From assembly GCA_022825895.1 (NCBI GenBank), contig JAJDVX010000024.1:1-64000 (forward strand): DNA of 64,000 nucleotides. The letters are read 5' to 3'. Position numbers and translations under genes: made by a program. Within the stretch, counting starts at the first letter, position 1, and every line of letters begins with the position of its first letter. Shown in pieces: positions 1-64,000 of the stretch. The notes beneath the pieces were generated by a model, which was given only the letters and a program-made list of their open reading frames with translations, was not told where the DNA came from and did no database searches. The DNA comes from Chloroflexota bacterium (lineage in GTDB: Bacteria; Chloroflexota; UBA11872).

Positions 1-2
1 AG

Positions 3-524
3 TTGGTGAAGTCGTGGCGGATCATCGGCTACGAGAACCGGGTGACCTCGGACGAGAGCTTCGCGGAGGACCGCCAGGAGTTTGCGGAGATTCCGTCGGG
101 CGCGGCGACGACCGTGTTCTACGAGATCGAGCTGCACGACCGGGCGCGGACGCGTGCTGGGCAGGAGATAACCCTGGCCAACGTCGAACTGCGCTGGGTG
201 GTGGCGGAGACTGGGCAGTCCCGGTCGCAGCGCGCCGAGGTGCGCGGGCGGCTGGACAGCAGCCTGAGCGCCGCTGGCGATCCGCTGTTGCAGCTGGGCG
301 CGATCGTGGCGCTGTCGGCTGACCGCTACGGCGGGCTGTTTGACGGCGACTATGTCGCCGAGATCTCCCGCGATCTAAGGGCGCTGGAGGACCAACTGCG
401 GTCGTTGAACAGCAGTCTGGGTGGGCTTGGCGCCTACCAGGACTTCCGCTTCATGCTGGCGCACATGGCGGAGCGGGCGCGGGCCCAAACGCCGCCGGCC
501 GCACCGTCGGGCTATAGCCGCTAA
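3..524 (+). CDS. C-terminal part of a VWA-domain protein with DUF3520 (5' end outside window)
   Basis: The 173 visible residues match the C-terminal DUF3520 region that follows the von Willebrand factor A domain in YfbK-type proteins. The cues are the opening RIIGYENR, then an ED..EF.EI.SG segment, then TVFYEIEL, which correspond to the family pattern 'LIGYENR ... DAGEIGAGH.VTALYEI'. The VWA domain with its MIDAS metal site should lie upstream, outside the window. A TTG at position 3 could serve as a start, but the similarity begins immediately, so the gene is almost certainly cut by the window edge. Proteins of this family are usually secreted or membrane-linked and their function is poorly known. 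A strong hairpin terminator lies 17 bases downstream, so the gene ends its transcription unit. Confidence 0.75.
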   Translation: MVKSWRIIGYENRVTSDESFAEDRQEFAEIPSGAATTVFYEIELHDRARTRAGQEITLANVELRWVVAETGQSRSQRAEVRGRLDSSLSAAGDPLLQLGAIVALSADRYGGLFDGDYVAEISRDLRALEDQLRSLNSSLGGLGAYQDFRFMLAHMAERARAQTPPAAPSGYSR

Positions 525-540
525 CCCACCGGCTCACCCC

Positions 541-575
541 GCGGGGCGCCCACGACCCGGTCGTGGACGCCCCGC
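541..575 (+). terminator. Hairpin terminator after the VWA/DUF3520 gene
   Basis: GCGGGGCG and CCACGAC (541-556) pair with GTCGTGG and CGCCCCGC (560-575). Only a C-A mismatch and a three-base loop interrupt the stem. No T-tract follows, so this is a strong GC hairpin rather than a textbook intrinsic terminator. Its place 17 bases after the stop codon supports a termination or 3'-end role. Confidence 0.6.
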
Positions 576-1366
576 CGGTGCTAAGCCTCCAGAGCGCGGG
601 GACGTGACGGCTGGCACGAGGCCATTTGCCGACCTGGTTCGGCAAAGCCGCCAGGCGACTCATTCCCGGTGATGAGCCACGACACGTCGACGGCGAGCAC
701 GTCCGACCAGACCTTGGATGCCCTAACGAACACATCGTGGCTCAATGACCAGTCGCTCCACTCGATGAGATACCCGCTGATTAGTCAGACGCAACGCAGC
801 GAGGGTATCCGCAGACGGTACCGGCAGCGGCGCGAGCAGTTGGAAAGCAGAGGACTCCAGCTCAAAGTTCTCAAAGATCCAGCTATCCCCGAACTGAAAC
901 TGCTTGCCGAGCGCCGGGTCCGGCTCGCGAGTGGAAAAACGGGCTAGCCAGCTACAGTTGCGGGCGACGGAGCAAACCAGGATTCGTGCCTGCGCGACGA
1001 TTTTGAGAGCCAAGTCGGCCCACCACCCGCTCGGCACGCCAGATTCCACAGAGAAGGTTCCTATGTATACTCAGCCACGTTGAGTCAGCGGTGTCGGCTT
1101 GGGTTTTGGTCCTAATCTCACCGTTTCTGGAAAGCTAATCTCCTGGGCACGATCCCGCTCGTGGTGAACTGACGGCCTGTGGGCAGTGTTGGCGAGCCTC
1201 GAATTACGCGCGTGAACATGAAATGTCCGGTCGGCTGGCGTGCAGTCCGAGTTAGCCGTGCAGCCTTACTCTTCGGCCAGCATGAGTGGCGTCAGTTGAT
1301 GTCAGGTAGCGAGCGAGGCAGTTGCCTCGCCGGACTCATCGCGCGGACCATCCGGGATGCTTGATC
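576..1366. other. Gene-poor stretch upstream of the first MarR gene
   Basis: Short open frames exist on both strands here (for example 669-947 on the plus strand), but none shows a recognisable domain, a ribosome binding site or a codon pattern I would trust. A short dyad, ACTCA-N7-TGAGT at 1069-1085, is the only symmetric element I see. It lies about 280 bases before the MarR start and might be an operator. Confidence 0.35.
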
Positions 1367-1867
1367 GTGGCGAAGCCACCCACTGATACTCCCGATAATC
1401 CGTTGCCGAATGATGCGTCGGCCGAGTCCACGCGGTCGTCGTCGAATCTCATTGCCTGCGTGGCCGGCCTGGTGAATGCGGTCGATAAGGGGTTGGCGAA
1501 CGAAGTAACGCCATATGGGCTGATCCCTTCGGAATTCAATCTTCTGAGGACGTGTGCGGAGCGAGGACCGAGCACAGCTACACAGCTGGCGGAGGTTCTT
1601 CCCGTAGACGCGTCCCGGATAAGCCGAATGGTGACCCGGCTGGTCAACCTTGGCTTGCTGCGCCGGCAGCGACTGCGCAGCGACCGGCGCGTTGTCCTGC
1701 TGCATCTGACCGACAAAGGAAGAGACCTCACATCCCGCGTGGTCGAGCGCGTGCAGGTACACATCGGCAGGCTCCTACTGGGTGTGAGTGAGGACGAAAT
1801 GCGCGACTTCACGTTGCTGACCGAGAAGATCACCGCCAACTACGAGGCCCTGAAAGAGGCTCAATAG
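1367..1867 (+). CDS. MarR-family transcriptional regulator
   Basis: A winged-helix repressor of 166 residues, the usual MarR length. The DNA-binding core is visible: ATQLAEVLPVDASRISRMV (helix 2 and recognition helix, about residues 71-89), then LVNLGLLRR, then the wing with SDRRVVLLHLTDKG. Helices on either side would form the dimer interface. The frame stays open upstream to a TTG at 1322, but the GTG at 1367 gives an N-terminus (MAKPP) that parallels the second MarR gene (MAESS at 4388), so I prefer it. The next gene is convergent, so this gene is transcribed alone. MarR proteins typically respond to small phenolic or oxidant ligands; the ligand here is unknown. It is paralogous to the gene at 4388-4984. 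Confidence 0.88.
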   Translation: MAKPPTDTPDNPLPNDASAESTRSSSNLIACVAGLVNAVDKGLANEVTPYGLIPSEFNLLRTCAERGPSTATQLAEVLPVDASRISRMVTRLVNLGLLRRQRLRSDRRVVLLHLTDKGRDLTSRVVERVQVHIGRLLLGVSEDEMRDFTLLTEKITANYEALKEAQ

Positions 1868-2014
1868 CCGCAAGCAGGGCGGATCTGCCGGGGCCTAGCC
1901 GAGTTCTTCACGGTCACGGCTCGCGAGCGACGCGGAGCGCGCTGCCGGGGTTCGGGGAAGGCCCCCACGTTTGCGGCCGTTGGGAATTCGCCGGCCGGAT
2001 CCGGGTTGAGCCGG

Positions 2015-2842
2015 TCAGCGCGGCGGCTTGGAGCCCAAGCACTCACCGTATGCGAAGGCGCTGAAGGCGCCAGGATGGTTTCTCCACTGTTCAAATGCGC
2101 GCTCGAGGTTGTCGAGATGCCGGTGGGATACCACGCCGTATTCCGTGGCCGCTTCGCGGACGGCGGGGGAGAGGAACCAGTCCCGGATGACGGTCCAAAA
2201 GAACGCCACTTCTTCGGGCGTGGTATGGGACGTGTATGAGGCTGTGGGTCTGAGGTCGGTGAATCCGGCTTCAAGAAGATGGCGTTTCAGGTCCCGCCCG
2301 ATATGTGGGTGGCCACCGTCGGCGGTTATGAGTTCCGCAAAGGTGACCCACGCGTCGCCGAGAATCTCGAAGTCGGGAGCGAGGAACGAAGATCCGATGA
2401 TTCCTTCACGGACGGAGATGAGGCCACCGGGTTTCAAGACCCGCCTGACCTCAGCCAGCGCGGCCTGGGTGTCGGGAACGTAGGTAAGGATGGAGTGGCC
2501 GTGTGCGATGTCGAAGTAGTGGTCGTCGAACGGCAGATTGATCACGTCGCCGAGGTGGAAGGTCGCGTTGCCCTGATCGGCGGCTTCGGCGACTGATCGC
2601 GCCAAGTCGATCTGCGCCTGTTTCATATCGATGCCGTGCAGTTCTCCGGGTTCGATGGCCTTAGCGATGCCGACCGAAATGGTGCCCGGCCCACATCCAA
2701 AGTCGAGAGCACGCTGGCCGGGTTGGAGGTAGGGAAGAAGATGCGCAGCGTGGGAATGCACCGTGTGTCCCCTGAGGAGACGGAGCATGGCTTCGCTGAA
2801 ACCGCACGTGTACCAGGGTGTGGCGGCCGTGGGCTCAGTCAC
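2015..2842 (-). CDS. Class I SAM-dependent methyltransferase (copy 1)
   Basis: A 275-residue UbiE/MenG-like small-molecule methyltransferase. SAM-binding motif I is LDFGCGPGTISVG (about residues 46-58), the acidic ribose contact is in HGIDM (D72), and HLGDVINLPFDD (about 96-107) is the adenine-contacting loop. It also has the usual VRRVLKPGGL strand. The start is GTG at 2842 (GTG-ACT-GAG), the same start context as the paralogue upstream at 3897, and both proteins come out at exactly 275 residues. The C-terminal third (TPEEVAFFWTVIRDWFLSP) is shared only with that paralogue, so the pair probably acts on related substrates. The substrate cannot be read from the sequence. No Shine-Dalgarno is obvious. 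The 227 bases between the two genes hold nothing else I recognise. Confidence 0.85.
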   Translation of the reverse strand: MTEPTAATPWYTCGFSEAMLRLLRGHTVHSHAAHLLPYLQPGQRALDFGCGPGTISVGIAKAIEPGELHGIDMKQAQIDLARSVAEAADQGNATFHLGDVINLPFDDHYFDIAHGHSILTYVPDTQAALAEVRRVLKPGGLISVREGIIGSSFLAPDFEILGDAWVTFAELITADGGHPHIGRDLKRHLLEAGFTDLRPTASYTSHTTPEEVAFFWTVIRDWFLSPAVREAATEYGVVSHRHLDNLERAFEQWRNHPGAFSAFAYGECLGSKPPR

Positions 2843-3069
2843 GGGCCCGCCCCGGACGCCAATGCCAGCCTGGAGGCTTGGCGGCGGGGCGCTGACGGGT
2901 CAGGGCAGGCCGTGACCCGGAGGCTCTCCAACGCCCAGGCCCGGGACAGGAGCGACATATGCACTCCGAATGCGCCACGCCACCCGGCCCGACCACCCGG
3001 CGGTGACGGCGCCGACACTTCAAGGAGCGAGGGGCGCATTTGTCCCTCGCTTCATGCAGCGGTCATTGG

Positions 3070-3897
3070 TCAGGAGGCTGGTTTCCAAGCCACAACTTCA
3101 CCCTCGGCTATGGCTGCAAAGGCCCCAGGATGGTCCTTCCACCTGTCGTAGGCGGTGCCGATGGCGTCGCAGAGTTCCCGGGTCGCGGCCCCGTACTTGA
3201 TCGCCGCTTCCGTGATTTCGGGCGACAGGAACCACTGCTGGGCGACCTGATAGATAAACGCGACATCCTCGGGCGTGGTGTAGGACTCGAACGCGGCACT
3301 CGTGCGGATGTCGGTAAACCCAGCCGTGACGAAGTGCGCCTTCATATCCTTGCCCATCTGTGGATGGCCGTCGTCAGCCGCCACGAGGTCTTCGAACATG
3401 TCCCAGGCTTTACGCAGCACCCCGAAGTCGGGATGGGTGAATGATGACTCGGAGATCATTTCACGGCTGGCGATCAGGCCACCCGGCTTCAACACCCGCT
3501 TCACCTCGCCCAAGACCGCCTGGGTGTCCGGCACATGCATGAGGACGTTATGGCAGTAGGCGACATCGAACTCCTCGTCGTCGAAGGGGAGGGCGGTCAC
3601 GTCGCCAACGCGAAATGTGAGATTGTCCAGTCCGTAGCGCGCGGCAAACATTTTCGCCAGGTCGATCTGTGACGGTTCCATGTCAACGCCGTGGACTTCA
3701 GCTGGCGCTACGGCCTCGGCCAGACCGATGGAAATCGTTCCTGGCCCGCATCCGAAGTCGAGAACCTTGAGGCCGGGCTCCAGGTATGGGAGCAGGTGGG
3801 CGGCATGGATCTTGGCCGAGAGCCGCAAGAGCGCCTGAAGGTATTCCTCGCCATAGCCCATCGTGTAGTCGGGCGTCGCCGAATCTTGCTCAGTCAC
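3070..3897 (-). CDS. Class I SAM-dependent methyltransferase (copy 2)
   Basis: A paralogue of the gene at 2015-2842 with the same length and layout. It has LDFGCGPGTISIG as motif I, HGVDME with the acidic ribose contact, VGDVTALPFDDEEFD, and VKRVLKPGGLIASRE. An in-frame ATG lies at 3912, but GTG at 3897 (GTG-ACT-GAG) lines up with the start of copy 1 and has GGGAG eight bases upstream, so I chose it. The two methyltransferases are tandem on the minus strand and flanked by two plus-strand MarR genes, one convergent and one divergent. This layout suggests a duplicated module controlled by the neighbouring MarR proteins. The reaction is methyl transfer from SAM to an unknown soluble acceptor, in the cytoplasm. 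Confidence 0.85.
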   Translation of the reverse strand: MTEQDSATPDYTMGYGEEYLQALLRLSAKIHAAHLLPYLEPGLKVLDFGCGPGTISIGLAEAVAPAEVHGVDMEPSQIDLAKMFAARYGLDNLTFRVGDVTALPFDDEEFDVAYCHNVLMHVPDTQAVLGEVKRVLKPGGLIASREMISESSFTHPDFGVLRKAWDMFEDLVAADDGHPQMGKDMKAHFVTAGFTDIRTSAAFESYTTPEDVAFIYQVAQQWFLSPEITEAAIKYGAATRELCDAIGTAYDRWKDHPGAFAAIAEGEVVAWKPAS

Positions 3898-4277
3898 GTC
3901 AATCGCTCCCATATTCCGGGACTCTCACCAACGACCGATGTCTCGCCTGGCCTCTACACATGCAGCGCCGGATTGCGTTGGTCTTGCCAGCAAGCGGAGG
4001 GACGGCATTCTCATTTGATGCATGCACATCGGTCAAGTGTGAGCATTTGATCATAGCGCTGACGGCACGCCGCAAACCGTCATGCCGGGGGCACGGTCCG
4101 GAGACATGTGCCGGTTTCGGGGGTCAGACAGCCGCCGCGACGGCCGTGCGAGACCTCGACAAGACTTGCATGCCACTGCCGGCCAAGCCGAGACGCCCTT
4201 GCGGTCTCCAGGTCGGCGGCTGCGTGTGCCCACCGCAATCGATGCAAGCACATTGAATGCTGGCGCAGACAATGCGC

Positions 4278-4307
4278 TTGACACTCAATGCGGCGACATT
4301 GTATGTT
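4278..4307 (+). promoter_or_regulatory. Promoter of MarR gene 2: TTGACA-N18-TATGTT
   Basis: A consensus -35 TTGACA (4278-4283) is followed after 18 bases by TATGTT (4302-4307). The same two hexamers with the same 18-base spacing occur at 16416-16445 in front of the MarR pseudogene, which supports function. Imperfect dyads surround it: CATTGA (4251-4256) against TCAATG (4285-4290), and ACAATG (4269-4274) against CATTGT (4297-4302). A repressor bound there would cover the promoter. The rest of 3898-4387 holds no gene. Confidence 0.6.
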
Positions 4308-4326
4308 TCAGCTATGGATGCCTATG

Positions 4327-4340
4327 TGAACGGTTGTTCA
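4327..4340 (+). promoter_or_regulatory. Operator-like dyad TGAAC-GGTT-GTTCA
   Basis: A perfect 5+4+5 inverted repeat 20 bases after the -10 hexamer and 47 bases before the MarR start. The same core, extended to CATGAAC-GGTT-GTTCATG, is present at 16479-16496 in the duplicated locus. Position and conservation suggest autoregulation by the MarR product. Confidence 0.5.
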
Positions 4341-4387
4341 TCCAACAAATGCCTCGTGCGGCGGTGTGAATCGAGGAATGAGGGCTA

Positions 4388-4984
4388 GTGGCTGAATCGA
4401 GTCGCAAGGAGCGCGACGAACCGAACGTGGACCTGCGGGCCCTCTGTACGGGCGTGATTCGCGGGTACGTCTCGTTGGCGACAGGGACGGTCGCCGAGGC
4501 CGGCCTGACGCTCCCGCAGTGGGGAGTCCTGGAACGCTGCGCGCGAGGTCAGGCCAACACCGTCACGGAACTGACCGAGATCGTGCCCGTCGATCAGGCC
4601 TCCATCAGCCGTGCCGCGGACTCGCTGGTTCGGCTGGGTCTGCTTCGGCGGCAACGCCAGTCACACGACCGGCGCGTGGTACGGCTGGAGGCAACCGACA
4701 AGGGCCAGGACATCGTACGGCAATTGCTACCCGAAATAGCCGCTATCTACGCCATACTCCTGGAAGGAATCCAGGATGACGACCTTCAGATTTTTGTTCG
4801 AGTCGCTCGGAGAGTTTCGGCCAACGCTCGTGGCCACTCAGCTTTGGAAAGGAGGAAGGTGACATCGGTGCTGCGTCACAGCAGGGCCCTCCCCCGGCAA
4901 GAGTTGGGCCCTACCGTGACGGCCAAAGCCTTGGTAGAAAACCCGAGGCTGCGACGTCTTCAGCCTATCGTTCGGCCCGCTTGA
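4388..4984 (+). CDS. MarR-family transcriptional regulator (intact copy of the duplicated locus)
   Basis: A winged-helix regulator of 198 residues starting at GTG 4388 (MAESSRKERDEPNVDLRALC). The DNA-binding part reads VTELTEIVPVDQASISRAAD, then LVRLGLLRRQRQSHDRRVVRLEATDKG, the recognition helix and wing. It resembles the protein at 1367-1867 but has about 45 extra C-terminal residues after the normal MarR end, beginning at ERRKVTSV. This tail is conserved in the otherwise broken copy at 16552-17126, so it may be a separate small gene or an RNA element rather than part of the regulator. The gene lies 125 bases upstream of the first giant surface protein, in the same orientation, and probably controls it. 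A strong promoter and dyad precede it. Confidence 0.85.
   Translation: MAESSRKERDEPNVDLRALCTGVIRGYVSLATGTVAEAGLTLPQWGVLERCARGQANTVTELTEIVPVDQASISRAADSLVRLGLLRRQRQSHDRRVVRLEATDKGQDIVRQLLPEIAAIYAILLEGIQDDDLQIFVRVARRVSANARGHSALERRKVTSVLRHSRALPRQELGPTVTAKALVENPRLRRLQPIVRPA
4846..4945 (+). promoter_or_regulatory. Conserved 100-base element between MarR and giant gene 1
   Basis: Over about 100 bases this stretch is roughly 90% identical to 16988-17087 by eye, well above the surrounding MarR sequence. It opens with AAAGGAGG, a strong ribosome-binding-like sequence, and contains nested stems: GTCAC with GTGAC, AGGGCCC with GGGCCCT, and CCAA-AGCC-TTGG. The frame from GTG 4859 to the TGA at 4982 is open in both copies. 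It could be a small protein of about 41 residues, the MarR tail, or a leader RNA. I cannot tell which. Confidence 0.45.
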
Positions 4985-5026
4985 GGTCAATTTAAGCCGC
5001 TAAGCGGAACAATTTCGTAGGTTGAA

Positions 5027-5089
5027 GGCGCCCTCGCGCCGGCCGAGCCACGCTCGGCCCGGCGCGAGCGGAAGCCACGGCATGGCGCC
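5027..5089 (+). promoter_or_regulatory. Structured 5' leader of giant gene 1
   Basis: A 15-bp hairpin (5033-5047 with 5053-5068, one bulged C, loop CCACG) is enclosed by two GGCGCC hexamers (5027-5032 and 5084-5089) that can pair with each other. It ends exactly 20 bases before the ATG. The second giant gene has the same arrangement (17169-17229, also 20 bases from its ATG) with different bases but preserved pairing. No Shine-Dalgarno is visible between the structure and either start. Confidence 0.65.
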
Positions 5090-5109
5090 CTTGTTCGCCG
5101 AAGCAATCC

Positions 5110-8100
5110 ATGCACACGTTCGTCGTGAGCAAGGTCGTCGATTGCAGGCAATGGCGGTTCACTCTCGTCACCGCGCGAGCCATGGCCCTGGCCCTGGCCG
5201 CTGCGTTGGTGATGGTGGCCGTGCTCGCCGGTGATGTGTCGGCCGACTCGTCGTCGCCCAGCGACGATGGCAGCCCGAAGATTCAGTCCACGCCCGACGC
5301 GACGCCCACCGCGAGCCTGACCCCGGAACCTACTCCCGAGCCAACGCCGTCCGAAGTCCCGACGCCGGAATCCAGCCCTGAGCCGACGCCCGAGCCGACT
5401 CCGGAAGCGGCGCCGGAGCCAACGCCGGAAGCGACGCCCGAAGCAACACCTGAGCCCACCCCCGAAGCCACGCCTGAGCCCACCTCCACGGCGGAGCCGA
5501 CGCCGACCGCGACTGCCGAAGTCGAGTCCGATCCGGAATTGCCCGCCTACTTCCCATTGGCTATCAGCCAGTACGTGTTTAGCCAGAACGAGGACATCGG
5601 CACGCAGACGCTGCCCGAAGCCGCGGGCGGCGCCGGCGGCTTTACGTACAGCTTGACGCCGAGCCTGCCCGAGGGGCTGTCGTTCGACGCCACGACCCGC
5701 GCGCTTACGGGCACCCCAGTGGAGGCCGGCGCCTACACCATGGCCTACACCGCCACCGACGCGGACGGCGGCGATTCCTCGTTTGAGTTCAGCATTACCG
5801 TGCAGGCGGCGCCGCGGACGGCTTTGCAGGTGGGGACGCCCGTCGCGCCGACGGTGACACGCACGGAGTTCAGCGAGCCGACCAATCCGGCGCTGGACGT
5901 GAGCTGGACGGCCCCGGCGGCCAACGGGCTGACGATTACGGGCTACACGGCGCAGTACCGGAAGAAGGCGGCCGAGGGCCAGGACCCCGCCGCGTGGACG
6001 AGCTTTACCGGCACGGTGGACGCCACCAATCGCACGCTCACCCTGCCGGATCTGGACGCCGGGGCGACCTATGAAGTGCAAGTGCGGGCCGTCACCAGCG
6101 AGGAGGGCGAGGGTCCCTGGTCCGACACCGGCTCGGCTCAGGCCAACCGGCCGCCGACCGCGACCAGCGCGGCTTTCAATGGCGGCACGTTCCCGGTCGG
6201 CACCATCGCGAATTACAACGAGACCGGGTCCGGCGCAGTGGGGGTGTTGTTCGCGGACGCGGACGGCGACACGCTGACGTACGCCGCTGCAGCGCAGCAT
6301 CCGGCGTTGCTGGGGGTGAGCCTGACCGGGGCCGCCGGAGAGGCCAAGTTGCAGATCACGCTGCTCAATCAGGGTTCGTCGAAGGTCACCTATACCGCCA
6401 CCGACGCCTACGGCGGGTCGGTCACGCGCACCACAACCATCGGCATCACCGCGAAGACGTCGCGGAGCATTGCCGAGAACTCGGCCGCGGGCACGGCGGT
6501 GGGCGCCCCGGTGACGGGCACGCCCTACAACGGGGTGGCGCTGAGCTACACGCTGGCGGGGAAGGCGAAGGACTCCGGCAAGTTCGCCATCGACGCGACC
6601 AGCGGCCAGATCAGCCTCGCGACGGGCGCATCGCTGGACTACGAGACGGACGATACGCACCGGGAGACGGAGACCTGGAACGGCCAGGTGATCGCCAAGT
6701 TCTACCGGGGCGAGGTGAAGTACACGGTCGACGGCCATAACGCCACCATCGAGGTCCTCATCAAGGTGACGGACGTCGAAGCCGGCCAGCCCGGCACAGC
6801 GACGCTGGCCCGCACGGAGTACAGCGAGCCGACGGCCCCGGGGCTGGACGTGAACTGGACGGCCCCGGCGGCCAACGGGCTGACGATCACCGGTTATGAG
6901 GCGCAGTACCGCAAGAAGGCCGCCGATGGTGAGGAGGCTGCGGCGTGGACGAGCTTCACCGGCACGGTGGACGCCACCAACCGCACGCTCACCCTGCCGG
7001 ACCTGGACGCCGGGGCGACGTACGAGGTGCAGGTACGGGCGGTCACCAGCGAGGAGGGCGAGGGCCCCTGGTCCGCCACCGGCTCGGGCCGGGCCAACCG
7101 GCCGCCGACCGCCACCAGCGCCTTCTTCGGCGGCGGCACGTGGCCGGTGGGCACCATTGCGAATTACAACGAGATCGGGCAGGGCGCCGTAGGTGTCCTC
7201 TTCGCCGACACGGACGGCGACACGCTGACCTACGCGGCCGCGGCGCAGCATCCCGCGTTGCTGGGGGTGAGCCTGACCGGGGCCGCCGGAGAGGCCAAGT
7301 TGCAGGTCACGCTGCTCAATCAGGGTTCATCCAAGGTCACCTATACCGCCACCGATGTCTACGGCGGGTCGGTGACTCGGACCATGACCATCGGCATCAC
7401 CGCTAAGGTGAGCCGGGACATTGCCGAGAACTCGGCCGCGGGCACGACGGTGGGCGCCCCGGTGACGGGCACGCCCTACAACGGCGTGGCATTGAGCTAC
7501 ACGCTGGCAGGGAAGGCGAAGGATTCCGGGAAGTTCGTGATCGACGCGGCCACCGGCCAGATCAAAGTGGCCACGGGCGCGACGCTGGACTATGAGACCG
7601 ACGATGCCCACCGGGAGACGGAGACCTGGAACGGCCAGGTGATTGCCAAGTTCTACCGGGGCGAGGTCCACTACACGGTCGATGGCCATGACGCCGTCAT
7701 CAACGTCCTCATCACGGTGACGGACGTCGAAGCCGGCCAGCCGAACGCGCCGACGGTGACACGCACGGAGTTCAGCGAGCCGACTGACCCGGCGCTGGAC
7801 GTGAGCTGGACCGCCCCGGCGGCCAACGGGCTGACGATCACCGGTTACGAGGCGCAGTACCGCAAGAAGGCCGCTCAGGGAGCGGATCCCGCCGCGTGGA
7901 CGAGCTTCACCGGCACGGTGAACGCCACCAACCGCACGCTCACCCTCCCGGACCTGGACGCCGGCGCCACCTACGAAGTGCAGGTGCGCGCGGTGACCAG
8001 CGAGGAGGGCGCGAGCCCCTGGTCGAACACCGGATCCGGCCGGGCCAACCGGCCGCCCCGGAGTACGGAACCGGCCAACCTCCAACCCAGCTATACCCTC

Positions 8101-11100
8101 CTGTGGGGCGGGGACGACTCCGTCAGGACGCTGAACGACAAATTCGCGGACGACGACGGCGACTCGCTGACCTACTCGGTCTCGGCGCAGTACCCCGGCG
8201 TGCTCAAGGTCGGTATCGAAGGTGCGAATTCCGACAAGCTGCGGATCCACGTGCTCAATCCGGCGACGTCGAAGGTCAGCTACGGGGTGTCGGACGATTA
8301 CGGCGGCTTCGCCTCGAAGGACATCGACGTCAGCGGCTCGGCCGACGCTTTCAACGGCGCGGATCTGAGGCGAAGCGTGGCGGAGAACTCCGCCGCCGGC
8401 ACGGCGGTGGGGGATCCGGTGACCGGGACGCCCTATGACGACGGCGACGATGAAACCGACGATGCGCTGAGCTACTCGCTGACGGGCGAGGCGGCGACCT
8501 CCGGGGCGTTCGTCATCGACGGCGCCACCGGCCAGATCAGCGTCAAGCAAGGCGCCAGCCTGGACTTCGAGACCAAGAGCTCCTACACGGGCCAGGTCAA
8601 TTGGACCGTGCAGGGCCAGGCGGCCGCCGCGGACGTGACCATCAGCGTCACGGACCTCGAAGCCGGTCAGCCCGCCGCGCCGACGGTGACACGGACCACG
8701 TTCAGCGAGCCGACCAACCCGGCGCTGGATGTGTCCTGGACCGCGCCAACCGCCGCCGGCGTGACCATCTCCGGCTACAACGTGCAGTACCGCCAGAAGG
8801 TCGCCCAGGGGGAGACGCCCAACGCCTGGACGGCCTACACCGTTACCGACGCCAATAACGTCGCAACCAGCACGCTGCCGGCAACGACGACCAGCATCAA
8901 CCTTGCCGACCTGGCGGCCGGCGCCACGTACGAGGCGCAGGTACGCGCGGTTACCAGCGAGGAGGGTGAGGGTCCCTGGTCAAGCACGGGATCGGGCCGG
9001 GCCAACCGGCCGCCGCGGTCCACGGAAGCGCCAAACATCCAGCCCAGCTACACCCTGCTGTGGGGCGGAGACGACTCCGTCAGGACGCTCAACGACAAGT
9101 TCGCGGACGACGACGGCGACTCGCTGACCTACTCGGCCTCGGCCCAGTATCCCGGCGTGCTCAGGGTCGGTATCGAAGGTGATGATTCCGACAAATTGCG
9201 GATCCACGTCCTCAACCCCGCCACGTCAACGGTCACGTATGGGGTATTCGACGGATACGGCGGCTACGCCTCGAAGACCATCGACGTCAGCGGCTCCGCC
9301 GACGCTTTCAACGGCGCGGACCTGAGCCGAAGCGTGGCCGAGAACTCCGCCGCCGGTACGGCGGTGGGGGATCCGGTGACCGGGACGCCCTACGACGACG
9401 GCGACGATCAGACCGACGATGCGCTGAGCTACACGCTGACAGGCGAGGCGGCGACGTCGAACGCCTTCACGATCGACGCGGCCACCGGCCAGATCAGCGT
9501 CAAGCAGGGCGCCACCATCGACTACGAGGCCAAGACGTCCTACACGGGGCGGGTGACATGGACCGCGCAAGAGCAGGAAGCCTACGCCGACGTCACCATC
9601 GAGGTGAGCGATCTCGAGGCCGGCAAGCCCGGCACGCCCACGGTGACGCGCACGAGGTTCGAGGAAGAGTCCAACCCGGCGCTGGACGTGAGCTGGACGG
9701 CGCCCGACGCCAGCGGCGCGACGATCACCGGCTACGAGGTCCAGTACCGCGTGCAGGTCGCCGATGGCGAGACACCCAATGCATGGACGACTTACACCTA
9801 CACCGATGACGAAGACAACACCACCAGCGTCCTGCCCGCGACGAGCACCAGCGTGACGCTGTCGGACCTGCGGATCGGCGTCACCTACCAAGTGCAGGTG
9901 CGCGCCCTCACCCAGAATGAAGGCCCCGGCCCCTGGTCGGACACGGGCTCCGGCAGGACCAACATTCCGCCGAATCGCACCCTCTTGGTACTCAGTCGGC
10001 AGACGCATCCGATGAATACCGTAGCCACGGCCTACCTCAACAGGTACTTCCGTGACGTCGACGGCGACACGCTGACCTGGGTCGCCTCATCGGAGTATCC
10101 CGGCCTGGTCGGAGTCGAGCTGACCCAGTCGTCGTCCTATCTGCTTATCCGCCACGTCAATCCCGGCACGTCCACGCTGACCTACGGGGCGCATGACGGG
10201 TATGGCGGCTATATTTCGAACACCGTGAACATCACGACCGGCCAGGGGAACGCGACCCGGAGCGTCGCCGAGAACTCCGCCGCCGGGACAGCGGTGGGCG
10301 ACCCGGTTGGGGGCAACAGCTACACAGGCCAAACCGAGAAATTCAGCTACACGCTGACGGGCGAGGCGGCCACGTCGAATGCCTTCGTCATCGACTCCGC
10401 CACCGGCCAGATCAGCGTCAAGCAAGGCGCCAGCCTGGACTACGAGACCAAGAGCTCCTACACCGGCAAGGTGGGGTACACGGTGAATAGTCAGGCCGCC
10501 GTCATCAACGTCACCATCAACGTGACCGATGTGGAGGCCGGCAAGCCCGACGCGCCGACGGTGACGCGGACGAAGTTCAGCGAGCAGACCAACCCGGCGC
10601 TAGATGTGTCCTGGGCGCTGCCGACCGACAACGGCGACCTGGTCACCTGGTTCCAGGTGCAGTACCGGAAGAAGGCCGCGGAGGGTGAGGATCCCGCGGA
10701 GTGGACGGCCTACGACGGACCGGTGCTGCAGCGGAAGGACACCAGCCTGCGCCTATCCGACCTGGAAGCCGGCGCGACGTACGAGGTCCAGGTGCGCGGC
10801 CAGACCGACGTGGAGGGCGCCGGTCCCTGGTCGGACATTGGTGCGGGCACGGCTAACCGGCCGCCGGAGATTGCATTGCACGGCGGCTGGTGGTACTTCA
10901 TTCGAGATGAAGTGGGGAGCCGGCCGGTCGGAGAAAGCTACGTCAGCCACCCGGTCGCCCTGTATTACACGGACCGCGATGGGGACACGCTGCACTGGGA
11001 TGTCTCGCACCAGCATCCCGGCATCGCGGTGATGGGGGAGTTCCTATCGTCGTCTGACTACAAGGGCATCGAGTTCGTGTTCTCGGACGAAGCCCAATTG

Positions 11101-14100
11101 GAGGAGCCGACTCCGCGGTTCACATACCGATTCCTCAACCCGGCCACCTCGAAACTCACGTATGGCGTGCATGACGGATACGGCGGCTTTGTTCACCGGA
11201 CGGCTTCTCCGACGGGCTCACAAACGGAAGCGCGAGCGATTGCCGAGAACTCCGCCGCCGGCACGGTGGTGGGGGACCCGATAACCGGGACGCCCTACGA
11301 CGACGGCGACGATGAGACCGACGACTCGCTGACCTACACGCTGACGGGCGAGGCGGCGACCTCCGGGGCCTTCGTTATCGACTCCGCCACCGGCCAGATC
11401 AGCGTCAAGCAAGGCGCGACGCTGGACTATGAGACCAAGAACTCGTACACGGGACAGGTGAACTGGACCGTGCAGGGCCAGGCGGCCGCCGCGGACGTGA
11501 CCATCACCGTCACGGACCTCGAAGCCGGCCAGCCGGCCGCGCCGACGGTGACGCGCACGGCGTTCAGCGAACCGACCAACCCGGCGCTGGACGTGAACTG
11601 GACCGCGCCCGCAGCGGTCACCGGCGTCACCATCAGCGGCTACGAGGTCCAATACCGCCAGCAGGTCGCCGAGGGCGAAGAGGCCAATTCCTGGACGACC
11701 CATGCCTACACCGACGACGAGGAGAACGTCACCAGCGTGCTGGCGGCATCGACGCTGCGCGTCACCCTGTCCGACCTGGACGCGGGCGCGACCTACGAGG
11801 TCCAGGTGCGTGCGCGCACGTCGCTCGAGGGCGAAGGCCCCTGGTCGACCACCGGCGAAGGGCAGGCCAACACACCGCCGCACCAGATCCCGGCGACCCT
11901 GGGATGGCTCGTTGAGGGGCCGGTCGGCACGCGAAGCTGGATCGATGTTCCGGACGACGATCCCAGTGCGGAGAAGGTATTCGGGGACGCCGATGGCGAC
12001 ACCCTGATGCTATGGGGCACGGCACAGCATCCCGCACTGCTCGACGTCGCCGTATCCGGTGAACCCGGCGACAGCAGGCTGACCACAACCATTCTGAATC
12101 CGGGCACGTCGAGCTTTACCTTCGGCGTGCATGACGGATTCGGCGGATACCTCACGCTCACCCGGACGATCAGGGGCTATCACAAGACGGGTCGACGCGT
12201 GGCCGAGAACTCCCCCGGCGGAACGCTGGTGGGCGGTCCGGTGACTGGAACCCCGTACAACGGCGAGACGCTCACCTACACCCTGAAGGGCAAGGCGGCC
12301 GACTCCGGCAAATTCGTCATCGACTCGGCCAGCGGCCAGATCAGTCTCAGGCAGGGCGCGACGCTGGACTATGAGACGGATGATCCCAACAGGGAAATCG
12401 AGTACTGGCAGGGCAAGGTGCATTCCAAGTTCTACCGGGGCGAGGTGCACTACACGGTCGATGGACATGCCGCGTTCATCGCCGTACTCCTCTCGGTGGA
12501 TGACGTGGCCCCGCCGGGCAAGCCCGGCACGCCGACGGCCACGCGCACCGAGTTCAGCGAGCCGACGAACCCGGCGCTGGACGTGACCTGGACGGCTCCC
12601 GCCGATGGCATCGACGCCGTATCCGGCTATGGGGCGCAATACCGCAAGCAGGGCGCCACCGAGTGGACCGCGTACAGCGGCACGCTGGACGCCACGACGA
12701 GGAGCCTGAACCTGCCGGACCTGGACGCCGGCGCGATCTACGAGGTGCAGGTGCGGGCCGTGGGCGAGAACGAGGGCGAAGGCCCGTGGTCGGACATCGG
12801 CTCCGGCCAGGCCAACACGCCGCCGACTGGAAACGGGTGGATCTCCAATGACTTGACGATCCCCTGGTGGCGTACCGGTCGAACCGCTCCGATTCCGAAC
12901 TTCTTTGAGGACGCAGACGGCGACACGCTGAGCCCCTGGACCTCTTCGGCATACCCCGGCCTGGTCCCCGCCTGGATTCACGGAAACGTGTCGAGGTTTC
13001 AGGCCGTCAACCCGAGCGCGTCGCCGGTTGTCATCACCTACGGCGTCCATGACGCTTACGGCGGCTATGCCTCGCACGCTTTCAGGGTTTCCGTCCAGGC
13101 GAACGACGCCCGGAGCGTCAGGGAGAACTCTGGCGGCGGCACGCGGGTGGGCGGTCCGGTAACGGGACGGCGCTATCAGGATGAGACGCCGAGCTATTCG
13201 CTGACGGGAGAAGCCTCGACCTCCGGGGCCTTCGTCATCGACGCCTCCAGCGGCCAGATCAGCGTGGCTTCAGGCGCCGATCTGGACTACGAGACCAATA
13301 ATTCATACGCCGCGCAGGTGCGTTGGACCGTGCAGGGCCAGGCGGCGGTGGTCCACCTGACCATCAGAGTCAGAGACATCCCGCCGCCATCCCGGCCGGA
13401 CGCGCCAACGGTTACGCCCGCGCCCAGCCAGCCGACGAGCACGCTGGACGTGAGCTGGACGGCCCCGGCCGACCACGGGTCGGCCATCACCGACTACGAC
13501 GTGCGCTACCGCACCGTGGGCGCTTCGGGATGGACGTCGCACCGCTTCAGCGGCGCGGGGAGGGCAACGACGCTGAAGGGGCTGGATTCCGGGACCGAGT
13601 ACGAGGTGCAGGTGCGGGCCGAGAGCAGCGAAGGGGAGGGTTCCTGGTCGGACACCGGCCGTGGCAGCACGCGGACGCCGAACACGCCGGTCCAGCTTGA
13701 CGGGACGAACGGCGTCCCGATGGTCCGCGAGATAGCCGAGAACTCGCCGCCGGGAACCCCGGTGGGCGCCGCGCTGACGGCGAGTGACGTCGACGGCGAC
13801 TCGGTGGTCTTCTCGGTTTCGGATACGACCACATTCTTCATCAACGCCGCCACCGGCCAGATCATGGTGGCGGGCGGCGCGTTGCTGGATCACGAGTCCG
13901 TGTCGACGTACACCCTGACGGTACGCGTTACGGACGGCAAGGACGCGAACGGCAACCCCGATTCCGCGATAGACGACTCGGTGGACGTGACCATCCAGGT
14001 GCTGGACGTTGCCGAGCCGCCGCACCGACCGGAGGCGCCGTTGGCGGAACCGACCGCCGCGGAACCCGCGACGTCACTGGACGTGACGTGGACGGACATC

Positions 14101-15921
14101 GCCTTGGCCGGAGTGCCGGCGACGACCGACTACGACGTTCGCTACCGCGCCAAGGGACCCCATAACTGGATATCGCACCCCTTCGACGGCTCGGTGCCCG
14201 GAACCGTCATCAGCGGTCTCGAGCCGGGCACGATTTACGAGGTACAGGTGCTGGCCAGAAACGATGAGGGGGAGAGCCCCTGGTCGGAGAGCGGCATCGG
14301 CATCACCGGGCCCGCATTGCTGACCGCCAGCCGGGAAGTGTCCGAGGATGCGCCGGCAGGCGCCCCGGTGGGTGCGCCGGTGACGTCGAACGACCCGCAT
14401 GGCCACGCGCTCTCCTACGCCATCGTGGAAGACGCGGTGAGTGGATCGAGCGGTGGGCACAACGAGTTCACCATTGATAGCCAGACTGGCCAGATCACGG
14501 TGGCTGAAGACGCGAATCTGGACCACCAGGTGGCCCATCGCCACTACCTGACGGTGCAGGCCAGCCACGCGGCGTCGGGACAGGCTGACGATCACATCAC
14601 TAACGCCGTCATCAGCGTCGTTATCAACGTGATCGCTGGGGACGGTCCGCCCGACGATGGCAACCGTCGGCCGAGCTTCGATGATCCACCCGGCGACCTT
14701 GGAATGGTCCGTCAGGTGACGGAGAACGCGCCAGGCGGCACCCGCGTCGGCGCGCCGATCACGGCAACCGATGTCGACGGTGACACGCTGACCTACGCGC
14801 TGTCCGGCGCGAGCGCCTTCATCATCGACGCCGCCAGCGGCCAGATTCGCGTGGCCCAGGGCGCCGTGCTGGATTACGAGACCACGACGTCTTACTCGGT
14901 CACGGTAAGCGTGACGGACGGTAAGAACGCGCAGGGCCAGCCGGACGCGACCGTGGATGCCACGGTGGACGTCACCATCGAGGTGTTGGACCAGGCGCCG
15001 CCGGCCAAGCCGGACGCGCCGTCGGTTGCCCCGTCGGCCGCGCAGCCCGCGGTCGTGCTCCACGTGACGTGGACGGCTCCGGCCAACCAGGGCCGACCGG
15101 CCATCACGGACTACGACCTGCGCTACCGGGAAGTGGGGGCAACGTCGTGGATCGCGCACGCCTTCGACGGCGCCGGGACCATGACCTGGATCTCAGGTCT
15201 GGTCCCCGACACCTCCTACGAAGTCCAGGTTGCCGCGTCCAACGTCGAGGGCCTCGGTCCCTGGTCAGACACCGGCCAGAGCCGCACCGCAGCTTCGACG
15301 GTCGTAACTCAGCCCACGCCGCGGCCGGATGGCCCCACCCCGCCGCCGGAGGCACCCACGCCGCCGGTGAGTCCCACGCCCGCGCCGGTGAGTCCCACGC
15401 CCACGCCAGTGAGTCCCACGGCGACGCCGAGTAGTCCCACGGCGCAACCAGACACGCCCGCGCCCACGCCGGCTGGTCCCACGCCCCCGCCGAACGGCCC
15501 TGATGGCTCCAATGGTCCCGGCGACGCCGGCAACTCGGCGTCGACGAACCCACCCAGCAGTTCCTCCGACAGTCCCTCAGGGACGCCGGTGCAGTCGCGC
15601 GCTGCAGAAGGCATTGAAGCAACCGCCGCCCAGGCTGGCTTTGGCCTGTACTCGTTGAAGCCGAGTCTGGGCCCGAGTCTCCTGGCGGGCTTCGAGGTGT
15701 GGACGCCCGAAAAGGCGCTCATCTTCAGTGTGCTTGGGCCGGGGCTGCTCGGTCTTCTCGGGCTGCTGTCGTCACTGCTGAAGTGGAAGTTCCAGACGTC
15801 TCTTTGGACAGCGCTGTTCGCCGGCCTGGCGGCAATCTTCCTCTTCCTCCGGCGACGCCGGAAGGAGGCGGAGGACAAAGAGCCGGCTGGAGGGATAGGA
15901 ACATTCAGACCAGCCACCTAA
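5110..15921 (+). CDS. Giant secreted FN3/cadherin-like repeat protein, membrane-anchored (3603 aa)
   Basis: A cell-surface protein, probably an adhesin or matrix component. A signal peptide spans about residues 20-45 (MALALAAALVMVAVLAG, likely cut after VSA). It is followed by a Pro-Thr-Glu linker (about 58-140) and an Ig-like domain (about 148-236). Then come repeating units: I count 11 fibronectin type III domains (pattern APTVTRTEFSEPTNPALDV), 11 cadherin-like domains (AENSAAGT..G to ID..TGQISV to LDYET) and 8 intervening domains with DADGDTLTY and TYG..D.YGG. The last units lack the middle domain. A second Pro-Thr linker (about 3397-3465) leads to two hydrophobic helices (about 3536-3558 and 3563-3580) and an Arg-rich tail, so the anchor is a membrane hairpin, not an LPXTG signal. 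I see no Cys after the signal peptide. It is probably controlled by the upstream MarR gene and structured leader. It is a paralogue of the 17250-30419 protein. Confidence 0.85.
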   Translation: MHTFVVSKVVDCRQWRFTLVTARAMALALAAALVMVAVLAGDVSADSSSPSDDGSPKIQSTPDATPTASLTPEPTPEPTPSEVPTPESSPEPTPEPTPEAAPEPTPEATPEATPEPTPEATPEPTSTAEPTPTATAEVESDPELPAYFPLAISQYVFSQNEDIGTQTLPEAAGGAGGFTYSLTPSLPEGLSFDATTRALTGTPVEAGAYTMAYTATDADGGDSSFEFSITVQAAPRTALQVGTPVAPTVTRTEFSEPTNPALDVSWTAPAANGLTITGYTAQYRKKAAEGQDPAAWTSFTGTVDATNRTLTLPDLDAGATYEVQVRAVTSEEGEGPWSDTGSAQANRPPTATSAAFNGGTFPVGTIANYNETGSGAVGVLFADADGDTLTYAAAAQHPALLGVSLTGAAGEAKLQITLLNQGSSKVTYTATDAYGGSVTRTTTIGITAKTSRSIAENSAAGTAVGAPVTGTPYNGVALSYTLAGKAKDSGKFAIDATSGQISLATGASLDYETDDTHRETETWNGQVIAKFYRGEVKYTVDGHNATIEVLIKVTDVEAGQPGTATLARTEYSEPTAPGLDVNWTAPAANGLTITGYEAQYRKKAADGEEAAAWTSFTGTVDATNRTLTLPDLDAGATYEVQVRAVTSEEGEGPWSATGSGRANRPPTATSAFFGGGTWPVGTIANYNEIGQGAVGVLFADTDGDTLTYAAAAQHPALLGVSLTGAAGEAKLQVTLLNQGSSKVTYTATDVYGGSVTRTMTIGITAKVSRDIAENSAAGTTVGAPVTGTPYNGVALSYTLAGKAKDSGKFVIDAATGQIKVATGATLDYETDDAHRETETWNGQVIAKFYRGEVHYTVDGHDAVINVLITVTDVEAGQPNAPTVTRTEFSEPTDPALDVSWTAPAANGLTITGYEAQYRKKAAQGADPAAWTSFTGTVNATNRTLTLPDLDAGATYEVQVRAVTSEEGASPWSNTGSGRANRPPRSTEPANLQPSYTLLWGGDDSVRTLNDKFADDDGDSLTYSVSAQYPGVLKVGIEGANSDKLRIHVLNPATSKVSYGVSDDYGGFASKDIDVSGSADAFNGADLRRSVAENSAAGTAVGDPVTGTPYDDGDDETDDALSYSLTGEAATSGAFVIDGATGQISVKQGASLDFETKSSYTGQVNWTVQGQAAAADVTISVTDLEAGQPAAPTVTRTTFSEPTNPALDVSWTAPTAAGVTISGYNVQYRQKVAQGETPNAWTAYTVTDANNVATSTLPATTTSINLADLAAGATYEAQVRAVTSEEGEGPWSSTGSGRANRPPRSTEAPNIQPSYTLLWGGDDSVRTLNDKFADDDGDSLTYSASAQYPGVLRVGIEGDDSDKLRIHVLNPATSTVTYGVFDGYGGYASKTIDVSGSADAFNGADLSRSVAENSAAGTAVGDPVTGTPYDDGDDQTDDALSYTLTGEAATSNAFTIDAATGQISVKQGATIDYEAKTSYTGRVTWTAQEQEAYADVTIEVSDLEAGKPGTPTVTRTRFEEESNPALDVSWTAPDASGATITGYEVQYRVQVADGETPNAWTTYTYTDDEDNTTSVLPATSTSVTLSDLRIGVTYQVQVRALTQNEGPGPWSDTGSGRTNIPPNRTLLVLSRQTHPMNTVATAYLNRYFRDVDGDTLTWVASSEYPGLVGVELTQSSSYLLIRHVNPGTSTLTYGAHDGYGGYISNTVNITTGQGNATRSVAENSAAGTAVGDPVGGNSYTGQTEKFSYTLTGEAATSNAFVIDSATGQISVKQGASLDYETKSSYTGKVGYTVNSQAAVINVTINVTDVEAGKPDAPTVTRTKFSEQTNPALDVSWALPTDNGDLVTWFQVQYRKKAAEGEDPAEWTAYDGPVLQRKDTSLRLSDLEAGATYEVQVRGQTDVEGAGPWSDIGAGTANRPPEIALHGGWWYFIRDEVGSRPVGESYVSHPVALYYTDRDGDTLHWDVSHQHPGIAVMGEFLSSSDYKGIEFVFSDEAQLEEPTPRFTYRFLNPATSKLTYGVHDGYGGFVHRTASPTGSQTEARAIAENSAAGTVVGDPITGTPYDDGDDETDDSLTYTLTGEAATSGAFVIDSATGQISVKQGATLDYETKNSYTGQVNWTVQGQAAAADVTITVTDLEAGQPAAPTVTRTAFSEPTNPALDVNWTAPAAVTGVTISGYEVQYRQQVAEGEEANSWTTHAYTDDEENVTSVLAASTLRVTLSDLDAGATYEVQVRARTSLEGEGPWSTTGEGQANTPPHQIPATLGWLVEGPVGTRSWIDVPDDDPSAEKVFGDADGDTLMLWGTAQHPALLDVAVSGEPGDSRLTTTILNPGTSSFTFGVHDGFGGYLTLTRTIRGYHKTGRRVAENSPGGTLVGGPVTGTPYNGETLTYTLKGKAADSGKFVIDSASGQISLRQGATLDYETDDPNREIEYWQGKVHSKFYRGEVHYTVDGHAAFIAVLLSVDDVAPPGKPGTPTATRTEFSEPTNPALDVTWTAPADGIDAVSGYGAQYRKQGATEWTAYSGTLDATTRSLNLPDLDAGAIYEVQVRAVGENEGEGPWSDIGSGQANTPPTGNGWISNDLTIPWWRTGRTAPIPNFFEDADGDTLSPWTSSAYPGLVPAWIHGNVSRFQAVNPSASPVVITYGVHDAYGGYASHAFRVSVQANDARSVRENSGGGTRVGGPVTGRRYQDETPSYSLTGEASTSGAFVIDASSGQISVASGADLDYETNNSYAAQVRWTVQGQAAVVHLTIRVRDIPPPSRPDAPTVTPAPSQPTSTLDVSWTAPADHGSAITDYDVRYRTVGASGWTSHRFSGAGRATTLKGLDSGTEYEVQVRAESSEGEGSWSDTGRGSTRTPNTPVQLDGTNGVPMVREIAENSPPGTPVGAALTASDVDGDSVVFSVSDTTTFFINAATGQIMVAGGALLDHESVSTYTLTVRVTDGKDANGNPDSAIDDSVDVTIQVLDVAEPPHRPEAPLAEPTAAEPATSLDVTWTDIALAGVPATTDYDVRYRAKGPHNWISHPFDGSVPGTVISGLEPGTIYEVQVLARNDEGESPWSESGIGITGPALLTASREVSEDAPAGAPVGAPVTSNDPHGHALSYAIVEDAVSGSSGGHNEFTIDSQTGQITVAEDANLDHQVAHRHYLTVQASHAASGQADDHITNAVISVVINVIAGDGPPDDGNRRPSFDDPPGDLGMVRQVTENAPGGTRVGAPITATDVDGDTLTYALSGASAFIIDAASGQIRVAQGAVLDYETTTSYSVTVSVTDGKNAQGQPDATVDATVDVTIEVLDQAPPAKPDAPSVAPSAAQPAVVLHVTWTAPANQGRPAITDYDLRYREVGATSWIAHAFDGAGTMTWISGLVPDTSYEVQVAASNVEGLGPWSDTGQSRTAASTVVTQPTPRPDGPTPPPEAPTPPVSPTPAPVSPTPTPVSPTATPSSPTAQPDTPAPTPAGPTPPPNGPDGSNGPGDAGNSASTNPPSSSSDSPSGTPVQSRAAEGIEATAAQAGFGLYSLKPSLGPSLLAGFEVWTPEKALIFSVLGPGLLGLLGLLSSLLKWKFQTSLWTALFAGLAAIFLFLRRRRKEAEDKEPAGGIGTFRPAT
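6454..6750 (+). repeat. Cadherin-like module nearly identical to 18615-18911
   Basis: These 297 bases differ from 18615-18911 at only three positions by direct reading, whereas flanking modules of the same genes differ far more. This points to recent gene conversion between the two giant genes. Confidence 0.75.
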
Positions 15922-15972
15922 CACCAGGCGGAGACTCCGGCGTCAAAGCTCAGCACGTTGATACGTCCAGCA

Positions 15973-16002
15973 CAGAGCCGCGGGAGGACTCCCGCGGCTC
16001 TG
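15973..16002 (+). terminator. Hairpin terminator after giant gene 1
   Basis: CAGAGCCGCGGGAG (15973-15986) pairs perfectly with CTCCCGCGGCTCTG (15989-16002), a 14-bp stem. It lies 52 bases after the stop codon and no T-tract follows. A comparable hairpin lies at the same place after giant gene 2 (30485-30510). Confidence 0.65.
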
Positions 16003-16415
16003 CGGCTTGGGAATCGATTCCCGTGTTGCGCGACGGCGCCGCAGGCGGGCGAATCCACCCGATCATGCCCCACCCGCCACCGGTACCAGCGCGCCCGCGG
16101 CGCTGTTGCGTTGGCGTGTGCATCCGAGAACCACGCGGGTTGCAACCGCCGCTGCCCGCACCGGCAGCGGCGCCAGAGAACTAAACGCGGCGGACCCGAC
16201 TCAATCGTCGACCGTGCCGACTCACGGCTCATGGGTCAGCTTCAGTCCCTCCCGGTAGTCCTGATCCCCGACTGTCCAGCCAGGGTTGCGCCACCCGGGT
16301 GCGGCCGCTGCCGCGGTTGATGCCGGCGACCCATGACCCCTCCGACCGGGCTCGCGGTCATGGATGCGGAAGGAAATGAATGGAAAAGCATTGAATGACA
16401 GCGCAGACAATGTGT
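16003..16415. other. Intergenic stretch within the duplicated block
   Basis: I see no gene here. The first part (to about 16110) resembles the sequence after giant gene 2 (30511-30610), with shared pieces such as GGGAATC, CATCCGATCA/CACCCGATCA and CCCACCCGCC. The duplication unit therefore extends past the terminator. The end (16390-16415) begins the conserved promoter region. Confidence 0.45.
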
Positions 16416-16445
16416 TTGACACTCAATGTGAAGGCACTGTATGTT
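16416..16445 (+). promoter_or_regulatory. Promoter of the MarR pseudogene locus: TTGACA-N18-TATGTT
   Basis: TTGACA (16416-16421) and TATGTT (16440-16445) with 18 bases between them, the same as at 4278-4307. It also has the matching CATTGA...TCAATG dyad (16389-16394 and 16423-16428). It remains intact although the gene behind it is broken, which suggests it still drives the giant gene downstream. Confidence 0.6.
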
Positions 16446-16478
16446 TCCGAGATGAATGACCCAATAAACGGATGCTCG

Positions 16479-16496
16479 CATGAACGGTTGTTCATG
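16479..16496 (+). promoter_or_regulatory. Operator-like dyad CATGAAC-GGTT-GTTCATG
   Basis: A perfect 7+4+7 inverted repeat that extends the 5+4+5 dyad at 4327-4340. Its conservation next to a broken MarR gene suggests the intact MarR protein from the first copy regulates this locus in trans. Confidence 0.5.
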
Positions 16497-16551
16497 AGGA
16501 AGGGTTCGTCGTGCCGAGGCGTGAGGGGCGTGAAACGAGAAGTTCCGTCCA

Positions 16552-17126
16552 TTGGCTGAGCCGGGTCGCACGGAACGCGACGGGCTGATCGTGGACTTGC
16601 GGGTGCCCTGTGACGGCGTGATTCGCCGGTACCTCCCGTTGGCGACCGGGACGGTCGGCGATGGGGTGTCGTGGAACAGGGCGATGGAGGCCAGGCCGAC
16701 TCCGTCACGCGACGAACTGAAATCGCGCCGGTCGATCAGCCGTCTATCGGCCGCGTCGCGGACTCGCTGGTTCGGCATGGGCCTGCTTCAGCGACAACGC
16801 CTGACGCGTGACGGGCGCGTGGTACGCCTGGCGGCCACTGACCAGGGCCATGCGCTCGCATGCCAGCGTTCACCCAGAGATTCCGGGGCATTCCGCCGTT
16901 CTCGCGGAAGCAATCAAGGCGGAATTTCTTGACGTCATTGTTCGTGTCGCTCGGAGGCTTTCGGCCAACGCCAATGGCCGGACTCGTGGAAAGGAGGAAG
17001 GTGACATCGGTGCCGCGTCACAGCAGGGCCCGCCCCGACCAAGAGTTGGGCCCCACCGTGACGGCCAAAGCCTTGGTGGGTAACCAACGGCTGCGACACC
17101 TTAAGTCTAGCGTCTCGACCGACTGA
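16552..17126 (+). pseudogene. Decayed MarR regulator (duplicate of 4388-4984)
   Basis: The start (TTG 16552) encodes MAEPGRTERDG...LIVDLRVPCDGVIRRYLPLATGTVGDG, clearly homologous to the intact gene. After about 42 residues a deletion and frame shifts follow, so the helix-turn-helix segment is scattered over frames. VDQPSIGRVADSLVRHGLLQRQRLTRDGRVVRLAATDQG is recoverable only by changing frame. The C-terminal 42 codons (from GTG 17001 to TGA 17124-17126) stay open and match the intact copy. The gene cannot make a working MarR protein. It sits 123 bases upstream of giant gene 2, exactly as the intact copy sits before giant gene 1. Confidence 0.8.
16988..17087 (+). promoter_or_regulatory. Conserved 100-base element between MarR pseudogene and giant gene 2
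   Basis: The counterpart of 4846-4945, about 90% identical by eye although the MarR gene around it has decayed. It keeps AAAGGAGG, the GTCAC/GTGAC pair and the CCAA-AGCC-TTGG hairpin. One pair of the AGGGCCC stem is lost. Preservation inside a pseudogene argues that this piece has its own function. Confidence 0.45.
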
Positions 17127-17168
17127 ACTGAGTCTTCGCCCATAGGCGGTTCGGTCTCGCAGGTTTGA

Positions 17169-17229
17169 GGCGCCCTTGCGCCCGCCGGGCCAACGCCCGG
17201 CCAAGCGCGAGTGCAATTGGCTTGGCGCC
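17169..17229 (+). promoter_or_regulatory. Structured 5' leader of giant gene 2
   Basis: Outer hexamers GGCGCC (17169-17174 and 17224-17229) enclose a stem of TTGCGC (17176-17181) with GCGCGA (17205-17210) and GCCGGGC (17184-17190) with GCCCGGC (17195-17201). Compared with 5027-5089 the inner stem has changed sequence on both sides while keeping its pairing. The structure again ends 20 bases before the ATG. Confidence 0.65.
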
Positions 17230-17249
17230 CCTTTTCGCCACAAGAGTCC

Positions 17250-20200
17250 ATGCCTGCGTTCGCAGTGAACAAGGTAGTTCACTTCAAGCATCGACAGCTC
17301 CCTGGAGCCACCGCCCGCGGACTTGCTCTGGCAATGGCGGCAGGGCTGATCATGTTGGCTTTCGTCGCCGGAGACGCCTCTGCCTCTTCGCCATCGACGC
17401 CGGGCCAGCCGGACTCGGCCAAGACCACGTCCACGCCGGACCCGACGCCCTTACCCGAGCCAACCTCGGAAGCGACCCCCGAAGCGACCCCGGAATCAAC
17501 CCCGGAATCGACGCCCGAGCCGACCGCCGAGTTGACCCCCGTGCCCACGCCGGAGCCAACCCCCGAGCCCACGCCGGAAGCGACCCCTGAACCGACGCCC
17601 GAGCCAACCCACGAGCCGACGCGGGAGCCAAGTCCGACGCCCGAACCCACGCCCACTCAGGAGCCGACACCTGAGCCCGGGTCAGATCCGGAATTGCCCG
17701 CCCACTTCTCGGTGGCTATCAGCCAATACATCTTTAAGCAGAACGAGGATGTCGGCACGCAGACGCTGCCCGAAGCCGCGGGCGGCGCCGGTGAATTCAC
17801 GTACAGCCTGACGCCGAGCCTGCCCGACGGGCTGTCGTTCGACGCCGCGAGCCGTGCTCTGACGGGCACCCCGTCGGCGGCCGGCGAGTCCACCATGACC
17901 TACACCGCCACCGACACGGACGGTGGCAATGCCTCGTTTGAATTCACCATTACCGTGCAGCCAGCGCCGCAGACGGCCATGCAGGCGGCAAAGCCCACCG
18001 CGCCGACCGTGACCCGCACCGAGTTCAGCGAGCCGTCGAACCCGGCGCTGGACGTGTCCTGGACGGCGCCCGCCGACAATGGTTCACCGATCACCGCCTA
18101 CCGGCTCACGTATCGCAAGCAGGGGGATTCGGAGTGGACCTGGTCACACATTTCCGACCCTAACAACCGGACGTTCAGGATTTCGTCGACCACGGTTGCG
18201 GGTGAGTCCGTGGCCGTGGCGGCGGGCGCGACCTACGAAGCGCGGGTTCAGGCGATTTCCTCTGGGGTGAACAGCGACTGGTCCGACACCGGCACCGGCA
18301 CGGCCAACCGGCCGCCGACCGCCACCAGCGCCTTCTTCGGCGGCGGCACGTTCCCGGTTGGGACCATCGCGAATTACAACGAGACCGGGCAGGGCGCCGT
18401 GGGTGTCCTCTTCGCCGACGCGGACGGCGACACGCTGACCTACGCGGCTGCGGCGCAGCATCCCGCGTTGCTCGGCGTGAGCCTGACCGGGGCCGCCGGA
18501 GAGGCCAAGTTGCAGGTCACGCTCCTCAATCAGGGCTCGTCGAAGTTGTCCTACACCGCCACCGACGCCTACGGCGGGTCGGTGACGCGGACCACGACCA
18601 TTGGCATCACCGCCAAGACGTCGCGGAGCATTGCCGAGAACTCGGCCGCGGGCACGGCGGTGGGCGCTCCGGTGACGGGCACGCCCTACAACGGGGTGGC
18701 GCTGAGCTACACGCTGGCGGGGAAGGCGAAGGACTCCGGCAAGTTCGCCATCGATGCGACCAGCGGCCAGATCAGCCTCGCGACGGGCGCATCGCTGGAC
18801 TACGAGACGGACGATTCGCACCGGGAGACGGAGACCTGGAACGGCCAGGTGATCGCCAAGTTCTACCGGGGCGAGGTGAAGTACACGGTCGACGGCCATA
18901 ACGCCACCATCAACGTGCTCATCAAGGTGACGGACGTGGAGGCGGGGCAGCCGGACGCACCGACGCTGACGCGCACGGAGTACAGCGAGCCGACGAACCC
19001 GGGGCTGGACGTGACCTGGACGGCACCAGACGCCAACGGCGCCACCATCACCGGGCACGAAGTCCAGTACCGGAAGAAAGCCGCCGAGGGCGAGGATCCC
19101 GCGGCGTGGACGACCTACACCTACACGGACGCCGAGGACAACACCACCAGCGAGTTGCCGGCGACGACCACCAGCGTGACGCTGCCGGACCTGGACGCCG
19201 GGGCGACCTACGAAGCGCAGGTGCGAGCGGTCACGTCTCTCGAGGGCCCAGGCCCCTGGTCGGACAGCGGCGAGGGGACGGCGAACACGCCGCCGAATGT
19301 GACGACCAAAGCCATCGCTGATTTCTCGCTGCAGTGGTACAAGTTTGGCAATTGGCTTCGTTCCACGGACCTGTCGAACGGGTTCTTCCAGGACGCCGAC
19401 GGCGACACGATCAGCTACTCGACATCGTCCCAGTATCCCGGCGTGATCAAGGCCTGGCTGGACAGCAACGCGCTCAAGATTCGAACTCTCAACCCGACGG
19501 GGGCCGCGACCACCGTCACCTACGGGGCGCACGACGCCTACGGCGGGTACGTGTCCCGCACGGTGGAGGCCACCGGCACGATCGGCACGGTGCAGGCCAG
19601 CATCATCGAGAACGCCTGCTGCGGCCGATTCGTGCGCAATATCACGGGCGTGCCATACAACGGGGCGGCGCTGAGCTACACGCTGACCGGGGATGCGTTT
19701 GTATCCGGACCCTTTGTGCACGACGCCGCCAGCGGCTGGATCAGCCTGGGGTCGGGCAAGAGCCTGGACTACGAGACCAAGAGCTCCTACACCGCCACGC
19801 TGAGTTGGGTGGTGCAGGAGCAGACGGCCAGCGTCACCGTCAACATCAGCGTCACGGACGTGGAGGCGGGCAAGCCCGCCAAGCCGACGCTGGCCCGCAC
19901 GGAGTACAGCGAGCCGACGGCCCCGGGGCTGGACGTGACCTGGACCCGGCCGGCGCTCACCGGGGAAGCAATCAACCGCCTGCAGATCACGGGCTACGAA
20001 GTCCAGTACCGCAAGAAGGCGGCCGAGGGCGAGGATCCCGCCGCGTGGACGCTCTACAAGTACGAGGATCCCAACAACGCAGGCACCCAGATCAGCGAGC
20101 TGCCGGCCACGCCGACCAGCCTGACCCTGTCTGGTCTCGAGGCGGGCGTCACCTACGAGGTGCAGGTGCGGGCCATCGGCGGCGTGGAGGGCCCGGGCCC

Positions 20201-23200
20201 GTGGTCCGACAGCGGCGAGGGCACGGCCAACCGGCCGCCGACGGCGACCAGTGCGGGCTTCAACGGCGGCACCTTCCCGGTCGGCACCATCGCGAAATAC
20301 AACGAGACCGGTGCAGGTGCCCTGGGCGTCCTCTTCACCGACGCCGACGGCGACACGCTGACCTACGCGGCCGCCGCCCAGCAGCCCGCGCTCCTCGGCG
20401 TCAACCTCTCCGGTGACCCCGAGGAGGCCAAATTGCAGGTCACCCTCATCAATCCCGGCACGTCCAACGTCAACTACGTCGCCAGCGACGCCTATGGCGG
20501 ATCGGTCACCCGCACCGCGACCATTACCGGCACCGCGGCGGCGAGCCGCAGCGTCGCCGAGAGCGCCGCCGCGGGGACCAAGGTGGGCGCCCCGGTGACG
20601 GGCACGCCGTACAACAACGTGGCACTGAGCTACTCATTGACCGGCGAGGCCGCGACCTCCGGAGCCTTCGAGATCGATTCGACCAGCGGCCAGATCAGCG
20701 TCAAGCAGGGCGCGAGCCTGGACTACGAGACCAAGAACTCCTACGCGGGCCAGGTGGAGTACACGGTCAACGGGTATGCGTCGGCCATCGCCCTCACCAT
20801 CACCCTGACGGACGTGGACGCGCCGGGACAGCCTCCCGCCGCGCCGACGCTGACGCGGACCACCTTCAGCGAGCCGACCAACCCGGCCCTGGACGTGACC
20901 TGGACCGCGCCGACCGACAACGGCGTGACTATCACCGGCTACAACGTCCAGTACCGCAAGAAGGCCGCCGACGGCGAGACCCCCACGGCGTGGACGACCT
21001 ACACCTACACCGACAGTGAGGACAACGTCACCAGCAAGCTGCCGACGACGCCCACCATCATGACGCTGCCGGATCTGGACGCCGGCGCTACCTATGAGGT
21101 GCAGGTGCGGGCCACTGGTGCGGAGGATGACGGCCCCTGGTCCGCCACCGGCGAGGGCACGGCCAACACGCCGCCGAATCTGACCGCCGCGGCCATTGCC
21201 AACGCGTCCACCGCATGGTTCCGACTCGGCGGGGCCACGCTCGTCAGCAATCTCTCGACGGGTGGGTATTTCCAGGACGCGGACGGCGATGCGCTGACCT
21301 ATTCCGCCGAGTCGGCGCAGCCCGGCGTGATCAAGGCGTGGATCCAGGACAACGTCAAGTTGTCTATGCAAGCGCGCAATCCCAGCTCGTCCACCGTTAC
21401 CTACGGCGCCCATGACGCCTACGGCGGGTATGCCTCCCGGACGGTGGTGATCACCGGTACCGCCACCACGACGGGCAGCATCTTTGAGAACGCCTGCTGC
21501 GGCCGATTCGTACGGTTGATCAAGGGCGACCCGCAAGATCAGGTTCTGACCTACACCCTGACTGGGGATGCGTTTGTATCCGGACCGTTTGTGCACAACG
21601 CCTCCACTGGCTGGATCAGCCTGGGGGCGGGCAAGAGCCTGGACTACGAGACCAAGAACTCCTACACCGGGCACCTGAGTTGGGTAGTGCAAGGACGGAC
21701 GGCGCAGGCCACCATCACCATCACCGTCAAGGACGTGGAAGCGGGCAAGCCCGCCACGCCGACGCTGGCCCGCACGGAGTACAACGAGCCGACCGCCCCA
21801 GGGCTGGACGTGACATGGACGCGGCCGGCACTCACCGGGGAAGCAATCAACCGCCTGCAGATCACGGGCTACGAGGTCCAGTACCGCAAGAAGGCCGCCG
21901 ACGGCGAGACCCCCGCCGCGTGGACGCTCTACAAGTACGACGATCCCAACAACGCCGGCACCAAGATCAGCGAGCTGCCGGCCACGCCGACCAGCCTGAC
22001 CCTGTCTGGTCTCGATGCGGGCGTCACCTACGAGGTGCAGGTGCGGGCCATCGGCGGCGTGGAGGGCCCGGGCCCGTGGTCCGACAGCGGCGAGGGCACG
22101 GCCAACCGGCCGCCGACGGCGACCAGCGCGGCCTTCAACGGCGGCACCTTCCCGGTCGGCACCATCGCGAATTACAACGAGACCGGTGCAGGTGCCCTGG
22201 GCGTCCTCTTCACCGACGCCGACGGCGACACGCTGTCCTACGCGGCCGCGGCCCAGCATCCGGCCCTGCTCGGCGTCAGCCTGACCGGCGCCGCCGGTGA
22301 GGCGAAGCTGCAGGCAACCCTGCGCAATCAGGGCACGTCGAACCTGACCTACACCGCCAGCGACGCCTATGGCGGCTCGGTGACGCGCACCGTGACCCTC
22401 ATCGGCACCGCGACTGCGACCCGGAGCGTGTCGGAGAACGCCGCCGCCGGGACCACCGTGGGCGCCCCGGTCACGGGCACGCCCTACAACAACGTGGCGC
22501 TGAGCTACGCGTTGACGGGCGAGGCGGCCACCTCCGGGGCCTTCGAAATCGACGCCGCCACCGGCCAGATCAGCGTCAAGCAAGGCGCCAGCCTGGATTA
22601 CGAGACCAAGAGCTCCTACACCGGCCAGGTGGGCTACACGGTCAACGGGTATGCCTCGGCCATCTCCGTCACCATCACCCTGACGGACCTGGAGGCCGGT
22701 CAGCCGGCCGCGCCGACGCTGGCCCGAACCGAGTTCAGCGAGCCGTCCGATCCCGCCCTGGACGTCTCCTGGACAGCCCCCGACGCCAACGGCACCACCC
22801 TCACCGGCTACGAGGTCCAGTACCGCAAGCAGGTCGCCGAGGGCGAACAGGCCAACGCCTGGACGACCTATACCTACACCGACGACGAGGACAACGTCAC
22901 CAGCGAGTTGCCGGCGACGACCACCAGCCTGACGCTGCCGGACCTGGACGCCGGCGCGACCTACGAGGTCCAGGTGCGCGCGCGCACGTCGCTCGAGGGC
23001 GAAGGCCCCTGGTCGACCACCGGCGAGGGCACGGCCAACCGGCCGCCCACCGCCTCCACCGCGGCCTTCACCGGCGGCACGTACGCCGTGGGCACCGCCG
23101 TTGACTACAACGAGACCGGGCAAGGCGCCCTCGGCGTCCTCTTCGCCGATGCCGACGGCGACGCGCTGACCTATGCGGCCGCGGCCCAGCATCCGGCCCT

Positions 23201-26200
23201 GCTCGGCGTCAGCCTGACCGGCGCCGCCGGTGAGGCCAAGCTACAGGCAACCCTGCGCAACCAGGGCACGTCGCAGCTGACCTACACGGCCAGCGACGCC
23301 TACGGCGGCTCGGTTACCCGCACCGTGACCCTTATCGGCACCGCGACGGCGAGCCGCAGCGTGGCCGAGAACGCCGCCGCCGGGACGAAGGTCGGCGCCC
23401 CGGTCACCGGCACGCCCTACAACAACGTGGCGCTGAGCTACGCGTTGACTGGCGAGGCGGCCACCTCCGGGGCCTTCGAGATCGACGCCGCCACCGGCCA
23501 GATCAGCGTCAAGCAAGGCGCCAGCCTGGACTACGAGACCAAGACCTCCTACACGGGCCAGGTGGGGTATACGGTTGACGGGTATGCGTCGGCGATCTCC
23601 GTCACCATCAACGTGACGGACCTGACGACCGGCCGACCAGACGCGCCGACGCTCGCTCGAACCACCTACAGCGAGCCCTCCGACCCGGCCCTGGACGTGA
23701 GCTGGACCGCGCCCACGGCGGTCACCGGGATCACCATCAGCGGCTACGAAGTGCAGTACCGCAAGAAGGCCGCTGCGGGCGAGGACCCCGCGGCGTGGAC
23801 GACCTATACCTACACCGACGACGAGGACAACGTCACCAGCGAGTTGCCGGCGACGACCACCAGCCTGACCCTGCCCGACCTGGACGCCGGCGCCACCTAT
23901 GAGGCGCAGGTGCGTGTCGTCAGCAACGAAGGCACCGGCTCGTGGTCGGACACCGGCGAGGGCACGGCCAACCGCCCGCCCACCGCGACCAGCGCGGCTT
24001 TCAATGGCGGTACGTTCCCGGTCGGCACCATCGCGGAATACAAGGAAACCGGGCAGGGTGCCGTGGGCGTCCTCTTCGCTGATGCGGATGGCGACACGCT
24101 GACCTACGCGGCCGCGGCGCAGCACCCGGCGTTGCTGGGGGTGAGCCTGACCGGCGCCGCCGGCGAGGCCAAGTTGCAGGCGACCCTGCGCAATCAGGGC
24201 TCGTCGAAGCTGACCTTCACCGCCAGCGACGCCTACGGCGGATCGGTGACGCGCACCGTGACCCTCATCGGCACCGCGACGGCGACCCGGAGCGTGTCGG
24301 AGAACGCCGCCGCCGGGACCACCGTGGGCGACCCGGTCACGGGCACGCCCTACAACAACGTGGCGCTGAGCTACACCCTGACGGGCGAGGCGGCCACGTC
24401 CGGCGCCTTCGAGATCGACGCCGCCACCGGCCAGATCAGCGTCAAGCAGGGCGCCAGCCTGGATTACGAGACCGAGAGCTCGTACGCGGGCCAGGTGGAG
24501 TACACGGTTGACGGCAATGCGTCCGCGATCACCCTCACCATCAACGTCACGGACGCGGACGCGCCGGGGCAGCCCCCAGCCGCGCCGACGGTGACGCGGA
24601 CCACGTTCAGCAAGCCGACCAACCCGGCGCTGGACGTGACCTGGACCGCCCCGACGGACAACGGCGTGGCCATTACCGGCTACAAGGCCCAGTACCGCAA
24701 GAATGCCGCCGACGGCGAGGATCCCGCGGCGTGGACGCGCTTCACCGGCACGGTGGACGTCACCAACCGCACGCTCACCCTTCCGAACCTGGAAGCGGGC
24801 GCCACCTACGAGGTGCAGGTGCGGGCCTCGGGGGCGGACGATGACGGCCCCTGGTCCGCCACCGGCGAGGGCACGGCCAACCGCCCGCCGACCGCGACGA
24901 GCGTGACCTTGAGTGGCGGCACGCACGCAGTGGGCGACCACGTGGACTACAACGAGACGGGAGCGGGCGCGGTAGGCGTCCTCTTCGCCGATGCGGACAA
25001 CGACACGCTGACCTACGCCGCGTCGGCGCAGCAGCCTGCGCTGCTGGGGGTGAGCCTGACCGGCGCCGCCGGAAGCGCCAAGCTCCAGGTCACGCTCGTC
25101 AACCCCGGCACCTCCACCGTCAGCTACGTGGCCAGTGACGCCTACGGCGGCGCGGTCACCCGCACGGTGACCCTCGTCGGCACCGCGACCGCCAGCCGCA
25201 GCGTGGCCGAGAACGCCACCGCCGGCACCAAGGTCGGCGCTCCGGTCACCGGCACGCCCTACAACAACGTGGCGCTGAGCTACTCCCTCACGGGCGAGGC
25301 CGCCACCTCCGGCGCCTTCGAGATCGACTCGGCCACCGGCCAGATCAGCGTCAAGCAGGGCGCCAGCCTGGACTACGAGACCAAGACCTCCTACACGGGC
25401 CAGGTGGGGTATACGGTTGACGGGAATGCGTCGGCCATCTCCCTCACCATCACCCTGACGGACCTGGAGGCCGGTCAGCCGGACGCGCCGACGGTGACGC
25501 GGACGGAATACAGCGAGCCGTCCGACCCGGGCCTGGACCTGACCTGGACCGCGCCCACGGCGGTCGCCGGCGTCACCATCACCGGCTACGAAGTGCAGTA
25601 CCGCAAGAAGGCCGCTGAGGGCGAGGACCCCGCGGCGTGGACGCTCTACAAGTACGACGATCCCGACAACGCCGGCACCAAGATCAGCGAGTTGCCGGCG
25701 ACGACCACGAGCCTGACGCTGCCAGACCTGGACGCGGGGGCGACCTACGAGGTCCAGGTGCGCGCGCGCACGTCGCTCGAGGGCGAAGGCCCCTGGTCGA
25801 CCACCGGCGAGGGCACGGCCAACCGGCCGCCCACCGCCTCCACCGCGGCCTTCACCGGCGGCACGTACGCCGTGGGCACTGCCGTTGACTACAACGAGAC
25901 CGGCCAGGGCGCGGTGGGCGTCCTCTTCGCCGACGCCGACGGCGACACGCTGACCTACGCCGCGTCCGCGCAGCAGCCCGCGCTGCTGGGGGTGAGCCTC
26001 ACCGGGGCCGCCGGAAGCGCCAAGCTCCGGGTCACGCTCGTCAACCCGGGCACCTCCACCGTCAGCTACGTGGCCAGTGACGCTTACGGCGGCGCAGTCA
26101 CCCGCACCGTGACCCTCATCGGCACCTCGACGGCCAGCCGCAGCGTGGCCGAAAATGCCGCCGCCGGCACCAAGGTCGGCGCCCCGGTCTCGGGCACGCC

Positions 26201-29200
26201 CTACAACAACGTGGCGTTGAGCTACGCGCTCACGGGCGAGGCCGCGACGTCCGGGGCCTTCCAGATCGACGCCGCCACCGGCCAGATCAGCGTCAAGCAG
26301 GGCGCCAGCCTGGACTACGAGACCAAGAGCTCCTACACCGGCCAGGTGGGGTACACGGTTGACGGCAATGCGTCCGCGATCACCCTCACCATCAACGTCA
26401 CGGACGCGGAAGCCGCCCAGCCGGACGCGCCGACGCTCGCCCGTACCGAGTTCAGCGAACCCTCCGACCCCGCCCTGGACGTGAATTGGACCGCGCCCAC
26501 CGCGGTCACCGGTGTCACCCTCAGCGGCTACGAAGTGCAGTACCGGAAGCAGGTCGCCGAGGGCGAACAAGCCAACGCCTGGACGACGTACACCTACACC
26601 GACCCGAACACCGAAACGCCCACCACCGCGCTGTCGGCGACGACCACTAGCCTGACCCTGCCGGATCTGGACGCCGGCGCGACCTACGAAGTGCAGGTCC
26701 GCGCACTCAGCAATGAGGGCCCCGGCCCCTGGTCCGACACCGGCGAGGGCACGGCCAACCGACCGCCGACCGCCACCAGCGTGGCCTTGAGTGGCGGCAC
26801 GTTCTCGGTTGGCGACACGGCGGATTACAACGAGACCGGGGAGGGCGCCCTGGGCGTGTTGTTCGCCGACGCGGACAGCGACACGCTGACCTACGCCGCC
26901 GCGGCCCAGCAGCCCGCCCTGCTCAGCGTCAGCCTGACTGGCGCAGCGGAAAGCGCCAAGCTCCAGGTCACGCTCGTCAATCCGGGCACATCCAACGTCA
27001 CGTACACAGCCAGCGACGCCTACGGCGGCTCCGTGACCCGCACCATAACCCTCACCGGAACCGCGAGGGCGAGCCGCAGCGTGGCCGAGAACGCCGCCGC
27101 CGGCACCACCGTGGGCGCCCCGGTCACAGGCACGCCCCATAACAACGTGGCGCTGAGCTACACCCTGACGGGCGAAGCGGCCACCTCCGGCGCGTTTGAA
27201 ATCGACTCCGCCACCGGCCAGATCAGCGTCAAGCAGGGCGCCAGCCTGGACCACGAGACCAAGAACTCCTACACGGGCCAGGTGGAGTACACGGTCGACG
27301 GAAATGCGTCGGCCATCACCCTCACCATCAACGTCACCGACCTGACCACCGGTCAGCCCGACCCGCCCACGCTCGCCCGCACCGCATTCAGCGAACCCTC
27401 CGACCCCGCCCTGGACGTCACCTGGACCGCGCCCACCGCGGTCACCGGCATCACCATTAGCGGCTACGAAGCCCAGTACCGGAAGCAAGTCGCCGAGGGT
27501 GAACCGGCCAACGCGTGGACCCCCTACAGCGGCGCCCTGGCGGCCGACGCGACCAGCTTCAACCTCCCCGAGCTGGATGCCGGCGCGACCTACGAAGTGC
27601 AGATTCGCGCCGTCAGCAACGAGGGCACTGGTCCCTGGTCCGACACCGGGACCGGCCGGGCCAACCGTCCGCCGACGACGACTGAACTCGCGCTTCAGGA
27701 TCGCGAGCTTGCGCGGACCGAGGTCCTCGATGAATCACTCGAAACGCACTACTTCCAGGATCCCGATAACGACGATCTGAGCTTCTGGGCTTCCGCGGAA
27801 CATCCCGGGATCCTCGGAACCGATATGACGGGCATCCTGGAGACCACGCTTACCGTCGAAGGCGTCAACCCCAGTTCGTCGACGGTGACCTACGGCGCGC
27901 ACGATGGCTACGGCGGGTTTGTCTCTCGCACCTTTGGTGTCACGGTGACGGAGAGCGTCACGCGAAGCGTGCGCGAGGACGTTCCCGCCGGCACGGTGGT
28001 GGGCGACCCGGTAACCGGGACGCCCTATCAGGGTGAGGCGCTGAGCTACACGCTGACCGGCGACGCGGCGGACTCGGGCGACTTCGCAATCGACGCGGAC
28101 AGCGGCCAGATCAGCGTGGCGGAAGGCGCCAGTCTCGACTTCGACACCAAGACCTCCTACACCGGCAACGTGGAATTCACGGTGCAGGGCCAGCCGGCGA
28201 CGATCGCGCTGACCATCAACCTCACGCGCAAGCCCGCGGCCACAACCGACCCGCCCGACCGAAATCCGAAGCTCCCGCCGCAGGCGCCGGATCGCCCGAC
28301 GGTCACCCAGACGTCTTCCAATCCCACAGCCGCGCTGGACGTGACCTGGACGGCGCCGGACACCCGTGGCGGTCCGGCCATCACGGACTACGACGTGGAG
28401 TATCGGCAGCGGAACGGCGGTAACTGGGCGGATCACCCCTTCACCGGCGCGGGCACTGAAACGACGCTCACCGGCCTGACGCCCCAGACGACCTATGAGG
28501 TTCGGGTGCGGGCTCGCAACGCCCACGGTCGCAGTGGGTGGTCTTCGCCGGGTGACGGCGCCACGGCGCGACCGAATCTGCCCCCGCAATTCAGCAGCCA
28601 GGCCACGCAGCGCTCGGTGCCGGAGAACTCGCCGGCGGGCACCCTCGTAGGGAGCCCGGTCACGGCCACCGACCGCGAGGGTGGCCCACTGACTTACTCA
28701 CTGAGTGAAGCGTCGTCCCAATTCGATCTGGATTCGGCCACCGGACAGCTCAGCGTGGCCGAGGGCGCGTCGCTGGACTATGAGGCCAGGGAGTCCTACT
28801 CCGTGGTCATCCAGGCCAGTGACGGCCTCGACAGCACTGAAGTGACGGTCACCATCACCGTGACCGACGTGGCCGAGCCGCCGGATCAGCCCGACGCACC
28901 AGCGGTGGTTCCGGGCGTCAGCGAGGAGACCGAGCTGGACGTCAGCTGGACGGCGCCCGGCAACGACGGCCGGCCGGCCATCACCGACTACGACCTGCGC
29001 TACCGGCCGGAAGGCGAGTCCGCGTGGCTCGCGCATGCCGTTGACGGTGTGGGAACCGAAACCACCCTCACCGGTCTGGAGCCCGGAACCGCGTACGAGG
29101 TGCAGGTGGCGGCGAGCAACGACGAGGGAACCAGTCCCTGGTCGGACTCCGGAGTCGGCCGCACCGAGGCCTCGCTCATACTCTCCGAGATCATTCTTCC

Positions 29201-30419
29201 AGGGGATGATGGCGACACGCTCACGCGCTCGATTGCGGAAAACTCGCCGGCCGGCACTCCGGTCGGCGCGCCAGTCACGGCGACCGCTACCGACGGCGAC
29301 ACGCTGACCTACGCGCTGTCCGGCGCGAACGCCTTCATCATCGACGCCGCTAGCGGCCAGATTCGCGTGGCGGGCGGCGCCGTGCTCGATTACGAGACCA
29401 CCACCTCGTACACGGTCACGGTCAGCGTGACGGACGGCAAGGACGCGCAAGGTAACCCGGACGCGACGGTCGACGCTACGGCGGATGTCACCATCCAGGT
29501 GCTCGACCAGTTGCCGCCGGCCAAGCCGGATGCGCCGGCGCTTGCGCGGTCCGCCGCGCAGCCGACGACCGACCTGGACGTGAACTGGACGGCCCCGGCC
29601 AACCAGGGCCGGCCGACCATCACGGACTTCGACGTACGTTACCGGCAAGTGGGTACGGCGTCGTGGACGGCGCACGCCTTCGTCGGCGTGGGCACGACGA
29701 CCAGGCTCTCGGGTCTGAACGCCGACACCGCCTACGAGGTGCAGGTGGCCGCAGTCAACGTGGAGGGCTTGGGTCCCTGGTCGGACGCCGGCCAGGGCCG
29801 CACGGCAATTCCGACGGTGGTCACGCTGTCCGATCCGCCGCCGGCGGGGCCCACGCCGACGCCCGGCACGCCCACGCCGCCGGCAGTGAGTCCCACGCCC
29901 ACGCCGGTGAATCCCACACCGCCGCCGGTGAGTCCCACGCCGCAACCGGACACGCCCACGCCGGCTGGCCCCACGCCACCGCCGAACGGCCCTGATGGCC
30001 CCAATGGCCCCGGCGACGCCGGCAACTCGGCGTCGACCAACCCACCCAGCAGTTCCTCCGACAGTCCCTCAGGGACGCCGGTGCAGTTGCGCGCCGCAGA
30101 AGGTATCGGAGCAGCCGCAGTCCAGGCTGGCTATGGCATGTACCCGTTGGAGCAAAACCCGGGCCCAAGTCTCCTTGCAGGCTTCGAGGTGTGGACGCCC
30201 GAAAAGGCGCTCATCTTCAGTGTGCTTGGGCCGGGGCTGCTCGGTCTTCTCGGGCTGCTTTCGACACTGCTGAAGTGGAAGTTCCAGACGTCCCTGTGGG
30301 CGGCGCTCTTCGCTGGCTTGGCGGCAATCTTCCTCTTCTTCTGGCGACGCCGGAAGAAAGAGGATGACGAAGCGCACGATCAGGCCGGGCAGGCAGGGCC
30401 GCTTCGACCAGCCACCTAA
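17250..30419 (+). CDS. Giant secreted FN3/cadherin-like repeat protein, membrane-anchored (4389 aa)
   Basis: The larger paralogue of the 5110-15921 protein. The frame is open back to GTG 17211, but ATG 17250 matches the other gene's start in sequence context and distance from the leader hairpin. A signal peptide (ATARGLALAMAAGLIMLAFVAG, about residues 20-46) is followed by a Pro-Thr-Glu linker (about 54-147) and an Ig-like domain (148-240). I then count 14 fibronectin type III domains, 13 cadherin-like domains and 11 DADGDTLTY-type domains, then a Pro-Thr linker (about 4194-4247) and a two-helix membrane hairpin (about 4321-4365). Two cadherin-like units carry ENACCGRFV (Cys 790/791 and 1416/1417), the only Cys I see in either mature protein. 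The likely role is surface adhesion or matrix. Expression is probably governed by the conserved promoter, dyad and leader. Confidence 0.85.
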   Translation: MPAFAVNKVVHFKHRQLPGATARGLALAMAAGLIMLAFVAGDASASSPSTPGQPDSAKTTSTPDPTPLPEPTSEATPEATPESTPESTPEPTAELTPVPTPEPTPEPTPEATPEPTPEPTHEPTREPSPTPEPTPTQEPTPEPGSDPELPAHFSVAISQYIFKQNEDVGTQTLPEAAGGAGEFTYSLTPSLPDGLSFDAASRALTGTPSAAGESTMTYTATDTDGGNASFEFTITVQPAPQTAMQAAKPTAPTVTRTEFSEPSNPALDVSWTAPADNGSPITAYRLTYRKQGDSEWTWSHISDPNNRTFRISSTTVAGESVAVAAGATYEARVQAISSGVNSDWSDTGTGTANRPPTATSAFFGGGTFPVGTIANYNETGQGAVGVLFADADGDTLTYAAAAQHPALLGVSLTGAAGEAKLQVTLLNQGSSKLSYTATDAYGGSVTRTTTIGITAKTSRSIAENSAAGTAVGAPVTGTPYNGVALSYTLAGKAKDSGKFAIDATSGQISLATGASLDYETDDSHRETETWNGQVIAKFYRGEVKYTVDGHNATINVLIKVTDVEAGQPDAPTLTRTEYSEPTNPGLDVTWTAPDANGATITGHEVQYRKKAAEGEDPAAWTTYTYTDAEDNTTSELPATTTSVTLPDLDAGATYEAQVRAVTSLEGPGPWSDSGEGTANTPPNVTTKAIADFSLQWYKFGNWLRSTDLSNGFFQDADGDTISYSTSSQYPGVIKAWLDSNALKIRTLNPTGAATTVTYGAHDAYGGYVSRTVEATGTIGTVQASIIENACCGRFVRNITGVPYNGAALSYTLTGDAFVSGPFVHDAASGWISLGSGKSLDYETKSSYTATLSWVVQEQTASVTVNISVTDVEAGKPAKPTLARTEYSEPTAPGLDVTWTRPALTGEAINRLQITGYEVQYRKKAAEGEDPAAWTLYKYEDPNNAGTQISELPATPTSLTLSGLEAGVTYEVQVRAIGGVEGPGPWSDSGEGTANRPPTATSAGFNGGTFPVGTIAKYNETGAGALGVLFTDADGDTLTYAAAAQQPALLGVNLSGDPEEAKLQVTLINPGTSNVNYVASDAYGGSVTRTATITGTAAASRSVAESAAAGTKVGAPVTGTPYNNVALSYSLTGEAATSGAFEIDSTSGQISVKQGASLDYETKNSYAGQVEYTVNGYASAIALTITLTDVDAPGQPPAAPTLTRTTFSEPTNPALDVTWTAPTDNGVTITGYNVQYRKKAADGETPTAWTTYTYTDSEDNVTSKLPTTPTIMTLPDLDAGATYEVQVRATGAEDDGPWSATGEGTANTPPNLTAAAIANASTAWFRLGGATLVSNLSTGGYFQDADGDALTYSAESAQPGVIKAWIQDNVKLSMQARNPSSSTVTYGAHDAYGGYASRTVVITGTATTTGSIFENACCGRFVRLIKGDPQDQVLTYTLTGDAFVSGPFVHNASTGWISLGAGKSLDYETKNSYTGHLSWVVQGRTAQATITITVKDVEAGKPATPTLARTEYNEPTAPGLDVTWTRPALTGEAINRLQITGYEVQYRKKAADGETPAAWTLYKYDDPNNAGTKISELPATPTSLTLSGLDAGVTYEVQVRAIGGVEGPGPWSDSGEGTANRPPTATSAAFNGGTFPVGTIANYNETGAGALGVLFTDADGDTLSYAAAAQHPALLGVSLTGAAGEAKLQATLRNQGTSNLTYTASDAYGGSVTRTVTLIGTATATRSVSENAAAGTTVGAPVTGTPYNNVALSYALTGEAATSGAFEIDAATGQISVKQGASLDYETKSSYTGQVGYTVNGYASAISVTITLTDLEAGQPAAPTLARTEFSEPSDPALDVSWTAPDANGTTLTGYEVQYRKQVAEGEQANAWTTYTYTDDEDNVTSELPATTTSLTLPDLDAGATYEVQVRARTSLEGEGPWSTTGEGTANRPPTASTAAFTGGTYAVGTAVDYNETGQGALGVLFADADGDALTYAAAAQHPALLGVSLTGAAGEAKLQATLRNQGTSQLTYTASDAYGGSVTRTVTLIGTATASRSVAENAAAGTKVGAPVTGTPYNNVALSYALTGEAATSGAFEIDAATGQISVKQGASLDYETKTSYTGQVGYTVDGYASAISVTINVTDLTTGRPDAPTLARTTYSEPSDPALDVSWTAPTAVTGITISGYEVQYRKKAAAGEDPAAWTTYTYTDDEDNVTSELPATTTSLTLPDLDAGATYEAQVRVVSNEGTGSWSDTGEGTANRPPTATSAAFNGGTFPVGTIAEYKETGQGAVGVLFADADGDTLTYAAAAQHPALLGVSLTGAAGEAKLQATLRNQGSSKLTFTASDAYGGSVTRTVTLIGTATATRSVSENAAAGTTVGDPVTGTPYNNVALSYTLTGEAATSGAFEIDAATGQISVKQGASLDYETESSYAGQVEYTVDGNASAITLTINVTDADAPGQPPAAPTVTRTTFSKPTNPALDVTWTAPTDNGVAITGYKAQYRKNAADGEDPAAWTRFTGTVDVTNRTLTLPNLEAGATYEVQVRASGADDDGPWSATGEGTANRPPTATSVTLSGGTHAVGDHVDYNETGAGAVGVLFADADNDTLTYAASAQQPALLGVSLTGAAGSAKLQVTLVNPGTSTVSYVASDAYGGAVTRTVTLVGTATASRSVAENATAGTKVGAPVTGTPYNNVALSYSLTGEAATSGAFEIDSATGQISVKQGASLDYETKTSYTGQVGYTVDGNASAISLTITLTDLEAGQPDAPTVTRTEYSEPSDPGLDLTWTAPTAVAGVTITGYEVQYRKKAAEGEDPAAWTLYKYDDPDNAGTKISELPATTTSLTLPDLDAGATYEVQVRARTSLEGEGPWSTTGEGTANRPPTASTAAFTGGTYAVGTAVDYNETGQGAVGVLFADADGDTLTYAASAQQPALLGVSLTGAAGSAKLRVTLVNPGTSTVSYVASDAYGGAVTRTVTLIGTSTASRSVAENAAAGTKVGAPVSGTPYNNVALSYALTGEAATSGAFQIDAATGQISVKQGASLDYETKSSYTGQVGYTVDGNASAITLTINVTDAEAAQPDAPTLARTEFSEPSDPALDVNWTAPTAVTGVTLSGYEVQYRKQVAEGEQANAWTTYTYTDPNTETPTTALSATTTSLTLPDLDAGATYEVQVRALSNEGPGPWSDTGEGTANRPPTATSVALSGGTFSVGDTADYNETGEGALGVLFADADSDTLTYAAAAQQPALLSVSLTGAAESAKLQVTLVNPGTSNVTYTASDAYGGSVTRTITLTGTARASRSVAENAAAGTTVGAPVTGTPHNNVALSYTLTGEAATSGAFEIDSATGQISVKQGASLDHETKNSYTGQVEYTVDGNASAITLTINVTDLTTGQPDPPTLARTAFSEPSDPALDVTWTAPTAVTGITISGYEAQYRKQVAEGEPANAWTPYSGALAADATSFNLPELDAGATYEVQIRAVSNEGTGPWSDTGTGRANRPPTTTELALQDRELARTEVLDESLETHYFQDPDNDDLSFWASAEHPGILGTDMTGILETTLTVEGVNPSSSTVTYGAHDGYGGFVSRTFGVTVTESVTRSVREDVPAGTVVGDPVTGTPYQGEALSYTLTGDAADSGDFAIDADSGQISVAEGASLDFDTKTSYTGNVEFTVQGQPATIALTINLTRKPAATTDPPDRNPKLPPQAPDRPTVTQTSSNPTAALDVTWTAPDTRGGPAITDYDVEYRQRNGGNWADHPFTGAGTETTLTGLTPQTTYEVRVRARNAHGRSGWSSPGDGATARPNLPPQFSSQATQRSVPENSPAGTLVGSPVTATDREGGPLTYSLSEASSQFDLDSATGQLSVAEGASLDYEARESYSVVIQASDGLDSTEVTVTITVTDVAEPPDQPDAPAVVPGVSEETELDVSWTAPGNDGRPAITDYDLRYRPEGESAWLAHAVDGVGTETTLTGLEPGTAYEVQVAASNDEGTSPWSDSGVGRTEASLILSEIILPGDDGDTLTRSIAENSPAGTPVGAPVTATATDGDTLTYALSGANAFIIDAASGQIRVAGGAVLDYETTTSYTVTVSVTDGKDAQGNPDATVDATADVTIQVLDQLPPAKPDAPALARSAAQPTTDLDVNWTAPANQGRPTITDFDVRYRQVGTASWTAHAFVGVGTTTRLSGLNADTAYEVQVAAVNVEGLGPWSDAGQGRTAIPTVVTLSDPPPAGPTPTPGTPTPPAVSPTPTPVNPTPPPVSPTPQPDTPTPAGPTPPPNGPDGPNGPGDAGNSASTNPPSSSSDSPSGTPVQLRAAEGIGAAAVQAGYGMYPLEQNPGPSLLAGFEVWTPEKALIFSVLGPGLLGLLGLLSTLLKWKFQTSLWAALFAGLAAIFLFFWRRRKKEDDEAHDQAGQAGPLRPAT
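18615..18911 (+). repeat. Cadherin-like module nearly identical to 6454-6750
   Basis: Partner of the 297-base match in giant gene 1, with three differences, two of them silent third-position changes. Confidence 0.75.
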
Positions 30420-30484
30420 CGCTCGTCAGGGCTGCCACCACATAATTGAGCGCGAAAGCCCGAAATCGCGATTAGTCCGACACC

Positions 30485-30510
30485 GGGCCGCAGGAGGTCT
30501 CCTGCGGCCC
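30485..30510 (+). terminator. Hairpin terminator between giant gene 2 and the sensor kinase
   Basis: GGGCCGCAGGAG (30485-30496) pairs perfectly with CTCCTGCGGCCC (30499-30510). It lies 65 bases after the giant gene and serves two convergent genes. The remaining bases to 30762 hold no gene I can support. Confidence 0.65.
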
Positions 30511-30762
30511 TGAGGATCGGGAATCCATCCTCGTGTCCCGCACAGTCTCTGCACGCGGACAGGTGCATCCGATCACGCCCACCCGCCGCCGGCCCCAGCG
30601 CGCCCGAACATCCAGGACTGGCATTGGAGCTAACGGTTTCCGAGAAGCTTCATCGAGACGGCGGGAGATTCCGACGCCCGACATCTCGTCGAACTCGGTC
30701 GTCCGCTCGACTGGGCCTAGGCTATGTGCTTGGGCGCGCCAAGCTTGCCGCGCCGAGAGCCG

Positions 30763-33129
30763 CTACGGCTTTGCCAGCCGATAGCCGATCCCCGACTCCG
30801 TGAAGATATAGACGGGGTTCCTGGCGTCATCCCCTAGCTTGCTCCGCAGGCCCTTCACGAAGGAACGCAGCAGTTGCTGGTCGGCCGAGTGTCCCTGTCC
30901 CCAAACCTTCACCAACAGCTCGTCATGGGTCAAAACCCGTCCGGCATTGCTGGATAGCTCGACCAGCAGTTTGAACTGGGTCGGTGTGAGCCTCACCTGG
31001 CGCCCCGCCAGGGTGACGTTGCGGTCCAGGTAGTTGATCGTAAGGTCGCCTACTCGGAACGGCTCGACCGCCTGGGCCTGCCGGTAGACGGACCGCTTAT
31101 GCAGCGCCGCCCGAATGCGTGCCACGAGCTCCGTTGGCGCGAACGGCTTGACAACGTAGTCGGCGGCGCCCATCTCGAATGCCCTGGCAAAGTCCTGTTC
31201 CCGGCCTCGACCGGTCAGGAATATGACCGGGACTTCGAAGACGTTTGGAATGCGCTTGATCAGTTCGAAGCCATTGGTTCCGGGCAGCACAAGGTTCAGC
31301 AGAACCAGGTGCGGCTGCTCGACCTCGATGAGGCGGTCCAACTCAGCCGGTTCGCTCGTAACAACGATCGAATAGCCGGCTTCCGCGACAATACTCCGAA
31401 CGTAGCGCAGGACTTGCGGGTCGTCGTCAATGGCGAGAATGCGCTCCGCGGCGGCCGACGCGCCCTGCGTGCGAGCGGTGGCGGGAGTCGCGGACGGGTC
31501 CACGGACCCGTCGGTCACGTCGAATGCGGGCAGCGTGAACGTGAATCGCGTGCCGAGGCCCTCGCCGTCGCTTTGGGCCCAGATGCGGCCGCCGTGCGCC
31601 TCGACAATGCCGCGGCAAATCGCCAGACCCAGGCCGTAGCCCTCAATTCCTGGATCGCTTTCGGAACCGACCCGCGAGAATTTGCTGAACAAGCGCGGCA
31701 GTTGCTCGGCTGATAGCCCACGGCCTTCGTCGACAACACGCACCGATACGTACAGGTCATCGAGCGTGGCCGTGACGCGGATCGTGGACCATTCGCGCGA
31801 GTACTTGGACGCATTCGAGAAGAGGTTGTAGAGCACCTGCCCAACGCGTTGCCGATCCACCGGGATCCGGGGAAGGTCGGCCGCGACGGACACTTCAATG
31901 CTATTGCGATAGCCACCGCTGAGGAAGGCGTTGCGCGCCTGATCGATGACATCCGCCACGTCTGCGGCTTCGGGCGCGACCGACAGGGTGCCGGCCTCGA
32001 TCCGGGCCAAATCGAGGAGATTGTTGATCAGGTCGCGCATATGGTCGGCCTGCTCCTCGATGATGCGAAAGAACTGGCCCGTCTCAGCCGGATCGAGTGG
32101 ATAACCTGCGCTCCGCGCGGTCGCGGCGGATCCCTTGATGGACGTCAAGGGCGTGCGCAACTCGTGGCTCACCATGCCGAGGAACTCGGCGCGCAGGCGT
32201 TCGAGTTCTTCCAGCGGCGTGATGTCCTGCATCGTGGAGACGACCGACACGATGTCCCCGTCCTCGGAGTGAATTGGGGTTGCGTTGACGACCGTGGTAA
32301 TGGCCGTCCCATCCGGGCGGTGGATGACAATCTCTTCGGCGCGAATGGTTTCGCCGCTACTGAGGGCACGCTCCACCGGCATGTCGGCAAACGGGATCTC
32401 CCGACCGTCGATCCGCCGAAAGGTGAACAGCGAAAGCACGTGGTCGAACGCGCGGTCGTGCCCGTGCAAGCCACCGGCAATACGACGCGCTTCTTCGTTG
32501 AATTGCACGAGCTCCCGGGTCTTCGCATCAATGACTAATACTCCGACCGGGGATGTCTCAACCAGGGCCGCCTGATCGGCCTTGGCCCGCTGCTCGTCGC
32601 CGTAACGCCGCGCGTTGGTGATGGCGGTCGCCGCCTGCGCGGCAAACAGTTCTAGGGTCTCTTCGTCTTCAAAAGTAAAGTCCTGTCCGCGTTCCTTCTC
32701 GCCGATGTAAATCGTGCCGACCTGTTCGCTTCCCGTTCCAATCTGCGCGCTCAGGAAGCTGCTGATCGCGGGAACGAAGCTCGGGAATCCGGCCAGGTCG
32801 GCGTGAGCCACGAAGTCTCGCGTGCGCAGCGGTTTCTGCAACCGACTGAGATAGTTGAATAAGGCCATGCCGTGCGGGAACGCCACAACCTCCTGTATTT
32901 CGTCGTCGGACAGCCCGGAGAAAACCAGGTCCTGCAGTTCACCCGTCTCGTCCTGGGTGGTGATCGCCGCATAGCGCGCATCAGTGAGGGACCGCGCGCT
33001 ATCGACAATCTCCTGCAGGACAGTGTCAAGTTCGAGGTCTTGACTGATGCGCAGAATCGCCTCGGTGAGCCGGGAGAGTCTCGACCTCAACCGTTCGTTT
33101 TCCGACCGCAGGTCGTCGCTGTCCGTCAA
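30763..33129 (-). CDS. Cytosolic hybrid sensor kinase with degenerate receiver and winged-helix DNA-binding domain
   Basis: A 788-residue single-chain signalling protein with no membrane segment. In order: a short coiled coil (1-30); a GAF domain (about 35-175); a PAS domain (about 183-310); HisKA with the phosphorylated His in SHELRTPL (H322); HATPase with N box NLFSNASKYS (N439) and G box VVDEGRGL; a receiver (563-675); and an OmpR/PhoB-type winged helix (about 690-785, LTPTQFKLLVEL to GIGYRL). The receiver keeps the acidic triad IDDD (568-570), T639 and K661. However, the phosphoacceptor position reads LLNLVLPG, so N612 (codon AAC) replaces Asp. It therefore cannot take a phosphate in the normal way. 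The start is TTG at 33129; I see no better one. No partner kinase or regulator is adjacent. It may act as a one-protein transcription switch sensing a soluble signal through GAF/PAS. Confidence 0.85.
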   Translation of the reverse strand: MTDSDDLRSENERLRSRLSRLTEAILRISQDLELDTVLQEIVDSARSLTDARYAAITTQDETGELQDLVFSGLSDDEIQEVVAFPHGMALFNYLSRLQKPLRTRDFVAHADLAGFPSFVPAISSFLSAQIGTGSEQVGTIYIGEKERGQDFTFEDEETLELFAAQAATAITNARRYGDEQRAKADQAALVETSPVGVLVIDAKTRELVQFNEEARRIAGGLHGHDRAFDHVLSLFTFRRIDGREIPFADMPVERALSSGETIRAEEIVIHRPDGTAITTVVNATPIHSEDGDIVSVVSTMQDITPLEELERLRAEFLGMVSHELRTPLTSIKGSAATARSAGYPLDPAETGQFFRIIEEQADHMRDLINNLLDLARIEAGTLSVAPEAADVADVIDQARNAFLSGGYRNSIEVSVAADLPRIPVDRQRVGQVLYNLFSNASKYSREWSTIRVTATLDDLYVSVRVVDEGRGLSAEQLPRLFSKFSRVGSESDPGIEGYGLGLAICRGIVEAHGGRIWAQSDGEGLGTRFTFTLPAFDVTDGSVDPSATPATARTQGASAAAERILAIDDDPQVLRYVRSIVAEAGYSIVVTSEPAELDRLIEVEQPHLVLLNLVLPGTNGFELIKRIPNVFEVPVIFLTGRGREQDFARAFEMGAADYVVKPFAPTELVARIRAALHKRSVYRQAQAVEPFRVGDLTINYLDRNVTLAGRQVRLTPTQFKLLVELSSNAGRVLTHDELLVKVWGQGHSADQQLLRSFVKGLRSKLGDDARNPVYIFTESGIGYRLAKP

Positions 33130-34450
33130 GTCAACGCCTCGGGATGCCCTTCACGCCTGTACCTCTCAGTCTGCCACGCGGCCCCGAACAGATTACAGAG
33201 ATGCGACCGAGTGTCGCCTGGAGCAATCCGAAAGCCGCGCAATCAGCGCGTCCCGGCCCTGAACGCACACCGCCGGCTGGGACGTCCGGCAGGCGGAATA
33301 GTCGGCGCATACGTGTTCCGGATGGACCGGATTCGGCAGCCCGACAGCGCGTCGGTCACCCATTCGACTTGCCCCGAGTCCGGCACCGTACCGCCGCAAC
33401 GCTACAACCTAAGCGCCTCGAAGGTGGATATCTCGGGCAGGTAGCGCCACGCGTGCGCGTTTCAATCATTCCGGTGGCTGCATGGCTCGTTCGGGCCGTG
33501 GCTCCGCAACGCGTGATCCAGCGGCGGCGGCGGCCGTCCAGCGCGATCGCCGCCAGCGCCGCGGTGCGCAATGTGAAATAGGCAATGACGTCCGGCCAGA
33601 GGATCTGCCCGAGCAATGGGCTGTCCGGCGGCCTGCAGCGTCACCACACGGACTATCCGTCTCGTGCGTTTCCCGACGCTCCACGACTTACGCTTGCCCG
33701 TCCAGCCCGCTATAGCCGGCGCCCGCCCACAGCCAGTTGTCCGGTGCCGCGGACTAGTGACCAGATCGCCGTTCGGCCCCGAAAGCGTCTCGCAGTCGCT
33801 GATCGATTCCGGGCTGGCCTGCGCGGAGCAGCGACTGTCGGCTGCCGCAGGCTAACGGCCAAGTTCGGCTAGCAGGATCAGCCGGTGCACCACCACCGCC
33901 GTCCATGTAGGACCCGGGCCAGTGCGTGCCATTCCTCTCACGTCGCAGGCTCCAGTGCTGATCAGCGGATTTCTTGATGAGACGCATCACGTGCTCACGC
34001 CGGCTCAGTCCATGACAAAACGCGCATCTCTACGTCAGCATCGTGTTACTTCGCAAATGCCAGGTCGTGACGTGCACGGCCGTTGGCGCAAGGCCACTGC
34101 GCCAGACGAGTCACGAGTCTCCTTGCACCAGAAGGCCGGTGGCCTCCTTCGTCGTGTCGGAGGTCGGGCGTGACGTCGCTGACCGATCCCAAGAGCTTGA
34201 GAGCAGCAGCCGGAGCTTCCTGTTCGGCGCATCCGGGGCAACGTATACCGTAGAGGAAGCTCCGGCCGTCCGCCCGACCCGGCGGACACGATTGGTGCGA
34301 AAGCGACTTGTAGCGTTGCCGGTTTCGCCTCCGACGATGCTTGCCCGGTCCATTGGCGAGAGTCGATATCAGTCAGGATGAACACACGACGCTCATCCTT
34401 GGACGAGTAATGCCAAATAGTTCATAATCGCTTCACCGCGCAGTTCCCGA

Positions 34451-34553
34451 GGTGGAGCGTTTCGGCTTTACGCGGGTAGTGACCAGCGCCGGTAATGAAG
34501 TCACAGCTCACGCCCGAAGCTGCGAACCCCGCGTAAAGCCGAAGCGCTCCACC
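34451..34553. repeat. 26-bp inverted repeat with 51-base spacer
   Basis: The left arm 34451-34476 (GGTGGAGCG...TACGCGGG) matches the reverse complement of the right arm 34528-34553 with one mismatch. The spacer itself contains GTGAC...GTCAC. No coding frame spans it sensibly. It could be a miniature mobile element, a bidirectional terminator or a structured RNA. I see no flanking target duplication. Confidence 0.7.
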
Positions 34554-35760
34554 GGCCTCCATCCCGAGTGGGATTGAAGGTCCGACGCGACGACCTCCGG
34601 ATACTTGTAGCGAACAATAAGGCAGTCAACTCGTCAACTGACAACCTCGACGATTCAGTTGGCCTGGGACGGTATCTGCCCCCAGTGCGAATCTCAGCGC
34701 CCAGCAACGAGAGATCGACACTCGCACCGGCCGGGACGCGTTCGGCGGCCACGGTCAATCGTGCGCGAGTGGTTCTACCGATCCTTGACGACACTTCCAA
34801 GTCGCAGGCGGCGCAGGCGGCTGGCTCTTGGCGGTGGTGGCGGTGGCACTCCTCGGACTTAGCCTGCTGACAGCGCTGGCTGGGACCGTGCCAGTGCCAG
34901 ACGGCGCGCACCTTGCACGATCCGGTTGCCCCACCAGACTTGCTGTTGCGGTCTAACGCTCGCTCATCGATTACCGCGCCGGCCCGGGATCCAGTGGATC
35001 GAAATCACGATTCAAATGTCGGCCACAGCTACAACAGCGACAGCTCGGCCGCACCGACGCTTGGAAGACAAGAGCCCGCGAGCCGCGTTCACGCCATCGG
35101 ACGGCTCTCGAACTCGTGCGGTCGGCTCGGCGACCACTAGGGCCGACACAAGGTCAACCGGGGAGTCGACGCTGGACCCGTCGACCGATCCGTCACACCC
35201 ACACGTCGACGGCGAGGCAGTCGCACGGGGCGCAGACGACGCCCCTGCTCGCAGTATCGCGCTCGTCACGGTGAGCCACGGCGGTGTCAACGTACTTTTC
35301 AGCGACCTTCACCGGGATGTGACTCACTGTCACAACACATACTCGGTTCGAAGTGCCGCTGTCCGCTAGCTCCTGGGGGCCAGGCAGACGGCAGAAATAG
35401 CTACCACCCTGGCGGCGGACACGGCGGTGCTGAGCCGCTGCGTCCAATCGGATCCCGACCACGACTCAGGGCAACTGATTCGAAGTATCTCTGCGTCGGG
35501 TGGGAGGACTGGGGACGCCGCCCGGACCCGACGCGCATGCCCAGGTGACCTGGTGCATCGACTGCGGCCCGGACCAGGACAACCCGACAGTGAAAGATCA
35601 CATGGTGCAATCGCACCCGCGGGAGCGTCCGGCCGCTGAGCGCAAGAGGTTATAAGTCTCTTGGAGCCAGGGGCGCCCAGGATGAAGCAAGAGCGTTCCG
35701 AATGCTCAACGGCACGTCACGCGGCGGGACGGCCGATCGCGCCGTTCTAGACAGGTGCGG

Positions 35761-35804
35761 AGCGGGGGACGGGATTCGAACCCGCGACATCCAGCTTGGA
35801 AGCA
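35761..35804 (-). tRNA. 3' fragment of tRNA-Gly (anticodon TCC)
   Basis: Read on the minus strand: anticodon loop CTTCCAA (TCC at 35798-35800), ten bases to a perfect T arm GCGGG-TTCGAAT-CCCGT (35769-35785), then acceptor strand CCCCCGC and discriminator T. The next bases are CCG, not CCA. The 5' half is missing: I find no GCGGGGG acceptor strand, no D arm and no proper 5' anticodon stem. This is the sort of remnant left where an element integrated into the 3' end of a tRNA gene. A plus-strand frame over it gives the familiar spurious peptide GIRTRDIQLGS. Confidence 0.65.
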
Positions 35805-36187
35805 CGATTTGTTCGGCACCCGGCGAGTTTCGCGCCCTAACAGGTTTGCGATGCCTTCGTTTCGTCCGTGTTAGCCCTGCAGGCTTGCTGTCGCTCTTTC
35901 GTCAAATCTGCGTCCAATACGTCCTCAATTATATGTAATGCCCAGCCTCCGAACGACGCTCTCCGCCGCCGACCAAACCAGTCTGTTGACGGCTTTCCGC
36001 CTCGCTCCAAAGCACTTCGCGGTGAAATCGCTGGCGACCAGAGCGGTCACGACTGCGACGCCACGCGAATGATGTGTGGCTCCACGTTGCCGCCTTGCCG
36101 CGGGGCACACGACCGATCTGATGCCCGGGCACCGCCAGCGACCGTCGCTACGGCGATCCCCAAAAGGGTCGAAGCCGTCGGCTGCTC

Positions 36188-36685
36188 TTAGCGGCGGCTC
36201 CGGCTTGGGGGCACGCTTCGTCCACGTCGGTCACCGTTGCCGGTGAGCCGCATGAACACGTCGGTCACGACCATCACAACCCGCGGTCGATAGTCGCGCG
36301 ACAGGTGCGAGCGGTCTTTGCCCATTTCACGGGCCACCTCGGAAATGTTTCCCGTTTCCACCCAGCGACGCAGGAATATCGCGTAGGGAGGCGCGAGCAG
36401 ATCGCCGGCGAGCCCCACCGCCTCTTCGACGAGATCCCGCAGCGCCAGCGCCTCAGCCCCGGGTCGCCCGCGGTAGCTGTGCGATGCGCGATCTTTCACC
36501 GCCGAGAGTCGGCACAAGGAGTTGTCCTGGAGATCCCATGCGCTCCGCAGATGACGCATGGCGTGCTCAACGCGCCTCTCCCAGTCCGCCCGCGGTCGAC
36601 GACCCGGACCTGGCGTCGTCTGTCGCCTTGACGCGGACGCGTCTGGAAGGCTCAATCGGCTGGATGCGACCGGTTGCACGCCCAT
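36188..36685 (-). CDS. Small helix-turn-helix protein (paralogue of 37318-37794)
   Basis: A protein of about 165 residues if the ATG at 36685 is used; the frame stays open to 36916. The recognisable part is an HTH-like segment FLRRWVETGNISEVAREMG followed by KDRSHLSRDYRP, and a preceding helical region (AMRHLRSAWDLQD). The same pattern occurs in the gene at 37318-37794 (FLRRWVAGESIAGIAASAG, SRSHLSR), so the two are paralogues. It is probably a DNA-binding protein; the target is unknown. The start is uncertain because no ribosome binding site stands out. It lies about 380 bases from the tRNA-Gly fragment, downstream in its own direction. I cannot assign it to a named family. Confidence 0.5.
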   Translation of the reverse strand: MGVQPVASSRLSLPDASASRRQTTPGPGRRPRADWERRVEHAMRHLRSAWDLQDNSLCRLSAVKDRASHSYRGRPGAEALALRDLVEEAVGLAGDLLAPPYAIFLRRWVETGNISEVAREMGKDRSHLSRDYRPRVVMVVTDVFMRLTGNGDRRGRSVPPSRSRR

Positions 36686-37317
36686 CAGCGTCCATTGAAC
36701 TGTGAGTACGCCCGGTTGCCTAGCAAGGATTCCGTATTCCCTGGGACTCCTCGAGGCAGACTCACGGGACGCTGGCGATCTCTCGGTTGACGAGTCAGAC
36801 CGACTTTCGCGATCAAGTCCGCGAATCCGCGTTCTGGTTCGATCGCCAAGGTCTTCGACCGGCTTAGCAAGCGCCGGCCAATTCCAGCTGGGCACGAATG
36901 ACTCGACGCGCATCACACCCGTAGAGTCGCGAACTCGAGCGATCTAGTTGAATCAAGTGTCCGCTGGACAATCCTCGGACGTGCAAGCGGTGACGCCTCA
37001 GCAACCGGAGTCGTTCGTTCGCTGAGGTGGTGCGCCCAAAAGCTCGTGGCCTAAGTTAGGACCAGGCCATCCACATAATCGCTGGCACAGTCGACCGCTT
37101 AGAGGCGTCAGGTCGGGAGATCCCTTGAAGGCGACAGAAGTCCGGCAGCTCAACCCCGAATGTGCTGCTACCGGATGTGGATGGTCACGACACCCACACT
37201 AAGTAGGCTAATGGTGAGGCCGACACCGGCGTCGACCCTCGCTTACAGACAGTAGCGTCAGTCGGGCAAGGTAGGCGCTCCCAGCCACCAGCGCTCGCCC
37301 GCTGTGGGCTAGCAGCT
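36686..37317. other. Gene-poor stretch between the two HTH genes
   Basis: No supportable gene here apart from a possible N-terminal extension of the HTH gene to 36916. The bases just before 37328 (GCAGC-TTCAGG-GCTGT, 37312-37327) look like a collapsed anticodon arm belonging to the tRNA fragment that follows. Confidence 0.35.
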
Positions 37318-37794
37318 TCAGGGCTGTGCGGGCTCGAGTCCCGCCGTCGGCACCACTCGAAGTGGACGCCCCTCCGCGGTCCCGGCGTGCATTCCGCCGA
37401 AGAACTCCATGCCAGGAGACTCAACCGTCACGTCGCGTCGCGACAGGTGGCTGCGGCTCATCCCGGCGGAAGCCGCGATGCCGGCAATCGACTCGCCGGC
37501 CACCCAGCGCCGCAGAAACTCGCCCTGCCGGGGCTCCAGCGCCCCCGTCACCCGCGCGCAGGCCAAGCGCAGCACCGCCTGCACGGCCCAGCCCTCCGGA
37601 AGGGCCCGCCGCGCATAGCGCCGCCGGCCCAGCGCCTGTAAGTCTCGGTATTTCGCCAGTGGCGATTGCGAGAGTTCCCAGGCCGAATCGATGCAGCGCA
37701 GCGCCGCCTGCAGCGCCCGCAGCCACGCCTCGCGGAACAGGCGGCCGCGGCGGGCGCCTGCTGGGCGTTGCCGAGCCGGCAGCGTCTGGATCAT
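37318..37794 (-). CDS. Small helix-turn-helix protein overlapping a tRNA fragment
   Basis: About 158 residues from ATG 37794. Another ATG in frame lies at 37833 and the frame is open to 38421. The core EPRQGEFLRRWVAGESIAG then IAASAGMSRSHLSR is a helix-turn-helix like that of the gene at 36188-36685, and the preceding part (LQAALRCIDSAWELSQSPLA) also matches it. The C-terminus ends in GLEPAQP, which is simply the reverse translation of a tRNA T arm (37328-37355). The original C-terminus was therefore probably replaced when a tRNA 3' end was placed here. The long upstream extension overlaps the ImmA/IrrE gene and is not believable. Function unknown; probable DNA binding. Confidence 0.45.
   Translation of the reverse strand: MIQTLPARQRPAGARRGRLFREAWLRALQAALRCIDSAWELSQSPLAKYRDLQALGRRRYARRALPEGWAVQAVLRLACARVTGALEPRQGEFLRRWVAGESIAGIAASAGMSRSHLSRRDVTVESPGMEFFGGMHAGTAEGRPLRVVPTAGLEPAQP
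37328..37355 (+). tRNA. 3'-terminal tRNA fragment (T arm, acceptor strand and CCA)
   Basis: T stem GCGGG (37328-37332) and CCCGC (37340-37344) enclose loop CTCGAGT. Then come CGTCGGC (37345-37351), discriminator A and an encoded CCA (37353-37355). No matching 5' acceptor strand GCCGACG occurs at the right distance, and the anticodon arm upstream is collapsed. Its orientation is opposite to the tRNA-Gly fragment at 35761-35804. The T loop has C instead of the usual first T, so degeneration or coincidence remains possible. Confidence 0.5.
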
Positions 37795-38195
37795 CGTCCA
37801 GCGAGGGTGCCTCGCACGCGACCGCGCCTCCATCCAGGTTTCTGCAATCGCGACGGCCCGCACCCGGCGCCTTGCGCGTGAGCACTTGCCCGGCCGAACG
37901 AAGTAAAGAACCGTGTAGCCGGCAGGGCGACGCGACGTCTCAGAAACGCAACGCGATGCGTAGAGCCGAGAAGCGCGAGCTGCGGTCGCGATGGTGCCCT
38001 CTGTCCCAAGATCGTGGGTTCGAGAACCTCTTTGGTCTTGCGATGACCGCCCGCGCACATCGGTTGTGCAGGTACGGCAAGTCCCGAATCTCGCACCGAC
38101 GACTCGTCCTGTCCGCTCGGGGCCGACACGAGAAGTCTCCAGTGCCGCTGTTGATGGCTGCGATCGAACACCGCCGCCGCGCTGCGAAAGGGCCG
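37795..38195. other. Stretch between HTH gene and ImmA/IrrE gene
   Basis: The HTH frame is open across this stretch but shows no homology beyond its core. Around 38012-38036 a T-arm-like sequence (GTGGGTTCGAGAACC) follows GTCCCAA, but the spacing is too short for a tRNA. I see no other gene. Confidence 0.3.
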
Positions 38196-39131
38196 CTAGC
38201 GCCAACTTCGTCGGGCACTTCGTGGGGTTGTTCCCCAGCCCTCGGCCCAGGGATCCTCGGACCGCGAACTGCGACGGGGTACCGAGTCGTAGTCGTCGGG
38301 ATCCGGCACGTAATCGGCGGTGAGGATGGTGAGCACTCGCCCATACGATCCGAGTCCAATGGCTTCTTCTCGAAGCGCGAACGTCGTGGAGGTCCTGGGA
38401 AACCACGTGTCGGACCGGCAATTCACCGCAACCCGGTGCGCGCGCCGCACCTTCTGTGGGTTCGAAGTCAGCGACAGGGTGGCTGAACTTGGTACGGGGT
38501 CGTCGGGTCGCATCGGGATCCGTCCAACGCCGGGCACGTTGCCCAGTGCCTCGGATACCCAGGAGAAGCGCACGACGCGATCTTGACTCACGACGGCCGC
38601 AACTGGTTCGGAACTCAGCTTTGCGAATCGGATGGCCGTACTCGTGAGCGAAGTCTCAAATTCCTCGGCGATCTCCCTCACGGCGTCCAGTCCGGGCGCG
38701 TGGCGGTCAAGTGCTGCAACGAACGGGTCGCGGGGCATCAGCAGTTCGGCGGCAAAGTGATCGGCTTCCAACTCGTGCCATCGACTCGATATGAAGCCTG
38801 GCTGGGACAGGTGCCGCTGGCCGGTGGCAAAGAGCGTCCGACGATGATGCGTCATCTGATGGTGACCGAGCTCATGACCGATCGTGAATCGCCGATAACC
38901 GAGACTGGCCACCGAGGTGTTGAACAGAATTCCGAAAGCTGAGCCCACGCGCATAAGACATCCGGAGGCCGAACTGCCGAGGTTGGTGCTTCCTTCCAGC
39001 GTTATGCCCAATCCCTCAACGATGGCAACAACGTCAACTGGCACCGAGGCGCCGTCGCGCAGGTGAAGCACCGCGCGAGCGGCACGGACGGCCAGATCTG
39101 GATCAGCGCTCCGACGGGTCGCTGGATTCAC
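38196..39131 (-). CDS. ImmA/IrrE-type zinc metallopeptidase (CapP-like)
   Basis: A 311-residue COG2856 protease. The zinc motif is HELGHHQMTH (H86, E87, H90) and the third ligand lies in ELEADHFAAELLMP (about E122). The N-terminal part (VPVDVVAIVEGLGITLEG) is typical of the family. It starts at GTG 39131 and overlaps the upstream XRE gene by 29 bases, so the two are co-translated. In phage, ICE and CBASS loci (ImmA with ImmR, CapP with CapH) this peptidase cleaves the partner XRE repressor after DNA damage and switches on the neighbouring genes. By analogy it should control the divergent MBL and E2-E1-JAB-patatin operon. The C-terminal 100 residues are not recognised and may be the sensing part. 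Confidence 0.85.
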   Translation of the reverse strand: MNPATRRSADPDLAVRAARAVLHLRDGASVPVDVVAIVEGLGITLEGSTNLGSSASGCLMRVGSAFGILFNTSVASLGYRRFTIGHELGHHQMTHHRRTLFATGQRHLSQPGFISSRWHELEADHFAAELLMPRDPFVAALDRHAPGLDAVREIAEEFETSLTSTAIRFAKLSSEPVAAVVSQDRVVRFSWVSEALGNVPGVGRIPMRPDDPVPSSATLSLTSNPQKVRRAHRVAVNCRSDTWFPRTSTTFALREEAIGLGSYGRVLTILTADYVPDPDDYDSVPRRSSRSEDPWAEGWGTTPRSARRSWR

Positions 39132-39522
39132 GTTTCATCCGATCCACTTCGGCTAGGCGCTCGCTAAACTTCTGAAGGTCGCTCAGCGCTTCGTCGCTCA
39201 TATCGGCCATGTGCCGAAACACCGCTTGGTATTGCGGCTTGGTGGTCTGCTCACTAACTTCGCGATCCATCAGGTAGTCCACGCTGACTGACAGGGCGTC
39301 GGCCAGGCGTTCCAGGTTCGTGGCGCTGGGCCGGCGCACACCATTCTCGAAGTGCGAAATGGCCGCTGGCGCCAGACCGGCACGCGCACCGAGCGTTGCC
39401 TGCGTATAGCCCATAGCCCGACGGGTCTCGCGTAGACGTAGCGCCAGACGTGCATTGCGACCGCCGACCTGGGACTCAGGGGGATTACGATTTCGTAGAG
39501 CATCACTTGACGAATCCTTCAT
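39103..39522 (-). CDS. XRE-family repressor (CapH-like)
   Basis: A 139-residue protein with one Cro/C1-type HTH (about residues 27-85: LRLRETRRAMGYTQATLGAR, then LAPAAISHFENGVRRPSATN, then LADALSVSVDYLM). The C-terminal tail (FRHMADMSDEALSDLQKF) is helical and probably mediates dimerisation or cleavage control. ATG at 39522. It is divergent from the MBL gene with only 61 bases between starts, so it can repress both its own operon and the effector operon. It overlaps the ImmA/IrrE peptidase gene downstream. The pair matches the repressor/peptidase switch known from CBASS (CapH/CapP) and from ICEBs1 (ImmR/ImmA); which is closer cannot be decided without alignment. Confidence 0.87.
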   Translation of the reverse strand: MKDSSSDALRNRNPPESQVGGRNARLALRLRETRRAMGYTQATLGARAGLAPAAISHFENGVRRPSATNLERLADALSVSVDYLMDREVSEQTTKPQYQAVFRHMADMSDEALSDLQKFSERLAEVDRMKRESSDPSER

Positions 39523-39583
39523 AGAAGCGCTACGTTTCCGTGGTGCGGTCCAATTCGCACCCGTAGAGTACCAAGGAGTACCA
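39523..39583. promoter_or_regulatory. Divergent control region with direct repeat GAGTACCA
   Basis: These 61 bases separate the XRE start from the MBL start. GAGTACCA occurs twice (39566-39573 and 39576-39583), ten bases apart, on the same helix face. The Shine-Dalgarno AAGGAG of the MBL gene (39573-39578) lies inside the repeat. AGCGCT (39526-39531) is a short palindrome near the XRE side. A bound XRE repressor could block both promoters. Confidence 0.5.
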
Positions 39584-40708
39584 ATGAGCTTCGAGCTTCC
39601 GCAGCGTGGTTATGTCTTCTGGCCGGTCGGAAACGGCGACAGCACGACAGTCGTCATTGACTCAGATGCCCATCTACAGGTCGACTTGAACCACCTTGAA
39701 CAATCCGAGGATGACGAAGACCCCACGTGGGCCGTCGTCGATGAGTTGGTCAACCTGCTGCCGACGAAGGATGGGCGCCCCTACCTCTCCGCGTTTGCCC
39801 TGACGCATCCCGATCAGGATCACTGCCGTGGCTTCCCGAAGCTTCTCGAGGAAGTGGACGTCGGCGAACTCTGGTTTACGCCGCGCATCTTTCGCGAGTA
39901 CAACAAGGACCTCTGCGACGACGCGGAGGCCTTCAAGGAGGAGGCCGAGCGCCGCGTCAAGGCGACTATTGAGGCGGACGGAGACCCAGGTGCGGGAAAC
40001 CGCGTGCGGATCTTCGGGTACTCGGAACTGCTGAACGAAGACGAGTTCCAGGGCTTTCCGGACGCCCGCATTACGATTCCTGGCAGCGAGCTGGCCACGG
40101 TCGACGAGGCGGACGTCTCAAGCACATTTCGCGCCTTCGTGCACTCCCCGTTCAAGGACGACGACGCGGGCGAGAGGAACGATACAAGTCTCGGCATGCA
40201 GATCACGTTGATCGACGGATCTGGGAATCTTCAAGCACTGCTACTAGGAGATCTCTCCTACCCCATCATCAAACGCATCTTTGCGGTCAGCAAGGGCGAC
40301 GATCTCGCCTGGAACGTGCTCCTGGCACCGCACCACTGCTCGAAGTCCGCGATGTATTGGAAGGACGAGGATGACAGCAAAGAGCAGCTGAAGCAGCACA
40401 TCGTCGACGAAATGGACGGTGCCTCGGGCGATCCGAATCGTGTCGTGGCGAGTTCGAATACCGTGCCGTCCTCGAACGAGCTGGGGGATAACCCGCCCCA
40501 CGCGAAGGCCAAGACGCAGTACGAGACCATCACCGAGTCCTTCCTTTGCACGATGGACAACGACGATCCGATCGTGGCGAGCCTCGAGAATGGGGAGATC
40601 TCGTTCGCCGGAGCTCCAACGCCTTCGAAGTCAGCATCAGAGGCGGCTCGCGAAGCACGCGGGTCGAACGAGACTCCCCGAGACGCCGTCACCTATGGCC
40701 GGGGCTAA
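39584..40708 (+). CDS. Metallo-beta-lactamase-fold hydrolase of a ubiquitin-type operon
   Basis: A 374-residue protein whose start (ATG 39584) is fixed by AAGGAG five bases upstream. The metal-binding motif is THPDQDHCRGF (H75, D77, D79, H80). Further ligands are likely D223 in LLLGDLS and H250/H251 in LLAPHHCSKSA. The layout (GNGDSTTVVID near the N-terminus) resembles the ComEC/Rec2-type branch of the fold. Its stop codon overlaps the start of the next gene by 14 bases, so the two are translationally coupled. MBL-fold proteins have been reported beside bacterial E1/E2/JAB operons, where their substrate is unknown; nuclease or nucleotide hydrolysis is plausible. It is soluble, with no signal peptide. 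Confidence 0.8.
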   Translation: MSFELPQRGYVFWPVGNGDSTTVVIDSDAHLQVDLNHLEQSEDDEDPTWAVVDELVNLLPTKDGRPYLSAFALTHPDQDHCRGFPKLLEEVDVGELWFTPRIFREYNKDLCDDAEAFKEEAERRVKATIEADGDPGAGNRVRIFGYSELLNEDEFQGFPDARITIPGSELATVDEADVSSTFRAFVHSPFKDDDAGERNDTSLGMQITLIDGSGNLQALLLGDLSYPIIKRIFAVSKGDDLAWNVLLAPHHCSKSAMYWKDEDDSKEQLKQHIVDEMDGASGDPNRVVASSNTVPSSNELGDNPPHAKAKTQYETITESFLCTMDNDDPIVASLENGEISFAGAPTPSKSASEAAREARGSNETPRDAVTYGRG

Positions 40709-43700
40709 GCTGCGCAGCTTCGAACTTGCCAGCGAGCAGCTACGAGAGGTTGCGGCGGCATCTGCCGGTTCTGTTCAGATCGTTGGCGAAGCAGCCCGAG
40801 CGAGCGGCTACTGTCAGTTTGACGTAAGCGTCCATTTCGATGGTTTGGAGCGCGCCGAAGGCGGACTTCCGGTGCGGGCCCGCGAGTCGTTTCAGCTCGT
40901 TGTCCCACCTACATTTCCCTTCGATTATCCGCGTGTCGAGACATCGCACCAGCGGTTCGCGGGCTTTCCGCACGTGCAATGGATTCGCCATCCCTGCCTG
41001 TATCGAAGCCCGTCCGAGTGGAAACCCGAGCATGGGATGTATGGGTTTATCGAGCGGCTCGACGGCTGGGTACGCGACGCCGCACAGAACAACCTCGACC
41101 CCGACGATGCCCCTCTTCACCCCCCGGTGGCATACACCAGTGGCGAACGGATCGTCGTTCCCCGGGAAGACACACCCCGGGTTGGAACGTCCCCATGGAC
41201 TGGATTCGCGGAACTCCGGCAGCGGGGCCACCGAACCGAGATCATCGGTTGGAAGTCATCTGCTCAGGTGCGCCCGGAGCAATTCGCTCCGGCGATTCTG
41301 CTCCATGAACCCTTACCGTTCGAGTACCCCGGGACAGTCAATGCTCTGCTGAAGGAGCTGGAATCGCACGGCATCGAATTCGGGCAGTTCATTTGGGACC
41401 TCGCGTCGCTTGCAAATTGCACGCAAGCACAGATGCCACTAATCGTGGTCGTGGGTACACCGATGCGCCGTGTGGAGGCAGGAGGTCGCGCTCTTCAGCA
41501 TCTGGCTGTCTGGGAGATCCCCGGCGACGATGCAGACAAGTTGCGGGAGATGCAGGTCGTAACGAGCGTCGACGACTCGGAGGCGTGCCAAGAGGCGATC
41601 ACGGAGGTCGCCAAGTGGTGCGTCGAGGCCCGGGTGCGCTGGTGCAAAGTCCGTGAAGTGCGGCCGGAGGTAACGAGAAGGCGGGACCAGGATTCACCGA
41701 TGGCCTGGTTTAGTGGCAAGCGAGTCGCCATTTGGGGATGCGGTGCCATTGGAACGCAGGTAGCGGAGGCGGTAGTGCGGGCTGGTGCTACGCGAGTTGA
41801 GCTCGTCGACTACAAAGAGGTCGCGCCGGGACTCTTAGTTCGGCAGGGGTTCGAAGACTGCGATATCGGTCGCGGGAAAGCCGCGGCCCTTGCCGACCGG
41901 CTCAAGCGGATCGAGCCGGATCTCGAGGTCGAGGCGATATGCGACGAATTGATCCATCGCCTCGGTGAAGCCGACCCGCTACCGGATGTAGACCTTGTGA
42001 TTGACTGCACGGCTTCGTCGGCTGTTCGGATGAAACTCGAGCAGACGCTCTGTGGAGATTTCACGCGCCCCGCAATTGCCTCGATGAGTGTCAACGATGA
42101 CGCGTCGTCGGCCATTGCGACTCTTTCCAAAGCGGCCCACACCGGGGGACCACTCGACCTGAACAGGCGCCTGAAGTTAGAGGCATGCCGAAGCTCGCGA
42201 CTTTCAAAGCTGCGAGAAGCGTTCTGGCCAAAGCAACCAAGGTCTGAGCGATTTGAGCCAGAGCCCGGGTGCTCGGAACCGACATTCGTTGGCTCTTTTG
42301 CGGACCTCGTCGGGCAGTCGGCTCGGATGCTGAACGCCATAGCTCGCACGCTGTCGAAGCCCGATGACGGGCTAACGGGGGCCGGATGGATTTTCGAAGA
42401 GCAGGGTCCAAGCCATGAGTTCTCCTGGGAGCCGGACTACATCGTGCAAGAGCACGGGCGGGGATACTCGGTTCGGGTTTCTTCAGCGGCTGTTCGCGAC
42501 ATGCAGGCGTGGGCGAGACGCTCTGGTCGCACGGCCGAGCCCGATGTGGAGACTGGCGGCCTCGTGTTCGGCGAACTGAACGAGGCAGCGGGTGTGCTCT
42601 GGGTGACGGAGGTCGAAGGGCCGCCACCGGACAGCGACGCCGCCGAGGACCATTTCACTTGTGGAACCCAAGGCATGGCCGAGGCTGCCGACGCCAAGGA
42701 CCGCCGCTTCCTCGGATCGGTCACGTGCGTTGGAAGCTGGCACACCCACCCGACCGGGAGTGCGCAACCGAGTCAGGTGGATCTTGGTGCAGTTGCCGAA
42801 ATTCTCGCGCCGCCAGCCTCGACGAGGGTGTCCTTCGTTCTACTGATCCTCGCCGGCTGCCCCGACACCCCAGTCCTCGGAGCACATGCGTTCCGACGAA
42901 CGCTCCACAGCGGAGATCGTGTGGACCGCGAGCACGACACGGCTGCGACAACCCGAATCCAGAAGAAGCCAGCTATGCAGCGTGACATTGGTCTTGCTCT
43001 CTCTGGTGGAGGATTCCGAGCGATTGCCTTCCACCTCGGATGCCTTCGAGCGCTGGACGACCTCGGGCTTCTGAATCGACTGCAGGTCATCTCAAGCGTT
43101 TCGGGAGGTTCCGTGATTGCGGCGCTGTACACCTACGCGAACGACTCGTTTCCGGAATTCGATGCCCGCGTAGTCAGGTTGCTGCGCAGAGGACTCACCG
43201 GCGACATTTTGAGGGCGGCGTTCCGCCCGAGGTCGGTCGGGAAGCTGGCTTGGAGCTTCGCGGTTGCTGTCGTGTGGTTCGCACTCCAGACGCTCTTTCG
43301 GATCATCCCGCGTGGACGAACCCCCGACGCCCTCCGTCCCGGCAGGCCGCCGCCTCTAGGCATATTCAATGGGAGCGATGTCTTCCGCGATGCGATCCAG
43401 ACCGTCTTCACGGACACGCTGGTGCGAGAAGTCGCCCAAGACTCGCTCGACATCGTCATGAGTGCCACGGAACTCCGCACGGCATCAGCGTTTCGATTTG
43501 GAAGCAGGCACAGTGGCTGCTGGCGATACGGGGATATTGATCCCGATGATGCGTACGTAGCCGACGCCGTTGCAGCGTCCGCAGCCTATCCGCTCTGGCT
43601 CCCGGCACTAGACCGGAGGTATCGCTTCACAAAGGAAGGAGAGCCTCCGGCCACCAGACGCGTCTTACTTGCCGACGGTGGCATCTTTGAAAACCTCGGC

Positions 43701-44117
43701 GTTGGTCCATTAGAGCCTGGACGAGATCCGCAAATCAGCACAAACGTCTTCAACCCCGCCTACATCATCGCCTGCGACGCCGGTACTGGCCTTTTCGAGG
43801 GTGACACGTACCCCGTTTCTTGGGCCCGTCGCATGCATCGATCTTTCCAGACAGCCTTCCGTAAGGCGCAAGACGCGACAAGGAATCGGCTACACCGGCT
43901 CGTAGCGTCTGGAGACATTTCGGGATTCGTGCTGGCCTACCTGGGGCAGAGAGAAGATCGCTTGCCGTGGCTCCCACCTGAACTCCCGACGCTAAGCGAA
44001 GTCCACGACTACCCGACGGACTTCTCGCCCATGGACGCAGAGGATATTGATCGCCTATCACTCCGCGGAGAACTCCTCACCAGGTTGCTCGTCGCCCACT
44101 ATTTCCCAAACCTCTAG
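40695..44117 (+). CDS. E2-E1-JAB-patatin fusion protein (Cap2 + Cap3 + CapV in one chain)
   Basis: A 1140-residue protein from ATG 40695, 14 bases inside the MBL gene. Domains: an E2-like domain (1-150) with probable catalytic Cys in HPCLY (C101); a linker region; an E1/ThiF domain (342-550) with Rossmann motif IWGCGAIGTQVAEAV and a probable catalytic Cys in PGCSEPTF (C526); a JAB/JAMM isopeptidase domain (590-735) with E619 and HTHPTGSAQPSQVD (H683, H685, S693, D696); then a 25-residue linker and a patatin phospholipase (763-1135) with oxyanion motif SGGGFR, nucleophile in SSVSGGS (S803) and DGG dyad (D994). Residues 851-871 are strongly hydrophobic. All key residues are present, so each activity may be alive. 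In CBASS these are separate proteins (Cap2, Cap3, CapV). Here no cyclase or ubiquitin-like gene is nearby. An in-frame ATG at 42975 could also yield free patatin. Confidence 0.88.
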   Translation: MAGAKLRSFELASEQLREVAAASAGSVQIVGEAARASGYCQFDVSVHFDGLERAEGGLPVRARESFQLVVPPTFPFDYPRVETSHQRFAGFPHVQWIRHPCLYRSPSEWKPEHGMYGFIERLDGWVRDAAQNNLDPDDAPLHPPVAYTSGERIVVPREDTPRVGTSPWTGFAELRQRGHRTEIIGWKSSAQVRPEQFAPAILLHEPLPFEYPGTVNALLKELESHGIEFGQFIWDLASLANCTQAQMPLIVVVGTPMRRVEAGGRALQHLAVWEIPGDDADKLREMQVVTSVDDSEACQEAITEVAKWCVEARVRWCKVREVRPEVTRRRDQDSPMAWFSGKRVAIWGCGAIGTQVAEAVVRAGATRVELVDYKEVAPGLLVRQGFEDCDIGRGKAAALADRLKRIEPDLEVEAICDELIHRLGEADPLPDVDLVIDCTASSAVRMKLEQTLCGDFTRPAIASMSVNDDASSAIATLSKAAHTGGPLDLNRRLKLEACRSSRLSKLREAFWPKQPRSERFEPEPGCSEPTFVGSFADLVGQSARMLNAIARTLSKPDDGLTGAGWIFEEQGPSHEFSWEPDYIVQEHGRGYSVRVSSAAVRDMQAWARRSGRTAEPDVETGGLVFGELNEAAGVLWVTEVEGPPPDSDAAEDHFTCGTQGMAEAADAKDRRFLGSVTCVGSWHTHPTGSAQPSQVDLGAVAEILAPPASTRVSFVLLILAGCPDTPVLGAHAFRRTLHSGDRVDREHDTAATTRIQKKPAMQRDIGLALSGGGFRAIAFHLGCLRALDDLGLLNRLQVISSVSGGSVIAALYTYANDSFPEFDARVVRLLRRGLTGDILRAAFRPRSVGKLAWSFAVAVVWFALQTLFRIIPRGRTPDALRPGRPPPLGIFNGSDVFRDAIQTVFTDTLVREVAQDSLDIVMSATELRTASAFRFGSRHSGCWRYGDIDPDDAYVADAVAASAAYPLWLPALDRRYRFTKEGEPPATRRVLLADGGIFENLGVGPLEPGRDPQISTNVFNPAYIIACDAGTGLFEGDTYPVSWARRMHRSFQTAFRKAQDATRNRLHRLVASGDISGFVLAYLGQREDRLPWLPPELPTLSEVHDYPTDFSPMDAEDIDRLSLRGELLTRLLVAHYFPNL

Positions 44118-44634
44118 AAGAGTTCTGAGCAACCGGCGCAACTGACGGCCTCGGCGCTGGTGCTGCGCCGCGATAGTCGCCTGGAGCGGCCGCCTGGAAC
44201 CATCGGTCGTTCTCGTGGCGGGTGTGGTCCGTCGCCCCGTTGGGGACTGCCCGGCCACCGTCGGAGAGCCACAGCCCGGAGTCACCCGCAACCTAACGTC
44301 CAAACTCGCGCTGTGGCTAGTCCGGGGCGTTGGCCCCGGTTGTTCGGAGCTCGCCCAGAGTTCTCGTCGGTGTGGCGCGACCGGGTTCCGTTCCTCTATC
44401 GAGACCTCCCAGCGGAATGTTCGCAGTGCGGTCCCCTTAGGCCTCCAAGCTTCGGCGCTGACTGTGGGATGCAGACCACGTCCGCAGTTGGTCGTGTGCC
44501 AACCTTCGGCCAACGATTCTCGCCGTCAATTGACCTCTGCGCGAGTTCGCCCGATAAGTCCTCCCGAAACAAAGAGGCGCGTCGAGCCCACTTCAAACCC
44601 GAACCACGGCCTCCGACGGCAGCACCGACCTGAC
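44118..44634. other. Intergenic stretch between convergent genes
   Basis: I searched it for a missing ubiquitin-like protein (a small frame ending in Gly-Gly or similar) and saw none. A plus-strand frame at 44160-44633 has no domain or ribosome binding site. No clear terminator stem stands out. Confidence 0.35.
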
Positions 44635-45570
44635 CTACGACGACGCCTCGAGCTTGCGTGCTTTGCCTGCGCCGCCCGCGTGTTCCCAGAGTTCGACGGC
44701 GCCAACGCCGCGTGGCAAGTGCTTGTTCACAATCCGCAGCACGGTGTTGTGTCGGCGCTTCACCTCAGGGCTTCTGAGGTCTTGTCCGAAGCCAACGACC
44801 GCGCGAAGTCCGCCGCTTAGGCGACGAATGGGTGGCGTCAGACCCGTCTCGACCCGGGCGCGAATCAGCGCCTCGACTCCGTCGCGTACGGCATCAAACG
44901 CACCGTGCCAGATCCAAACGTAGTGCAGAAGCTGGAATGCCGCATAGTCCAGTTTGGCGGATGACTTCGTCGCATCCTTGAACTCAATGAGCACCAGGCG
45001 TCCACGTGAGTCGACGGCAAGCTGGTCAAGTTTGGTTGCACCCGACGAAGGCGCCACCCAGCGGTTACTTCGCGCGACGGATTTCAAGTCCCTGAGCGCC
45101 GACCGGACCTCAGGCAGTGCCGCAGCCTCCGCCTGATGGGCCAGCACCACCTCGCGGTCGATGGGAACCCAGGGCTTCCGGACTCGCGACCATTGCATCT
45201 GTATCGCGCCTTCGGACTTGGTGAACCTTGGATTGACCTCCACGCCACGCACATAGCTGATAAGAGCCGAGCCGAGGCCCGTCTCCCCGGTACGCCAGAT
45301 CCTGAAGAGACCCTGCGCACACGCCTGTGAGGTGTAGGTGCAATCTGCCGTCAGCTTCACGCCTCCGCCCCGCAGCGCCCGAGCCTTGACTAATCCTGTC
45401 ATCCCGCAGTAAACGTGCACCTCGTCATTGCGCCGGAAGTGCACGTCCAGCCCAACGCCTCCGGCGTTTACATGGCCCAGCGAAAGCAAGGGCGCAAGCA
45501 AGCCCTGCGGCCGCAGAAGCCGCAGGAGTTGCGGCGAGGGTGCGCGGTCATACGATGCTGGAGTTTCCAT
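44635..45570 (-). CDS. Hypothetical protein with PD-(D/E)XK-like nuclease motif
   Basis: A 311-residue protein starting at ATG 45570 (METPASYDRAPSPQ). I do not recognise the family. The middle contains a pattern typical of restriction-endonuclease-fold proteins: ATKLDQLAVDSRGRLVLIEF with D182, E196 and, two residues after E196, K198 (E-F-K), followed by LDYAAFQLLHYVW, the usual helix after the active site. The N-terminal half has several Cys (C55, C77, C84) and no known motif. It lies ten bases after the gene at 45581-46387 in the same direction, so the two form an operon. Context suggests a defence role or DNA processing, but that is inference. Confidence 0.6.
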   Translation of the reverse strand: METPASYDRAPSPQLLRLLRPQGLLAPLLSLGHVNAGGVGLDVHFRRNDEVHVYCGMTGLVKARALRGGGVKLTADCTYTSQACAQGLFRIWRTGETGLGSALISYVRGVEVNPRFTKSEGAIQMQWSRVRKPWVPIDREVVLAHQAEAAALPEVRSALRDLKSVARSNRWVAPSSGATKLDQLAVDSRGRLVLIEFKDATKSSAKLDYAAFQLLHYVWIWHGAFDAVRDGVEALIRARVETGLTPPIRRLSGGLRAVVGFGQDLRSPEVKRRHNTVLRIVNKHLPRGVGAVELWEHAGGAGKARKLEASS

Positions 45571-45580
45571 AGGGCAACCC

Positions 45581-46387
45581 TCAGAGCTGGTAGCGCTGGC
45601 GCATGTACGTCGCCCAGCCTGTTAGGCCCGCCGCCTCACCAACGCGAACAACCTCCGACGCCGACAGTACCGGTGCATACGATGGCCGCGGCAGAAGGCG
45701 CGTCCACTCCATCCATTGCCTCGCAATGTCGGGATTCGCATCGTGAGCGCAAAGGGCGAACCACGCGCGGTGTAGGGTGCCGTCCTGCTCGAGTCCGCGC
45801 GCGATGGCCAAGTTGCGCATGGGCTGCTGCATGTCGTAGGCGAACGGACAGGGCCTATCGAGATTGGAGTTCGGAAAGGCTTTGTGCACACTTCCGTGGC
45901 TTCCGGCAAAGATCTCCCAGTAGCGACGATCGCGTCGCTGCCGCACGGGCCGGCGCAGGTAACAGGCCGTCGGAGCGCGCATGAAGACTCGGGCGGACCG
46001 GCAGACGTCTTTCCTCCGATTCGCCGGGCTATTGCGTCCGCCACAGTGCGTGAATCCCCGCTCACTCAGCTTGACTTCGAGCAGAACGGCGACCCGGCGT
46101 CGAAGGCGCATTCGGCCCCACAGGATCACGTCGGCGGCCGTGGCGTGTTCGTCATCGCCGGGTCGATCGCCCGCGATCTCGCCGAGCAGTTCGCCGGGCG
46201 GCACCCATTCGAACTGCACCCTATCGATCTCTAGCCGAGTGTCAACGAGCTGGCTCACAATCTCTGAGAGGTATGCCCGCGGCCCTTCCCGAAATGGCAA
46301 GAACAGGTTGAGTGCGAACACTTGGGAGCTGCGTAGATGTGCAGCGTGCTCGTGAAGCCGCCCCAAGTCGGCGTCCATCGCCTTCAC
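45581..46387 (-). CDS. Hypothetical PD-(D/E)XK nuclease-like protein
   Basis: 268 residues from GTG 46387 (an ATG three codons later is equally possible). The visible active-site pattern is TAADVILWGR (D86) followed by VAVLLEVKLSERGF (E104, K106) and then Cys residues (C115, C129). This resembles the PD-(D/E)XK group represented by PGN_0703, where the E-x-K strand is followed by 'SE.GF..C'. I assign it to that group with caution. It is the first gene of a two-gene minus-strand operon with 44635-45570, which also carries an E-x-K pattern. It could be a nuclease pair in the defence island. Confidence 0.6.
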   Translation of the reverse strand: MKAMDADLGRLHEHAAHLRSSQVFALNLFLPFREGPRAYLSEIVSQLVDTRLEIDRVQFEWVPPGELLGEIAGDRPGDDEHATAADVILWGRMRLRRRVAVLLEVKLSERGFTHCGGRNSPANRRKDVCRSARVFMRAPTACYLRRPVRQRRDRRYWEIFAGSHGSVHKAFPNSNLDRPCPFAYDMQQPMRNLAIARGLEQDGTLHRAWFALCAHDANPDIARQWMEWTRLLPRPSYAPVLSASEVVRVGEAAGLTGWATYMRQRYQL

Positions 46388-48236
46388 AGCGAGGTCGCGA
46401 TAGTCAGATTAGATTCCGTCGGTCCAATGGTCCCAATAGCGCGAACGAGAACCGTCCAGCTGGGCTCGCCATGCTGTCATGTGCGCCTCTAGGCACGCGG
46501 CGAACGCCGCTCGCTTTCTGCCGGGAGATCGTCGGGACACGCTCTGGTCGGCACACCTTTGAGTGCACTCCGCTTAGCCTAGCGCCCACCTTCCGACCGC
46601 CGAACCGGCGTTCAAGCTTCAGGTACAGGTGCGAGACGCGACGACCTGAGGAATGGAAACAGAAGCGCGCCTTCTATTCCTTCGGGCTTCCCCACATCTG
46701 GTGGGATTGACTTCGGCCAATCCCGCAGGACATCCCGAGGTCATCCCTCGGTACGGAGGGGCAAGGCTCCTGCGGAACCGCCGATAGTCGATCTTTGGGA
46801 CGTCCGAATCTCGCTCCATGAGCTTCGGCGGCCGCATGCGTCGGATTCGCTACTTCCCAAGCCGGCTGTCCTCGTCCGAGCCGAAGATCCCTGCGAAGGG
46901 TCGCCGCGGATCCTGCCGGTTGAGGATGGACGTGGCGATCGAGCTGGCACTGCAGAAGGGCTACGTAGTGCTCCAGCCGAATGAACAATTTACCCTTTGC
47001 GATGCTCTGAGCCTCCCTTTACGTACTAGCCCACCAAACCGAGCACTGACCATCGTCGAGAGAAGCCAAACACAAGTCTCTCCCAGCCTCTCTGCTGCGC
47101 TGCAAGACAGCCAAGTTACAAGGTGACTTAGGGGGACTATTCCTGATGTTGCATCGGAATCTCTTCAGGGACTCTGCGGATCCGCTCCCCACGTCTCTGC
47201 GGCGCAGATAGGCTCGCACGGCACTCCATAGAACAGAACTAGAAAGATACGAGCAGTGAAAAGGAACGATTGGGTGAATTGCGAGGCGACGGGGATGTAG
47301 CGGGTACGGCCGGGTCCTATCGTTAGGTGTCGAACACTACCGCCAGGCATTCATCCAGATCCACCGGCATGGTCCATTAGCTTCAGTCCTTGAGAGTCAG
47401 TCTCAGCGACTCCGGTCACTGCTCGTCAATTTGCCAAATCGCCTCAAGTGCCTGCTATCTCAAGACCGGCGTTCAGCTGCCCATAAGCCGCCCTAGGTAT
47501 TGATTCTTGATTGACCTTGCTTCCGGAATGGGATCGATGCTGTGAGAGACAGCGGTTTTCACTGACAACTTGGTGGCAAGGGCCAATGAAAGACATTAAG
47601 GGGCAGGATGAATAGAATCTTTAGGAATTCGTATTGGTGGTGCCTGCTCGTAACCGACGTAGTAACTATTCCGAAGCGGCTTGTCATCCCGTTGAAGCTT
47701 GCTGACATTTTGAACTTCTCTGTCAGAGCCGTGACTGACAACCGACGGACGGAGCGCATATCAAGATTCACTCCGGCCAGCGATGACCCACTATGCCGAA
47801 CATCACGATGCCGACGTTTCGTCCACAGACAATAAGACAAAAGGACGGGCAAATCATATGTACAGAATATGCGGGTGGCAATGTAAGCGACGGACCCACG
47901 ACTGAATTGCAACGCGGAATAAGCACATCTACGCTTTCATCTTGGCCAACAATGAGCTAACTGAATGCCTCGAGGGAACTCTTTCTTTGCATTAGTAATC
48001 GGTTGAGCCGAAATCTGTGATGCAATAATTCAAAGCAGACATTTAGCCTAGCGCGCAGCGCCGCTAATCAGACAACTAGGAATCCCGCTTGCCATACCAA
48101 TGCTCCGCTTAGCAATGCAAAGCGATTTGACACGTGCCGCGAACATTATCGTGCGATTGACAGGACGGCGTTAATGCTGTAAAACTCCGACACACTCCAC
48201 ACCGTCGCTACAGACTGCGCGCTCCCGCTTACATCC
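46388..48236. other. Long gene-poor stretch with falling GC content
   Basis: GC drops markedly from about 47.2 kb on, and the low-GC genes at 48.2-49.7 kb follow. The frames in this stretch (for example 47559-47912 on the minus strand) have no recognisable domain. It probably marks a junction between segments of different origin. I see no convincing RNA gene or repeat. Confidence 0.4.
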
Positions 48237-49097
48237 ATGCCCACACGTCGAGTGTATTTTATGCAGATTACAACTACTGACCGTCATCCTCTTCAGCTAT
48301 CATTTTTTGATACGCAACATCTTGTTGACCACATCAATGAAAGTCTCAATCCGGAATCATATCTGATCTATCGTGGTCGTCAGTGGCGATTGTCCCGACC
48401 AATTCTCTCGCGTGACGGTGAGTTTATTGCTGGTCGATTAGGCTTTCAGACTGTTGACCTTCGACATGAAATGGCTTACAACGAAGACACATTTGATTTT
48501 GAGAAGCGTGAAGCGCCACCTGCGCGCGGAACATTGATTCATTATATCGTCCATTATCCATCGGGCCGGATTGCTGTAGAGACTAACAAGGATATTTCGC
48601 AGAAGGCCGCGCGAGCGGTGTTAGAGAAGTTTTTCAATAAGCCGTACAGCCCGCGCAAGTATAGAGTTGAATTCATTCCTGATATGACCTTCGATGAGTG
48701 GGTGAGTGAAGTACGTGAAATCAAGACTCTGCAAGTACGCATAGATCGGCCTAATCCGAATTGGAGTGCACTACCAGGCATCGGTCGTAGGATCATTAGA
48801 CCGTCCAATGCGCAACATCTCGATGTTGTGCTACGAGCAACGGCGACCCAACCATTGAATCTTGATAATGAGGAAATTGAGGATTTGACAGCGTATTCGA
48901 TTTCACACGGCCAAGGGGTTTCGGCCGAAAGCACACGGGGACGCAGATACAATACGAAGACCAATGCCAAGAACCGCAGAATGCCAGTAGACGAAGACGA
49001 CATACCAAGACGTAGGTTCATGCGGCTTCTCGATCTCTTTCAAGCTACCCTGCCTGACGAAACCGATCAGCATGAAGAAGCTGTTCAAGATGAATAG
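48237..49097 (+). CDS. Hypothetical soluble protein, first gene of a low-GC pair
   Basis: 286 residues from ATG 48237; a second ATG in frame lies at 48261 and no Shine-Dalgarno separates them. I do not recognise the family. Visible features are an N-terminal segment LQLSFFDTQHLVDHINESLN, a strand-rich middle (GTLIHYIVHYPSGRIAVETN), then VRIDRPNPNWSALPGIG, and an acidic C-terminus. No signal peptide or membrane helix is present. Base composition and codon use (many A/T third positions) differ sharply from the neighbours, which points to horizontal acquisition. It overlaps the next gene by 26 bases, so the two products probably work together. A soluble sensor with a membrane effector is one reading. 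Confidence 0.65.
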   Translation: MPTRRVYFMQITTTDRHPLQLSFFDTQHLVDHINESLNPESYLIYRGRQWRLSRPILSRDGEFIAGRLGFQTVDLRHEMAYNEDTFDFEKREAPPARGTLIHYIVHYPSGRIAVETNKDISQKAARAVLEKFFNKPYSPRKYRVEFIPDMTFDEWVSEVREIKTLQVRIDRPNPNWSALPGIGRRIIRPSNAQHLDVVLRATATQPLNLDNEEIEDLTAYSISHGQGVSAESTRGRRYNTKTNAKNRRMPVDEDDIPRRRFMRLLDLFQATLPDETDQHEEAVQDE

Positions 49098-49662
49098 GAT
49101 TCTCTTACGAGCATTGTTGTTGCGGTGGAGAGATGTACTCATTCATTGGGACTTTTGGCTTGCAGTTCTTGTTACATTTATTGTTGGATTTGCCCCTAAC
49201 TACAACTCTCCAGGGTGGGATTTTTACCGACTAGTATGGATTGAAGTGACAGTGGCAGGCGCTCTCCTTGGCATGGTTCTAGCTGGTGTTTCAATACTGA
49301 TTGCGCTGATGCGAGAGGACTTTATGATATTCTTGTACAAGGTGGGGCTAGAAGATGATGCGATGGACGATGGTATGTTGGAAGCAATATTACCTTTCTG
49401 GTTCATGGCCTGGCTTGTTGTAATTGTAATCATCAGCGGAATACTCGGGATTGCATTGGTATCGCCATCATGTGAGTTAATGCAGCGGATTTGGCTTTCA
49501 TGTGTCACGTTCTTTCTTTCCTGGGCTGTATTCAATGTAATTCCGATAGTTGGTTTCCTCAGTCACCTTGGCAGGCTTCGTATTGACCAGCATATAGCAA
49601 AGATTGTGGAAGCGGCCGAGGCGGACGAAAAGAACAAAGGAGAAGGCGATACCTCCGATTGA
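49072..49662 (+). CDS. Hypothetical four-helix membrane protein, second gene of the low-GC pair
   Basis: 196 residues from ATG 49072; ATG 49090 is an alternative and would give an ATGAATAG overlap with the upstream stop. Four hydrophobic segments are clear: about residues 27-42 (DFWLAVLVTFIVGF), 56-80 (WIEVTVAGALLGMVLAGVSI), 104-130 (EAILPFWFMAWLVVIVIISG) and 140-163 (IWLSCVTFFLSWAVFNVIPI). The C-terminal tail is charged and cytosolic (IDQHIAKIVEAAEADEK). The family is unknown. Small multi-pass proteins coupled to a soluble partner are a frequent layout of membrane-damaging defence effectors. Low GC matches its partner. Confidence 0.68.
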   Translation: MKKLFKMNRILLRALLLRWRDVLIHWDFWLAVLVTFIVGFAPNYNSPGWDFYRLVWIEVTVAGALLGMVLAGVSILIALMREDFMIFLYKVGLEDDAMDDGMLEAILPFWFMAWLVVIVIISGILGIALVSPSCELMQRIWLSCVTFFLSWAVFNVIPIVGFLSHLGRLRIDQHIAKIVEAAEADEKNKGEGDTSD

Positions 49663-49748
49663 GAAGGTCTCATTCGTCCACCGGCAGCCGCCAAGGCCTA
49701 GTGTCCTACGTTCGAGTTCGAATTCCGACTTTGCTCAGGCGTCTGACG

Positions 49749-52700
49749 CTAGACCCGTAATGGCTCACGTATGGACTCGCGAACGCGCGAAACAGCGGCT
49801 GCCAGATCTGGCACAGCGCGTTCTTGTTTCGCATGTAGGAACAGAAACCGACACGCAGCGACTCGCAGGCCCAGAGACTCCTCGAGAGCCAGCGCGTAGG
49901 TCGCACCCTGCGGCTCGTAACGCGCGAACGCTTGGTCAAGCGCCTCACCGTCGCGAAGCGCGTCAGTCTTGTAATCCACCACGACCAAGTCTCCATCAGA
50001 GGTTTGATACATCAGATCAATGAAACCTTCGACCAGGACCTCGCGCCCACGATCATCAGCAATCGGTACCGCGACGTAGACCTCCCGCCAATAGCGTCCG
50101 GACTCGACGGCATTCCGCAGACTCGAGCTATCGAGCGCGACGCGAATGAGCCGAGCAACGTAAGCGGAATACCGCGGATCCAGGCCTTCAGCGGCGCTCT
50201 GCGCCCTCGCAACCGCACTAACTTCGAAGTCGTCGGCATCTTCAATGTCGATCGTCTGAAGCGCCGAGTGCACGGCACGGCCGATGCTGGTACCCGCACG
50301 CCCACGACGCCACGGCGGGAGATCGTCAGGACGTTCATCCTTCTCGACGTTTGGGTCATCTTGGTCTGCTCTCCTCGCGAGGCTGGTGGCCGACTTAACC
50401 TCGAAGTTGGCATTTGAGCGGATCGCTGCACCTCGCTCGGTGAGCCACTGTTCGCGGTCACTGGCAGTTCCGGTTGGGCCTTGTGACTTCACGCGTCTGG
50501 CAATATCGGCAGTTGGCCGTTCTCCACTGCTTGGAGGGTGATGCTGCGTCGGTTCAGCTGCAAACCGGCGTAAAAGAAGGGTCTCTTGGGAGTCGCCAAG
50601 CTGATCAAGCTGATCGGCGATGATGTGCGCATCCGAAGTCAGACTGCCGCCCGCCTTTCGGTAAGTGCTGACGACGAGATGATCCCGCGCACGAGTTGTG
50701 GCGACGTAGTTCAGGCGCACGCGTTCGGCGCGCTGCATGCAGACTTCCTGTTCGAACAGTTGGTCGTAGCCTGGCGTCTTCAAGCCTTCTCTCAGGTGCA
50801 GTTCGGGTCCCTTGTCATCACGCCACAGTAAAGCGGGGCGTTCGTCACGAGATCTGACGTTGAGACCGGTGAGAACGACGATTGGGAACTCCAGCCCCTT
50901 AGCAGCGTGAATCGTCAGGATGCGGACCGCGTCATGATCGGACTCGGGCACCACGGACTCGACCACGTGTGAATCTTCATCCGCTTGATGCTGAGCCCAG
51001 CGTAGAAACACGTTCAGAGTGCACCCGCCGCGATCGCCGAAACTGCGGGCTTGATCGAGGAGAAATCTCAGACGCTGCCAGTGGTCGCGCGGACGACGGT
51101 CGGCGACGGCCAACTCCATGAGCCGTCGCTCGCGAATTACACGCTCCACCAGCGCACTAACCGACAGACGCCACTGTCCGGCGGCAGTGTCCCGGAACCA
51201 ACGCATAGCTTCGGCGACTGGATGGTCGGCTTGAATCCCCTCCGGAGCCTCGACACGATAGTCCCAATGGCCACCGCACTCGCGCCAGCCGAGCAAGTCC
51301 ACGTCGGAACATGCAAATGCCGGCGATCGAAGGGAGCCCACCAGAGCGACCTCATCCGTGGGATCGTCAATCGCATGGAGAATGCCGAGGAGCCTGCGAA
51401 CATCCTCGCTATGAAAGACCAGCGAGCGACTTTCTAACCGATAGGGGATATTTTGTTCGTCGAGTTCGGGAAGCAGCTGGCTCAAACCGGCGCGGGCGGG
51501 CACGAGCACGGCGATATCGGAGTAGTTTGCTGCCCGCCAGCACTCATCACTCTGATCGAGCACCGGCCACTGGGACCCTCGCACATCAGCAATGATCTGA
51601 CCAAGAGCCTGTGCTTCAGCTCGTCGAACCGCCGGAACCGAAGCATCGAGCTCATCGCCGACCACCACGACGCCGGGCGCATGCTTACGGCTTAGCGGTC
51701 CGCGGCATGCCTCTAGCTCTTCCCAGACCGCTTGGCCACCGCTCGAGTCGGCCTGCATCAGCGGTCCAAAGACTGCGTTTACGAAGTCCGTTACGCCTTG
51801 TTGTGATCGAAAATTCTGGGTGAGGTGCACGAGAGAGCCCGCATTCCGCTCACGAATTGCGGTGTACTGCCCGATGTCGGCTCGACGAAAGCGATAGATC
51901 GACTGCTTTGGATCACCGACATAAAAGAGGCGGCCTTGCTCGTCTCCAGCGATGGCGTCTGCAATCTCGGACTGGAGCGGGTCCGTGTCGTGAAACTCAT
52001 CGATCAGAACGAAGCGAAAGCGCTCGCGGATTCGAGCTGCCACCTCAGGATTCGCACGCAGCAGGGTGCGGCAGTGGACAAGCAGGTCTTGAAAGCCGAG
52101 GCGCCCTCGGTGCCGGCGCTCGTCGGCGTAATCGAGCACGAATTCTCGAATTGCGCTGTAAATGGGCGCGAGAATGCACGCAACGACTTCGAGCCGTAGT
52201 CGCTCGCGGCGTGCATGAAGGGTCCCCATCGCTTGCCGAATCTCACTGAGCGTCTCGCCGGTCCAGTTGCCTCTCCGCCCCATGTTGCCAACGCGTAGCG
52301 ATGTCGCCGTGGAGTGTTCAAGCAGCTTGACCAGCGTGCCATTATCGCCGGCAGCTTCACGCAGACTGGCAGCGAAGCCTTCCAAGTCCTGCAATCGCCG
52401 ATAGAGGCGATCCTCGTGGTCGACACATGCTCCGCGCGCCTCGATCACGGACTGGAGGCCTGAAACGAATGAGTCAGTCTCGATGTACCCAGGTCTCATG
52501 ACCGTCTCGTCAGACTGCGCTCGATCCCAATCCTCGTGCACCTTGCGCACGAGGCCCATCAGGTGATCTAAGGTCAGACCAGCGTCAAAGGCGTCGCGCA
52601 TCGGCCCTGCGAGCTTGGGATCTTCAAGCATGGTGTCGAGCCTGTCATGCCACCGCTCAACCAGCTCGATACTGGATTCCGTGTCGTCAACGATCTCGAA

Positions 52701-53084
52701 GCCTGGGGGCAGCCCTGCCTCGAGCGGAAAGAGCGAGAGGACACGGGCGGCAAATGCGTGAATGGTTTCGATGGCAGAGCCATCCAGTTCCTCCAGCGCT
52801 GATTGGCATAGTCTCCGACGTTCGCGATCGTCCTTGACTTCAGATTCCTCTTCGAGACGTTCGAGGATTCGGTCTCGTAGTTCTGCGGCGGCCTTTTCGG
52901 TAAACGTGATCGCCGCAATACCTGAACCGCGGACACGTCCTGTTGCAATCAGGTTGACTATCCGCTCAACCAGTTGGTGCGTTTTGCCTGTTCCGGCTCC
53001 CGCTTCGACGAAAAGAGTCTCATCAAGCGCTCGCTCAATCCGGACGCGATCGTCCCAGTCACTAAGTTGGGCGACTGTGGTCAC
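49749..53084 (-). CDS. addA: AddA-like UvrD-type helicase/nuclease
   Basis: A 1111-residue superfamily 1A helicase with C-terminal nuclease. Walker A is VEAGAGTGKTHQL (K34), motif II is VLIDEFHDTDP, motif III-IV lies in GDPKQSIYRFRRAD, and motif VI is LNYVATTRARDHLVV. The C-terminal RecB-type nuclease has VEGFIDLMY (D1023), VVVDYKTD (D1037, K1039) and QGATYAL (Q1059). The gene starts at GTG 53084 and overlaps the addB stop by four bases (GTGA), so the two are coupled. The complex resects double-strand ends for recombination and degrades linear foreign DNA. It could be the housekeeping AddAB or an island-borne relative; the surrounding defence genes leave both open. Confidence 0.85.
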   Translation of the reverse strand: MTTVAQLSDWDDRVRIERALDETLFVEAGAGTGKTHQLVERIVNLIATGRVRGSGIAAITFTEKAAAELRDRILERLEEESEVKDDRERRRLCQSALEELDGSAIETIHAFAARVLSLFPLEAGLPPGFEIVDDTESSIELVERWHDRLDTMLEDPKLAGPMRDAFDAGLTLDHLMGLVRKVHEDWDRAQSDETVMRPGYIETDSFVSGLQSVIEARGACVDHEDRLYRRLQDLEGFAASLREAAGDNGTLVKLLEHSTATSLRVGNMGRRGNWTGETLSEIRQAMGTLHARRERLRLEVVACILAPIYSAIREFVLDYADERRHRGRLGFQDLLVHCRTLLRANPEVAARIRERFRFVLIDEFHDTDPLQSEIADAIAGDEQGRLFYVGDPKQSIYRFRRADIGQYTAIRERNAGSLVHLTQNFRSQQGVTDFVNAVFGPLMQADSSGGQAVWEELEACRGPLSRKHAPGVVVVGDELDASVPAVRRAEAQALGQIIADVRGSQWPVLDQSDECWRAANYSDIAVLVPARAGLSQLLPELDEQNIPYRLESRSLVFHSEDVRRLLGILHAIDDPTDEVALVGSLRSPAFACSDVDLLGWRECGGHWDYRVEAPEGIQADHPVAEAMRWFRDTAAGQWRLSVSALVERVIRERRLMELAVADRRPRDHWQRLRFLLDQARSFGDRGGCTLNVFLRWAQHQADEDSHVVESVVPESDHDAVRILTIHAAKGLEFPIVVLTGLNVRSRDERPALLWRDDKGPELHLREGLKTPGYDQLFEQEVCMQRAERVRLNYVATTRARDHLVVSTYRKAGGSLTSDAHIIADQLDQLGDSQETLLLRRFAAEPTQHHPPSSGERPTADIARRVKSQGPTGTASDREQWLTERGAAIRSNANFEVKSATSLARRADQDDPNVEKDERPDDLPPWRRGRAGTSIGRAVHSALQTIDIEDADDFEVSAVARAQSAAEGLDPRYSAYVARLIRVALDSSSLRNAVESGRYWREVYVAVPIADDRGREVLVEGFIDLMYQTSDGDLVVVDYKTDALRDGEALDQAFARYEPQGATYALALEESLGLRVAACRFLFLHAKQERAVPDLAAAVSRVRESIREPLRV

Positions 53085-56000
53085 GTCGCCTCGCCCTCCA
53101 CGAGAGCAACGTAGCTCTCTAGGCGCGGATCGTGACGGGTCGCGTTCCAGGTCGATTGGCGATCGCGTGAACAGGCCGCATCGTATGCGCAGTTTCTGCA
53201 GTTTTGCGGACCTCGAAAGACATCGTCGCCCGGATGAACTGGGAAATACCCCTGACCTATGCCGTCGAGAATGCGCCCGAGGACATCGTGGAAGCGTTCG
53301 GCGATACGGTCATCCCAGAGCACATCGAGGCTCTTGAATTCGCCGCGGTCGGTGATGAACCAGTACGAGGCGGCGACATTTGCATCCGAGGATTCCACTT
53401 GCTGCTGCATCGCTGCGACTGCGTAGACGGCTAGCTGGAGATACTGGCCACGAATCACGGGATCATCGGTCAGAGCCTTGTGGGTGGGCGATGGTCGACC
53501 AGTCTTGAAGTCAATCACCTCAAGGTGACGGCCGTCCGGCGACAGATCGATTCGATCGATCTTGCCACGAAGTTGAGCCGTACGACCGCTGGGCAGCAAG
53601 ATCGAAACTGGGGGGATGCTTGCAAGACCAAAGGCATATTCGCTCTTGATTTGGACAACCCCGTGTTTGGCTCGGCGCGTGTTGTCGTGTGTCAGAAACC
53701 TCTGCAGGTCGTCTTGGATCAGCTGGCGTTCCCGTTGCCAAAGCAAGGCACGTCCGGTCACACCCCGCCGCTCGGCAGCGTCGCACCTGTCGGTTGCGAT
53801 CGCTTCGAGGGAGCGGCGGTGTGACTCCGTCCATCTCTCGTTCGGGCTCTCGAGACCATCCACACTGCTGAAGAACGTGTGCAGGATGTCATGGATCAGT
53901 GCGCCGCGTTCCAGTGGTGAAATCGTGAGTTCGTCTTGGGCCTCGTCACGCTCAGCGACTCTCAGCACCCGACCGAGAAAGTATCGATACGGACAGACGG
54001 CCCAATCTTGAAGGGCGCTTGGTGAATGTGGTCCGTGGGCGTAGCTCGGCGTTCCGTCAACGATATGCCCGTCCCACTCGGTGAATGAGTCGCTCCGACG
54101 TGCCTTCTGAAGCACGAGCCCGCGCCGCAGCTGTGGCTCACTCATCGCCAGAAAGTGAGCCTCAGGCTCTTCTGCTCGGCGGATGCTTCCTAGGTCGTAC
54201 TCCTGCCGGCCGCCAGGTGTTTGAGCGTGTGCAATCGACCACTCGAAGGAGGGTGTGGCTTGGTACCAACCTCCATTGCCCAGAGTGGCGATTTTTGATC
54301 CAAAAACGCGTTCACCGTGGAGACTCGTAGCGGATTCGAGAAGCCACCGGCTGGGGAAGCGCGCGCGCTGTCCACGGATGTCGGCACGCGGGTAGCTGAC
54401 GTGGCGTTCTTCCGCCGACCAGAGCGCGGCGAGATACTCGAAGCGCCGGCGGCGTGCCCGACTGCGAGCTCCGCGGAGCCCGACCTCACTTCGTAGTGCT
54501 TCGGATAGCAGCGGGTCTTCGCGGTCCAAGCCAGGCAGGGAGCGATCAGCAGCACCAACGATGAAGACAATGTCCCAGTCGGTCCCAGCCGCGGCGGAAA
54601 GTGGACCGACAAAGACGCCGTGACCGAATCGCCCGACCCTACTGGAAGGCCTATCGAGGCCTCGCTCTACCGCAGCGCGGAATCGCGCAGTGTCCGTCTC
54701 GCCCAACTCGTCCATGTGGACGAGCGATTCGAGGAGATCGTCGATGGCGTCCCACGCCCCGACTTCTCGTTCCACGTCAGCGGAACCATCGACGTCCAAG
54801 CGCGCGGCGAAGGCGTTACGTCCTCCAAGGTAACGCTCCAACATGGCTCGGGCGCGCTCGACGTAATCGGACCAGCGCGCGGCCGGCTGAACGCTGAGTC
54901 TCTCTCTCTCTAGCTCCCGGACGAATTCCTCGAAGTCGCCAATCTCAGCGAGTTCACGCTCCATCGCGCGCACGCGCCACGGCCGCTCATCCTCGACATC
55001 CCGATTTAGCTGTCTGTATTCGTCCTCAAGCCTGGTGCGGTATTGCGCCAAGCGCTCGAGCCAACGGCTCGACTCGCGGAGAAGACTGGCCCTGCGCGCA
55101 ATCTGATTCCACCTCGCTGCGGGAACGCTCTGTCGTCGAGACCCAAGGATTGGCGCTCCCGAAAGTAAAGGAGCACCGAATTCGGTCCAGGAAATCCGTG
55201 CGGGCGCAGTTGCCGAACGTTCTGCGAAATGCAGGAGCGACACCAGTGTTCGGCCGACGATCGTTTGGCCAAGTGTGATTGGCAATCGGCCATTCCACGG
55301 GATGTCGGCGGCGTCGAGCTGCTCGGCCGTGATCCGTTGGTACGGGTCACGTTGCGTATAAAGGATGGCGGCTCGGTGCAGCGGTCGTCCCTTCGCTGCC
55401 CGATCACAGAGCTGGCGGATGGCCTCACGAATCTCTTCCTCGGCATCTGGAGCCTGAAGAATGCGGCTAGCCGTAGGAGGCCCACCGACGGGCACACTTT
55501 GCTTCAGACTGGGCCAGTCGCTTAGAGCTTGTTCGTCGATTGTTGAGTCACCACTCAGCCCGACCACCACTTCCATGGGCGCCCGCTTCGAGAGAGCCCC
55601 AATAAATCGCCAGTGTTGGGCGGACAGGTCGGTGGGCAAATAGAGAACGATGCAGCCGATGTCGCGGAGACTCGTAGTGCCCTGTTCAAGCGCCATCGTC
55701 GCTGCCTCGGCGAGGTCGCGTTCGTCATAGAAGCTACGCAGACGGCTTCTAAATTCGCGGTAGGACTCAACGAGAAGTCTGTGGCGTTTAGCTTCGGCGG
55801 CAATTCGGTCAAGGCCCTTGTCGTCACAGGCGTCGAGGTCAGAGAAGGTGCCATCGACGCTTCGCAGCGCTGGTCCGTCGAGCGGGACATCACCTAGAAG
55901 GTCCTCGCGCCTGTCATTGATGGAAGAGCGAATGGCCTCGATTCGGTATGGCCTCGTGAGTGGTCGCCGGCCTTCTGCCGCGAGTGATGGCGACCCGATC

Positions 56001-56218
56001 AGCTCGATTAGGCGCTCCAGCACGAGCATTCGCACGTTCACAAGGCCGCCAGGTCGCATGCCCAATAGGCGACGAGTACTGAGCCCAGCCAAGGCGTTGG
56101 GAGGGACTACCGTCACAGGAACAAGGCGATCGCTGTTCTTCAGTCGGTCGATCGCGCGCTCAAGCGCGACGACTGCGTCGCGTCCCATTCCTGCAGTGGT
56201 CACTCTTCCAGGGTTCAT
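53081..56218 (-). CDS. addB: AddB-like helicase-related nuclease with Fe-S cluster
   Basis: A 1045-residue AddB-type subunit starting at ATG 56218. The C-terminal nuclease has VIDFKTGRPS (D903, K905) and QYLQLAVY (Q925). The four Cys expected for the AddB iron-sulphur cluster are visible: C742 in WAVCPYRYF, and C1007, C1010 and C1016 in CRNCAYDAAC. The N-terminal part is helicase-like but I find no Walker A, as in AddB, where it serves Chi recognition instead of translocation. It is the first gene of the two-gene operon with addA. Length is somewhat shorter than Bacillus AddB (about 1166). Confidence 0.82.
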   Translation of the reverse strand: MNPGRVTTAGMGRDAVVALERAIDRLKNSDRLVPVTVVPPNALAGLSTRRLLGMRPGGLVNVRMLVLERLIELIGSPSLAAEGRRPLTRPYRIEAIRSSINDRREDLLGDVPLDGPALRSVDGTFSDLDACDDKGLDRIAAEAKRHRLLVESYREFRSRLRSFYDERDLAEAATMALEQGTTSLRDIGCIVLYLPTDLSAQHWRFIGALSKRAPMEVVVGLSGDSTIDEQALSDWPSLKQSVPVGGPPTASRILQAPDAEEEIREAIRQLCDRAAKGRPLHRAAILYTQRDPYQRITAEQLDAADIPWNGRLPITLGQTIVGRTLVSLLHFAERSATAPARISWTEFGAPLLSGAPILGSRRQSVPAARWNQIARRASLLRESSRWLERLAQYRTRLEDEYRQLNRDVEDERPWRVRAMERELAEIGDFEEFVRELERERLSVQPAARWSDYVERARAMLERYLGGRNAFAARLDVDGSADVEREVGAWDAIDDLLESLVHMDELGETDTARFRAAVERGLDRPSSRVGRFGHGVFVGPLSAAAGTDWDIVFIVGAADRSLPGLDREDPLLSEALRSEVGLRGARSRARRRRFEYLAALWSAEERHVSYPRADIRGQRARFPSRWLLESATSLHGERVFGSKIATLGNGGWYQATPSFEWSIAHAQTPGGRQEYDLGSIRRAEEPEAHFLAMSEPQLRRGLVLQKARRSDSFTEWDGHIVDGTPSYAHGPHSPSALQDWAVCPYRYFLGRVLRVAERDEAQDELTISPLERGALIHDILHTFFSSVDGLESPNERWTESHRRSLEAIATDRCDAAERRGVTGRALLWQRERQLIQDDLQRFLTHDNTRRAKHGVVQIKSEYAFGLASIPPVSILLPSGRTAQLRGKIDRIDLSPDGRHLEVIDFKTGRPSPTHKALTDDPVIRGQYLQLAVYAVAAMQQQVESSDANVAASYWFITDRGEFKSLDVLWDDRIAERFHDVLGRILDGIGQGYFPVHPGDDVFRGPQNCRNCAYDAACSRDRQSTWNATRHDPRLESYVALVEGEAT

Positions 56219-56635
56219 GGTGCTTAGTGTATCGATGCAGCCAGATGCGTCCTAATGGACTTGACGAGAGCGACCGTTGTTTGCACGCTCCGCTCATCGA
56301 CTGTCACTTCAGACCTATTTGCACAAGATTCCAGAGAATCATCAAGCTGCCTTCTAACCCGAAAGCCGACCCCTTCTGGATCATTACGTTTCCGATAGTT
56401 GGGAGTGCCATCGTCTTCAATCGCATTTTGGCCAGAAGATCCCAGTATCAGCAACGTCGCACCAAGCATTCCCAGAGTGTTGTCCGGGCCGCTCTAGGCA
56501 AAAGATGCACGCCAATGCGTCAGCGAATCAAGGCAATCGCTGCACCGCGGCAAGCAAAGAGGGATTCACCTGTCTAACGCTACGCACGAAGTTGATGAAA
56601 GGCGAACGAAAGTCCTCAGGTAGTGACCAAGGACT
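56219..56635. other. Intergenic stretch between addB and the Cas4-like gene
   Basis: A minus-strand frame of 81 codons (56224-56469) ends five bases before addB and could be a small gene in the same operon. It has no recognisable domain or clear ribosome binding site, so I leave it uncalled. Confidence 0.3.
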
Positions 56636-57355
56636 CTAAAAGTCTGAGGTAACACCTTCCCCAGTGGTATCGTCTTCGACACGTTCAGGACAATCCTGCA
56701 AAGTGACATTACAATACCGACACTCTCGTGCACTTGGCACTCTTCTTGCCGGATTCTCTGAGGCCAACCGCAGAATCAACTCCGACACGTTCGAAACGAA
56801 CTCCCCGTCAACCGCCGATGCCGGTATTTCAATTTCATGGTCCTGATATACCACGCGTCCGCTAAACTCAACACCCTTATGTTGACCCAAGGATCTCGGA
56901 ATCGCGTACATGTACAGCATCACTTGAACACTATGCGACGGGAGCGGCCGTCCAGTCTTTACATCAACGACGATGGCGTCATTCCCTTTCTTGACAATAA
57001 GGTCAGGCTTGCCAGCTAGTTTCGCGGATCTACCACGAAGGACAAAGCTGTTTTGATCTTCAGTGAAGATGACATATCCTTGTTTCTCCCAAGCTTTACG
57101 ACTCAATGCCACCTGGGACGAGTGATCCATCTGCCATGACACCGTGTCAAATGTGCTTGGCTGCTTTTTCCAGCTCCAACCCTCGTGACAAGCCTTGAAC
57201 CAGGCGGACCACTCGCAGGAGTTTTCTCCTACCAGCAATTTCGTAAGCCAAGTCACCCAGATATAGGGACCGTCCTGTCGCCATACCGCCATAGCCGACC
57301 TCCGATGATCACCAATCCATAGCATAGCAGCGTAGCGATGATTCCGCCCAATCAT
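56636..57355 (-). CDS. Cas4-like PD-(D/E)XK nuclease with Cys cluster
   Basis: 239 residues from ATG 57355. The nuclease motifs are GKPDLIV (D118), VVDVKTGRPLP (D131, K133) and QVMLYMY (Q144). The C-terminal ECRYCNVTLQDCPER and C47 in SCEWSAW supply four Cys in the spacing of Cas4/AddB-type iron-sulphur nucleases. It lies 33 bases after the PHP-SMC gene in the same direction, so it is the second gene of that operon. No CRISPR array or cas genes are in the window, so this is not a CRISPR Cas4. It more likely cuts DNA for the neighbouring ATPase. GC is lower than in the left half of the window. Confidence 0.75.
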   Translation of the reverse strand: MIGRNHRYAAMLWIGDHRRSAMAVWRQDGPYIWVTWLTKLLVGENSCEWSAWFKACHEGWSWKKQPSTFDTVSWQMDHSSQVALSRKAWEKQGYVIFTEDQNSFVLRGRSAKLAGKPDLIVKKGNDAIVVDVKTGRPLPSHSVQVMLYMYAIPRSLGQHKGVEFSGRVVYQDHEIEIPASAVDGEFVSNVSELILRLASENPARRVPSARECRYCNVTLQDCPERVEDDTTGEGVTSDF

Positions 57356-57388
57356 CTGTCATTAGCCCAAAATCCTCAAGTCCAACTG

Positions 57389-60259
57389 TTATCGATTGTA
57401 AGAAAACTCTGACCCGAGTCGTCTATAGCGGCGACTAAATGCCTCCCGACCACCTTCCATCACGCGGCAGACCTCATCCCTTATTACCTGCTCCTGAAGT
57501 GATCCCGCCTGTCCCACGATACACTGACCACGCTCAAACGAGAGAGCGTGAAGCATTTCCGCATCACCATTAACAACTATATTGGGATTGTGTGTAACTA
57601 CGATTATTTGTCGTCTTAGCTTGTTTTCTCTAATCTGCCGAACAACTAGATCATAGATCAAGTGATTGTCAAGATCGTCTTCGGGCTGATCGAGAACCAA
57701 GGGTTCATCACCGTGAGCGAGAAGGAATGCCAACATAGCTGCGCTTCGCTGTCCGGTCGAAGCCTGGGAAATAGGAAGAAACTCTGTACCATCTCCAGTA
57801 CGACTGTACTTCACAGATAATCCATCCTCTGGAAACCACTGCAGCAGACCATCGAGAAATCCTGGTCTTCGGTCAAACTGACGTGCCAAGTAGTTGTTGA
57901 AATGCCCACCGAAGTCTCCTTGCCCGTTGCATGCCTTCTCAAATCTCGTCTTCAGGATCTCAATACGATTCTCCGCAGTAGTGCACCGCAATTCGGGATC
58001 ATCAGGCAGGTTGGAGACAAGATCAGCCACTACTCCCCGGGATGGAGATGCATCACCTATGACAAGGATATCTTCGGAGAATCGTTCATCAGGTACATTT
58101 AACGCATCCCGCAAGGATCGCTCTATCGCCCTCGGGTCATCACCGTATGGCCGAATATCTATTCTCACGAATTCATTCTGCGAAAGAGCATCGGAAAGAA
58201 ACTCATTGCGGGCTCTGGCAATGTCACGCCGTGCCGCCGACAGATCCAAAAACCTTCGCTCACACTCCTTCACTATGCGTTCTCTATCAGTCTTGAGTGA
58301 CTGCAAGTCTCTCAGCCTAACCTCGAGTCGTTGCCTCACTTTCACTAACTCATCATATTCGTTTGGATCGCTGACCCCTTCTGCCTCGAGCGATTTGACG
58401 AAGTCTCGATATGCTTCGTCCGACTTCCTCGCCGAAGCTCCCCACGTACCAGACTCTAGTTCTCGTCTCCCTGACTTGGCGATTTGTCGAATACGCCGTG
58501 ACAGGCTTCGAGCATCTTCAGCAGCATCTTCAAGTGCAGACCGTAGTGAATCTAGAATCTTGACTGCCTGTCTATCCTCCTCAAGACTGTCATCGAATAG
58601 CCCATCTGGGAGACTCTCGAGGTGGAAGACCTCTGCTAATGCCTCGATTCTCTCAGCAATTGCTTCTACAGATTCAAACCGTCGATTTAGCTCGCGCCGT
58701 TGTCGCTCCTGCTGACGGAACTTTGACAGTATTTTCGAGTGTGCAGCATCCTCGAAGTGGGCAAGCTTTCGCTCCACGTCTTGAAACTCAATTGCAATTG
58801 CATCTTCTGAGCCCTCGAGACGACTGTCAATTTCCCGCATCCCCGCCCTTGACGCTCCAAATGCTGCCACCGCTTCATCTAGTCGGCCACGCACCAGTCC
58901 TACACGTGCTGATCGGTCAACCTCTTGCAACAACGCCGACGGATCGTCACCGGCCAACTCGCCGATTTGCGCCTGGCTGAGAATTCGAAGTGGAAATCGA
59001 TCGTCAGAAACGGATTGAATTTCCGATCGACGCCACTCACCAGTGTCGTACTCCTCCACAGCGAATCCGGACTCGTGCTCCGACCAATTGATTCGGTGCC
59101 TTACACCGTTACGCGACAGTACCCAACTGATCGCTGTTGACGCTGTCAGACCACCATCCTGTGTCCTATCCGATGGAACCTTATTAAATCTCTCGAAAGT
59201 CTGTCGACATGTGCTGTGCTCCGGCAATCTTAGGAGATCCGTCTCACGCCTCGCCACCAGTCTTAGCGCATGAAGAACAGTCGACTTACCAGTCCCGCGA
59301 CCCCCTACTATGGCATTCAGCCAAGGATTGAATCTCAGCTTTGCCGGCCGTCCACCACGTCCCATATAGCGAGCCTCAGAGATCGCGATGGAATCAATAC
59401 ATATACCTGGAACAACAAATGGGTCAAAGGACCCTGCCTCATCACTCCGACGAGTTGAGAATCCTTCGCCATCGAGCAATGCTAGCCTTAGCCCCTCGAG
59501 CGTGGGACGAGCCATCTTAACCCACGTGTAGTGCGAACCGGGAAACTGGATAACTGAAGGTGGACCAGGATGATGCGAATCAGACCCAAGAATCTCGGCC
59601 CATCCCAGCTTCCGCTGAGCATAGATCTCTGGCTTCTGCCAGTTGGCATCGACGATCTCCATTCCGAGAATACCGGGCGTGTCAAGAACTTGACTCACCG
59701 TGTTGGCGTCCACATACGTTTCCCTCGAGCCTTCGCACTTCGGACGAAGCAGACCCTTAGGACGATCTGCGTGTGCGAGGATTGGGATGCCATCTCTATC
59801 CAGAACTACTTCGACGACCTCAACTGCCGACTTCCGAGTTACACCGTCACTGTCCCCTTTACTACCGTCGTATTCAATAGCACCTATTAGTTCGTCAATG
59901 TCAGATCGCGTTTTATCCGTATCGAAAATTGCAAGCAAGTGAAATCCTCCGTTAACTGATATTTCTATTCCGGGAAATAGGCAGATGCGACGAAATTCCC
60001 TGTGGTTTTCTTGTTCAAGTTGACTTAGCTCATCTTTGAGTCTGTCTATCCATCCTCCCGTGTTGTGATCAGTGACCGCCACACAGTCGACTTTAGCGCG
60101 CATGAATTGGAGTAACCAATCTCTTGGTTCAAGAAGTTGCAGGGAAGCCTGGTCCGGCCCCTTGCCATAGTCGACCGATGCCGGCGTGTGCGTATGAAAA
60201 TCACATTTCCACCATCTCGCACCCGGTCGATTCCAACTGACACCCGGATCTGCTATCAA
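57389..60259 (-). CDS. PHP-domain SMC-like ATPase (TrlF-like)
   Basis: A 956-residue protein. The N-terminal PHP phosphoesterase domain has DFHTHTPAS (H22, H24), AVTDHNTGG (D64, H65), FPGIEISV (E99), LAHADRPKG (H163) and LGSDSHHPG (D227, H229). A split SMC/RecN-type ATPase follows: Walker A IVGGRGTGKSTVLHAL (K325), a long coiled-coil centre (about 480-740, rich in E, R and L), a signature-like ASTGQRSAAML and Walker B PLVLDQPEDDLDN. The start is TTG 60259 behind GGGAGG; I see no ATG. This architecture corresponds to what databases call TrlF-family AAA-like ATPases. The name is recalled and not checked here. With the adjacent Cas4-like nuclease it forms a probable DNA-sensing and DNA-cleaving defence unit. 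Confidence 0.82.
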   Translation of the reverse strand: MIADPGVSWNRPGARWWKCDFHTHTPASVDYGKGPDQASLQLLEPRDWLLQFMRAKVDCVAVTDHNTGGWIDRLKDELSQLEQENHREFRRICLFPGIEISVNGGFHLLAIFDTDKTRSDIDELIGAIEYDGSKGDSDGVTRKSAVEVVEVVLDRDGIPILAHADRPKGLLRPKCEGSRETYVDANTVSQVLDTPGILGMEIVDANWQKPEIYAQRKLGWAEILGSDSHHPGPPSVIQFPGSHYTWVKMARPTLEGLRLALLDGEGFSTRRSDEAGSFDPFVVPGICIDSIAISEARYMGRGGRPAKLRFNPWLNAIVGGRGTGKSTVLHALRLVARRETDLLRLPEHSTCRQTFERFNKVPSDRTQDGGLTASTAISWVLSRNGVRHRINWSEHESGFAVEEYDTGEWRRSEIQSVSDDRFPLRILSQAQIGELAGDDPSALLQEVDRSARVGLVRGRLDEAVAAFGASRAGMREIDSRLEGSEDAIAIEFQDVERKLAHFEDAAHSKILSKFRQQERQRRELNRRFESVEAIAERIEALAEVFHLESLPDGLFDDSLEEDRQAVKILDSLRSALEDAAEDARSLSRRIRQIAKSGRRELESGTWGASARKSDEAYRDFVKSLEAEGVSDPNEYDELVKVRQRLEVRLRDLQSLKTDRERIVKECERRFLDLSAARRDIARARNEFLSDALSQNEFVRIDIRPYGDDPRAIERSLRDALNVPDERFSEDILVIGDASPSRGVVADLVSNLPDDPELRCTTAENRIEILKTRFEKACNGQGDFGGHFNNYLARQFDRRPGFLDGLLQWFPEDGLSVKYSRTGDGTEFLPISQASTGQRSAAMLAFLLAHGDEPLVLDQPEDDLDNHLIYDLVVRQIRENKLRRQIIVVTHNPNIVVNGDAEMLHALSFERGQCIVGQAGSLQEQVIRDEVCRVMEGGREAFSRRYRRLGSEFSYNR

Positions 60260-60907
60260 AGTCCTCCCCCAAAGCGCCTATAGTGCCAGCCCGCAGTTCT
60301 GTGTTCAAGCTCTTTTGCGGAGAGCACCGAGTCTTCGTGAGCGTGGATCAAACCGCCCAGGCCCTGAGTATCTAGTGAAGCCAACACGCAGTCTTGCGTG
60401 AGACTCAGTAAGCAGTCAACGACTCTTTTTCCTTTCAGGTCGGCTGATGAGAATCACCGAGTGATCTGGCTGGGGCTTGGTGTCGTTGCTATTGCTATAA
60501 CCGAGACGATCGTCGGACTCCTGCCTGTCAGCATCTACGATGATCGACAGGCTCTCCTGGCCGTTGTGGTCGTCGGCTTCGACATGCCGGTGCTCGTCGA
60601 CTTCCTGAAGCCGCACAAGGAGCAGCTGTGGGGTGCTCCCGGCACCAAACGCCGATACGGTGGGTGTCAATCATCGCGGGAGCGACGCATGGACCTCAGG
60701 CACCGTCGGCGTGGGTCGCGCTGTACCCGCCCGGTCGGGCACGGGATCGAGAACGACCGGTGTTTGGACGGCAAATCTTGGCCAACCGGGTGAGCTGCGG
60801 GTTAAGCATGGGTGTCGCTCCAAACAGTTGCCGGGGCGGTGAGGCCAGTATTGGCAAGTGTGGAAGATCCCATCAGGATACTGGCCAGGGAGACAGCGAT
60901 GGAATGA
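60260..60907. other. Stretch with a possible membrane-protein fragment
   Basis: A plus-strand frame (60398-60793) contains a plausible hydrophobic helix (VIWLGLGVVAIAITETIVGL) and a second one (LLAVVVVGFDMPVLVDFL). After about codon 80 it runs into meaningless sequence, so it looks like a truncated gene. Nothing else is supportable before the IS110 remnant. Confidence 0.3.
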
Positions 60908-61790
60908 GTGGCGGGGATCGACGTCAGCAAAGCCAACCTGAGGTGTCACTGGCGGACGGAGCGGTACTACGGTTTGCGACTACGGCGATGGACATCAAGG
61001 CGCTGACGCAGTGGCTTTGCGTGGCAGGCGTCACGCGGGCGGTGTGCGAGCCCACGGGCGGGTACAAACGACCGGCTGTCGCTAGCTTGCACGCGGTCGG
61101 GCTGCGCATGGTGATGGCCCATGCCACGCGGGGGCGGGCGTTCGCGCGGCCTTGCGGGACCTGTTGGGCCGTCGCCGCAAACAGTTGCACGACCGGGTGA
61201 AGGAACTGAATCGCCTCGATAAGGGACTGATGGGCCCGATCGAGCAATCCTCCTGCCTGCACTTGGCGTGGCTGGAAGGGCAAATTTGCAAGACGGTGCC
61301 GGCAGCCCCCACCTCGCCCAGCAGGCCCAGCTGTACGGCAGCGTGCGCGGGGTGGGCGAATTGACGGCGGCCATCCTGTCCGCCGATCTGCCCGAGTTGG
61401 GCCGGGCATCCAGCAAGGCCCTGACCGACTTAGTCGGCTTGGCACTCTGGGCCTGCGATGGGGAGCCGTCAACGCGGTCATCGCGCCATCCGCGGCGGGC
61501 GAGGCACCATGCGCCGAGCCTTGTACCTGGCGGCCTTGGCGGCGGTGCACTATGACAGGGACCTGTGCCGCTTCTATTGACGCCTGCGCGAGCGGGGAGA
61601 GCCGGGCAAGGTCGCCCTTGAGACGGTGATGCGCAAGCTGCGGCTACAGCTCAACGCCGTCGCACGTCGAGTAACGCCCTGGACCGAGGCGCCTACGCCC
61701 GTAGCCCAATTGCCCTTGACGGGCTACACAGACACTCCGGATCCCGAGCGCATAGACTGGTGGAGCATCGAACTAGCTTCAGTCGACTGA
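60908..61790 (+). pseudogene. Degenerate IS110-family transposase
   Basis: The start GTG 60908 gives VAGIDVSKANL, the typical IS110 DEDD N-terminus. The frame is lost within a dozen codons, and the reading continues in other frames: EVSLADGAVLRFATTAMD, then AVCEPTGGYKRPAVASLHAV and GLRMVMAHATRGRAFA, then LLGRRRKQLHDRVKELNRL, then GVGELTAAILSADLPELGRA and KALTDLVGLALW, and finally MRRALYLAALAAVHYDRDLC followed by an in-frame TGA and RLRERGEPGKVALE. At least three frame shifts and one nonsense codon are present, and the total is shorter than a usual transposase of about 340-400 residues. No terminal repeats are expected for IS110 and none was seen. It marks past transposition at the edge of the island. 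Confidence 0.8.
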
Positions 61791-63438
61791 AGTCACCTGC
61801 ATAGCGCGTGCCGTTCTCGTGCCCGGCAGTCCAGTAATCCGTGTATTTCATCAGCAGACTCTGAGAGATGCGACTCCACCAGGGCTGATAGCCCGTGGCT
61901 GAGGACAGCACCTGCGAGCGCCACGGGTTACAGACCGTCGGCTAGCGCCGAAAGCGCAAGCGTCTCCGGAGACGGCAAAAGAAATCTTGGGAGGAGCTCG
62001 ACTGGGGATCGGGCGGAAGCTGACGGGCCCTCGTAGCTGATGACTGCCGCGGACCTCGACCTCCTGACATTGCACGTGATCTGTCATCTGACGCCCGGCG
62101 TCGTTGCCGTATACGCGGCAAGAGCCCAGGGATACAGATCAGGCTGGGCAGTCGCGGGCTGTCAGCGCTTAGGGCTGCCAGCACTCTTGGTCGTTGCCGC
62201 GATGCCACCAGATTCGTTGGCTCAAGCTGACAGCCGTCGTTCCACAGCTGCGCTCCTGTTCGCGCATTCGCGACGCCTGTGGTCCACCGCTCGCAGGCTG
62301 ATTGGCAGAGACTGCCAAGTTGGGTGTCCGCGCTGTGAAAACTAAGGATCCAACATTGGCGCTGATCGTCTAGTCACCTGCCCGCGTGCGGCGTGCGACT
62401 TCGTGCGTTGCAATGCGAGCAATCATGTGTGGATCTCAAGTGCGCAGGCTACAGTCCAGGGCGCGCGAAGCGAAGACGGTGCGAGGACGCCTCCTGACCC
62501 GAACTGGCCGCAACCCCAGCTTTGTTGATCATTGCCGTGAACGTCGAAGTGAAGGGTGCTCGGCATCGATTCATGAAGTCTCACGAGGGACTGTAGCTGC
62601 AGGTCGATGTTCGACAGAGGATTCCAGAGTCGCACTTCCACCCCGCCGGACTGACCCGAATCCGGTGGGACACAAATAGGACTCGCTCCAAGTCATCTCG
62701 GGTTCATCCGCGAGTTTGTAGCGGGCAAAGTTCCAGATCTTTCGCCGCTGGCTTAAGAGTCGGCGGAGCATCGGCACAGAGGCCAGCGGCCGTAGTCCTG
62801 CTCGGATGGTCCAGCCGCCTAAGGGCAGGTAGCGCCAAGGCGTAGTCCCAACCGGAATGCCCCCTTCCGTCCCGCTGGGCTCGTGCAAATCCTGTGAGAC
62901 TGACGTTGCTGGCCATCTGAGTCTTCTCGGCGTCATCCTCGCAGTGTGAGAGCCTCGTCTTCGAGGTGCGCTACAGCCCGCCCGGAGGTCGGCAGGGCAT
63001 GTGGGCATTACGTGGAGGATGTCGTGGTGTCGCGGCTGCCGAATTACGCACCGCCAACGCTCGGGCATTCCTGCACTCCAGCAGCGCCATTGGCTGGGCT
63101 CACGTCCAGCGGCCAGCAATTGGCCGGGCGGGCTGGTGGACCGTTCCGGCACCCTGCGCCGGCGCCAGCCGGCTCTCGTGCTTTGCCTGGGGCGAGCCAC
63201 TGTGGGAGTTCGGCGCCGCCAGATTCCCGAGGCGCTGCGGCGGCGACGATGCCGAACACGGGTGCCGCGAAGCTGAGAATCGCCAGTGGCGCCAGACGCC
63301 GCTGGGATTGAGACCAGCCGCCAGGAACAATGCCAGCGCACACGATCGCTGCCAGCGGCCAATAGTTGCCCAATCGAGTACTCGCCGACCCGTATGATGT
63401 CCGGACAGGTGTAGCTCCCGTGCGAGAACGAGCCAGCG
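61791..63438. other. Gene-poor stretch before the MNT gene
   Basis: A minus-strand frame near 63044-63373 begins with hydrophobic residues (YWPLAAIVCAGIVPGG and LAILSFAAPVFGIVAAAA) and may be a membrane-protein remnant. A minus-strand frame at 61693-61911 (ISQSLLMKYTDYWTAGHENG) may be another fragment. Neither has a convincing start or family. Several longer frames are random GC-rich shadows. Confidence 0.3.
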
Positions 63439-63765
63439 ATGCACGACCACGCGCTCGATCATGAAGTGTTGGATGACATCGTGCACCGTGTCATCGAGGT
63501 GGCGCAGCCAGAGAAACTCATTCTCTTCGGCTCCGCGGCACGGGGCGAGATGGGCCCGAGCAGCGACATTGACCTGCTGATTGTCAAAGACGCCGACGAC
63601 ACGCGCGGCCTTTCTACGCAGATCCATCGCAAGCTTCGCGGCGTGCGGATCGCCGTCGACGCCATCGTCGTCGCCCCGGCGCACGTGGAGCGCTACAAGG
63701 ACAGCCATGCGCCGGTGATCAAACCTGCCTTGCGGGAGGGAACGGTGGTCTACGAAGCCGCCTGA
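63439..63765 (+). CDS. MNT-type minimal nucleotidyltransferase (antitoxin of a HEPN/MNT pair)
   Basis: 108 residues from ATG 63439. The nucleotidyltransferase signature is complete: LILFGSAARGEMGPSSDIDL (G31-S32, D43 and D45), with a third acidic residue in AVDAIVV. MNT antitoxins transfer AMP to a Tyr of the partner HEPN ribonuclease and neutralise it. The partner frame begins at the end of this gene but is broken (63752-64000), so the antitoxin is now without an intact toxin in this window. Its stop overlaps the ancestral HEPN start region, as is usual for this pair. No other nucleotidyltransferase is present, and this one is not a CD-NTase cyclase. Confidence 0.85.
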   Translation: MHDHALDHEVLDDIVHRVIEVAQPEKLILFGSAARGEMGPSSDIDLLIVKDADDTRGLSTQIHRKLRGVRIAVDAIVVAPAHVERYKDSHAPVIKPALREGTVVYEAA

Positions 63766-64000
63766 GCGTTACCCACCCGACGACCCGCGGGAGTGGCTCA
63801 ATCGCGCCCGCAGAAGTCTGGCCAGGTAAGCGGATCGTCTCCCAGCCGTGTACCTCGAAGATTTCTGCTTCGATGCTCAGCAGGTTGCGGAAGATGCCAT
63901 AAAGGCCCTGTTGATTGCGTGCGGCGTTGAGTTTCCCTACGTGCACGACATGAGCCTGTTACTGACGTTGCTCGAGGACGCTGGCGAGTCGGTGCCAGAG
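63752..64000 (+). pseudogene. Broken HEPN toxin gene (runs off the window)
   Basis: The frame reads KPPERYPPDDPREWLNRARR-SLAR, then a TAA stop at 63827-63829, then ADRLPAVYLEDFCFDAQQVA-EDAIKALLIACGVEFPYVHD, the typical HEPN body. Frame is kept across the stop, so it is a nonsense mutation. The expected ATG-AAG-CCG-CCT start overlapping the MNT stop now reads ACG (63752-63754). That change is silent in the MNT frame (TAT to TAC). Both lesions would prevent expression of the full toxin. The 3' end lies outside the window. Confidence 0.75.

Follow-up and report, generated by a model that had tools for sequence, protein, structure and literature searches.

A 6A-MBL-type operon of a Chloroflexota bacterium with a patatin-like phospholipase fused to its E2-E1-JAB protein

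Layout of the operon and its relation to 6A-MBL

The window analysed here, a whole stretch of 64,000 nucleotides (positions 1 to 64,000 of contig JAJDVX010000024.1, assembly GCA_022825895.1) from a Chloroflexota bacterium, carries an operon of just two genes on its + strand. The first, running from an ATG at 39584 to a stop codon ending at 40708, encodes an MBL-fold protein of 374 aa. The second is a frame open from 40392 to a stop codon ending at 44117, the likely start of which, ATG 40695, falls within the final 14 bases of the first gene; translation from there (40695–44117) gives a fusion protein of 1140 aa (P0001), with a 14-bp overlap between the two genes. Four Pfam domains, all above their gathering scores, were found along this uninterrupted frame, as an initial annotation made from the sequence alone had read it: an E2 domain (residues 13–159, positions 40731–41171; PF14457, Prok-E2_A, 81.5 bits) with the catalytic C101; an E1 (ThiF) domain (about residues 342–566, positions 41718–42392; PF00899, 72.1 bits over 342–466) with C526; a JAB/JAMM isopeptidase domain (about residues 590–735, positions 42462–42899; PF14464, Prok-JAB, 34.1 bits, Pfam span 614–713) with E619, H683, H685, S693 and D696; and a patatin-like phospholipase domain (residues 765–1140, positions 42987–44114; PF01734, 65.2 bits, Pfam span 767–1004) with the glycines 771–773, S803 and D994. 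The E2-E1 part also matched the PADLOC E1-E2 model with 309.7 bits over residues 13–566.

The key residues named in the initial annotation (C101, C526, H683, H685, D696, S803 and D994) were correctly placed and were invariant across 25 aligned fused proteins. In the wider set of loci, C101 and C526 were present in 86/86 of those having the domain, and H683, H685 and D696 in 84/86, two loci (L043 and L099) being gapped at these positions; the five JAB residues were kept in every aligned row with letters there. In the patatin, both members of the Ser/Asp dyad, S803 and D994, occurred in all 76 patatin-bearing loci, as did G773 of the glycine-rich loop, with G771 and G772 in 75/76 (L034 gapped). 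A full-chain AlphaFold model of the fusion reached a mean pLDDT of 82 and a pTM of 0.68, and its best match in a fold comparison against the PDB was Enterobacter cloacae Cap2 bound to its cyclase (7to3). The MBL protein was modelled with a pLDDT of 87, the closest PDB fold being the beta-lactamase-like domain of ComEC (9ic4); a sequence search returned no solved relatives. Its residues H75, D77, D79, H80, D223 and H250 were conserved in 94/94 loci and H187 in 89/94, and these seven are candidate metal ligands.

The same four domains were joined in frame in 25 loci, the window and 24 others, and the distance from the HTHP motif to the patatin motif was 74–86 aa in 23 of the 25 (L093 and L122 escaped the motif script). 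As the fusion recurs with similar spacing, a sequencing artefact is ruled out as its origin. Counting ATG only and leaving out GTG and TTG starts, 21/25 fused proteins had no in-frame Met within the 12 residues ahead of the patatin motif. The window is among the four with such a Met, and its in-frame ATG 42975, directly ahead of the patatin, may provide an additional separate start for this domain. A search for relatives in phage genomes gave no match.

Divergently upstream of the operon, on the - strand, lie a CapH-like HTH gene (39103–39522; PADLOC capH, 64.6 bits), 61 bp before the MBL start, and a CapP-like gene for an IrrE (M78) protease (38196–39131; PADLOC capP, 171.4 bits; Pfam M78) that overlaps it. 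CapH and CapP together link expression to DNA damage, according to the available sections of PMC13373217. Among 90 opposite-strand upstream ORFs from 63 loci (within 1.5 kb, 80–480 aa; counted without the window, L003 and four loci that are near copies or cut), 9 matched CapP, 4 CapH and 5 WYL.

Both proteins exceeded the cut-offs of curated models (NCBIfam release 20) that belong to the "anti-phage 6A-MBL system": the MBL protein scored 271.9 bits against NF058524 (6A-MBL_enzyme, cut-off 220), and the fusion, whose gene lies adjacent on the same strand, scored 372 bits over residues 57–718 against NF058523 (6A-MBL_cap2_3, cut-off 320). Moreover, a triple-module E2-E1-JAB protein beside a specialised MBL domain is listed as row 6a by Iyer et al. 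in 2006 (PMC1779556), in the accessible text of which the words patatin and phospholipase are absent. The operon core is thus already known, and the whole operon, though real and recurrent, is a variant of a named system and not the new ubiquitin-type system that had been proposed for it. What it shares with 6A-MBL is the triple-module protein and the adjacent MBL-fold partner, the latter also recognised in the initial annotation; what distinguishes it is the patatin fused at the C-terminus, beyond residue 718, where the match to the curated Cap2_3 model ends. In Gluconobacter oxydans, which we take to be the 'Goxy' of the 2006 paper, a separate patatin gene overlaps the 6A core. Because the NCBIfam 6A-MBL models match and CapH- and CapP-like genes lie divergently upstream, the operon is probably defensive. 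When 400 genomes of the window's phylum were scanned with the Cap2_3 model, two matches exceeded the cut-off, the window's own being one; a further 359 matches were weaker, and many of these covered just the E1 region. A full-text literature search for 6A-MBL returned no paper, and within the open-licence literature, preprints excluded, we did not find the fused patatin, the exchangeable third gene or the conserved MBL tail described below.

Patatin and other third genes in related loci

Related loci were collected by a genome scan with an MBL alignment, in which 298 stretches matched and 247 were relatives; the best 80 of these 247 were used. After removal of two duplicates (L057, which contains the DNA of L003, and L117, which represents the opposite end of the L116 chromosome), 78 loci remained. 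Of these, 23 had the patatin fused to the core, 42 had it as the following gene and 6 had none adjacent, the remaining 7 being incomplete (six cut off, and L084 showing no Cap2_3). Patatin was therefore fused to or adjoining the core in 65/71 complete loci from the best 80 of 247 MBL relatives, and among those 65 it was a separate gene in 42. Since most sequences in the alignment used for the scan came from loci with a patatin, the sample may be biased, and near copies occur among the loci (L078, L080, L081 and L082, for example). As only the best 80 of 247 were used and several near copies are present, these figures overstate how common patatin is in 6A-MBL as a whole. An earlier genome scan with the patatin alone had given 34 pattern stretches and no confirmed relative.

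Adding the window, L003, 10 plasmid loci and 5 loci on viral contigs brought the collection to 95 loci: 25 fused, 52 with a separate patatin, 10 without patatin, 7 cut and 1 without Cap2_3. The plasmid loci favour patatin, since the whole fusion served as the query that found them (of 104 records, 12 were opened, among them L042, an ordinary CBASS locus, and L040, a split operon). Where the patatin was separate, its domain began between -12 and +41 nt from the Cap2_3 stop codon. Patatin is a regular part of these loci although it lies outside the NCBIfam 6A-MBL models. In a quick tree of the E2-E1-JAB part (82 rows, with long-branch warnings), the window was placed in a six-member, all-fused clade with support 100, its nearest relative being L044 at 62% identity. 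At least four changes of the fused or separate state were needed on this tree, so fusion or its reversal probably occurred on more than one occasion. The fused rows are labelled as ten phyla; many of them are metagenome bins whose labels are possibly wrong. L003, whose genome belongs to the window's family, is matched identically by DNA of the Chloroflexi bin L057, which points to Chloroflexota as the probable origin of the window. The patatin of L003 gave a weak match, below the cut-off, to the DS2_1 anti-phage phospholipase.

In four of the six loci from the genome scan that lack an adjacent patatin (L069, L070, L075 and L088), a protein of 231–240 aa is encoded directly after Cap2_3. These proteins, each with 3–4 hydrophobic segments, form one family (TM family) of predicted membrane proteins that had no Pfam match over the cut-off and no PADLOC match. 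The family recurs in three further loci: its gene immediately precedes the MBL gene in L126, and in L125 and L127 it lies upstream in divergent orientation. Of the two remaining loci of the six, L062 presented no candidate third gene, and L065 had nothing downstream and, on the opposite strand upstream, a weak patatin-like frame (E 4e-36). After the core, L125, L128, L153 and L155 encode other small hydrophobic proteins, those of L125 and L153 being alike by eye, and in L127 and L151 the gene after the core encodes a second MBL protein. Seven distant plasmid loci were opened from 250 records: the next gene was a patatin in two (L152 and L154), a membrane protein in L153 and L155 and the second MBL protein in L151, and no third gene was seen in L149 and L150 (Escherichia coli and Vibrio). 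In L149, a copy of IS26 is located just downstream. In the search for a fourth conserved gene, the largest cluster of neighbours was the TM family itself (9/95 loci), all others reaching at most 5.

The patatin, which membrane proteins can replace, is best read as a putative swappable membrane effector. TM-family genes were also found in L034 and L048 beside MBL genes without their own E1, E2 or JAB. The MBL proteins of this kind resemble PADLOC PDC-M48-type proteins (L034 matched PDC-M48B with 233.5 bits; L048 was assigned by motif), which share with the 6A partner a ComEC-like MBL fold but lack the conjugation enzymes. The occurrence of the TM family beside such MBL genes suggests that the MBL protein may be the partner of the effector and that conjugation would tune it.

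The C-terminal tail of the MBL protein

The last residues of the MBL protein (346–374, positions 40619–40705, + strand) form a tail proposed to act as a ubiquitin-like conjugation tail. In the AlphaFold model, mean pLDDT per block dropped from 96 to 58, 51, 47 and 39 over residues 341–374. Past this poorly conserved, low-confidence stretch, G372 was conserved in 64/64 closer relatives, in an alignment made of the window, the genome loci and one viral contig with a distant clade left out. Over all loci the position was glycine in 86/94, the other eight being gapped and belonging to the distant clade or to L037, whose frame has no tail. The motif [FY]G was present in the last 8 aa of 80/86 distinct MBL tails (drawn from 93 loci, with L037 and the split gene of L086 dropped) as against a mean of 3.0 and a maximum of 8 in 500 shuffles, a comparison that serves as a guide only, because related sequences are not independent. 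By contrast, [FY]G near the end was found in 2/64 Cap2_3 and 0/76 patatin C-termini, and in none of four other MBL proteins encoded near the loci (one of them in L127, after the 6A core).

A start codon or ribosome-binding site of the next gene was considered as the cause of this conservation and ruled out, because the start of that gene overlaps the glycine codon in just 7/63 cases and because all four glycine codons are used and both Phe codons occur in the motif. In most tails 1–6 residues follow the [FY]G, so trimming by the JAB domain has to be assumed if the glycine is to be the terminal residue. The distant 6A MBL proteins mostly end in or near PRAG or ARAG, with GGGGYA, PAYA, PLSHG and HGAS as exceptions, and the one CBASS CD-NTase compared with them ends in GRAG. 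In CBASS cyclases, the conjugated residue is a C-terminal Gly or Ala, whose conservation is restricted to operons that include Cap2 and Cap3, as reported in the accessible part of PMC10097602. The glycine found here is similar in kind to that of type II CBASS substrates, but it is carried by an MBL protein and mostly with 1–6 trailing residues. A flexible tail with a conserved glycine, new for this protein, is as expected of a putative conjugated C-terminus, and the glycine could alternatively serve binding instead of conjugation.

Proposed mechanism and alternatives

The parallel with type II CBASS extends to an E2-E1 fold nearest to Cap2 with C101 and C526, a phospholipase alongside a JAB isopeptidase, CapH/CapP-type regulators and, in kind, a conserved glycine near the C-terminus of a protein that is not ubiquitin. 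The operon differs from it in that no CD-NTase is present and an MBL protein stands in its place, in that E2, E1 and JAB form one chain, and in that the patatin falls outside the CapV model. The absence of a CD-NTase, noted already in the initial annotation, held for the window's genome (44 contigs, 94% complete), which had no match to PF18144, a search by which a divergent cyclase could be missed. Across 71 genomes (49 + 22 searched, the window's own included; L049, L051, L061, L067, L084, L111, L114, L121 and L097 left out), 15 had a CD-NTase over the cut-off and 56 did not. With contigs of equal length treated as one and the same, it was on the operon's contig in six genomes, at about 18 kb (L120), 37 kb (L096), 44 kb (L058), 53 kb (L087), 256 kb (L092) and 422 kb (L077), and on other contigs in the rest; one further match lay below the cut-off. 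A hidden CD-NTase beside the operon is therefore rejected as a rule. Short contigs could hide a neighbouring CD-NTase. Loci L135–L148 had no sampled 60-base word in common with the 6A loci. Bil and Bub are bacterial ubiquitin-like systems with E1, E2 and JAB enzymes for protein conjugation; these enzymes are shared with the present operon, but no ubiquitin-like protein gene was seen among its two genes, judging by gene content and by the ComEC-like MBL model. Both systems are named in PMC13373217, in the sections available.

We consider it most probable (roughly 0.6) that the locus is a 6A-MBL anti-phage operon in which a phospholipase effector is fused to the conjugation enzyme. According to this proposal, the CapH- and CapP-like regulators would keep the operon down until DNA damage occurs. 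E1 and E2 would then activate the ComEC-like MBL protein at its C-terminal glycine tail and link it to a target, and the JAB domain would trim the extra C-terminal residues and undo the attachment. The MBL protein would thereby fill the role of the CD-NTase in type II CBASS, and once primed would trigger the patatin, which would hydrolyse membrane lipids and halt the infected cell. Most economically, the conjugated protein would be the MBL protein in place of the CD-NTase, and the effector a patatin or a membrane protein. A more tentative proposition is that the MBL enzyme may be a ubiquitin-like modifier proper, which the fused chain would attach and detach while carrying the phospholipase that it switches, with no nucleotide messenger.

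The initial annotation had suggested that the phospholipase is controlled directly by conjugation or deconjugation, and this is possible: the E2 would transfer the MBL protein in cis to the patatin or to the fusion itself, the JAB would remove it, and attachment would switch lipid cleavage without a messenger. The similar spacing between JAB and patatin, the probable making or breaking of the joint form more than once and the lack of a nearby CD-NTase all agree with such control. We do not favour it and judge it unlikely, given that most patatin-bearing genome loci encode the patatin separately, that membrane proteins can replace it, that its best-conserved lysine column reaches just 48/76 and that the candidate conjugated tail is on the MBL protein; moreover, the TM family beside MBL genes devoid of E1, E2 and JAB suggests that the MBL protein, not conjugation, drives the effector. 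Still less probable is a reaction like that of Atg8, in which the MBL protein would be attached to a phospholipid and the patatin would cleave or remodel that lipid instead of killing the cell. Cap2-type E1-E2 resembles E2-bound ATG7 (accessible text of PMC12355090), Atg7-Atg10 (4gsk) appeared at rank 41 in the fold comparison of the fusion, lipid conjugation is raised as a possibility in the available part of PMC10097602, and the alternative third genes encode predicted membrane proteins. Nevertheless, the swap for membrane proteins fits an effector better, and lipid conjugation by a Cap2-type enzyme was not found in any of the text consulted.

Finally, the operon might be a CBASS in disguise, with the patatin responding to a cyclic nucleotide whose CD-NTase is encoded at some distance in the genome and with the messenger degraded by the MBL protein. 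The fold of the E2-E1 part, the use of patatins as CBASS effectors and the existence of phosphodiesterases among MBL folds speak for this, as does a remote kinship of the patatin family with a CapV in a profile comparison (hhalign probability 69%, 87 columns). However, the window's genome and most of the others searched have no PF18144 match, and a CD-NTase, where present, sits on a different contig or is separated from the operon by at least about 18 kb. The initial annotation had equated the patatin with CapV, the summed lengths agreeing with Cap2, Cap3 and CapV, but that identity is ruled out: at E 0.01 no NCBIfam model matched the patatin, whereas the control, a true CapV, scored 269.5 bits for CBASS_lipase. 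We thus regard this explanation as highly improbable.

For the 6A-MBL family, the exchange between patatin and membrane proteins points to a killing arm that is missing from the two curated models, and the conserved MBL tail offers a concrete candidate for the conjugated end that could be tested by the removal of one residue. In the fusion, conjugation, deconjugation and effector output could all be assayed on one polypeptide. If the MBL protein is indeed a modifier, it would be a second protein without a beta-grasp fold to be used in this role, besides the CBASS cyclases.

TM-family genes beside MBL genes

A family of TM proteins was found to be a recurrent neighbor of the MBL-fold proteins (nine loci), both in 6A operons and in MBL+TM pairs. 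Its gene lies right after Cap2_3 in the 6A loci L069 (11433-12152), L070 (11450-12142), L075 (11494-12186) and L088 (11475-12188), and accompanies MBL genes lacking their own E1, E2 and JAB in L034 (4055-4789, minus strand) and L048 (4064-4825, minus strand). The members measured carry 3-4 hydrophobic segments each, and the family is unannotated, with no Pfam match above the cut-off and no PADLOC match.

Variation among relatives of the operon

On a Mesorhizobium plasmid, the L040 operon (4285-9191) encodes E2-like, ThiF, JAB-like and MBL-like proteins as separate genes plus a patatin 42% identical to that of the window, and is apparently a split form of the same gene set. An extra, LmuA-like MBL-fold gene (PADLOC, 51 bits) was detected 36 bp downstream, on the opposite strand, in four near-identical loci, L078 (12593-13816, minus strand), L080, L081 and L082. 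The patatin domain of the window's fusion protein P0001 contains a hydrophobic segment (residues 853-872; window 43251-43310), possibly a membrane anchor; visual inspection shows long hydrophobic stretches at the equivalent position in several relatives.

Surroundings of the operon in the window

Two giant ORFs on the plus strand, of 3603 aa (5110-15921) and 4402 aa (17211-30419), were scanned by way of 1500-aa pieces, which contain numerous fibronectin type III and cadherin domains, and AT skew is about 0.2 over much of this region. The minus-strand gene at 49749-53084 codes for a UvrD-type helicase that carries a PD-(D/E)XK nuclease domain at its C-terminus. Behind the operon lie two genes on the opposite strand (44635-46387, minus); as the second matches the REase-ARP and PDDEXK_13 nuclease families, these genes and the operon may constitute a defence island.
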